This document shows positions 1 through 32,313 of a DNA stretch of 32,313 nt, piece after piece. The notes below the pieces were generated by a model. That model had not been told where the DNA came from. It searched no databases and was given only the letters and a program-made list of their open reading frames with translations. The stretch is taken from contig NZ_AFPM01000308.1 of assembly GCF_000220565.1 (NCBI RefSeq), forward strand, positions 1-32,313, written 5' to 3'. This DNA is from Oceanicola sp. S124 (GTDB taxonomy: Bacteria; Pseudomonadota; Alphaproteobacteria; Rhodobacterales; Rhodobacteraceae). The translations under genes and the position numbers were made by a program. Within the stretch, counting starts at the first letter, position 1, and the number at the start of each line of letters is the position of its first letter.

Positions 1-785
1 GAGAGCTGCGCCCAGAGCGGATCGGCCAGAATGTCCTCGGCCATGGCGTCCCCCTTGCCGTCGCCGGAGTCATAGGTCAGCCAGATCAGCTGGTCCGCAT
101 CCATGTCCGGGATGCTCTCGGCGCCGACCGCCACGGACAGCCCCGGACCATCTTGCGGCGCAGGGCGGGCAAAGCCGACATCGGCCAGCACATGGCCCAG
201 GAAGCTGCCCGCCTGGTAGAGATAGGTCTGCCCCGGCACGAAGCGCACCACCGAGACGCTTTCTGCGGTCCGTTCGCCGAGCGCCTCGCGCAGGGCCGCC
301 ACGCGGGTTTCATAGGACGCCAGGGCCGCCTCCCCTGCCTCGGCGCGGCCAAGCGCGCCGGTCACGAAGCGGAAGTTCTCCTTCCAGTCGCCGATCCCCT
401 CGATCATCACGCTGGGAGCAATGGCCGAAAGCTGCGGATAGATCTCTTCGTCGCGCTTGCGGCTGCCGATGATCAGGTCGGGCGCAAGCACCGCCACGGA
501 CTCGAGGTTCACCGCCAGCTCGGTGCCCAGCACCTGCGCCCCCGCCAGCCGGTCGCCGAGGTGGGGATACCAGGGTTCGCCATACCACGAGGCGGGTGCC
601 CCGACCGGGCTGACCCCGACCGCAAGGGCGGCCTCGGTGGTCTCGTTGGTCAGGGTAACCACCCGTTCCGGGGCCGCCGGCACGGTGGTCTCACCCATGG
701 CATGGGCAATGGTCTGATCGGCAAGGGCCGGTCCCGAGACCAGCAGGGCGCCGGTGACGAACAGGGCGCGGGGCGTAAGCTTCAT
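1..785 (-). CDS. Ferric-siderophore ABC transporter substrate-binding protein (partial, C-terminus off the left edge)
   Basis: About 261 codons read from ATG at 785 with no stop before the window edge. Residues 1-22 form a signal peptide with a short basic start, a hydrophobic core and an ALA end, so the protein is periplasmic. The body fits the Peripla_BP_2 (FecB/FepB) fold: an opening APERVVTL strand, then VAVLAPDLIIGSRKRDEEIY and an AIAPSVM segment, as in iron(III)-siderophore and cobalamin binding proteins. It would deliver a ferric chelate to an inner-membrane permease and ATPase that must lie to the left, if present. The start is backed by a purine-rich GGAGGACTCCC leader. The family is clear; the ligand cannot be told from sequence. 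Confidence 0.85.
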   Translation of the reverse strand, partial: MKLTPRALFVTGALLVSGPALADQTIAHAMGETTVPAAPERVVTLTNETTEAALAVGVSPVGAPASWYGEPWYPHLGDRLAGAQVLGTELAVNLESVAVLAPDLIIGSRKRDEEIYPQLSAIAPSVMIEGIGDWKENFRFVTGALGRAEAGEAALASYETRVAALREALGERTAESVSVVRFVPGQTYLYQAGSFLGHVLADVGFARPAPQDGPGLSVAVGAESIPDMDADQLIWLTYDSGDGKGDAMAEDILADPLWAQL

Positions 786-893
786 GGGAGTCCTCCGAAG
801 TTGCGGACCCGCGGAAGCCACCACCGCAGACAGCCGCCCGGCACCGCGCCAGGGCATCGCAACAGGGCTGCGGCAGGCGCAGGTCTCGCCCTT

Positions 894-906
894 CGACGTA
901 AATTAC
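894..906 (-). promoter_or_regulatory. AT-rich promoter-proximal motif upstream of the siderophore binding protein
   Basis: In an otherwise GC-rich leader, the minus strand reads GTAATTTACGTCG. A TTGACT hexamer lies 12 bases before the TAATTT on the same strand and could serve as a -35 element. The motif nearly repeats upstream of the TonB receptor (GTAATTTAGTCG at 12083-12094). This suggests a shared iron-responsive site, but no known Fur, Irr or RirA consensus is matched exactly. Confidence 0.3.
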
Positions 907-963
907 CCGAGCATTTCAGTCAAGAACATCCCCCACCCGCGGCAGGGGACGTGACACGGCCTT

Positions 964-1647
964 TCAGACAGGCTCGGGCGCGGTCAGCAGCCGGTGCGCG
1001 ATGGACTTCGCCTCGCGCAGGTGCTCTTCCACTGCCGCGAGGGCAGCCTGGGGATCCTGAGCAATGATCGCCGTGCAGATGGCCTGCATGTGCTGAGGGC
1101 CCGGCAACTCTCGGTTGTCGCTGGTCAGGGTCAGGATCCGCAGCCGCGAGATGCGCCCGTTCAGGCGCTGCACGATCTCCCAGGCGATATTGTGCCGCGC
1201 GCCCTCGAAGATCAGCCCGTAGAACCGCGTCGCGGCCTTGAACAGCGCCCCCGGCGCCTGCTCCTGCCCGGCGTGCTGCAGGGTGGCCAGCGCGGCGGTC
1301 AGCCGGTCCGCCAGTTCGGGCGTCATGTTGCGCGCGCAGGCCATGGCCGCCGCGGTCTCGAGCTTGAGGCGGATGTCGTAGATCTGCTGGGCGTCCTCCC
1401 AGCTCATCTCCGACACGATGGGGCCGCGATTGGGCACATGGGTGACCAGCCCCTCGGCATCCAGGTAGCGCAGGGTTTCCCGCACCACCGTCCGCGACAC
1501 GCCCAGCTGTTCGCAGAGCACCCTTTCCACAAGCCGGTCCCCCGGCTTGAAGACACCGTCGATGATCGCATCCCGAAGCCTCTCGAGGACGACATCCCGC
1601 AGCGTTGTCGGCTGCTGTTCGATTTTGCTGAGCCCAATATCTGACAT
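964..1647 (-). CDS. GntR-family transcriptional regulator, FCD (FadR-like) subfamily
   Basis: A 227-residue regulator. Residues about 15-80 form the GntR winged helix (LRDVVLERLRDAIIDGVFKP, then LVERVLCEQLGVSRTVVRETL, then a GLV wing). Residues about 90-215 form the all-helical FCD ligand domain. FCD domains usually bind a metal through an Asp, a His in an FH pair and two further His; here the FH position reads FY, while QHMQAI and EEHL keep the other two. The effector is probably a small organic acid or a pathway intermediate. The gene diverges from the DUF1185/hydrolase/dehydrogenase operon with about 106 bases between starts, the usual arrangement for an autoregulated local repressor, so it probably controls that operon. 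ATG at 1647 opens the protein in a typical way for the family. Confidence 0.88.
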   Translation of the reverse strand: MSDIGLSKIEQQPTTLRDVVLERLRDAIIDGVFKPGDRLVERVLCEQLGVSRTVVRETLRYLDAEGLVTHVPNRGPIVSEMSWEDAQQIYDIRLKLETAAAMACARNMTPELADRLTAALATLQHAGQEQAPGALFKAATRFYGLIFEGARHNIAWEIVQRLNGRISRLRILTLTSDNRELPGPQHMQAICTAIIAQDPQAALAAVEEHLREAKSIAHRLLTAPEPV

Positions 1648-1682
1648 GCGATCTGGATATCAGCCTCTGATCGGCTCAACAA

Positions 1683-1706
1683 GATTGTTTGTACGATTGT
1701 ATTACG
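1683..1706. promoter_or_regulatory. Candidate GntR operator: two adjacent 12-base direct repeats
   Basis: GATTGTTTGTAC (1683-1694) is followed directly by GATTGTATTACG (1695-1706) in the AT-rich divergent interval between the GntR gene and the DUF1185 gene. The segment TTGTATTACGG also resembles the TNGT-N3-ACNA half-palindrome typical of FadR-subfamily regulators, with one mismatch. Position and composition suggest an operator; the assignment is an inference. Confidence 0.35.
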
Positions 1707-1753
1707 GTATTCCATCCTACAGTGAGACGATTCGACACCGATGGGAGCCGTGA

Positions 1754-2356
1754 ATGCCTGCTGAAATCCGAAAGACCCTGCTGCATGTCGAAACGACATG
1801 GATCGAAGGCGGCAAGGTGGCGCCCGTGCCGCTGAAGATGATCGCGGCCCTGGCCGTGATCCGGAACCCCTGGGCGGGTCAGGGCTTTGTCGAGGATCTG
1901 CGCCCCGCCATCCTGGACTGCGCGCCCGGCCTGGGCGCCCTGCTCACCGGGATGGTGCTTGAGGCCGCCGGGGGCGGCGACAAGGTGGAAGGCTACGGCA
2001 AGGCAGCCATCGTCGGCGTCAACGGCGAAGTCGAGCACGCCTCAGGCCTGATCCACACCCTGCGCTTCGGCAATCACTACCGCGAGGCGGTCGGGGCCAA
2101 GTCCTACCTGGCCTTCACCAACACCCGCGGCCCGGCCAATGCCTCTTTGCAGATCCCGCTGATGGACAAGAACGACGGCGGGCGCCGCAGCCACTACCTG
2201 ACCATCCAGCTCTCGGTCGCGGATGCCCCGGCCCCGGACGAGATCGTCGTGGCCCTTGGCGCCTCCGTCGGGGGCCGCCCGCATCACCGTATCGGCGACC
2301 GTTACCAGGATCTGAAGGAACTCGGGCATGACCTTGAAAACCCTGCCTCTGTCTGA
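1754..2356 (+). CDS. DUF1185 (AA_synth, amino acid synthesis family) protein
   Basis: A 200-residue soluble protein of the AA_synth/DUF1185 family. Family-typical segments are LLHVETTWIEGGK near the start, the middle stretch EGYGKAAIVGVNGEVEHASG, and the C-terminal VVALGASVGGRPHHRIGDRY. Structures of family members exist, but no reaction has been firmly assigned as far as I know, and the 'amino acid synthesis' name is a database label. Start at ATG 1754 follows a GGGAG ribosome site. The 3' end overlaps the next gene by 29 bases, so the two are probably translated together. It is first in an operon with a hydrolase, two dehydrogenases and an amino-acid-type importer, which suggests a step in breakdown of an amino or amide compound (inference). 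Confidence 0.8.
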   Translation: MPAEIRKTLLHVETTWIEGGKVAPVPLKMIAALAVIRNPWAGQGFVEDLRPAILDCAPGLGALLTGMVLEAAGGGDKVEGYGKAAIVGVNGEVEHASGLIHTLRFGNHYREAVGAKSYLAFTNTRGPANASLQIPLMDKNDGGRRSHYLTIQLSVADAPAPDEIVVALGASVGGRPHHRIGDRYQDLKELGHDLENPASV

Positions 2357-3140
2357 GGACGGCGCCGTCCTGTCCTACCGGGACGAGGGCTCTGGCGCGC
2401 CGCTGGTGCTGATCCATGGCGTCGGCATGCAGTCCGCCGCCTGGGCACCGCAGTTTCCCGCCCTGTCGCGGCGCTGCCGCGTGCTGGCACTGGACATGCC
2501 CGGCCATGGCGGCAGCAGCCCCCTGCCCGCCGGCGCCGAGCTGCCCGACTTCGTTGCCTGGCTGGACCGTGCGCTTGGCGCGCTGGATCTTGGACCGGTC
2601 AGCCTGGCGGGCCATTCGATGGGTGCCCTGATCGCCGGCGGCTATACCGTCACCCACCCCGAGAAGGTCGCCCGCGTGGCCCTCCTGAACGGCGTCTTCC
2701 GGCGCAGCCCCGAGGCCCGCGCCGCCGTCGAGGCCCGCGCTGCCGAACTGCATGCCGGGGATGTCGATGCCGCCGCCCCGCTGCTGCGCTGGTTCGGCGA
2801 AGACCGCGACCACCTTGCCGCCCGCGAAAGCGTCGCGGGCTGGCTGGCCGAGGTCTCGCCCCGGGGCTATGCCACCGCCTATGGCGCCTTCTCGCGCGGC
2901 GACGACATCTATGCCGACCGCTTCGCCGCGATCCGCTGCCCGCTGCTGGCACTGACCGGCGACCAGGATCCGAATTCGACCCCCGCCATGGCGCGCGCCA
3001 TGGCCGATGCCGCCCCCGAGGGGCGCGCGCTGGTCATCGAGGGGCACCGCCACATGGTGAACCTGACCGCCCCGGACCGCGTCAGCCAGGCGCTGATCGA
3101 CTGGATGGAGACCCCCAGCACCGTCGAGGTCGCCTCATGA
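2328..3140 (+). CDS. Alpha/beta hydrolase
   Basis: A 270-residue cytoplasmic hydrolase of the alpha/beta fold. The oxyanion loop is LIHGVGM (about 28-34), the nucleophile elbow GHSMG puts the catalytic serine at 97, GDQDPNS gives the acid at about 214, and HMVNLTAP gives the histidine at about 242. This is the layout of carboxylesterase, lactonase and C-C hydrolase members of the family; the cap region (about 125-195) is unique and does not show the substrate. ATG at 2328 lies within the end of the DUF1185 gene after AAGGA. The stop overlaps the start of the aldehyde dehydrogenase (ATGA), marking a tight operon. It probably hydrolyses an ester, amide or lactone made from the imported substrate (inference). 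Confidence 0.88.
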   Translation: MTLKTLPLSEDGAVLSYRDEGSGAPLVLIHGVGMQSAAWAPQFPALSRRCRVLALDMPGHGGSSPLPAGAELPDFVAWLDRALGALDLGPVSLAGHSMGALIAGGYTVTHPEKVARVALLNGVFRRSPEARAAVEARAAELHAGDVDAAAPLLRWFGEDRDHLAARESVAGWLAEVSPRGYATAYGAFSRGDDIYADRFAAIRCPLLALTGDQDPNSTPAMARAMADAAPEGRALVIEGHRHMVNLTAPDRVSQALIDWMETPSTVEVAS

Positions 3141-4612
3141 GCCCCCTGCCCACCTTCCAGCTCTACATTGACGGCAGCTTCCGCGATGCGGGCGCCAGTT
3201 TCGACAGCCTCGACCCGGCGACCGGACAGCCCTGGGCACGGATGCCCGAGGCCCGCGCCGCCGAGGTCAACGCGGCCGTCGCCGCCGCCCGCCGCGCTTT
3301 CCAAGGTGCCGAATGGTCCGGGCTGAGCGCGGGACAGCGCGGCAAGCTGCTGCTGCGCCTTGCGGATCTGATCGAACAGAACGCCCCCCGACTGGCTGAA
3401 CTGGAGACCCGCGACACCGGCAAGATCATCCGCGAGACAAGTGCCCAGATCGCCTATGTGGCCGAATACTACCGCTACTACGCCGGGCTGGCGGACAAGA
3501 TCGAGGGGGCGCATCTGTCCATCGACAAGCCCGACATGGAGGTCTGGCTGCGCCGCGAGCCGCTTGGCGTGGTGGCGGCGGTGGTGCCCTGGAACTCGCA
3601 ACTGTTCCTCTCGGCGGTGAAGATCGGCCCGGCGCTGGCGGCGGGCTGCACCATGGTGCTCAAGGCCTCCGAGGACGGCCCCGCGCCGATGCTGGAATTC
3701 GCCCGGATCTTCGATCAGGCGGGCTTCCCGCCCGGGGTGCTGAACATCCTGACCGGCTTCGGACCCGACTGTGGTGCCGTGCTGACCAGCCATCCCGACA
3801 TCGACCATGTCGCCTTCACCGGCGGCCCCGAGGCCGGGCGGCAGATCCTGCGCAATTCGGCCGAGAATCTTGCCTCGACCTCGCTGGAGCTGGGCGGCAA
3901 GTCGCCCTTCCTCGTCTTCGAGGATGCCGACATCGACTCGGCGGTGAATGCCCAGATTTCCGGCATCTTCGCCGCCACCGGGCAAAGCTGTGTCGCTGGC
4001 TCTCGGCTGCTGGTGCAGAACCGGATCCGCGCCGAGTTCCTCGACCGGCTGCGCGAGAAGGCGGGCCGCATCAGCATCGGCAGCCCGGCCGAGATGGGCA
4101 CCGAGATGGGCCCGCTCTGCACCCTGCGCCAGCGTGACCGGGCCGAGGCGCTCTGCGCCCGCTCGGTTGCGGAAGGCGCGCGGCTGGTGACCGGCGGGGA
4201 GGCCATCGCCGGGGCGGGGTTCTATTTCCCTCCGACCATCCTCGATTGCACCGACGCCCCCGCAGCCCCCTGCCTGCGCGAGGAATTCTTCGCCCCGGTG
4301 CTGTCGGTGCAGGGCTTCGACACCGAGGCCGAGGCGCTGGCGCTGGCCAATGACACCGCCTATGGGCTGGCCTCGGGCGTCTTCACCCGCGACCTGACCC
4401 GGGCGCACCGGATGATCCGCGGTATCCGTGCCGGGGTGGTCTGGGTGAACACCTACCGCGCCGTCAGCCCGATGGCTCCCTTCGGCGGCCACGGCCTTTC
4501 CGGGCATGGCCGCGAAGGCGGGCTGGCCGCGGCGCTGGATTACACGAAGATCAAGACGGTCTGGCTGCGCACCAGCGATGCCCCGATCCCGGATCCCTTC
4601 GTGATGCGTTGA
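3137..4612 (+). CDS. NAD(P)-dependent aldehyde dehydrogenase
   Basis: A 491-residue member of the aldehyde dehydrogenase superfamily at full family length. The cofactor-binding N-terminal half has PWNSQ (Asn 153) and VLKASED (Lys 176, where most members read KP.E). FTGG and ELGGKSP (general base Glu 251) follow, and the catalytic cysteine is Cys 285 in GQSCVAGSR. The C-terminal half has EEFFAPVL and the oligomerisation tail. It oxidises an aldehyde to an acid; the aldehyde could be made by the iron alcohol dehydrogenase at the end of the same operon. The start overlaps the hydrolase stop by four bases. Substrate is not predictable; closest in style to betaine-aldehyde and semialdehyde dehydrogenases. 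Confidence 0.93.
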   Translation: MSPLPTFQLYIDGSFRDAGASFDSLDPATGQPWARMPEARAAEVNAAVAAARRAFQGAEWSGLSAGQRGKLLLRLADLIEQNAPRLAELETRDTGKIIRETSAQIAYVAEYYRYYAGLADKIEGAHLSIDKPDMEVWLRREPLGVVAAVVPWNSQLFLSAVKIGPALAAGCTMVLKASEDGPAPMLEFARIFDQAGFPPGVLNILTGFGPDCGAVLTSHPDIDHVAFTGGPEAGRQILRNSAENLASTSLELGGKSPFLVFEDADIDSAVNAQISGIFAATGQSCVAGSRLLVQNRIRAEFLDRLREKAGRISIGSPAEMGTEMGPLCTLRQRDRAEALCARSVAEGARLVTGGEAIAGAGFYFPPTILDCTDAPAAPCLREEFFAPVLSVQGFDTEAEALALANDTAYGLASGVFTRDLTRAHRMIRGIRAGVVWVNTYRAVSPMAPFGGHGLSGHGREGGLAAALDYTKIKTVWLRTSDAPIPDPFVMR

Positions 4613-4733
4613 GCTTTCCCGACAAATCTGCCTCCATGGAAAAGGAGTTTACCCCGAAGAAACATCATCCCCTCCCGACGAACAGAGTTCCCAAGAAGAA
4701 CAAGAACCAGCTTCAAACCAACAGGAAATGATC

Positions 4734-5567
4734 ATGAACAGAACTCCCCGCACCCTTGCCTTCGCCCTTCTGGCCTCGACCGCGCTGGCAACCGCCGCGC
4801 AGGCGCAGGAGTGCACCACCACCATCGACGATGCGTTGCTGACCGAGCCGGGCAAGCTGACCATGGCGGTCAGCCCGACCCTGCCGCCGATGGCCTATGC
4901 CGATTCCGAAGGCACCCTGAAGGGCCTGCGCATCGAACTGGGCGCCGAGATCGCCAAGCGCCTCTGCCTCGAGGCCGACTTCATCTCGACCGAGTATGCC
5001 ACCATGGTGCCCGGCTTGCAGGGCGGTCGCTGGGACCTGATCGATGCCGGCCTCTTCGTCACCCCCGAGCGGCTCGAGATCATGTACATGATCCCCTACG
5101 AGAACCTCGCCATCTCGATCTCGACCACCCCCGGCGACAGCTCGATCCAGGGCATCGAGGACCTTTCCGGCAAGCGCGTCAGCACCGACATCGGCGGCTA
5201 TGCCGAACGCAAGATGCGCGAGCTGAACGCCGAGTTCGAGGCCAAGGGCATGGAGCCGATCGACATCGCGCTGTTCGACAACTACGCGACCGTCTACCAG
5301 GCCCTGCGCGCCGGTCAGGTCGAGGCCGCGGTCTCGATCGACCCGGTGGCCAAGCTCTACAAGGAAACCGGCGAATTCGACCATGCGATCGGCGGGCTAT
5401 ACGCCACGCCCGGCTCGCTCTCCTTCGGCAGCACCGAGATCGCCGAGCCGGTGACCAAGGTCATGCAGGAGATGAACGCCGACGGCTGGCTGCCTGCCCT
5501 CATGGAAAGCTACGGCGTCAGCCAGGCCGATGACGGCGCAATCCAGCTGAAGGGCCCCGGCCTCTGA
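4734..5567 (+). CDS. Polar-amino-acid ABC transporter substrate-binding protein (SBP_bac_3)
   Basis: A 277-residue periplasmic binding protein. Residues 1-24 are a signal peptide with a likely cut after AQA. The mature part has two lobes of the polar amino acid (PAAT) family, as in GlnH and HisJ. The two residues that hold the alpha-carboxylate and alpha-amino groups in such proteins appear kept: Arg 113 in VTPER and Asp 203 in SIDP. The ligand therefore probably carries an amino-acid head group. ATG at 4728 is in frame, but the AGGAA ribosome site (4723-4727) is better spaced for ATG at 4734, so the latter is preferred. About 120 A-rich bases separate it from the dehydrogenase. Confidence 0.87.
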   Translation: MNRTPRTLAFALLASTALATAAQAQECTTTIDDALLTEPGKLTMAVSPTLPPMAYADSEGTLKGLRIELGAEIAKRLCLEADFISTEYATMVPGLQGGRWDLIDAGLFVTPERLEIMYMIPYENLAISISTTPGDSSIQGIEDLSGKRVSTDIGGYAERKMRELNAEFEAKGMEPIDIALFDNYATVYQALRAGQVEAAVSIDPVAKLYKETGEFDHAIGGLYATPGSLSFGSTEIAEPVTKVMQEMNADGWLPALMESYGVSQADDGAIQLKGPGL

Positions 5568-5596
5568 TCTGCCGCCCCCCGGCGACTGTTCCCGAC

Positions 5597-5620
5597 ACTC
5601 GGGCCGATACTCGGGCCGAT
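5597..5620 (+). repeat. Two tandem copies of a 12-base unit
   Basis: ACTCGGGCCGAT occurs at 5597-5608 and again at 5609-5620, and a third copy appears to begin (ACT at 5621) before the sequence diverges. It lies between the binding-protein gene and the permease gene, just before a strong hairpin. It may be simple slippage duplication. Confidence 0.6.
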
Positions 5621-5624
5621 ACTG

Positions 5625-5649
5625 GGGGGCGCGGATCCACCGCGCCCCC
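5625..5649 (+). promoter_or_regulatory. Intercistronic hairpin between binding protein and permease
   Basis: GGGGGCGCGG, a five-base ATCCA loop and CCGCGCCCCC form a perfect ten-pair stem. No T-run follows, so it is not a full intrinsic terminator. Such hairpins after the binding-protein gene of ABC operons often stabilise the upstream mRNA or attenuate transcription, giving more binding protein than permease. That role is inferred from position. Confidence 0.6.
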
Positions 5650-5694
5650 ACCCCCTGCCCGCGCGACACCGCGCACCGTCATGAGGAGACGAAC

Positions 5695-6390
5695 GTGAAA
5701 GGCTGGAACTGGGACGGGTTCTTCGACTACCTGACCAACACCTACATGCTGGAAGGCGCCGCCGTGACGCTGGGCCTCACCATCGCGGCGATGAGCCTTG
5801 GCCTCGTCGCGGGCTGCGTCGTGGCGCTGATGCGGATGAGCCCCTTCCGCGTCCTCAGCAGCATCGCCTACTTCTACACCTGGCTGATCCGCGGCACGCC
5901 GCTGCTGGTGCAGCTGATCATCATCTACACCGGCCTGCCGCAGCTCGGCATCAAGTTCTCGGTGCTGGAATCGACGCTGATCGGCCTGGTGATCAACGAG
6001 GCGGCCTATCTCTCCGAGATCATCCGCGCCGGCATCAGCTCCGTGCCCAAGGGCCAGACCAATGCCGCCCGCGCGATTGGCATGACCGAGATCCAGAAGA
6101 TGCGCTACATCATCGCCCCGCAGGCGGCGCGCATCATCATTCCGCCGCTCGGCAACTCGGTGAACGGCTGCCTGAAGACCACCTCGATCGCCTCGGTGAT
6201 CTCGATGGAAGAGCTGCTGCGCCGCACCCAGGTGCTGATCCAGGAAAAGTTCATGGTGCTCGAACTCTTCGTCGTCGCCGCGCTCTACTACCTCGTGATG
6301 ACCACGGTCTGGGACCTGATCCAGCGCCGGATCGAGCGGCACTTCGGCCGGGGGTACGACATCAAGGCCGATACGGCCACGCAACGCTGA
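5695..6390 (+). CDS. Polar-amino-acid ABC transporter permease (HisM/GlnP type)
   Basis: A 231-residue inner-membrane permease. It starts at GTG 5695 after a GAGGAG site; an ATG at 5681 meets a stop after five codons and is excluded. Hydrophobic segments begin at about residue 17 (AAVTLGLTIAAMSLGLVAGC). The EAA loop that docks the ATPase reads EAAYLSEIIRAGISSVPKGQ, with the typical NAARAIGM after it. Families of this type work as homodimers or as two different permeases; only one permease gene is present here, so a homodimer is likely unless a partner is encoded elsewhere. It lies between the binding protein and the ATPase. Confidence 0.92.
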   Translation: MKGWNWDGFFDYLTNTYMLEGAAVTLGLTIAAMSLGLVAGCVVALMRMSPFRVLSSIAYFYTWLIRGTPLLVQLIIIYTGLPQLGIKFSVLESTLIGLVINEAAYLSEIIRAGISSVPKGQTNAARAIGMTEIQKMRYIIAPQAARIIIPPLGNSVNGCLKTTSIASVISMEELLRRTQVLIQEKFMVLELFVVAALYYLVMTTVWDLIQRRIERHFGRGYDIKADTATQR

Positions 6391-6403
6391 GGAGAGAGAG
6401 ACC

Positions 6404-7144
6404 ATGCAACCGATGATCGTTCTCGAAGATGTCGACAAGTGGTACGGCAGCAACTTCCAGGTCCTCAAGTCCTGTTCGCTGACCGTCTCGCCCGGTGAGG
6501 TCGTGGTGATCTGCGGCCCCTCCGGCTCGGGCAAGTCGACGTTGATCAAATGCGTCAACGGACTGGAGCCGGTGCAGGGTGGCCGGATCACCGTCAAGGA
6601 CATGGAGGTGACCGGCGGCCGGACCGACCTGCCCAAGCTGCGCTCTCATGTGGGGATGGTGTTCCAGCACTTCGACCTGTTCCCGCACATGACGGTGACG
6701 GAAAACATCTGCATCGGCCAGACCCGGGTGCTGGGCCGCAGCCAGGCCGAGGCCGAGGCCAAGACCGCTGCCCTGCTGGAGCGGGTCGGCATGTCGGGCC
6801 ACGCGCACAAGTACCCGATCCAGCTTTCGGGCGGCCAGCAGCAGCGCATCGCTATCGCCCGCGCCCTGGCGATGGACCCGATTGCCCTGCTCTTCGACGA
6901 GCCAACCTCGGCGCTGGACCCCGAGATGATCAACGAGGTGCTCGACGTGATGGTCGAACTGGCGAAGGAGGGCATGACCATGATGGTGGTGACCCACGAG
7001 ATGGGCTTTGCCCGCAAGGTTGCCGACCGGGTGGTCTTCATGGATGGCGGCGAGGTTGTCGAGGATTCCCCCAAGGACGCCTTCTTCGCCTCTCCGAAGA
7101 GCCAGCGTGCCGTCGACTTCCTGTCCAAGATCCTGGCGCATTGA
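6404..7144 (+). CDS. Polar-amino-acid ABC transporter ATP-binding protein (GlnQ/HisP type)
   Basis: A 246-residue ATPase. Walker A is GPSGSGKST at 38-46, the Q-loop follows in GMVFQHFDLFPHMTV, the signature is LSGGQQQR, and Walker B is ALLFDEPTSALDPE, with an H-loop in VVTHEMGFA. All motifs are intact, so it should power the permease encoded just upstream. ATG at 6404 follows a GGAGAG site 13 bases after the permease stop. The next gene starts one base after this stop. The assignment to the PAAT family follows from length and the family-typical HFDLFPH and THEMGFA stretches. Confidence 0.95.
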   Translation: MQPMIVLEDVDKWYGSNFQVLKSCSLTVSPGEVVVICGPSGSGKSTLIKCVNGLEPVQGGRITVKDMEVTGGRTDLPKLRSHVGMVFQHFDLFPHMTVTENICIGQTRVLGRSQAEAEAKTAALLERVGMSGHAHKYPIQLSGGQQQRIAIARALAMDPIALLFDEPTSALDPEMINEVLDVMVELAKEGMTMMVVTHEMGFARKVADRVVFMDGGEVVEDSPKDAFFASPKSQRAVDFLSKILAH

Positions 7145-7145
7145 G

Positions 7146-8288
7146 ATGCTGCGGATCCTGACACCTCCCGACATCCGCATGGCCCCCGGCATCAGCGGCC
7201 AGACCGGCCCCGTCGCCGCCGGGCTGGGGGTCTCGAACCCGCTGGTCGTGGTCGATCCGATGGTGCTGCAACTGGGCCTCGCCGATGCGGCACTGGACGC
7301 GTTGATCGCAGAGGGCATGACGCCCGGGACCTTCTCGGCCTTCTCGCCCGACCCCACCGATGCCGAAGCGCTGGCCGCCCTGGCCCTGGCGCAGGAGATC
7401 GGCGCGGACGGGCTGGTCGCCATCGGTGGCGGCAGTGCCATGGACGTCGCCAAGGTCGTCGCCCTGCTCTGCCGCCAGCCGGGTCGGTTGCGCGACTTCT
7501 CGGTGCCGCGGATCGTCGACCTGCCCAGCCTGCCGCTGATCTGCATCCCGACCACGGCCGGCACCGGATCGGAAGTGACCCGCGCCGCGGTGATCACCGA
7601 TGCCGCGACCCACGAAAAGCTGCTGCTGCTCGGCTCGGCCCTGCTGCCCTCAGTGGCGCTGCTGGACGTCGATCTGACGCTGAGCTGTCCCTACCGGGTC
7701 ACGGTGGACAGCGGGCTGGACGCGCTTTCCCATGCGCTGGAGGCGCTGGTGAACCGCAACGCCACGCCCTATTCCGACGGGCTGGCGGCTGAGGCCATGG
7801 GGCTGATCGGCGCCAGCCTCGAGGTCGCCGCGCAGGAGCCGGGCAACCGCGCCGCCCGCGAAGACATGTTGCTGGGCGCCTGCCTTGCCGGGATGGCCGT
7901 GTCGCATACCTCGACCGCGCTGATCCACGGCATGAGCCGCCCGATCGGCGCCGCCTTCCATGTGCCCCACGGGATGTCCAACGCGATGCTGATGCCGCTG
8001 GTGACCGAATGGTCCGCCGAGACCGCGCCCGAGGCCTATGCCCGTGCCGCCGCCGCCATGGGTCTCGGCGAGGATGCCGCCGCCCTGGTACAGGCGCTGA
8101 AGGGGCTGAATGCGCGCCTTGGCGTGCCTACCCTGGCCGAGCGCGGCATCCCCGAGGCCGCCTTCACCGCCGCCATCCCCGAGATGGCGCGCCAGGCGCT
8201 GGCCTCGGGCACCCCGGGCAACAACCTGCGACTGGCGGACGACGAGGCGCTGGCCGCGCTCTACCGCAGGCTCTGGGCCGGGGACTGA
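7146..8288 (+). CDS. Iron-containing (group III) alcohol dehydrogenase
   Basis: A 380-residue metal-dependent dehydrogenase. The N-terminal nucleotide domain has GGGSAMDVAK (94-103) and PTTAGTGSE (135-143). The metal ligands of the family are all present: Asp 192 and His 196 in LDALSHALE, His 261 in LIHGMS and His 275 in VPHGMSNA. Members reduce or oxidise short alcohols, aldehydes, lactaldehyde or maleylacetate. The frame stays open further upstream, but ATG at 7146, one base after the ATPase stop, gives the normal family start. Being last in the operon, just before a strong terminator, it probably converts an alcohol intermediate to the aldehyde handled by the operon's aldehyde dehydrogenase (inference). 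Confidence 0.9.
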   Translation: MLRILTPPDIRMAPGISGQTGPVAAGLGVSNPLVVVDPMVLQLGLADAALDALIAEGMTPGTFSAFSPDPTDAEALAALALAQEIGADGLVAIGGGSAMDVAKVVALLCRQPGRLRDFSVPRIVDLPSLPLICIPTTAGTGSEVTRAAVITDAATHEKLLLLGSALLPSVALLDVDLTLSCPYRVTVDSGLDALSHALEALVNRNATPYSDGLAAEAMGLIGASLEVAAQEPGNRAAREDMLLGACLAGMAVSHTSTALIHGMSRPIGAAFHVPHGMSNAMLMPLVTEWSAETAPEAYARAAAAMGLGEDAAALVQALKGLNARLGVPTLAERGIPEAAFTAAIPEMARQALASGTPGNNLRLADDEALAALYRRLWAGD

Positions 8289-8325
8289 CACTGGGGCCTG
8301 AAACTGGGTCTGACAACGGGGCCAT

Positions 8326-8357
8326 GCTCCGCCCGGCGCACGCCGGACGGAGCTTTT
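8326..8357 (+). terminator. Intrinsic terminator of the catabolic operon
   Basis: A twelve-position stem (GCTCCGCCCGGC with GCCGGACGGAGC, one mismatch) closes a four-base loop and is followed directly by TTTT. It lies 37 bases after the alcohol dehydrogenase stop and before the convergent siderophore binding-protein gene. The T-run exists only on the plus strand, so it ends the plus-strand operon. Confidence 0.85.
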
Positions 8358-8376
8358 CCACACGGGACATCGCCGC

Positions 8377-9276
8377 TCAGCTGCCCTGCCCTTCAAGACC
8401 TGCGCGCAGGGTTTCCAGCGTCATCAGCGTCGATTGCACCCCGCCCCCGGCGATGTAGATCGGCCCCGCATCGAGGAAGACCACCTGACCGGCGCGCCAG
8501 GCCTTCGTCTCGCGGATCAGCGCATTGTCGAGCGTCGCGCGGGCGTTCTCGCCTTCGCCACCGATGGCCGCGACACGGTCGATGACCAGCAGCCAGTCCG
8601 GGTCCAGGTCGCGAACATATTCGAACGAGACCGCCTCGCCATGGGTCTCGGCCTTCAGCTCTCCCGCCGCTTCCGTCAGGCCGGTCAGGTCATGCAGCCA
8701 GCCGAACCGCGATCCGCTGCCATAGACCGAGATCTTCGGGCCGTTGGTCAGCAGGATCAGCGCGCTGCCCTTGCCCTCGGCGGCGGCACGGGTGGCGGCG
8801 ATGGCCTGCTCGACCTCGGCCTTCAGCGCGGCGGCCTTGGTCTCCATGCCCCAGATCTGCCCGTAGGCCTCAAGCCGGGCCAGCCCCTGTTCGATGACAT
8901 CGGCGCCCCAGATCGTCATGTCGATGGCAGGCGCGATGCGGGCCATGTCCTGCAGGTGCGGCTGCGAGCGCCCGCCGACGATCACCAGGTCGGGCTCGGC
9001 CGCGTTGACCGCCTCGAAGTCGGGTTCGAACAGCGAGCCGGCATCACCGGCGTAGCCTGCAAGGTAGTCAAGGTAGGTGTTGCTGATCGAGGTCAGCCCG
9101 GCGACGCCCAGGGCATCCAGCGTATCCAGCGCCGCAAGGTCGTAGACGATGGTGCTGGCCGGGCCGGTCTCGACCTTGGCCGGGCCGGGATAGGTCTGGA
9201 CGGTGACGGTCTCCGCGGCGGCGGCCGTGCTCAGGCCGAGAAACGCCGAGAGGGCGAGGGTGGCAATCCTGGTCAT
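8377..9276 (-). CDS. CeuE-like catecholate-siderophore ABC transporter substrate-binding protein
   Basis: A 299-residue periplasmic protein, signal peptide 1-21 (ending AAAA). It fits the CeuE/YclQ/FatB group of the Peripla_BP_2 fold, with family stretches ISVYGSGSRFGWLHDL, THGEAVSFEY and YIAGGG. In Campylobacter CeuE, three arginines (118, 205, 249), His 227 and Tyr 288 bind the ferric catecholate. Here Arg 103, Arg 190, Arg 234 and His 212 show the same spacings, and Tyr 274 lies one residue off, so a full binding site seems kept. ATG at 9276 has an AGGAG site; the longer open frame upstream is rejected. No permease or ATPase gene is adjacent. It diverges from a MarR regulator. Confidence 0.88.
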   Translation of the reverse strand: MTRIATLALSAFLGLSTAAAAETVTVQTYPGPAKVETGPASTIVYDLAALDTLDALGVAGLTSISNTYLDYLAGYAGDAGSLFEPDFEAVNAAEPDLVIVGGRSQPHLQDMARIAPAIDMTIWGADVIEQGLARLEAYGQIWGMETKAAALKAEVEQAIAATRAAAEGKGSALILLTNGPKISVYGSGSRFGWLHDLTGLTEAAGELKAETHGEAVSFEYVRDLDPDWLLVIDRVAAIGGEGENARATLDNALIRETKAWRAGQVVFLDAGPIYIAGGGVQSTLMTLETLRAGLEGQGS

Positions 9277-9295
9277 GTGGTACTCCTGTTGTGAG

Positions 9296-9330
9296 GGGCC
9301 GACCCGGGGGCGTCCCCGAGGTGTCGGCCC
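9296..9330 (-). promoter_or_regulatory. Nested inverted repeat in the leader of the CeuE-like gene
   Basis: GGGCCGAC (9296-9303) pairs with GTCGGCCC (9323-9330), enclosing a shorter GGGG/CCCC hairpin. It occupies the divergent interval between the CeuE-like gene and the MarR gene, close to the ribosome site of the former. It could be an operator for the MarR protein or an mRNA leader fold; the sequence does not decide. Confidence 0.45.
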
Positions 9331-9391
9331 TATGGTGTTGAGGCTGGTGAAGCGGTAGTGGGAGGGCACGGAACGAGCGGGACCCCCGACC

Positions 9392-9868
9392 ATGGCAGAT
9401 ACCCCCGACAGGCAGCATGATCCCTTCGCCGGGGATACCGACCCCCGGATGGGGGCCAACCGGGTCTGGTTCAACCTGCTGCGGATCCAGCGCAGCCTCG
9501 GGGCGCGGATCGCCCGCCGCCTGCGCCAGCACGGCATCGGGGATCCGCTGTGGTACGAGATCCTGCTGGAACTGGAACGCGCCGGGCCGGCGGGCATGCT
9601 GATGGCCGACCTCGAGCAGAAGCTGTTCACCGCGCAATATGCCCTGTCGCGCCACGCCGCCCGGATCGAGGCCCAGGGCTGGATCCGCAGCGAGGCCAGC
9701 CCCGGCCCCGGGCGCAGCAAGCGCCTGCGCCTGACCGAGACCGGCCTGGGGATGCACCAGACGATCTGGGAGGCCTACAGCGAGATCATCGCGGAAGAGA
9801 TCGGCAGCCGCCTGACAGTGGACGAGGCCTATGACGTCGCCCGCCAGCTGATCCGCCTCTATCCCTGA
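9392..9868 (+). CDS. MarR-family winged-helix transcriptional regulator
   Basis: A 158-residue regulator. Helices from about 23 onwards lead into a winged helix (about 50-115): DPLWYEILLELERA, LMADLEQKLFTAQYALSRHAARIEAQGWI as the recognition helix region, then a wing with SPGPGRSKRLRLTETG. Terminal helices serve dimerisation. The proline- and aspartate-rich first 20 residues look disordered. Position between a siderophore binding protein (divergent) and a TonB receptor (convergent) suggests control of siderophore uptake, though MarR proteins normally sense phenolic ligands. A catechol-type siderophore or breakdown product would be a natural effector (inference). Confidence 0.87.
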   Translation: MADTPDRQHDPFAGDTDPRMGANRVWFNLLRIQRSLGARIARRLRQHGIGDPLWYEILLELERAGPAGMLMADLEQKLFTAQYALSRHAARIEAQGWIRSEASPGPGRSKRLRLTETGLGMHQTIWEAYSEIIAEEIGSRLTVDEAYDVARQLIRLYP

Positions 9869-9871
9869 CCT

Positions 9872-9916
9872 GCCAGACCCGGAAAGGCCAGACCCGGAAA
9901 GGCCAGACCCGGACAA
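9872..9916 (+). repeat. Three tandem copies of a 15-base unit
   Basis: GCCAGACCCGGAAAG at 9872-9886 and 9887-9901, then a diverging third copy at 9902-9916. It begins just after the marR stop and precedes the hairpin terminator. Probably replication slippage in non-coding DNA. Confidence 0.8.
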
Positions 9917-9922
9917 GGAAAG

Positions 9923-9954
9923 GCCGTTCCGGGCAGCCCTCTCCCCGGAACGGC
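9923..9954. terminator. Bidirectional hairpin terminator between marR and the TonB receptor gene
   Basis: GCCGTTCCGGG pairs with CCCGGAACGGC over eleven perfect positions around a ten-base loop. It lies between two convergent genes. A second GC-rich inverted repeat follows at about 9959-9982. Neither has a clear T-run, so termination may be partial or Rho-assisted. Confidence 0.6.
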
Positions 9955-10017
9955 ACAAGCCGCCGCCCCCGGGGGGACGGCGGCGCGAAGCAGGGACAGT
10001 CGCCTGCCCCGCCGCCA

Positions 10018-12012
10018 TCAGAAGCGCGTCACCGCGACCAGCGAGATCGTCCGGCCCGGCTCCTTCAGCGTGGTGATGGTGTCGTACTCGGCGCCATAGG
10101 TCGCACGGTCGGCGTATTCCACGTCGAAGAGGTTGCTGACCTCGGCGCGCAGGGTCAGGTTGGACAGGCTGGGCGGAACGTATTCGGCCCAGAGATTGAC
10201 CACGGTGTAGCCCTCGTAATCGCGCGAGGTCGGATCCGGGGCCTCCTCGTCCAGCGCGATGTCGAGGCCACCGCCCAGCGTCAGCCCGCTGATCCGGGTC
10301 TCCTGCTCGATCTCGAAGGCCATGACCGTGCCGATCGGGGTGCCGAAGTCCTGCGCATCCCAGCTGCCCGCGATGGTGCCGTCGACCCTGACCTCGCTAT
10401 GGGCCAGGGTGGCGCGGGCAAAGCCGCTGCCCCAGCCGTAGGTCGCGCCGAGGTTGAAGCCCCGGCTCTCGAAATCGAAGGTCGAAGTGGACGAGCGCGC
10501 ATTGTCCATCCTAGTCACGAAGACCTCGCCCGAGAGGGTCAGGGCCCCCTGCGTCCAGTCAAAGCCGAGGGTGGCATTGTCCGCCCGCACCGCGTCCAGC
10601 GCGTCATAGCTGCCGGGGGCGCGCAGGCCCTCGTAGAGGTAGTTGTCCTCGATCACCAGGCCACCGAAGACCGAGGAAACGCCGCCGCGCAGGGCCAGCG
10701 CCTCGGTCACCGCATAGGTCAGCGAGGCATTGCCCGACACACCCTGGAAGGTCTTCTCGAAACCGTTGACCCCGGTGAAGTCCTGCCGGTCGAAGCGGGC
10801 CCCGAACGAGACCTTGAGCGCCTCGGTGGGCCGCAACCGGGCCTGGGCGAAGACCCCGAGGTTGCGCGAGCTTTCGGTATCGTCGGCGGGATAGGTCGCG
10901 TCCTCGCTGAAGTAATGGCCGCGCTTGCGCTGGAAATCGACGCCGGCGGTCACCGTGTCCTCGGCCCCGAGGTGGAAGGTGTTCTCGGCGGTCATCGACA
11001 GGGTGTTCGATGTGCCGTTGCTGTCGTAGGGCTCGGGCTTGTCGATCAGGCTTTCCGAGAAGCCGATGTGCAGCCGGGGATCCCAGAGCCCGATGGCATC
11101 GGGCTGCTCGTAGCTGAGCGCATAGCTCGAGCGGGTGGTGTCATAGGGGATCAGCGCATCGCTCACGCCACGGAAGCCGCCGAAGTTGGCACGCTCCTGT
11201 CGCAGGGCATTGTCCTGCAGGCGCTGCGCCGAGACCTCCAGCCGGTGCCCGCCGGCCTCGTAGGCGACCTTGGCAAGGTAGCTTTCCAGCGCCGCGCGGG
11301 TGCCGTGCATCCGATCGCCGCCCCCCGAGGTGTAATCCTCGCCATCCGCCAGCTTGCCGTAGAGCAGCCATTCGAAGCCGCCCTCGCGGCCGGCCAGGGT
11401 CAGGCCGGTTTGCAGGGTTTCGCCGTTGTCGGAATAGGACAGGCGCAGGTTGCCGCCGAAGTTTGCGCCGGTGTCGAGGATATCGGCAGCGTCGACGGTC
11501 TCGAAGACCACCGAACCGGCCAGCGCATAGGGCCCCGCATCGGCGGGCGAGACGGTGGCATCCGCGCGCACCTGCTTCAGCAGCCCCGGGTCGATGGCAT
11601 TGGCCGAGACATGGTGGAAGGCGCGGTTGTTCTGCGCCGTTCCGTCAAGGGTCACCCCGAGGTTCAGCATGTCGACACCGTTGACGTAGATCTTCTGGGT
11701 CAGCGGCAGCGCGCCGCCGACCGAGACCGAGGCGATCCCCGAGAAGACATCCTTGAGGTCGCCGGTCCGGGCCTGTTCCAGCTCGCGCTCGGAGACATAC
11801 ATCGAGGTGGCGCGGTCGGCCTCACTGCCCAGCTCGTCGCGCTGCTCGACGGTGATCGGGTCCAGCGTGAAGACCGCTGTTGCCTCCTGCCCCAGAGCGC
11901 CCTGCCCCGGAAGGGCGATCAGCGCCAGCGCGCTGCAGGTGGCAAGGTGATGCGCGGCCCGGCGCCCAGTGCGTGGCGCGCCGTGCGTAGCCCGTTCGGC
12001 GGAAGGTGTCAT
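10018..12012 (-). CDS. TonB-dependent outer-membrane siderophore receptor
   Basis: A 664-residue outer-membrane receptor. After a long basic N-terminus a hydrophobic core (about 27-42, ending ALGQ) gives an export signal. A TonB-box-like stretch LDPITVEQRDE comes next. The plug domain (about 65-175) has DLKDVFSGIASVSVGGA and KIYVNGVDMLNLGVTLDG. The rest is a beta barrel with alternating strands and the classical final aromatic residue, ending VTRF. Neighbouring binding protein and its catecholate-type site suggest a ferric catecholate as cargo; the plug alone would also allow heme. AT-rich promoter DNA lies upstream. Start at ATG 12012. Confidence 0.92.
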   Translation of the reverse strand: MTPSAERATHGAPRTGRRAAHHLATCSALALIALPGQGALGQEATAVFTLDPITVEQRDELGSEADRATSMYVSERELEQARTGDLKDVFSGIASVSVGGALPLTQKIYVNGVDMLNLGVTLDGTAQNNRAFHHVSANAIDPGLLKQVRADATVSPADAGPYALAGSVVFETVDAADILDTGANFGGNLRLSYSDNGETLQTGLTLAGREGGFEWLLYGKLADGEDYTSGGGDRMHGTRAALESYLAKVAYEAGGHRLEVSAQRLQDNALRQERANFGGFRGVSDALIPYDTTRSSYALSYEQPDAIGLWDPRLHIGFSESLIDKPEPYDSNGTSNTLSMTAENTFHLGAEDTVTAGVDFQRKRGHYFSEDATYPADDTESSRNLGVFAQARLRPTEALKVSFGARFDRQDFTGVNGFEKTFQGVSGNASLTYAVTEALALRGGVSSVFGGLVIEDNYLYEGLRAPGSYDALDAVRADNATLGFDWTQGALTLSGEVFVTRMDNARSSTSTFDFESRGFNLGATYGWGSGFARATLAHSEVRVDGTIAGSWDAQDFGTPIGTVMAFEIEQETRISGLTLGGGLDIALDEEAPDPTSRDYEGYTVVNLWAEYVPPSLSNLTLRAEVSNLFDVEYADRATYGAEYDTITTLKEPGRTISLVAVTRF

Positions 12013-12083
12013 GACTGTCCCCAGCTTCTGTCATTCAGTCGATCTGGCTGGGCCGCTCGGGGCTTGGCTTCGGGAAGTACGAG

Positions 12084-12114
12084 TAATTTAGTCGGAATTA
12101 TTATGCAAGTGCAT
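12084..12114. promoter_or_regulatory. AT-rich promoter with two inverted repeats upstream of the TonB receptor
   Basis: TAATT-N7-AATTA spans 12084-12100 and ATGCA-AG-TGCAT spans 12103-12114. On the minus strand TTGCAT is followed after 17 bases by TACTCG, a possible -35/-10 pair pointing at the receptor. The remaining upstream DNA to 12302 holds only a GTGCGC/GCGCAC hairpin (12147-12163) and no gene that I can support. Confidence 0.45.
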
Positions 12115-12302
12115 GTATCACCAGACGCCCTGATTTCCAACGCCCTGTGCGCACCCTGCGCACGCGCCGCCAGACGGCTGCGCGGCCGGGATACGCCGGG
12201 CATGAGGCACGGGCAGCAGTGGGGCGGTCAGGCTCTCCGGGCAGGCCAGTGCCGCGCGCCCGGCAGGGCGACGCGGTTGCACCTGGCGCACAAGGCGCGC
12301 GT

Positions 12303-12716
12303 TCAGAAGCGCTTGGACAGGAAGCAGCGGCTGCGCCCGGCGACGAAATCCGGGATCTCTCCGCAGAGGGCATAGCCGGCGGCCTCGTACCGCGCGCGGG
12401 CCTGCGGGTTGAAGGTGTCGATATGGGCACCGGTGCAGCCACGGGAACGGGCCTCGTCCTCGGCCCGCGCCAGCAATGCCCCGGCAAGGCCCTGACCGCG
12501 CTGGCTTTCCGCGACCCAAAGCCACTGCACGTAAAGCCAGCCCCAGGCGGTCATGCCGTTTAGCCCGGCAACGAGGTCGCCGTCCTGATGCACCGTGATC
12601 GCCAGCGGGGTCCGCACCGAGGGGCCGACCGTGGCGTCAATGTAGGCGGCAAGCTGGCGCCCCAGCTCGGCCACCGCCGCGTCCGGCGTATCGGTCAGCT
12701 GCCAGCGGAGGCTCAT
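12303..12716 (-). CDS. GNAT-family N-acetyltransferase
   Basis: A 137-residue acetyltransferase. The acetyl-CoA pyrophosphate loop reads [11 protein letters not shown] (about 79-89), followed by [12 protein letters not shown] as the last conserved element. ATG at 12716 overlaps the anmK stop (ATGA), so it is translationally coupled to anmK as the last gene of the salvage operon; the frame stays open upstream within anmK but that is not a gene. The acceptor is unknown. The operon suggests an amino sugar, a D-amino acid or a peptide amine released from cell-wall turnover (inference). Confidence 0.85.
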
Positions 12717-13831
12717 GCCCGGGCGATCCTGCCGCCGGTCATCGGCGCCGGCACGCCGGTGGAGGTGGGGAAGCTGATCGGCAGGCCGCGCAGGCTGCGC
12801 ACGGCCAGCAGGGCAAAGCACTCGGCCTCGACCGCATCGCCACGCCAGCCCATCACCTCGGCCGGTTCCGCAACGACGCCCGCGCGGGCGTTCAGCGCCG
12901 CCATCAGCGCCGGATTGCGCCGCCCGCCGCCGCAGACGATCAGCCGGTCCGGCCGGGTCGGCAGCAGGTCCAGCGCGCAGCCGACCGCCGCCGCCGAGAA
13001 GGCGGTGAGGGTCGCCGCCCCGTCCTCGGTCGAAAGCCCGGCGCACCAGTCATGGCCGAAGTCGAACCGATCCAGCGATTTCGGATAGGGGCGCGTCATG
13101 TAGTCCATGGTCAGCCGCTCGGCCAGCAGCGCCTCGTCGACTGTGCCCGCCAGCGCCAGCGCGCCGTCGACATCCATCTCGCCCCGGCCCCGGGCGCGGA
13201 CGAAATCGTTGATCGGCGCATTGGCCGGGCCGGTGTCGAAGGCGGCAATGCTGCCATCCTCGCCCCGCCAGGTGACATTGGCCACGCCGCCGAGGTTCAG
13301 CACAGCCGTGCCCCTGGGCGCGCCCGCCGTCTCCAGCAGCGCCTTGTGGTAGATCGCCGAGAGCGGCGCCCCCTGCCCGCCTGCCGCCATGTCGGCACTG
13401 CGGAAGTCATAGCCCACGTCGCAGCCGAGGATCTGTGCCATCAGCGCCCCGTCGCCCAGCTGGCGGGTGGCGCCAAGACGGGCCGGTGTCGGCGCGCGGT
13501 GCAGCACGGTCTGGCCGTGGAAGCCGACCACGCCGATGTCGCCCATCGACAGCCCCGCGCCCTCGACCACCTGCCGCACGGCCTCTGACTGCGCGCGGGT
13601 CAGCAGCGCCTCGGCCTCGGCGAAGATCGCAGGCTCCGGTCCCTCGAAGTTCCAGGCCCGCGCCTGGGCCAGTGCCTCGGCCAGGATCACGTTGATCTCT
13701 GCCGGGTAGGGCACGAGGTCATAGGCGCCGAACTCGGCGATGGTCTCGCCATCGGTGCGCAGCAGGGCCACGTCGATATTGCCGTCCAGCACGGTGCCGG
13801 TCATCAGGCCGACAGCCCAGATCGGGTCCAT
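12713..13831 (-). CDS. anmK: Anhydro-N-acetylmuramic acid kinase
   Basis: A 372-residue sugar kinase of the AnmK family. It opens 1,6-anhydroMurNAc with ATP and water to give MurNAc-6-phosphate, the substrate of MurQ. Recognisable motifs are the N-terminal phosphate loop [11 protein letters not shown] (family usually GLMSGTSLDG), [41 protein letters not shown] and CGGGRRNP. Length matches the family. It follows the serine hydrolase by two bases and overlaps the GNAT gene by four. The V-L-D-G-N variation in the first loop is notable but sits in an otherwise complete protein. Confidence 0.95.
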
Positions 13832-13833
13832 GG

Positions 13834-14823
13834 TCAGTCCTCCAGTATCGCCTCGCCGACGGCGCGCCGCAGGTCGAGGATCTCGGTTTCAACATGGCGC
13901 GACGGGTGCACGCGGTTGGTCAACAGGCTCCAGCCGCAGCCCCGGTCCAGGTCCAGCCAGAGCCCGGTGCCGGTAAAGCCGGTATGGCCGATGGTCCGGG
14001 CCGAGGCAGCCGAGCCGCCGTGCCAGCCCTCATGCGCCAGCTCCCAGCCATGACCGCGGGTGTCGCGCAGCGGGGTCAGCAGCAGCGCGCAATGGCCGTC
14101 CTGCGCCGCGTGGCGATCCAGCAGGCCGGACGCGAAATCCAGCACCCCGTCAATGGTCCCGAACAGCCCCGCGTGGCCCGAGCCCTGCAGTGCGTAGCAG
14201 TTCTCGTCATGCACCTCGCCGCGCATCACCCGGCCACGCCAGGAACAGGCCTCGGTCGGGGCGGTCTGATCGGCGGGCGGCGCGAAGGAGAGACCCGGCG
14301 CTAGCTCCATCTGGTGGATCGTGCGCCCCTCCAGCCGCTCCAGCGCGATGCCCAGCAGGATGAAGTTGATGTCGGAATAGACCTGCGGCCCCGGCTGCCA
14401 GTTCCGTTGCAGCACGAAGGCGCGCAGCGTCGCGGGGTCACTGCCGTAGGTGTAGATCGGTTCGACCGCCGGATAGGCGGTGCGGTGGCCGAGGCAGTCG
14501 CGGAAGGTCACCTGCCGCTGCCACGAGCCCGCGTGATACTGGTGCAGGTCCGGGATCACCGAGATCAGCGGCGCGTCCAGGTCGATGCGGCCGGCGGCGG
14601 CATGGGCCAGGATGCGCTCGGTGGTGAAGATCACCTTGGTCAGCGAAGCAAGGTCGAACCAGGTGTCGGTCTCCATCCCCGGCGCGTCGTCGCCGGTCTC
14701 GCGCTGGCCGCAGGACCAGGTGCGGCGGCTGCCATCGGCCAGCACCTGCCCCAGCACGGCGCCGGGGATGGGGGTGCGTTGCAGATGCGCGGCAATGACG
14801 GTGGTGGCGCGCGCGAACCCCAT
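13834..14823 (-). CDS. Serine hydrolase of the class-C beta-lactamase / penicillin-binding protein family (YfeW/AmpH-like)
   Basis: A 329-residue protein with the active-site set of the family: SLTK at 60-63 (nucleophile Ser 60 and Lys 63), a YSDIN element in place of the usual YxN, and GHTG in place of KTG. Such proteins act as D-Ala carboxypeptidases, peptide hydrolases or esterases. In E. coli the related YfeW belongs to the murQ-murP operon, matching this context. No signal peptide is obvious when read from ATG 14823, so it may be cytoplasmic. An in-frame ATG at 14868 is possible but would overlap the ATPase by 44 bases; 14823 starts one base after the ATPase stop and is preferred. Confidence 0.82.
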
Positions 14824-14824
14824 C

Positions 14825-16561
14825 TCAGGCCCCTGCCCGCACGAGGTGACCTTCACCCGCGCTCTCATAGCGCGGCGCGTCGGGTTCCCAGCCCATGGGA
14901 CGGACCAGCGAGGGGATCTCGGTCAGGTCGATGCCATAGTCACTGTGGCGCCGGTCGAGCGAGGGCACGGCCTTGATCAGCTGGCGCGTGTAGTCGTGGC
15001 GCGGATTGGCCAGCACCTCGGAGGTGGGTCCGATCTCGACGATCTGACCGGCGTAGACCACGGCGATGCGATGCGCGATGCGCTCGACCACCGCCATGTC
15101 GTGAGTCACGAACAGATAGGCCAGGCCGAATTCGTTCTGCAGGTCGATCAGCAGGTCCAGCACCTTGGCCTGCACCGAGACGTCCAGCGCCGAGACCGCC
15201 TCGTCCAGCACCAGGATCGAGGGGTTCAGCATCAGCGCGCGGGCGATGCACAGCCGCTGGCGCTGACCGCCCGAGAACTCATGCGGATAGCGCGCCAGGC
15301 TGTCGGCGGGCAGGCCGACGCGATCCAGCAGCATCTCCATCCGCGACACCGCCTCGGCGTCGATGCGGCGGCGCACGGCGATCAGCGGTTCGGCCAGCAG
15401 CTGCTTCACCGTCAGCCGGGGATTGAGCGAGGCGTTGGGGTTCTGGAACACCATCTGCACCGGCTTGTCCGACACGGCCCCGGCCAGACCCTCGGCCCGG
15501 ATGCGGCCCTTGGTCGGGCGTACCAGGTCCAGGATCGCCCGCGCCGTGGTCGACTTGCCGGACCCGCTTTCGCCGACGATGCCCAGGGTCTCGCCCTGCA
15601 TCAGGTCGAAGCCCACGCCCTCGACCGCATGGACATTGCCGGTCTGCCGCTTCAGCAGGCCCGCGCGGACCGGAAAGCGGACCGTCAGGTCCTCGACCTC
15701 CAGCACCTTGCGGCTGCCTTCGTCGCGCTGCATGTCATGGCGCACCGAGCGCCCGTCCGAGAAATGCGGCACCGCGTTCAGCAGGTGCTTCGTATAATCA
15801 TGCTGCGGGTTGTCCAGAACCGCGTCCAGCATCCCCTGCTCGACCACCTCGCCCTGCTGCATGACCATGACGCGATCAGCGAAACCGGCGACGAGGCCGA
15901 TGTCATGGGTGATGAAGATCATTCCGGTGCCGGTCTCGCGCTTCATCTCGGACAAGAGGCCCATGATCTGCGCCTGAATGGTCACGTCCAGCGCCGTCGT
16001 CGGCTCGTCCGCGATCAGCAGGCGCGGGTTCGAAGCCAGGGCGATGGCGATCATCACCCGTTGCAGCATACCCCCCGACAGCTGGTGCGGCGCATAGGTC
16101 AGGCGGCGGGCGGCATCGGGGATGCGCACCCTCTCCAGCGCCTCGCGGGCGGCCGTCTTCGCCTCTGCGCCCGACATGGCGAACTGGATGCGGAAGACCT
16201 CTTCGATCTGGGTGCCGATGCTCAGCACCGGGTTCAGCGAGGTCATCGGCTCCTGGAAGATCATGCCGATCTCGCGGCCCCGGATGCCTTCCAGCTGGCG
16301 CTCTTCGGCGCGGGCCAGGTCGATTGTGCTGCCATCGGCGCGGGTGAAGGCGGTGCTGCCCGAGGTGATGCGCCCGCCGCCGAAGTCGATCAGCCGGTTC
16401 ACCGCCATCGAGGTCACGGATTTGCCCGAGCCGCTTTCGCCGACGATGGCCAGGGTCTCGCCCGGGGCGAGGTCGAAGCTGACGCCGTGGACGACCTCGT
16501 TGCTTTCGGGTCGGGGGCCGAAGCCCACCTTGAGGTCGCGGACGGATAGCAGGCTGCTCAT
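14825..16561 (-). CDS. Fused double ATP-binding protein of an oligopeptide-type ABC importer
   Basis: A 578-residue protein with two complete ATPase domains, as in GsiA or YejF. The first half has GESGSGKS (41-48), LSGGMLQRV and [12 protein letters not shown]; the second has a second [17 protein letters not shown] and [12 protein letters not shown]. After each half comes the C-terminal oligopeptide-transporter segment (first: [14 protein letters not shown]; second: [14 protein letters not shown]). It powers the permease pair encoded upstream. Its start overlaps the second permease stop (ATGA). The last 40 residues (about 535-578) are a non-conserved tail. Confidence 0.94.
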
Positions 16562-17397
16562 GCCAGGGCCCTCCGGGTCTTGGGGTCGAGAAGGTCGCGC
16601 AGCGCATCGCCCAGCAGGTTGAAGCCCAGCACGGCGAAGCTGAGCGCCACGGCGGGCACCAGCAGCAGCCAGGGGGCCATCTCCATCAGGTTGCGGGCAT
16701 CGGCCAGCATCAGGCCCAGCGAGGCCTGTGGCGGCTGGGTGCCGAGGCCGAGGAAGGACAGCCCCGCCTCGGTGATCAGCGCCCAGGCCAGCGCCAGGGT
16801 GATCTGCACGGTCAGCGGGGCGACGAGGTTCAGCGCCAGGTGGCGGGACATGATGTAGCGCCGGGACGAGCCGAAGCTGCGCGCCGCATCGACGAAATCG
16901 CGCCGCTTCAGCGACAGCGCCGGGCCGCGCACGACGCGCGTGAAGATCGGCGTGTAGACGATGGCGATGGCCAGGATCGAGGTCCAGCCCGAGGGCCCCA
17001 TGATGGCGATGATCAGCAGCGCCAGCAGGATGGCCGGGAAGGCCAGCAGCACATCCATCAGCCGCATCACGATGCCGTCCCAGAGGCCTCCGTACCAGGC
17101 GGCGGTCAGGCCCAGAACGGTGCCCGCCAGCGTCGCCACGGCGACCGAGAAGAACGAGACGATGAAGCTCTGCGCCACGCCGACCATCAGCCGGGACAGC
17201 ACGTCGCGCCCGAACATGTCGGTGCCGAAGAGATGGCTGGCCGAGGGCGCCTGCAGGCGCGCCAGCCGGTCCTGGGCCAGCGGATCGAAGGGCGACAGCC
17301 CCGCCTTGCCCGCAATGGCGGCCAGCAGGAAGACCAGGACGATGATCAGGCCGATCCGGCCCGAGGGGTGGCGAAGAAGATCACGAAAGAGGGACAT
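16558..17397 (-). CDS. Oligopeptide-type ABC transporter permease (DppC/GsiD-like)
   Basis: A 279-residue inner-membrane protein. The first helix is IGLIIVLVFLLAAIAGKAG. SHLFGTDMFGRDVLSRL is the hallmark of the DppC/OppC family, and the ATPase-docking EAA loop is DAARSFGSSRRYIMSRHLA with LNLVAPLTVQ after it. Stop and start of the two permease genes overlap. ATG at 17397 is preferred; a GTG at 17400 would add one residue. With the first permease it forms the channel for the salvage importer. Confidence 0.93.
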   Translation of the reverse strand: MSLFRDLLRHPSGRIGLIIVLVFLLAAIAGKAGLSPFDPLAQDRLARLQAPSASHLFGTDMFGRDVLSRLMVGVAQSFIVSFFSVAVATLAGTVLGLTAAWYGGLWDGIVMRLMDVLLAFPAILLALLIIAIMGPSGWTSILAIAIVYTPIFTRVVRGPALSLKRRDFVDAARSFGSSRRYIMSRHLALNLVAPLTVQITLALAWALITEAGLSFLGLGTQPPQASLGLMLADARNLMEMAPWLLLVPAVALSFAVLGFNLLGDALRDLLDPKTRRALA

Positions 17398-18356
17398 CAC
17401 TTGGTCTCGAAACGGATACGGGGGTCGAGCGCGGCATAGGCGAGATCCACCAGCAGGTTCACGACCATGAAGTTGAAGGCGATGAACAGGATCGTGCCCT
17501 GCACCAGCGCGTAATCGCGCTGCTGGATCGCATCCAGAACGACGCGGCCCAGCCCCGGCAGGGCGAAGATCTGCTCGACCAGCACGGCACCGCCCAGCAG
17601 GTAGCCGAACTCGACGCCCGACAGGGTGACCAGCGGGATCAGCGCATTGGGCAGCGCATGGCGCCAGATCACCCGGCGCCGCGACAGCCCCTTCGAGCGC
17701 GCGGTGCGGACGTAGTCCTCGGAGAGGATGTCCAGCATGGCCGAACGCGAGACCCGTATGACGGCGGCGGCGAAGGCCGTGCCGAGGGTCAGCGCGGGCA
17801 GGATCATCTGCGACAGGTTGCCCAGCGGATCCTGCCAGAAGGGCACGAAGCTGCCCATCTGCGGCAGCACGCCGAAGAAGACCGACAGCGAGAAGATCAG
17901 CAGCAGGCCGACCACGAAGCCCGGCGTCGACTGGCCCAGCATGGCGACGACACGGACGGCAAGGTCGCCGGGACGGTCCTTGTGGGTGGCGGCGTAGATC
18001 CCGGCGGGCAGGCCGATCACCAGCGACAGCAGCATCGACAGCACTGCCAGTTCCAGCGTCAGCGAGAAGTGGTCGAAGATCACCCGCAGCACCGGCTGGC
18101 CGTAGGTGGTCGAGATCCCGAAGTCCCCCTGCACCACCCCCGACAGCCAGCGCCAGAACTGCACGAAGATGTTCTGATCGAGCCCGAAATAGGCTGTCAG
18201 CGCCTCGCGCTGCGCCGGGGTCAGCAGGCCGGATTCGGTGCCGAGCATCGCGGTGATCGCGTCACCCGGCACCAGCCTGATCGCTATGAAGACGAAGACC
18301 GAGACGCCGAACATCACCAGGGGAAACGCCAGCAGGCGCTTGAGCGGATAGGGCAT
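17397..18356 (-). CDS. Oligopeptide-type ABC transporter permease (DppB/GsiC-like)
   Basis: A 319-residue inner-membrane protein with the N-terminal helix of the family (LLAFPLVMFGVSVFVFIAIR), LVPGDAIT, FGLDQNIFVQFWRWL and GDFGIS, all typical of DppB/OppB. The EAA loop reads EDYVRTARSKGLSRRRVIWR followed by HALPNALIPLVTL. It starts at ATG 18356 behind a purine-rich leader, 21 bases after the binding-protein stop. Confidence 0.94.
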   Translation of the reverse strand: MPYPLKRLLAFPLVMFGVSVFVFIAIRLVPGDAITAMLGTESGLLTPAQREALTAYFGLDQNIFVQFWRWLSGVVQGDFGISTTYGQPVLRVIFDHFSLTLELAVLSMLLSLVIGLPAGIYAATHKDRPGDLAVRVVAMLGQSTPGFVVGLLLIFSLSVFFGVLPQMGSFVPFWQDPLGNLSQMILPALTLGTAFAAAVIRVSRSAMLDILSEDYVRTARSKGLSRRRVIWRHALPNALIPLVTLSGVEFGYLLGGAVLVEQIFALPGLGRVVLDAIQQRDYALVQGTILFIAFNFMVVNLLVDLAYAALDPRIRFETK

Positions 18357-18377
18357 CTGTCCCGGTCTCCCGTCTGC

Positions 18378-19892
18378 TTACCTGTCGATGGTCACGTCAG
18401 AGAGCGCAAAGAGCGATCCCGTGGGGGTGGCGACGAAACCGTTCACGTCCTCCTGCGCGGCGGCATAGGAGAAGCCAGTGTAGAGCCAGACCCAGGGCGA
18501 GGCCTCGACCAGCTTGTTTTCCAGCTCGGCGAAGATCTCCTTGCGCGCTTCGGGGTCGGTGGTGACGCGGCCCTCGGTCATCAGGCGGTCCAGGTCGTCG
18601 TCGATGTAATGGGCGACCTTCTGGAAGGTGGCCTCCTTCATCCAGTAGCGGTTGTACATGGTGAAGGGATCGGGCTTGCCGCCGTTCAGCGCCACCGCCA
18701 TGTCGAAGTCACCGGCCAGCCAGCGGTCGACGTAGACGTTCAGTTCGAGCAACTGGATCTTCAGGTCGATGCCGATCTCGGCCAGCTGCGACTGGATCAC
18801 CTGCGCTTCCGAGGCGGCGGTCGGCGGCTCGCCGGTGGCGGCCATGATCTCGGCCGAGAAACCGTCGGCGAAGCCTGCCTCGGACATCAGCGCCCTGGCC
18901 TTGTCCAGATCCTGCTCGTAGCAGAACAGGTCGCTGACTTCATTGCCGTAGGCGGCCATGGTCATCGGGCCGGTCACCGCGCCCTCGCCCAGCAGGGCGG
19001 TGTCCAGGATGTCCTGGCGGTCGAGCGCGCAGGAGATCGCCTGACGCACCTTCAGCTCGGTCATCGCGTCGCGCTCGGCGTTCAGCTGCAGCACGTGATA
19101 GGACAGCACCGGCGCCTTCTCCAGCTTCAGGCCCGGGGTCTGGGGGATCAGCGTGGCGACGAAGGGATCGTTGATCAGCGCGAAATCGACCTGGCCGGAG
19201 CGCAGCGCGGCAAGGATCGCTGTCTCATCCGGCAGCACCGAGATGTCGAGGCCGTCGATGGCCACCTCACCGCCCGCCCAACCGTCATTGGCAACCAGCT
19301 TGGCGCCGGAATTCGGCGTCCAGCTTTCGAACTTGAACGGGCCCGAGCCGACGACCTCAGTGCCTAGGGTGCCCGCCTCGATGGCCGAGGCCGGGACGAT
19401 GGCGGCATTCAGCGTCGCCAGCGCGGTCAGGAAGGGCACGTTCGGGCCGTCCAGCTTGAAGACCACGGTCTTGTCGTCCGGCGTCACGATCTCGGTGATC
19501 GAGGTGTAGTTGGCCCGGGCCGAGGCGCCGGTTTCCTCGTCGAGGATCCGCTCGAAGGTGGCCTTGACGTCGGCCGAGGTGACGGGCGTGCCATCATGGA
19601 AGGTGGCATCGGCCTGCAGATGCAGGGTCAGTTCCGTCGCCTCGTCGTTGAAGGCCCAGTCGGTGGCCAGCGCCGGGGCGATGGCGGCATCGGCATCCAG
19701 GCGCACCAGCGGCTCGTACATCAGCTCAAGGAAGCGGATCGACGAGAAGGCGGTCTGCTTGTGCGGATCGAGGCCGGTGGCATCCTGCGACCAGGCGACC
19801 TTCAGCGTCTCGGCCATCGCCGGGCTCAGCGCCCCGGCGGAGAGCGCAAGGGCCAGGCCCATGGCGGTCAGCGGCTTGGAAAAGTGTTTCAT
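18378..19892 (-). CDS. Oligopeptide-type ABC transporter substrate-binding protein (SBP_bac_5)
   Basis: A 504-residue periplasmic protein, signal peptide about 1-27 (ending MAE). Family hallmarks are LKVAWSQDATGLDPHK at the mature N-terminus, FLELMYEPLVRLD, LHLQADATFHDGTPVTSADV and VVGSGPFKFESW. Size and layout match DppA/GsiB binders of short peptides. In the context of murQ and anmK the ligand may be a muropeptide or anhydroMurNAc-peptide; Agrobacterium imports muropeptides with a comparable ABC system (YejBEF with YepA). The assignment of cargo is inference. It lies 43 bases after murQ. Confidence 0.92.
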   Translation of the reverse strand: MKHFSKPLTAMGLALALSAGALSPAMAETLKVAWSQDATGLDPHKQTAFSSIRFLELMYEPLVRLDADAAIAPALATDWAFNDEATELTLHLQADATFHDGTPVTSADVKATFERILDEETGASARANYTSITEIVTPDDKTVVFKLDGPNVPFLTALATLNAAIVPASAIEAGTLGTEVVGSGPFKFESWTPNSGAKLVANDGWAGGEVAIDGLDISVLPDETAILAALRSGQVDFALINDPFVATLIPQTPGLKLEKAPVLSYHVLQLNAERDAMTELKVRQAISCALDRQDILDTALLGEGAVTGPMTMAAYGNEVSDLFCYEQDLDKARALMSEAGFADGFSAEIMAATGEPPTAASEAQVIQSQLAEIGIDLKIQLLELNVYVDRWLAGDFDMAVALNGGKPDPFTMYNRYWMKEATFQKVAHYIDDDLDRLMTEGRVTTDPEARKEIFAELENKLVEASPWVWLYTGFSYAAAQEDVNGFVATPTGSLFALSDVTIDR

Positions 19893-19935
19893 GTCGAACT
19901 CCAGGTTGGGTGTCCGGGCGCCTCTCGCGGCCCGG

Positions 19936-20916
19936 TTATTCAGCGTCTGTCTTGGGGTGCCCGTCTTTGGCGGGCTGCCCGTCTGTCCTTGTCGTCCCGT
20001 CGATGGCCTGCCTCAGCACTCCGCCCGAGGCCCGCAAGCGGGCCGCCGAGGTTTCCGGGTCAAGCCCGGTCATCTGCATGAAGAGGGCAAGCTTGACGTC
20101 ATTGCCTGCCTGTTCCAGCAGCCGGTCCGCCTCTTCGGGGGCGATGCCGGTGGTTTCGCACAGGATGCCGACGGCCCGCGTGCGCAGCTTCAGGTTCGAG
20201 ACCCTCAGGTCGACCATCAGGTTCTCGTAGGTCTTGCCGATGCGGATCATCGCGCCGGTGCTGATCATGTTCAGCACCATCTTCTGCGCGGTCCCCGACT
20301 TCAGCCGGGTCGAGCCGGTCAGCACCTCGGGGCCGACCATGGGCGCGATGGCGATCTCGGCGTGGCGGGTGATCGCGGACCCCGGGTTGCAGGTCAGCGC
20401 CACGGTCACCGCGCCGAGATCCCGCGCGTAATCGAGCGCGCCCAGCACGTAGGGCGTCTTGCCGCTGACGGCGATGCCGACAACGACATCCCGGTCGGTC
20501 AGGGATATGGCGCGCAGGTCTTCGGCGCCCTGTGCCCGGTCATCCTCGGCGCCTTCGACCGCGTCGCGCAGGGCGATGTCCCCCCCGGCGATGATGCCCA
20601 CCACCATGCCAGGATCGACCGAGAAGGTCGGCGGGCATTCCGAGGCGTCCAGCACCCCGAGCCGCCCCGAGGTCCCTGCCCCGATGTAGACCAGCCGCCC
20701 GCCGTCGCGGAAGGCGGCCTCGACGTGGGTCACGGTCTGGGCGATGGCGGGCAGTTCGGTCTGCACGGCGGCAGCCACATGGGCGTCCTCGGAATTGATC
20801 AGGGCCAGCATCTCGGCGACCGGCAGGCGGTCGATCTGCTGCGTGCGGGGGTTGCGCCCCTCGGAGACGAGACCCCGCAGCGCGGCAACGGCATCGGTAT
20901 CAATTCTGGTGGTCAC
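19936..20916 (-). CDS. murQ: N-acetylmuramic acid 6-phosphate etherase
   Basis: A 326-residue SIS-domain lyase. It removes D-lactate from MurNAc-6-phosphate to give GlcNAc-6-phosphate. Hallmarks are EGRNPRTQQIDRL near the start, YIGAGTSGRLGVLDASECPP (78-97), GIIAGG, VEGAEDD, GIAVSGKTPYV and LKSGTAQKMVLNMIST. The two catalytic glutamates of the family correspond to Glu 93 and probably Glu 124. It starts at GTG 20916 (GTGACCACC). The last 20 or so residues are a polar tail not typical of the family. First gene of the salvage operon, divergent from murR. Confidence 0.95.
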   Translation of the reverse strand: MTTRIDTDAVAALRGLVSEGRNPRTQQIDRLPVAEMLALINSEDAHVAAAVQTELPAIAQTVTHVEAAFRDGGRLVYIGAGTSGRLGVLDASECPPTFSVDPGMVVGIIAGGDIALRDAVEGAEDDRAQGAEDLRAISLTDRDVVVGIAVSGKTPYVLGALDYARDLGAVTVALTCNPGSAITRHAEIAIAPMVGPEVLTGSTRLKSGTAQKMVLNMISTGAMIRIGKTYENLMVDLRVSNLKLRTRAVGILCETTGIAPEEADRLLEQAGNDVKLALFMQMTGLDPETSAARLRASGGVLRQAIDGTTRTDGQPAKDGHPKTDAE

Positions 20917-20955
20917 TGATTCACCCGGCGTCCTCGACCTGCTTTCTCACAAGCT

Positions 20956-20970
20956 GGAATTTTTTATTCC
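20956..20970. promoter_or_regulatory. Candidate MurR/RpiR operator 1
   Basis: GGAAT-TTTTT-ATTCC is a perfect 15-base inverted repeat in the divergent murQ/murR promoter. A TTGACA hexamer on the minus strand (20974-20979) lies beside it, so binding would block murQ transcription. Palindromes with such arms around an A/T core are typical of RpiR-family sites. Confidence 0.6.
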
Positions 20971-20988
20971 CCATGTCAAACTATGCTT

Positions 20989-21003
20989 TGCATATTTTAT
21001 TCC
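20989..21003. promoter_or_regulatory. Candidate MurR/RpiR operator 2 (degenerate)
   Basis: TGCAT-ATTTT-ATTCC shares the right arm and the five-base A/T core with operator 1, and three of five positions in the left arm. The centres are 33 bases apart, close to three helix turns, placing both sites on the same face of the DNA. Confidence 0.45.
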
Positions 21004-21204
21004 TTCCGGCGAAGCTGAGCAGATCCCCGGTCACCGTCGGGCCCGGCAATCACCCGCACCGCACCGGAAAAACGTCGTGAATTCGGCGGTTTGCCCGGCT
21101 ATCCTGCGCCCTGCGACAGGTTGCCGGGGCCGCCGCCCCGCCCCGGACGGCTCTGTCCGGCCACCCCGTGCACTGCCCGCGAACCGGGCTGGAAGGAGAT
21201 CAGG

Positions 21205-22053
21205 ATGTCGGTCCTCACCGTCCTCAAAGCCCAGCTTCCCGGTTTCACCGCCGGGGAGCGCGAGATCGCGGAATACGTTCTGGCCAGCCCCGAGAAGGTG
21301 GTGCAGCTGTCTTCGGCCGGGCTGGCCAAGGCCACCGGGCGCAGCCAGTCCGGGGTGGTGAAGCTGTGCCAGAAGCTGGGATATCGCGGCTACCAGGACT
21401 TCAAGATCGCCGTCAGCCAGGCCACGGCGCAAAGCTGGCCCACGCCCTCGGACATGGTGCATGGCACCATCGAAAGCTCCGACAGCTATCAGAGCACGAT
21501 CCAGAAGCTGATCGGGTCCAAGATGAATGCGATCCAGCAGTCGATCCAGGTCAACGGAGAGCCCGCCCTGCGCCGCGCCCTCGATGCCATCCTCACGGCG
21601 CGGCGGGTGCAGCTTGTCGGGGTCGGCGCCTCGAGCCTCGTGGCGCGGGACTTCACCTACAAGCTGCAGAAGCTGGGGTGCTTCGTGCTCTTCGACGCCG
21701 ACAGCCACATCCAGATCGCCAATACCTCGACCCTGCGCGAGGGCGACGTGATCCTGGCCCTGTCCTATTCCGGGGCCAGCATCGAGACGGTGCAGATCGC
21801 CGAGGCCGCGAAGGCGCGCGGGGCGACGCTGATCAGCCTGACCGGGATGCATCCGAACCGCCTGTCGGGCCTGGCCGATATCCAGCTGTTCCTGGTCGCG
21901 GACGAGGACAAGGTCCGCTCGTCGGCCATCGCCAGCCGCGATGCGCAGCTTGCCATGGCGGACCTGCTGTTTATCCTTGCCATCCAGCGGCGCCCCGATG
22001 CGACATCCAAGATCCAGGCGGCAGAGCAGGCCGTGGCGGTCCTGAAATCCTGA
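21205..22053 (+). CDS. MurR/RpiR-family transcriptional regulator
   Basis: A 282-residue regulator. Residues 1-77 form the HTH_6 DNA-binding domain (TAGEREIAEYVLASPEKVVQ, LAKATGRSQSGVVKLCQKLG). Residues about 105-262 form a SIS domain that binds a phosphosugar (VQLVGVGASSLVARDFTYKL, ILALSYSGASIETVQIAEAA). In enteric bacteria MurR senses MurNAc-6-phosphate; divergence from murQ makes the same effector likely. ATG at 21205 follows a strong GGAAGGAGATCAGG leader; the open frame continues upstream to 21091 but that part is GC-rich spacer and is rejected. The 288-base interval to murQ holds the two operator candidates. Confidence 0.9.
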   Translation: MSVLTVLKAQLPGFTAGEREIAEYVLASPEKVVQLSSAGLAKATGRSQSGVVKLCQKLGYRGYQDFKIAVSQATAQSWPTPSDMVHGTIESSDSYQSTIQKLIGSKMNAIQQSIQVNGEPALRRALDAILTARRVQLVGVGASSLVARDFTYKLQKLGCFVLFDADSHIQIANTSTLREGDVILALSYSGASIETVQIAEAAKARGATLISLTGMHPNRLSGLADIQLFLVADEDKVRSSAIASRDAQLAMADLLFILAIQRRPDATSKIQAAEQAVAVLKS

Positions 22054-22740
22054 GCGCCGTCGCCGAGCCGTTGCCCACTGCCACGGGCCGCCCCGTCGCG
22101 CCGCCCCTCGCCGCGCCCCTCCAGGGCAGCTGCCGTCGGTCGCAGAAGGCCGCGATTCCCGGCATGACTTCCTCGGCTTCCCAGCAGTCCGCCAGGGCGG
22201 CTGCGGCAGCGCATTCCAGGACCCAAGCACCAGCGCCAGCGTCAACGCCCCGTCAAGCTTGCCCTGCCGATCCTACGCGGCCTGCTCCTTCATCCAACCC
22301 AGATCACCGTCGGAGCAGAAACTGCGCCCTCGGCCCGCAACACCACCGCTCGCAGCGCCGCCTACGCGGACAGCCACTCGGCTGCGCCGCACTGCTCGCC
22401 GAGCATCTGCAGGGTCATCGGTCAGCCACCAAGCCTGCCGGATGCCAGACTGTCCTGACAGCCTGAGAGGGTCGCCGCCCGCTGCGCGCCATCGCGTCTG
22501 CGCGACCCCCTGTCGACAGGGACCGTTTTGCGCTCGGAAAGAGGATGGGCCTGGACGCAAATGGCGGAACCGCCCGCCTCCGGCGTGACAGGAGAGTGCG
22601 TTGCGCCCCTGCCGGGCTGCCTGGGAGCGTGCTGCGAACGAGCGGCCCTTGGCGCGTTCGTGGGCGGCAGGCCCCGGACGAGGCAATACCACCACGGCGA
22701 AGGGGACCCGACGACAAAGAAGTAGAGATCATGGGGGGAG
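22054..22740. other. Gene-poor interval of about 690 bases
   Basis: Between murR and tRNA-His no reading frame shows a recognisable protein, a ribosome site and consistent coding texture together. Several frames are open on both strands because of the GC content, but their translations are low-complexity arginine/alanine/proline-rich. A short minus-strand stretch around 22135-22215 reads more like protein (ADCWEAEEVMPGIAAFCDRR) and could be a gene fossil. Two palindromes share the arms CTGTC/GACAG: 22450-22461 and 22508-22521. No terminal inverted repeats or transposase motifs are visible. Confidence 0.5.
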
Positions 22741-22817
22741 TGGTACCGCCTCCCCGGCTTGAACGGGGGACCTCTGGATCCACAATCCAGCGCTCTAACC
22801 AACTGAGCTAAGGCGGC
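22741..22817 (-). tRNA. tRNA-His (anticodon GTG)
   Basis: A 77-base cloverleaf including an encoded CCA end. The acceptor GCCGCCT pairs with AGGCGGT, the D arm has AGCTCAGTTGGTTAGAGC, the anticodon stem-loop CTGGA-TTGTGGA-TCCAG gives anticodon GTG, and the T arm is CCCCG-TTCAAGC-CGGGG. The first acceptor pair is G1:U72 and the discriminator is A73. The base before G1 is T on this strand, so no encoded G-1 is seen. Absence of G-1 together with A73 is the known alphaproteobacterial form of tRNA-His. A well-formed promoter lies just upstream. Confidence 0.97.
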
Positions 22818-22828
22818 ACGTGGAGGCT

Positions 22829-22857
22829 CATCTACCCAGAGGGGCGGGCGAATGCAA
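22829..22857 (-). promoter_or_regulatory. Promoter of tRNA-His
   Basis: On the minus strand TTGCAT (22857-22852), a 17-base spacer and TAGATG (22834-22829) form a sigma-70-type promoter, placing the start of transcription only a few bases ahead of the tRNA 5' end at 22817. Confidence 0.7.
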
Positions 22858-22899
22858 GGGGCCAATCGCACAAAATCGACCCCGCTGTTCGGTCCCCCG

Positions 22900-23025
22900 A
22901 AAAGGGAAACGCCACCTTCGGGAGAGCATCCGAAGGTGGCGTCTGGGACAAGGCCCGGACGGTCCGGGCTGGATCTTCCGAGACTGGCGGAACCGAGGGA
23001 AGGCCCGGCAGGCTCTGCGTATCGC
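22900..23025 (-). ncRNA. Candidate small RNA upstream of tRNA-His
   Basis: A minus-strand transcript starting near 23022 would run through a short palindrome (GCCCGGAC around 22961) into a very strong terminator hairpin at 22909-22942 followed by TTTCCCTTTTC. A TTGCCG hexamer (23057-23052) followed by the AT-richest DNA of the interval supplies a possible promoter, though its -10 is poor. No open frame with a ribosome site lies inside. No known RNA family is recognised. The terminator has no other gene to serve: the nearest upstream minus-strand gene, mmcB, is more than 450 bases away with a plus-strand gene in between. Confidence 0.4.
22909..22942 (-). terminator. Strong intrinsic terminator (minus strand)
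   Basis: ACGCCACCTTCGG and CCGAAGGTGGCGT pair perfectly over 13 positions around an eight-base loop. On the minus strand it is followed by TTTCCCTTTTC; on the plus strand no T-run follows. It therefore ends a minus-strand transcript. Confidence 0.75.
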
Positions 23026-23192
23026 GTTTAGACTCTTATCCAGCGAAAATACGGCAAAATTGTGGCGCAGCCCCGTGATTATGCCCCTGAGGTCTCATTT
23101 CCGCCGCAAAGCGCCCTGCCCTGCCCCCCGGCACCTCTTGCCAATCGCCCCGCCCCCGGGGTAACGATCCGCAGTCATTTCCGGAGGGCTCC

Positions 23193-23393
23193 ATGGGTAT
23201 CGATACTGAACGCGACATCGAGGCGAACCTGCAGATCGGCCCCACCGACGCGGGCATGGTGCGTCTCTTCATCGAGGCTGGCGGCACCGAGATCCCGATG
23301 GATTTCGAACCCGACGAGGCGCTGGAAATCGCCGAGGAAATCCGCGCCGCCGCAGCGGCAGCCTCTCAGGCGGGCGGCAAGAAGCGCCGCTGA
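23193..23393 (+). CDS. Small DUF6324-family protein
   Basis: A 66-residue acidic protein with a basic tail. The opening MGIDTERDIEANLQIGPTDA and the FDPDE-like FEPDEALEIAEEIRAAA helix match the DUF6324 family of Rhodobacterales as I remember it. No function is known. ATG at 23193 has a GGAGGG ribosome site. It converges on mmcB with six bases between stops. The DNA before it back to the tRNA promoter (22858-23192) holds only the small-RNA candidate and AT-rich promoter-like sequence. Confidence 0.8.
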   Translation: MGIDTERDIEANLQIGPTDAGMVRLFIEAGGTEIPMDFEPDEALEIAEEIRAAAAAASQAGGKKRR

Positions 23394-23399
23394 GCGGCC

Positions 23400-23855
23400 T
23401 CAGACCCGGGGATCGCGCAGCGCCTGCAGGCGCCGTGCCGCATCGCGGGCGAACTTCTGCGTCATCGACTTGCGCCGGGCGCCGGCCAGCTTGCTTTCCG
23501 CCGGCATCCGCACCACCTCGCCGCCATAGGCGTCGGCGATGATGAGGCCACTCTCCTCGGGCAGCAGCTCGACCGGGAAGTCCTGATCGACGGCCCAGAA
23601 GAAGCGGTCGCACCAGTCCAGGTAGCCCTGCCACTTGCCATCCGACATGAAGTCGGCACGAGAGCTCTTGCACTCGACCACCCAGATTTCGCCTTTCGGC
23701 CCCAGGCCAATGACATCGACGCGCTTGCCGCGCTCGGGCACGAATTCCTCGAGCGGGGTGAAGCCATGCGACAGCAGCAGGCGGCAGACGCCCCGGGCGA
23801 TCAGCTGGCCGGGCTGGGGGGCAAGAGGTTCTGGGGCAAGCGGGGTCACGGGCAT
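23400..23855 (-). CDS. mmcB: MmcB-family DNA repair protein
   Basis: A 151-residue protein of the MmcB (DUF1052) family. In Caulobacter, mmcB is SOS-induced and contributes to mitomycin C resistance. The core looks like a PD-(D/E)xK nuclease fold: VDVIGLGPKGEIWVVECKSS supplies the Asp and the E-C-K triad (about 47-64), and the GYLDWCDRFFWAVDQDFP segment follows. Length matches the family. Start at ATG 23855. No LexA-type operator is obvious in the 104 bases to the divergent gene, so regulation cannot be stated. Confidence 0.88.
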   Translation of the reverse strand: MPVTPLAPEPLAPQPGQLIARGVCRLLLSHGFTPLEEFVPERGKRVDVIGLGPKGEIWVVECKSSRADFMSDGKWQGYLDWCDRFFWAVDQDFPVELLPEESGLIIADAYGGEVVRMPAESKLAGARRKSMTQKFARDAARRLQALRDPRV

Positions 23856-23959
23856 GGGTTCATTCTGAACATTCCATGAACATGCGCAACCCCCTTTGGT
23901 CCCCGGCGGGGGGACGCCTATGTTCCCCGGATGCGCAGGCCAGAAGGGGCGGGACTCAC

Positions 23960-25252
23960 GTGAACGACAGAACCGATGATCGCGACAAGGTCGAACACAG
24001 CAGGCCAGCTCAGCCCGATCCCCGCGCCCGCATGGTGCACGAGCTCGAGGGGCACCTCGGCATCCTCGACACCTTCACCGGCGCGGCCCTCGGCGTGCTG
24101 GCGGTGGCCTCGGGGATCTATACCTACCTTGGCGTGCAATCGCTGCTGGATGGCGACGGCGCCATGCAGGCCTTTGCCGCCATCGCCTATTCCGTCGCCG
24201 TCTCGACCGGGATCTTCGTCTTCTGGTCCTACCTGATGCGGCTTTTCCCGGCCATGCGCTCGGCCCGGTCACGCGCCGGGCTGCTGGCCGCCATGGGGCT
24301 GGGATCGCTGGCCATCGTCGCCATGTCCTCCTGGCTGAACGCCGCCGCGCTGGCGGGCGGCGCGGCGGTAGAGCAGCACCTGGCCGAGACCGTGCAGGAC
24401 TACCAGGCGGCGCTGGAGCGCGCCAACGAGAACGCCCTGGCCGCCCAGGGACTGCAACGCGACGTGGCGCGGGTTCAGCAGAGCTTCGCCGATCTGTCGG
24501 AACAGGAAGCCTCGGGCGGGCTCTCGGGGCTGGCCGGTCGCGGCGCGGTCTTCCGCGTGCTGCGCCAGAAGTCCGAAGAGCTTTCGGCGCTGGAACAGCA
24601 GATCGCCGCCCAGTCGCCGCTGGTCGATGCGGCCTTCACCGAGGGCAACGCGATCCTCAGCCGGATGCGCGCCCTGACGGTAGAGCCCGGCCCCGTCGAA
24701 ACCCGCGCGGTAGAGTTCTCCGAGGAAGCCGTGCAGCTTGCCGGGCTGATCGCGCGGCTGCGCCAGCTCTCGGTGGCGCCGCTGGTGGAACGCGCGGCGC
24801 AGGACCTGACGGCCTCGGTGGTGCTGCCGGAACTGGACGGCGGCAGCGAGACCTCGCGCCTCGCGCAGGGCACGACCATCGCCTCGGTGCTCGACGTGCT
24901 GGCGCAGCGCGCCACCACGCTGGAGAGCGCCGCCGCCCAGGTCATCGCCCTGCCCGCCCCGGCCGAGATCACCTATACCCCCCTTTCGCCCGCTGATGCG
25001 GTGATCCGCTACGCCGGCAACTTCGTGCCCTCCTGGGCCGGCGCCATCGCCATCGACCTGCTGCCGGCAGTCATGGTGCTGATCCTCGCGGTGACCCAAG
25101 GCGCCATCCGCTCGGGCCGCGAGGCGGTGCCGATCGAAGACCGGATGACGGTCTCGGAACTGCGGGCCGCACTGGCGGCGGCGCGCGACGTCGACGAGGC
25201 CCTGGCCGAGGGCCGGGTCAGCGCCACGCGCGAGGGGGCGCCGGATGTCTGA
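23960..25252 (+). CDS. Uncharacterised membrane protein with a long coiled-coil region
   Basis: A 430-residue protein. Three hydrophobic segments come early (about 36-60, 70-94, 106-132). About 220 polar residues rich in Ala, Glu, Gln and Leu follow, with heptad character (VQDYQAALERANENALAAQG, VLRQKSEELSALEQQIAAQS), then a fourth hydrophobic segment (about 362-385) and a 47-residue tail. The coiled-coil part therefore probably projects on the outer side of the membrane. The start is uncertain: GTG at 23960 follows a purine-rich AAGGGGCGGG, while an in-frame ATG at 23876 would add 28 residues with no helix. It overlaps the ClpP-like gene by eight bases, so the two are co-translated. I do not recognise a named family. 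Confidence 0.78.
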   Translation: MNDRTDDRDKVEHSRPAQPDPRARMVHELEGHLGILDTFTGAALGVLAVASGIYTYLGVQSLLDGDGAMQAFAAIAYSVAVSTGIFVFWSYLMRLFPAMRSARSRAGLLAAMGLGSLAIVAMSSWLNAAALAGGAAVEQHLAETVQDYQAALERANENALAAQGLQRDVARVQQSFADLSEQEASGGLSGLAGRGAVFRVLRQKSEELSALEQQIAAQSPLVDAAFTEGNAILSRMRALTVEPGPVETRAVEFSEEAVQLAGLIARLRQLSVAPLVERAAQDLTASVVLPELDGGSETSRLAQGTTIASVLDVLAQRATTLESAAAQVIALPAPAEITYTPLSPADAVIRYAGNFVPSWAGAIAIDLLPAVMVLILAVTQGAIRSGREAVPIEDRMTVSELRAALAAARDVDEALAEGRVSATREGAPDV

Positions 25253-25994
25253 GCCGTCCGAAGGGATTACCCTGCGCCGCGCCCTGACGGGGGTGCTGGG
25301 CTTCCAGGTTTTGCTGGCGCTGCTGCTGTTCCTCGGTGACCTGGGAGAGGGCTTTGTCTGGCCGCGCCGGGGCGCCGATGCGCCGGGCTTCGACCAGCCG
25401 ACCGCGCCCGGCGACCAGACCCGCCGCTTCGAGCCGACCCGCCCCGCCGGGCCCGGTGTCGCCCCCTCGGGCCCCATGCCCGAGCGGCTGGTGCTGACCG
25501 AACGCGACGGCGCCTGGCACCTGTCGGGCGGCATCGCGCCGGGCGACGGCGCCCGCATCGCCCGCCAGATCGGATCGCGCGAAGGCGAGGCGCGGCCGGG
25601 AGTGGTCTTCCTCGACAGTCCCGGCGGCTCGGTCCAGGACGCGCTGGAGCTGGGACGGGCCCTGCGCGCGGCGGGCCTGGCGACGGACATGGAGGACGGC
25701 GCCATCTGCCTTTCGGCCTGCCCCTACCTGCTGGCGGCGGGCGTGACCCGCAGCGCCGACGAGGGCGCAAAGATCGGCGTCCACCAGCATTATTTCGGCG
25801 AAAACACCCTGCTGCCCGCCTTCACCGCCGTGTCGGATATCCAGCGCGGCCAGGGGCTTGTCATGCGTTACCTCGACGAAATGGGCGTCGACCCGCGCCT
25901 GATGGGCCCCGCCCTGATGACCCCGCCGGACGAGATCTACCTGCTGACCCGGGACGAGCTGACCGATTTCGCCCTGCTGACCGAGGCCGGCTAA
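25245..25994 (+). CDS. Membrane-anchored ClpP-like serine protease (COG3904-type)
   Basis: A 249-residue protein. One hydrophobic segment near the N-terminus (about 15-32) anchors it; a proline-rich linker (about 45-80) leads to a ClpP/crotonase-fold domain (about 82-245). The oxyanion strand is FLDSPGGSVQDALELG (122-137), the nucleophile Ser 157 sits in CLSACPYLLAAG, and the base is His 180 in IGVHQHYF. YLDEMGVDPRLM follows as in COG3904 proteins. The Cys pair around Ser 157 fits an oxidising periplasmic site. It is coupled to the coiled-coil membrane protein by an eight-base overlap, suggesting a joint function in the envelope. Confidence 0.83.
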   Translation: MSEPSEGITLRRALTGVLGFQVLLALLLFLGDLGEGFVWPRRGADAPGFDQPTAPGDQTRRFEPTRPAGPGVAPSGPMPERLVLTERDGAWHLSGGIAPGDGARIARQIGSREGEARPGVVFLDSPGGSVQDALELGRALRAAGLATDMEDGAICLSACPYLLAAGVTRSADEGAKIGVHQHYFGENTLLPAFTAVSDIQRGQGLVMRYLDEMGVDPRLMGPALMTPPDEIYLLTRDELTDFALLTEAG

Positions 25995-26003
25995 ATCAGG
26001 CAA

Positions 26004-26190
26004 ATTGCACGCGATCCCCTTGCCGAGTCCCATGCAAGCGCCTAGGTGAGGGATCGGCGGGTGCTGCCCTTCTCGTGAACGGTTACATTCCGGTGGCCTT
26101 AAGCAAATCCGAGGGAGCTGGCTCTGTCTGGGCCGTGGTCCGGTTACCTGGCGCCCACCTGATCATCAGGTCCTCGGGAATGCGTCAACC
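26004..26190 (+). ncRNA. ssrS: Probable 6S RNA
   Basis: The interval folds like 6S RNA. A closing stem pairs 26009-26018 (ACGCGATCCC) with 26176-26185 (GGGAATGCGT), nine of ten positions. A large bubble follows: its 5' strand carries GAGTCCC, close to the CAGUCCCC of E. coli 6S, and its 3' strand holds a small hairpin, ACCTGA-TCA-TCAGGT (26157-26171). The inner stem pairs GCGCC and GGTGA (26038-26050) with TTACC and GGCGC (26144-26154). A short apical hairpin (CGG-N7-CCG) precedes GCCTTAAG, which matches the GCCUUAA of E. coli 6S in place and sequence. Size, about 185 bases, fits. A -10-like TAAATC overlaps the stop of the protease gene. Confidence 0.65.
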
Positions 26191-26249
26191 AAACGGTTGC
26201 GTGCGGGCCCGCCACTTCCCCGAATTTGCCCGGCAAGATGAATGGCTTG

Positions 26250-26549
26250 TCAGCCCTTCTTCACCCGCGCTTCGACGCGGACAGGCTGGGCCAGCAACGG
26301 CAGGCGGGTGCCGCCGTGCGGCCTGTCGTCCTCCTGCAGGCGCATCACCGAGATGGCGAACTGCACCCCGGCAAAGACGATCCCGTTCGAGAAGAAGATC
26401 AGGAGGGCGCCAAGCAGCCCGTCGGACGAGCCGAGGACGAGCCGCTGCAATCCCATGACATCGAAATAGATCAGACCCGCGGTGAACACCGCGGAAATCC
26501 CGAAACCGATCAGGCATTGGGTGATGTAGAGACGGACAAGCTTGGGCAT
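26250..26549 (-). CDS. Small two-helix membrane protein
   Basis: A 99-residue protein with two hydrophobic segments: about 8-30 (LYITQCLIGFGISAVFTAGL) and about 44-68 (LLGALLIFFSNGIVFAGVQF). A basic, proline-containing tail follows, ending VKKG. ATG at 26549 has a near-perfect GGAGGTT site; a longer frame back to 26651 is rejected. It converges on the probable 6S RNA and diverges from the P-loop ATPase gene. It resembles small hypothetical membrane proteins common in Rhodobacterales; the function is unknown. Confidence 0.8.
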   Translation of the reverse strand: MPKLVRLYITQCLIGFGISAVFTAGLIYFDVMGLQRLVLGSSDGLLGALLIFFSNGIVFAGVQFAISVMRLQEDDRPHGGTRLPLLAQPVRVEARVKKG

Positions 26550-26636
26550 GGGAACCTCCGTGAATGGCCCGAGGATACCCCGACTCACCCGCTGCCGGCC
26601 AGAAGACCCGTTGTCGCGGGCGAGGACTGCGAGACC

Positions 26637-27173
26637 ATGCGAAATTTCCACGTCATTTCAGGCTGCTCCGGCGGCGGAAAGTCGACCCTGCTGGAGGCGC
26701 TGCGCCAACGGGGCGCGCAGGTTGTGCCGGAACCGGGTCGGCGGATCGTCGAGGCAGAGCGCGACCCGGACAGCCCCCGCCTGCCCTGGAACGACCTGGC
26801 CGCTTTCGCCGAGGCCGCCATCACCCTCGCGCTGGAGGATCTGGACCTTGCCCGCGCCCTGCCCGGCCCGGTCTTCTTCGATCGCGGGCTGGTCGATGCG
26901 GTTGCCGCGCGCTGGCAGGCCCGAGGCGCGCCCGAAAAGGCCGCAACGGATCCGCTGCTGGCGCGGCGCTGCTACGCGGAGAGGGTCTTTCTGACACCGC
27001 CCTGGCCGCAGATCCACGTCACTGACGCCACCCGCCCGCATGGGCTGGCCGAGGCGATTGCAGAGCATGAAAGGCTTGCGCAGCTCTATCCCGCCCTCGA
27101 CCACGAGGTGGTGGAGATACCCCGCGCAAGCCTCGGCCAGCGCGTGGATTTCATCGTGAATGCAATCGGTTAG
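26637..27173 (+). CDS. Small P-loop ATPase/kinase-like protein (AAA_28 type)
   Basis: A 178-residue cytoplasmic protein. Walker A is GCSGGGKST at 9-17 and a Walker-B-like element is VFFDRGLVDA (about 79-88), as in nucleotide and small-molecule kinases grouped under AAA_28. HVTDATRPHGLAEAIAEHER and a C-terminal VDFIVNAIG helix are typical of the group. No substrate is known. The frame is open to 26226, but the DNA upstream is the opposite-strand gene, and ATG 26637 (MRNFHVISG) is the natural start. It converges on nusB with three bases between stops. Confidence 0.82.
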   Translation: MRNFHVISGCSGGGKSTLLEALRQRGAQVVPEPGRRIVEAERDPDSPRLPWNDLAAFAEAAITLALEDLDLARALPGPVFFDRGLVDAVAARWQARGAPEKAATDPLLARRCYAERVFLTPPWPQIHVTDATRPHGLAEAIAEHERLAQLYPALDHEVVEIPRASLGQRVDFIVNAIG

Positions 27174-27176
27174 AGG

Positions 27177-27671
27177 TCAGAAGGCCTCGGGCTTGGCCTC
27201 GCGCGCCATGTGGTCCAGCACGGCGTTGACGAACTTGGATTCCTTGCCCTCGGGGAAGAAGGCCTTGGCCACGTCGACATATTCGACGATCACCACCTTC
27301 GGCGGCGCCTCGCCCTCGACCAGCTCGGCCCCGGCGGCGCGGAAGAGCGCCCGCAGGGTGGTGTCGATGCGACCCAGCGGCCATTTCGCCACCAGCGCCC
27401 GGTCGGTCATCTGGTCGATCTTGGCCTGCCAGTTGACCGCGTCACGCAGCGTCTTGCGGAACAGCTCGACGTCGCCTTCCTGGAACTCGCCCTCTTCGTA
27501 GGAGGCGCCGAAGCGGTGGTCCTCGAACTCGACGATGACCCGGTCGACGGATTGCCCGCCCAGCTCAAGCTGGTAGAGCGCCTGCACCGCGTAGAGACGC
27601 GAGGCAGAGCGCATCTTGCGCTTCTGGTTGCCCGAAAGGGGCGCGGCAGGGGTCGGGGTCTCGTCACTCAT
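27177..27671 (-). CDS. nusB: Transcription antitermination factor NusB
   Basis: A 164-residue all-helical protein that binds boxA RNA with NusE and supports rRNA antitermination. Family stretches are RSASRLYAVQALYQLELGG near the N-terminus, ALVAKWPLGRIDTTLRALFRA in the middle, and VVIVEYVDVAKAFFPEGKES close to the end, the classic NusB signature. The first 18 residues are a low-complexity extension. It is the last gene of the riboflavin operon, a common arrangement because ribH-nusB are neighbours in many bacteria. Confidence 0.95.
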   Translation of the reverse strand: MSDETPTPAAPLSGNQKRKMRSASRLYAVQALYQLELGGQSVDRVIVEFEDHRFGASYEEGEFQEGDVELFRKTLRDAVNWQAKIDQMTDRALVAKWPLGRIDTTLRALFRAAGAELVEGEAPPKVVIVEYVDVAKAFFPEGKESKFVNAVLDHMAREAKPEAF

Positions 27672-27695
27672 TTCGGGCGTCTTTTCTGCTGGCAG

Positions 27696-28229
27696 TCAGG
27701 CCTTGCCGGAGAGGCTGGCCTCGTCTGTGGCGGGCAGGAATCCCACGCCGCTTTTCGAAGCGCCCCATTTGCGCGAAAGCGCGACAAGATGCAAGGCCGC
27801 AGCGGCAGCGCCGCCCCCCTTGTTCTGCTCGGCCACGCGGGCACGGGCCAGGGCCTGGTCGCGGTTCTCGACGGTCAGGATGCCATTGCCGATGCAGAGC
27901 CCCTGCAGGCCCAGCAGGGTGATCCCGCGCGAACTGTCATTGCAGACCGTGTCGTAATGGGTCGTCTCGCCGCGAATGACGCAGCCGAGGGCGACATAGG
28001 CGTCGTAATCGCCCATGCGTCCGGCCATGGCGATGGCGGTCGGCACCTCGAGCGCACCGGGCACCTCGATCAGCTCATGGGTCGCCCCCCAGGCTTCGAT
28101 CTCGGCACGGGCGCCTTCGATCAGCTGGTCGGCGATGTCCTTGTAATAGGGCGCGACAACGATCAAAACCTTGGCAGGCTTGGTGAAACTGCCGCGCGGC
28201 AGGGTGTAGTGCTGTTCGGAACCGGCCAT
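27696..28229 (-). CDS. ribH: 6,7-dimethyl-8-ribityllumazine synthase
   Basis: A 177-residue lumazine synthase that condenses 3,4-dihydroxy-2-butanone-4-phosphate with the pyrimidinedione to give the riboflavin precursor. Hallmarks are VPGALEVPTAI, ALGCVIRGETTHYD (with the catalytic His), CNDSSRGI and GILTVENRDQALARA. The C-terminal 25 residues extend beyond the usual end. ATG at 28229 follows an AGGAGG site; the gene begins nine bases after ribBX. Confidence 0.95.
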   Translation of the reverse strand: MAGSEQHYTLPRGSFTKPAKVLIVVAPYYKDIADQLIEGARAEIEAWGATHELIEVPGALEVPTAIAMAGRMGDYDAYVALGCVIRGETTHYDTVCNDSSRGITLLGLQGLCIGNGILTVENRDQALARARVAEQNKGGGAAAAALHLVALSRKWGASKSGVGFLPATDEASLSGKA

Positions 28230-28238
28230 GGCCCCCTC

Positions 28239-29369
28239 CTATTCCGCGATCCGGCGGGTGCCGGTGATTTCCAGCCCGTAGGCATCCAGACCCACCACGT
28301 TGGGCTGCGGCGAGTTGGTCAGCAGCACCAGCTTGGACAGGCCGAGCGTGGTCAGGATCTGCGCGCCCAGGCCATACTGGCGCAGGGTCTGCGGCGAGAC
28401 CTCCTCTCCGCTGACCAGCTTCATGTGCAGGTCACGCAGCAGCACGACCACGCCGCGCCCCTCTTCGGCGATCAGCCGCATGGCATCGCGGAACTCGTTC
28501 GCGCGCCCGGCCGAGCAGACACCGGCCACGTCGCGCAGCGGATCCAGCGCGTGCATCCGCACCAGCACGGGTTCCTCGCCCGTGATATCGCCCTTGATCA
28601 TGACGATATGCTCGGCGCCCTGGGTTTCATCGACGTAGATCTTCAAGGCCCATTCGCCGCCGAACTCGGTCTGGACGGTCTCTTCCTTCTCGACCCGCAC
28701 GAGGTTGTCGTTGCGGCGGCGGTAGGCGATCAGGTCCGAGATCGTGCCGATCTTCAGGTTGTGGTGCTGGGCGAAGGCGATCAGCTCGGGCAGACGGGCC
28801 ATGGTGCCGTCCTCGTTCATGATCTCGCAGATCACGCCCGAGGGGTTGAGGCCGGCCAGCCGCGAGACGTCGACAGCCGCTTCGGTATGGCCGGCACGCA
28901 CCAGCACGCCGCCCTCGCGGGCCCGCAGCGGGAAGACGTGGCCGGGGGTGGCGATGTCCTGCGCGCCCTTGCCCGCGTCGATGGCCACGGCCACGGTGCG
29001 GGCCCGGTCATGGGCGGAAATGCCGGTCGACACACCCTCGCGGGCCTCGATGGAGACGGTGAAGTTGGTCTCGTGACGCGACGAGTTCTGCGACGACATC
29101 AGCGGCAGGCCCAACTGGTCGACACGGTCGCCGGTCAGCGACAGGCAGATCAGGCCGCGCCCGTGGGTGGCCATGAAGTTGATTGCCTCGGGGGTCGCCA
29201 TCTGCGCCGGGATCACCAGGTCGCCCTCGTTCTCGCGGTCCTCGTGATCGACGAGGATGAACATGCGGCCGTTGCGGGCGTCCTCGATGATCTCCTCGAT
29301 GGAGGAGATCGCATCGGACCAGCTCTGCTCGACCGGGCCCTTGGCTTCATAGGCGGCGCTATCGCTCAT
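28239..29369 (-). CDS. ribB: 3,4-dihydroxy-2-butanone-4-phosphate synthase with degenerate GTP cyclohydrolase II domain (RibBX type)
   Basis: A 376-residue two-domain protein. The RibB half (about 20-222) is intact: LVDHEDRENEGDLVIPA (39-55) with the acidic motif, HGRGLICLSL, TGISAHDRARTV, AGHTEAAVDVSRLAG. It makes the four-carbon riboflavin precursor from ribulose-5-phosphate. The C-terminal half matches GTP cyclohydrolase II in length and in AEEGRGVVVLLRD, but the zinc-binding Cys cluster is gone: where RibA has a Cys after RVHSE and a CDC pair, this protein has MHALDPL and VCSAGR. It is therefore a RibBX protein, and a true GTP cyclohydrolase II must be elsewhere. ATG 29369 is preferred over GTG 29372 by AGGAGT spacing. 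Confidence 0.92.
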   Translation of the reverse strand: MSDSAAYEAKGPVEQSWSDAISSIEEIIEDARNGRMFILVDHEDRENEGDLVIPAQMATPEAINFMATHGRGLICLSLTGDRVDQLGLPLMSSQNSSRHETNFTVSIEAREGVSTGISAHDRARTVAVAIDAGKGAQDIATPGHVFPLRAREGGVLVRAGHTEAAVDVSRLAGLNPSGVICEIMNEDGTMARLPELIAFAQHHNLKIGTISDLIAYRRRNDNLVRVEKEETVQTEFGGEWALKIYVDETQGAEHIVMIKGDITGEEPVLVRMHALDPLRDVAGVCSAGRANEFRDAMRLIAEEGRGVVVLLRDLHMKLVSGEEVSPQTLRQYGLGAQILTTLGLSKLVLLTNSPQPNVVGLDAYGLEITGTRRIAE

Positions 29370-29511
29370 CACTCACTCCTGATGTTTTTTGCGGCCATAT
29401 CGCAGGCGCAGGGGAAAGGCCAGTAAAACGCAGCGGCGAAGGCTGTGGAGGCCTGTGCGAAAATGCACGATGCGAGGCTCCATCCGCGGTCACGGCGCAG
29501 CCCCGCACCAC

Positions 29512-30099
29512 TCAGGCAAAGAGCGCCTCGGCGGGCAGCGCGCCGCCAAGGCCGCCGGCGGCAAGCCATTCCTGCTCCAGTCCAAGGGCGGTGATCGCCA
29601 CAAGCCCGGCGGCGGGCAGACGACCCTGGGCGCGGGCCAGGGCGGCGCGGATCTCGGGGAAACTGCCGAGCAGCGGTGGCGCAGGAAAGGCCAGGTCCAG
29701 GCCTGCGACGCGTTCCAGCAGCAGGCGCGGATCCAGCGGCGGCTGTGCCAGCCCGATGCGCAGCACATGGCGCAGCGACAGAAGCTTTTCAGAGATCCGG
29801 GGCGCCACGGGGGCCGCGTTGGAATGTACCCCGAGGGCGTTCGAGGAAATCAGGAACCCGGCCACATCACGCCCCGAGGTGGCACGGATACGGCAGTAAT
29901 CGGCATAGGACAGGCCCAGTTCCTTCGCGCGGGCGATGCGCATCCGGTGGATGGCGACGGGGATGCGGGCCTCGCGGTGGCTGGCCTGCGCACGTGTCCA
30001 GGCATGGATGCGGAACTGTCGCCCGGCATCCATCGAGGGGCCCTGGTTGTGGCCGATGCCGGCCCAGGGCCTGCCCCCTTCGGCGCCTCCCTCGCTCAA
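29512..30099 (-). CDS. Uncharacterised 195-residue protein in the riboflavin operon, TTG start
   Basis: The protein begins at TTG 30099, which overlaps the ribE stop (TTGA) and is preceded by AGGA six bases away, so it is translated by coupling. Near the N-terminus it carries GIGHNQGP, a short peptide seen at the start of many unrelated alphaproteobacterial proteins. A basic helical segment follows (AIHRMRIARAKELGLSYADY, then RIRATSGRDVAGFLISSNAL), and then a Leu/Pro-rich C-terminal half. No enzyme motif is visible. The first internal ATG is about 21 codons in. Placed between ribE and ribBX, it may be a riboflavin-linked accessory protein; I do not recognise a named family. Confidence 0.75.
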   Translation of the reverse strand: MSEGGAEGGRPWAGIGHNQGPSMDAGRQFRIHAWTRAQASHREARIPVAIHRMRIARAKELGLSYADYCRIRATSGRDVAGFLISSNALGVHSNAAPVAPRISEKLLSLRHVLRIGLAQPPLDPRLLLERVAGLDLAFPAPPLLGSFPEIRAALARAQGRLPAAGLVAITALGLEQEWLAAGGLGGALPAEALFA

Positions 30100-30683
30100 G
30101 CGAATTCCTGCAGGCGGGCCACGTAGCGGGCCATGGTGTCGACTTCCAGGTTGATGCGGTCGCCCTCGGCGACACGGACCCAGGTGGTGACGGACTTGGT
30201 ATGCGGGATCACGTTGACGCCGAAGGCCGCACCCTCGACCTCGTTCACCGTCAGCGAGGTGCCGTTCAGCGCGATCGAGCCCTTGGGCGCGATGAACTTC
30301 GCGAGCGCCTCGGGGGCGCGGAAGGTCATGCGGGTGCTGTCGCCCTCGTCCTGCAACGAGACCAGCTCGGCCACGCCATCGACATGGCCCGAGACGATAT
30401 GCCCGCCCAGCTCGTCCCCGACCTTCAGGGCGCGCTCCAGGTTGACGGTGCGGCCCTCGGCCCAGGTGTCGAGGTTGGTCTTCGACAGGGTCTCGGCGCT
30501 GATCTCGACATCGAACCAGTCGGCGCCGGTCGCGATGACGGTCAGACAGACGCCGTCGCAGGCGATCGAGGCACCGAGGTCGACGTCCGCCATGTCGTAG
30601 TGACAGCCGATGCGCGCCAGCAGGTCGCCGCGGTGCTGAAGCGACCTGACCTCGCCCATGTCGGTGATGATGCCGGTGAACAT
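30096..30683 (-). CDS. ribE: Riboflavin synthase, alpha chain type
   Basis: A 195-residue enzyme that dismutates two 6,7-dimethyl-8-ribityllumazine molecules to riboflavin. It has the two lumazine-binding repeats of the family: MFTGIITDMGEV with SIACDGVCLTV (repeat 1) and GHIVSGHVDGVAEL with SIALNGTSLTVNEV (repeat 2). ATG at 30683 follows AAGGAGGG; the open frame upstream to 30893 is rejected because MFTGII is the invariant family start. First gene of the operon. ribD, its usual neighbour, is not in the window, and the upstream gene is divergent. Confidence 0.95.
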   Translation of the reverse strand: MFTGIITDMGEVRSLQHRGDLLARIGCHYDMADVDLGASIACDGVCLTVIATGADWFDVEISAETLSKTNLDTWAEGRTVNLERALKVGDELGGHIVSGHVDGVAELVSLQDEGDSTRMTFRAPEALAKFIAPKGSIALNGTSLTVNEVEGAAFGVNVIPHTKSVTTWVRVAEGDRINLEVDTMARYVARLQEFA

Positions 30684-30802
30684 GCGCACCCTCCTTGCCG
30701 TGGCGGTGACGTTGCCCCGGCGTAGCGCGCTGCGCGGGCCGGTGCAAGACGGCAGGCGGCCCTGCCCGCCCTGCGCCGCGGCAGGGCCCCATTTCCGCCG
30801 GT

Positions 30803-30831
30803 TTGACGGGCTAGCCATATCTCCGCAATAT
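30803..30831 (+). promoter_or_regulatory. Candidate promoter of the capsule export gene
   Basis: TTGACG (30803-30808), a 17-base spacer and CAATAT (30826-30831). A start of transcription near 30838 would exclude the ATG at 30830 as translation start. The -10 is imperfect, so this is tentative. Confidence 0.4.
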
Positions 30832-30877
30832 GCGAGAGACACCGGGTCGGGACACCCGGACGGGACGGATGCAACAC

Positions 30878-32161
30878 ATGGCGCCAGAGACACGGGTCTT
30901 CCTGTTCCTGCAGGGACCGCATGGACCTTTCTTCCACCAGCTGGCCCGCGCCCTGCGGCTGGCGGGCGCCACCTGCTGGCGCGTCGGCTTCAACGCCGGC
31001 GATGCCGCCTTCTGGCCCGAGCGCGCCAGCTTCCTGCCCTACCGCGACGCCCCCGCGGACTGGCCCGCCCGCCTGGACGCGCTGCTGGAGGAAAAGACCG
31101 TCACCGACCTGGTGCTCTACGGCGATACCCGCCCGATCCATGCCGAGGCCGTCGCGCTTGCCAGCGCCCGCGGCCTGCGGGTGCATGTCTTCGAGGAAGG
31201 CTACCTGCGCCCCTACTGGATCACCTACGAACGCGGCGGGGCCAACGGCCACTCGCGCCTGATGCAGATGGACCTGGCCGAAATGCGCGCCGCGCTGGCG
31301 CTGTCGGACATGGATGCCCCCCTGCCCCCGGCCCGTTGGGGCGACATGCGCGAACATGTCTTCTACGGCGCGCTCTACCACTGGCTGGTGATGTGCGCCA
31401 ATCGCGGCTATCGCAACTTCCGCCCGCATCGCAGCATCGGCGTGGCGCGGGAATTCCAGCTCTACCTGCGTCGCCTCGTAAGCATGCCGGTCACCACGGT
31501 GACGCGCTGGCTGGCCTCGCGGCGGATCCGGCGGGGCGGCTTCCCCTACCACGTGGTCCTGCTGCAACTGGCGCATGACGCCTCGTTCCGCGACCACTCC
31601 CCCTTCGCCTCGATGGAAGACTTCCTGGGCGTGGTGATGCGGGGCTTCGCCGAGGGCGCGCCGCGCCACCATCACCTGGTCTTCAAGGCGCATCCGCTGG
31701 AGGACGGCCGGGTGCCGATCCGGCGTGAACTCGCCCGGCTGGCGCGCGAGCTGGGCCTTGAGGGGCGCATCCACTGGGTGCGCGGCGGCAAGCTGGCCCA
31801 GCTTCTGGCCGATGCGCGCTCGGCCGTCACGGTGAATTCAACCGCCGCCCAGCAGGTGCTCTACCGGGGCATCCCCTTGAAAACATTCGGCAAGGCGGTC
31901 TACGACAAGCCCGAGTTCGTCTCGGACCAGCCCCTGCCCGAGTTCTTCGCCGGCGCCCGCCGCCCCGATGGCGCGGCCTACAAGGACTACCGGCGCTTCC
32001 TGCTGGAAACCAGCCAGGTCGCCGGGGGCTTCTACGCTGCGCGCTCGCGCCGCCAGCTGCTGCGCCAGGTGGTCGACATGATGCTGGCCGAGGACGATCC
32101 CTACGACGCCCTGCGATCGGGCACCGCGGCGCCGCGGCAACAGTTGCGGGCGGTGACGTGA
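30878..32161 (+). CDS. KpsS-like capsular polysaccharide export protein
   Basis: A 427-residue protein of the KpsS/KpsC-like capsule glycosyltransferase family, which in E. coli builds the Kdo linker on lipid at the inner face of the membrane. Hallmarks are the opening VFLFLQGPHGPFF, FEEGYLRPYWITYERGG, HHLVFKAHPLEDGR and NSTAAQQVLYRGIPLKTFG. In-frame starts are ATG 30830, 30869 and 30878; the last puts the conserved VFLFLQGP strand close to the N-terminus and has GGA eight bases upstream, so it is chosen. Divergent from ribE with about 195 bases between starts. Other capsule genes probably lie to the right. Confidence 0.87.
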   Translation: MAPETRVFLFLQGPHGPFFHQLARALRLAGATCWRVGFNAGDAAFWPERASFLPYRDAPADWPARLDALLEEKTVTDLVLYGDTRPIHAEAVALASARGLRVHVFEEGYLRPYWITYERGGANGHSRLMQMDLAEMRAALALSDMDAPLPPARWGDMREHVFYGALYHWLVMCANRGYRNFRPHRSIGVAREFQLYLRRLVSMPVTTVTRWLASRRIRRGGFPYHVVLLQLAHDASFRDHSPFASMEDFLGVVMRGFAEGAPRHHHLVFKAHPLEDGRVPIRRELARLARELGLEGRIHWVRGGKLAQLLADARSAVTVNSTAAQQVLYRGIPLKTFGKAVYDKPEFVSDQPLPEFFAGARRPDGAAYKDYRRFLLETSQVAGGFYAARSRRQLLRQVVDMMLAEDDPYDALRSGTAAPRQQLRAVT

Positions 32162-32310
32162 CACCGACGTATGGCCGAGGCCCGAGAGACTGGCTTTTGC
32201 AGCCAAGCTCCTGTAACCTCGCGGGAAAGAGGCGACTTGGCGGCGGATCCGGGCCAACCTGGACCATCGCGGCAGAGAGAACGGCCAGCCATAGGCCGAG
32301 GAGACGAGCA

Positions 32311-32313
32311 GTG
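32311..32313 (+). CDS. Possible start codon of the next gene (partial)
   Basis: The window ends in GTG preceded at good spacing by GAGGAG (near 32298). This looks like the start of another plus-strand gene following the KpsS-like gene after about 150 bases. Only the start codon is visible, so the product cannot be named. Confidence 0.3.

Follow-up and report, generated by a model that had tools for sequence, protein, structure and literature searches.

In E. coli K-12, the divergon murR/murQ-murP-yfeW (L202) combines an RpiR-type regulator with MurQ, the MurP PTS, and the serine hydrolase YfeW. In Agrobacterium, according to an excerpt of PMC9790009, muropeptides are taken up by a peptide-type ABC importer, YejBEF-YepA, and the route comprises AnmK, MupP, AmgK, and MurU. 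The B. subtilis cluster murQ-murR-murP-amiE-nagZ-ybbC, as presented in an excerpt of PMC5061867, groups MurQ and MurR with an extracellular MurNAc-L-Ala amidase and with MurP, a PTS transporter.

The locus described here occupies positions 12303-22053 of the window (the whole analyzed stretch of 32,313 nucleotides of Oceanicola sp. S124 DNA) and consists of a murR-like regulator divergent from a compact operon of murQ, an SBP_bac_5 binding protein (the binder), two permeases, a fused double ATPase, a class-C-type serine hydrolase, anmK, and a GNAT gene (Table 1). It shares with the E. coli divergon the divergent RpiR-type regulator, MurQ (53% identity), and a YfeW-like serine hydrolase (25.6% over 328 columns, E 2e-16), whereas it has an ABC importer instead of the MurP PTS, AnmK within the operon, and a hydrolase with no evident signal peptide. 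Like YejBEF-YepA, its transporter is a peptide-type ABC importer of an alphaproteobacterium, but the permeases and the ATPase are Gsi/Opp2-like, the binder is its own, and the operon is shared with murQ. In contrast to B. subtilis, the hydrolase appears to be cytoplasmic and the importer is of the ABC type. Such an operon was not found described among the matches listed for broad queries of the openly licensed literature, a result that does not prove absence. PMC4344238 and PMC3557214 contain nothing about MurR or muramic acid.

Gene layout, enzymes, and regulator

Table 1. Features of the locus, with positions in the window.
Feature	Position	Strand	Evidence
GNAT N-acetyltransferase, final operon gene	12303..12716	-	Acetyltransf_1 4.9e-12
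anmK, anhydro-N-acetylmuramic acid kinase	12713..13831	-	NF007141 475.8 bits, cut-off 352
Class-C-type serine hydrolase (YfeW/AmiE-like), signal peptide not evident	13834..14823	-	PF00144 1.1e-28
Fused double ATPase of the importer, 578 aa	14825..16561	-	two ABC_tran and oligo_HPY in one protein
Permease C of the importer	16558..17400	-	BPD_transp_1, OppC_N
Permease B of the importer	17397..18356	-	BPD_transp_1
Periplasmic binding protein, hydrophobic leader	18378..19892	-	SBP_bac_5, PF00496 1.2e-83
murQ, MurNAc-6-phosphate etherase	19936..20916	-	TIGR00274 407.7 bits, cut-off 302
Palindrome GGAATAAAAAATTCC, proposed MurR operator	20956..20970	-	in the murR-murQ gap
murR-like RpiR-family regulator, divergent from murQ	21205..22053	+	HTH_6 4.1e-21, SIS 1.3e-19

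Profile matches place all nine genes where the sequence-only reading had put them, and the largest gap, 43 bases between the binder and murQ, agrees with the spacing it had reported; the genes of the ATPase and permease C, as well as those of permeases C and B, overlap by 4 bases. All of its gene calls were right, with the starts of three genes slightly moved. GNAT most likely begins at 12716 rather than at 13046, the domain being intact in the shorter form, and the hydrolase begins at 14823, not at 14868; in two other loci (L047 and L048) the hydrolase begins directly after the ATPase stop. The start of murR is placed at about 21205, where similarity sets in, and not at the TTG at 21091. A profile search of the nine genes of the window found neither a PTS protein nor a peptidase among them.

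Both MurQ and AnmK exceed the cut-offs of their family models. The ASECPPT and EGAED stretches of MurQ are conserved, and residues D199, G201, P202, and N204 of AnmK are invariant in 11 rows of alignment A4. NagA is encoded once in the genome, outside the locus (257 bits, cut-off 226). The genome also encodes a second AnmK and a MurQ-like protein, which counts against the reading of the operon proposed below.

The regulator belongs to the RpiR family (HTH_6 and SIS) and is 36% identical to E. coli MurR over 251 columns, scoring 161.7 bits against a cut-off of 408 for the MurR equivalog NF012026. The murR-murQ gap contains the palindrome GGAATANNNNATTCC, present as a single copy in this genome (reversed control 0); a TTGACA box (20979-20974) immediately precedes it on the murQ strand. 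Fifteen genomes contain 36 exact sites, 21 of them in cluster stretches (drawn by hand once the sites were known) versus 0.08 expected. Two of these 21, in the relatives G641 and G545, mark murR-murA2-nagK loci that lie 20-23 kb away from the operon and were found through the palindrome itself; without them, 19 in-cluster sites remain. The exact palindrome is absent from the operons of G641 and G047. The remaining 15 sites lie outside the clusters; three were examined and rejected, none being near a relevant gene by tblastn, with those in G504 and G641:C6 located inside long ORFs and that in G502:C61 between ORFs. In E. coli, inspection of the murR-murQ gap by eye revealed no comparably clean repeat. 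We predict that the palindrome is the operator of MurR.

Recurrence of the gene set within one binder clade

The co-occurrence of the transporter with murQ and anmK, on which the sequence-only reading had staked its proposal, is indeed found. The central part of that proposal is likewise supported, namely a module of the murR type that handles wall fragments and has an ABC importer of the oligopeptide type in the place taken by the MurP PTS in E. coli. In a tree of 118 binder rows, 27 loci have murQ and/or anmK no more than 9 kb away from the binder, and every one of them falls in a single clade (35 rows, SH-aLRT 99); none of the 72 judged rows outside it has either gene. The trait changes 4 times on this tree, compared with a mean of 24 after shuffling, and none of 500 shuffles gave a value as low. 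This is a quick tree with several long branches, in which 14 rows with too short a flank were left unlabelled and 3.5 kb to either side sufficed for the label "neither"; seven rows stand for further binders from the genome of the window, scored "neither" with a flank of 1.5 kb because the only other AnmK and MurQ-like protein of this genome are encoded on other contigs.

The associated loci are alphaproteobacterial (20), actinobacterial (3), from Chloroflexota (3), and from Deinococcus (1). They include anmK in 26 cases, murQ in 23, the hydrolase in 23, all three in 22, and murR in 20, counts for which the tblastn queries for anmK and murQ were partly taken from the loci themselves, with detection best within those families. 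A GNAT homologue is found near the binder in 14 of the 27, on the opposite strand in the Martelella and Rhizobium loci. This recurrence of the gene set, whole or in part, is more than chance. It cannot be ascribed to the synteny of one lineage's inheritance, since gene order varies between phyla and is reshuffled in Actinomycetota and Chloroflexota. Nor do all related binders reside in such loci: among 80 loci kept from 193 relatives, murQ/anmK were seen only at the best four (L047-L050) and at none of the 76 lower ones (<=35% identity), 11 of which had flanks too short to judge. A point against the association is that five rows from Chloroflexota (L192, L195, L196, L200, and L201), although members of the clade, show neither murQ nor anmK over 16-20 kb. 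A lytic transglycosylase was considered as a regular member and rejected, as it follows anmK in R. tropici only.

The module is not general in its family and occurs sporadically, the binder having turned up in one genome of the 385 sampled from the class. Among 120 family genomes, two encode a true MurQ, and these two carry the full set; in a Martelella-centred family sample of 151 genomes, 11 have the binder, each of them together with murQ, hydrolase, and anmK. The single binder among 396 genomes of the Actinomycetota sample is accompanied by the full set, which is present in the Embleya and Nonomuraea records as well. MurQ also exists without a nearby binder: of nine class genomes over the MurQ cut-off, only that of the window gave a binder at E 1e-110, in a binder sample drawn likewise. 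The reading covered 8 of the 20 plasmid records, among which were 3 of the 15 of Rhizobium type; those of Rhizobium, Embleya, and Nonomuraea are unannotated over the stretch, and their genes were read by tblastn. The Chloroflexota sample comprised 15 genomes with a match, from which 10 new stretches were taken, leaving out G800, G816, G657, G670, and a second place in G872.

Importer, hydrolase, and cargo

The importer is a member of the Opp/Dpp (SBP_bac_5) family, with an SBP_bac_5 binder, two BPD_transp_1 permeases, and an oligo_HPY ATPase. Its ATPase scores 627 bits with GsiA and 539 with YejF (cut-off 834), both below the cut-offs; permease C scores 239 bits with GsiD versus 83 with the Yej-type PRK15021 (cut-off 439), and permease B 330 with Opp2B versus 116 with YejB (cut-off 445). 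Thus neither the permeases nor the ATPase reach the Yej model cut-offs, the Yej scores lying under those of other Opp-type models, and the importer is Gsi/Opp-like and not YejBEF, much as had been suggested from subunit lengths. An ordinary nickel, opine-metal, glutathione, or dipeptide importer that came into the operon by accident would account for NikA, GsiB, and Opp2 being the top-scoring family models for binder and permeases, and for the double ATPase exceeding the NikD, NikE, CntD, and CntF cut-offs. We regard this as very improbable, since the binder and both permeases stay below the cut-off of every such model, and since the murQ/anmK association is limited to one binder clade yet extends across four phyla, with the common palindrome tracking it.

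The binder (AF2 model, pLDDT 88) has as its top match, by both phmmer and Foldseek E-value, AgaA (6hlx; 31% identity), an agropinic-acid binding protein that is second by profile. The top profile match is 5u4o, which fits the model better than AgaA does (TM 0.87 vs 0.73). Agropinic acid is a conjugate of a sugar and an amino acid; AgaA serves opine use, whereas the binder of the window is placed in a putative cell-wall operon. Most of the solved relatives listed bind peptides or conjugates, but binders of chitin oligosaccharides and of sialic acid are also among them. In DppA, Arg383 and Asp436 hold the ends of the bound peptide, and these are the two residues changed in structure 8z1z. Both are missing in the binder, with a gap at Arg383 and Gly405 at Asp436 in a pairwise alignment at ~23-24% identity; all 28 clade rows present in alignment A2 have this Gly405.

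These anchoring positions bear on whether the cargo might be free murein peptides, as with MppA/Opp, the link to murQ/anmK merely reflecting a common role in cell-wall turnover. The Opp/Dpp fold and permeases, as well as the presence of MppA among the Foldseek matches, would fit such a cargo, and so would an enolase-superfamily gene in the Mariluticola locus (DgcA 452 bits, cut-off 400; L-Ala-D/L-Glu epimerase model 334.5, cut-off 343), which has a relative in the Embleya locus. Epimerase-like genes, however, were confined to two of the 37 stretches searched, the nine genes include no peptidase, and the neighboring enzymes act on sugars; together with the loss of the anchoring residues, this makes free peptide rather improbable and the least favored of the three cargoes named in the sequence-only reading (anhydroMurNAc, anhydroMurNAc-peptide, and peptide).

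The hydrolase carries the class C motifs SxxK, YSD, and HTG (HPG in the L140 copy), and S60, K63, Y149-S150-D151, H280, and G282 are invariant in 18 aligned rows. Its AF2 model (pLDDT 87) has a class C beta-lactamase fold, which we take to be that of B. subtilis AmiE too; Foldseek points to nothing more specific, and the best-scoring family model, PBP4B (YfeW), yields 57.6 bits against a cut-off of 385. Judged by hydrophobicity only, no leader is seen in any of the 21 copies measured of 23 found (0.5-1.5, compared with 1.8 for YfeW), but this range is shared by 7 of 33 binders, whose starts are uncertain. The cut is thus probably cytoplasmic, following import, and the sequence-only reading is altered on this point. 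The peptide would probably be removed by predicted cleavage of the MurNAc-L-Ala amide.

If the cargo were instead MurNAc or anhydroMurNAc in free form, with no peptide attached, the hydrolase would serve otherwise, for example as an esterase or a D-amino-acid amidase. AnmK and MurQ use the free sugar as substrate, levoglucosan kinase is another member of the AnmK fold family, a NagK-type kinase that could phosphorylate imported MurNAc adjoins murQ in 10 of 13 Rhizobium-type loci (two more are 20-23 kb off), and three loci (L050, L144, and L197) have anmK and no hydrolase. Nevertheless, the hydrolase lies near the binder in 23 of the 27 loci, and the listed solved relatives, oligosaccharide and sialic-acid binders apart, mostly bind peptides or conjugates, so that we consider a free sugar unlikely.

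Proposed pathway and its implications

We favor, as the probable reading, a MurR-controlled catabolic operon in which a peptide-type ABC importer of its own clade would admit MurNAc- or anhydroMurNAc-peptides. The binder, two permeases, and fused ATPase would move a MurNAc-containing fragment, most likely (anhydro)MurNAc-peptide, over the inner membrane, and a cytoplasmic hydrolase of the YfeW/AmiE type would strip its peptide. AnmK would then open and phosphorylate the anhydroMurNAc ring to give MurNAc-6-P, MurQ would take lactate off to give GlcNAc-6-P, and NagA, encoded elsewhere, would deacetylate the latter. By analogy with E. coli, MurR may sit on GGAATANNNNATTCC in the murQ promoter region until released by MurNAc-6-P.

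According to an excerpt of PMC5061867, a murQ mutant of S. coelicolor builds up MurNAc-6-P, and no MurP ortholog was found there; for mycobacteria, an excerpted 2026 preprint posits a transporter not yet known (PMC13041923). Some MurP-less, MurQ-positive bacteria thus process MurNAc without a known importer, and the module offers a testable candidate class for it, with the binder clade, the partner hydrolase, and the palindrome as handles for finding further members. A bolder reading, slightly less likely than not, is that the module represents a third kind of muropeptide importer, next to AmpG and YejBEF-YepA. It would be a dedicated ABC system of the Opp type, present in at least four phyla, that admits intact (anhydro)MurNAc-peptides; a cytoplasmic beta-lactamase-fold amidase would replace AmpD and supply AnmK and MurQ. 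Among Actinomycetota, the module would then be a candidate for the importer of MurNAc compounds that MurP-less, MurQ-positive bacteria are missing, and in Rhizobium and its kin the MurR regulon may add a second MurA and NagK, closing the loop from scavenged wall to wall precursor.

Genes of the operon and type of the importer

Domain and curated-model searches recovered all nine genes of the locus as the sequence-only reading had described them. Leftwards from the regulator they follow in the order murQ, binder (the SBP_bac_5 periplasmic binding protein of the ABC importer), permease B, permease C, ATPase, hydrolase, anmK, and GNAT. The regulator belongs to the RpiR family, yet it scores below the MurR cut-off (161.7 vs 408 bits). 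The importer had also been described as closer to Gsi/Dpp than to Yej in subunit length, and the model bit scores agree, placing it as an Opp/Gsi-type system rather than YejBEF: permease B gives 330 bits with Opp2B vs 116 with YejB, permease C 239 bits with GsiD vs 83 with the Yej-type model, and the fused ATPase 627 bits with GsiA vs 539 with YejF. For the binder and both permeases no named family model reached its own cut-off; the double ATPase passes those of several (NikD, NikE, CntD, and CntF).

Coordinates of the operon genes and of other features (positions in the window unless a contig or locus is named)
Feature	Coordinates	Strand	Assignment
murR-like gene	probably 21205-22053	plus	RpiR family
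Palindrome	20956-20970
murQ	19936-20916	minus	passes curated cut-off
Binder	18378-19892	minus	SBP_bac_5
Permease B	17397-18356	minus	best named model quoted, Opp2B
Permease C	16558-17400	minus	GsiD
Fused ATPase	14825-16561	minus	GsiA
Serine hydrolase	13834-14823	minus	YfeW homologue
anmK	12713-13831	minus	passes curated cut-off
GNAT	12303-12716	minus
Receptor gene 3' of operon	10018-12012	minus	TonB-dependent receptor
Binding protein gene 3' of operon	8377-9720	minus	Peripla_BP_2
Two consecutive ORFs	23876-25994	plus	458 and 249 aa
Second AnmK, same genome	G000:C250:12941-14002
MurQ-like SIS protein, same genome	G000:C121:33-860
Second MurA gene, Rhizobium-type	L137:7446-8762
Second MurA gene, Chelatococcus	L143:3705-4963

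Elsewhere the same genome encodes another AnmK as well as a MurQ-like SIS protein, the latter adjoining BadF-type kinase-like and ManNAc-6-P epimerase-like genes, and the operon is thus an extra set. NagA, which would take the step after MurQ in MurNAc catabolism, is present in one copy. Directly 3' of the operon, on the same strand, lie genes for a TonB-dependent receptor and a Peripla_BP_2 protein; by family, this pair would be an iron or cofactor uptake set, and it may offer an outer-membrane route for wall fragments. The two ORFs of the table have high third-position GC and no Pfam match at E 1e-5.

Phylogeny and distribution of the binder

A tree of 118 binders was labeled by the presence of anmK and/or murQ within 9 kb, giving 27 associated binders, 77 with neither gene, and 14 with too little flank to be judged. 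All 27 fall in one clade of 35 rows (SH-aLRT 99%), completed by five rows with neither gene and three unjudged ones, all from the Chloroflexota sample, and none of the 72 judged rows outside it is associated; the expected co-conservation of the importer with murQ/anmK is therefore borne out. The label changes four times on the tree vs a shuffled mean of 24, with none of 500 shuffles as low. Partners in the 27 associated loci are anmK (26), murQ (23), hydrolase (23), and murR (20), with anmK, murQ, and hydrolase together in 22 and a GNAT of the window type in 14. A GNAT gene also adjoins the importer in four Chloroflexota loci of the clade (L192, L194, L195, and L196), in whose stretches (just 4 kb for L194) neither murQ nor anmK was found.

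Among 385 class-sample genomes only the window's own has a close binder (E 1e-110); the family that includes Martelella has one in 11 of 151 genomes, and the Actinomycetota sample in one of 396. The matches in 15 of 251 Chloroflexota-sample genomes were obtained at a laxer limit than in the other samples, and 20 plasmid records match at E 1e-60. The 11 Martelella-family loci and the three Rhizobium-type plasmid records read all contain murQ, binder, both permeases, fused ATPase, hydrolase, and anmK. Full sets in other gene orders occur in Nonomuraea (L140), Embleya (L139), an actinobacterium (L210), and Chloroflexota (L193). Partial sets were found in Chloroflexota (L197, and L050 with binder, permeases, and a convergent anmK), Mariluticola (L142; anmK, hydrolase, two ATPases, and DgcA), Chelatococcus (L143; murQ, SIS protein, nagA, BadF kinase, and GntR), and Deinococcus (L144; anmK and GntR).

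Two of the 120 genomes sampled from the window's family have true MurQ, and both (the window and L043) carry the whole set; among the nine of 385 class genomes with true MurQ, the binder was found only in the window's. The sole MurQ match in 27 of the 120 family genomes (e.g., G037 and G103) is a SIS protein under the etherase cut-off. The importer-side anmK is the sole copy found in both Martelella genomes and in that of L050; the genomes of the window and of L047 have two copies each.

The murR-side palindrome

The palindrome GGAATAAAAAATTCC lies in the murR-murQ gap, directly behind a murQ-strand TTGACA box, and such an operator-like element is shared among alphaproteobacterial members of the module. 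It recurs in the murR-side gap of L047, L048, L049, L137, L184, L185, L187, and L188, this gap being murR-murA2 in L137, L184, L185, and L188; imperfect copies are present in L043, L138, and L141, and a second palindrome lies upstream of murQ in several Rhizobium-type loci. The window's genome (4.65 Mb, 92% complete) contains a single copy of GGAATANNNNATTCC and none of its reversed control. A search of 15 genomes (76.8 Mb) gave 36 exact sites and four strand matches of the control, the latter in G641 and G583; 21 of the 36 fall within 0.167 Mb of cluster stretches, where 0.08 are expected. In G641 and G545 the operon has no adjacent murR, and the palindrome is 20-23 kb off, between murR and murA2-nagK; since it was the palindrome that led to these loci, their sites are not independent, and 19 remain. 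No exact site was found in genome G047, or before murQ in G641. The shared palindrome suggests that MurR and the importer operon belong together, also in genomes that have the two at separate loci.

In 10 of 13 Rhizobium-type loci the stretch between murR and murQ encodes a NagK-type kinase and an additional MurA; two further loci have the pair at a distant murR locus, and neither was found in the stretch of L187. The second MurA gene of L137, at a MurR-marked locus, adjoins the NagK-type kinase and murQ, as in nine other Rhizobium-type loci, which places an enzyme of wall synthesis beside catabolic genes. Both genes are also present in Chelatococcus L143, where murA2 reads in two frames and is therefore broken or carries a sequencing error.

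Probable cargo of the importer and site of cutting

The binder has a hydrophobic leader and the SBP_bac_5 fold (domain search, predicted model, and Foldseek). In phmmer, and by E-value in Foldseek, AgaA with agropinic acid ranks first (31% identity); a profile search places 5u4o first and AgaA second, and 5u4o fits the binder model with TM 0.87 vs 0.73 for AgaA. Unlike E. coli DppA, the binder has neither Arg383, aligned to a gap, nor Asp436, replaced by Gly405, a residue kept by all 28 clade rows of the binder alignment. These differences argue against an ordinary free dipeptide as cargo.

The hydrolase is homologous to E. coli YfeW (25.6% identity, E 2e-16), with SxxK and YSD kept in 18 of 18 aligned rows. 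Its N-terminal peak hydrophobicity, taken for 21 of the 23 hydrolases (the window's own included, L047 and L210 excepted), is 0.5-1.5, vs 1.8 for YfeW. On the same scale 26 binders out of 33 give 1.5-2.8, and the remaining seven, whose starts are uncertain, overlap the hydrolase range. On these values it seems likely that the fragment is imported before the hydrolase cuts it; the cargo brought in by the ABC importer would then be a MurNAc- or anhydroMurNAc-peptide, and the presence of anmK in all but one of the 27 loci favours the anhydro form. We regard it as highly probable that this importer serves fragments containing MurNAc; towards the full account, with a peptide-bearing cargo cut in the cytoplasm, we lean with distinctly less confidence, which the overlap in hydrophobicity lowers slightly further.

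Among systems described in the literature, Agrobacterium uses YejBEF-YepA with AnmK, MupP, AmgK, and MurU (PMC9790009), S. coelicolor is reported to recycle MurNAc without MurP, and amiE and nagZ of B. subtilis to serve extracellular degradation (PMC5061867). M. smegmatis is described as having MurQ and lacking MurP (PMC13041923), the import of wall fragments in mycobacteria is called unclear (PMC12617635), and Caulobacter is described as having AnmK and no MurQ (PMC13046382). MurNAc use has been predicted from MurQ and GlcNAc genes (PMC5507952). In Deinococcus radiodurans below background radiation, transcripts labelled MurQ etherase, AnmK, the ABC binding protein DR_1571, and OppC are reported to drop together (log2 at 34 h of -1.95, -1.98, -1.70, and -1.75) (PMC8136434). 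This joint fall would fit co-regulation, but the labels are BLASTx-derived and another DR_1571-labelled transcript goes up (1.45).

The module is real and spans several phyla; it couples an ABC importer of the peptide type to the catabolism of MurNAc. ABC import of muropeptides and the MurR divergon are both of known kinds, and the module is a variation on the two.
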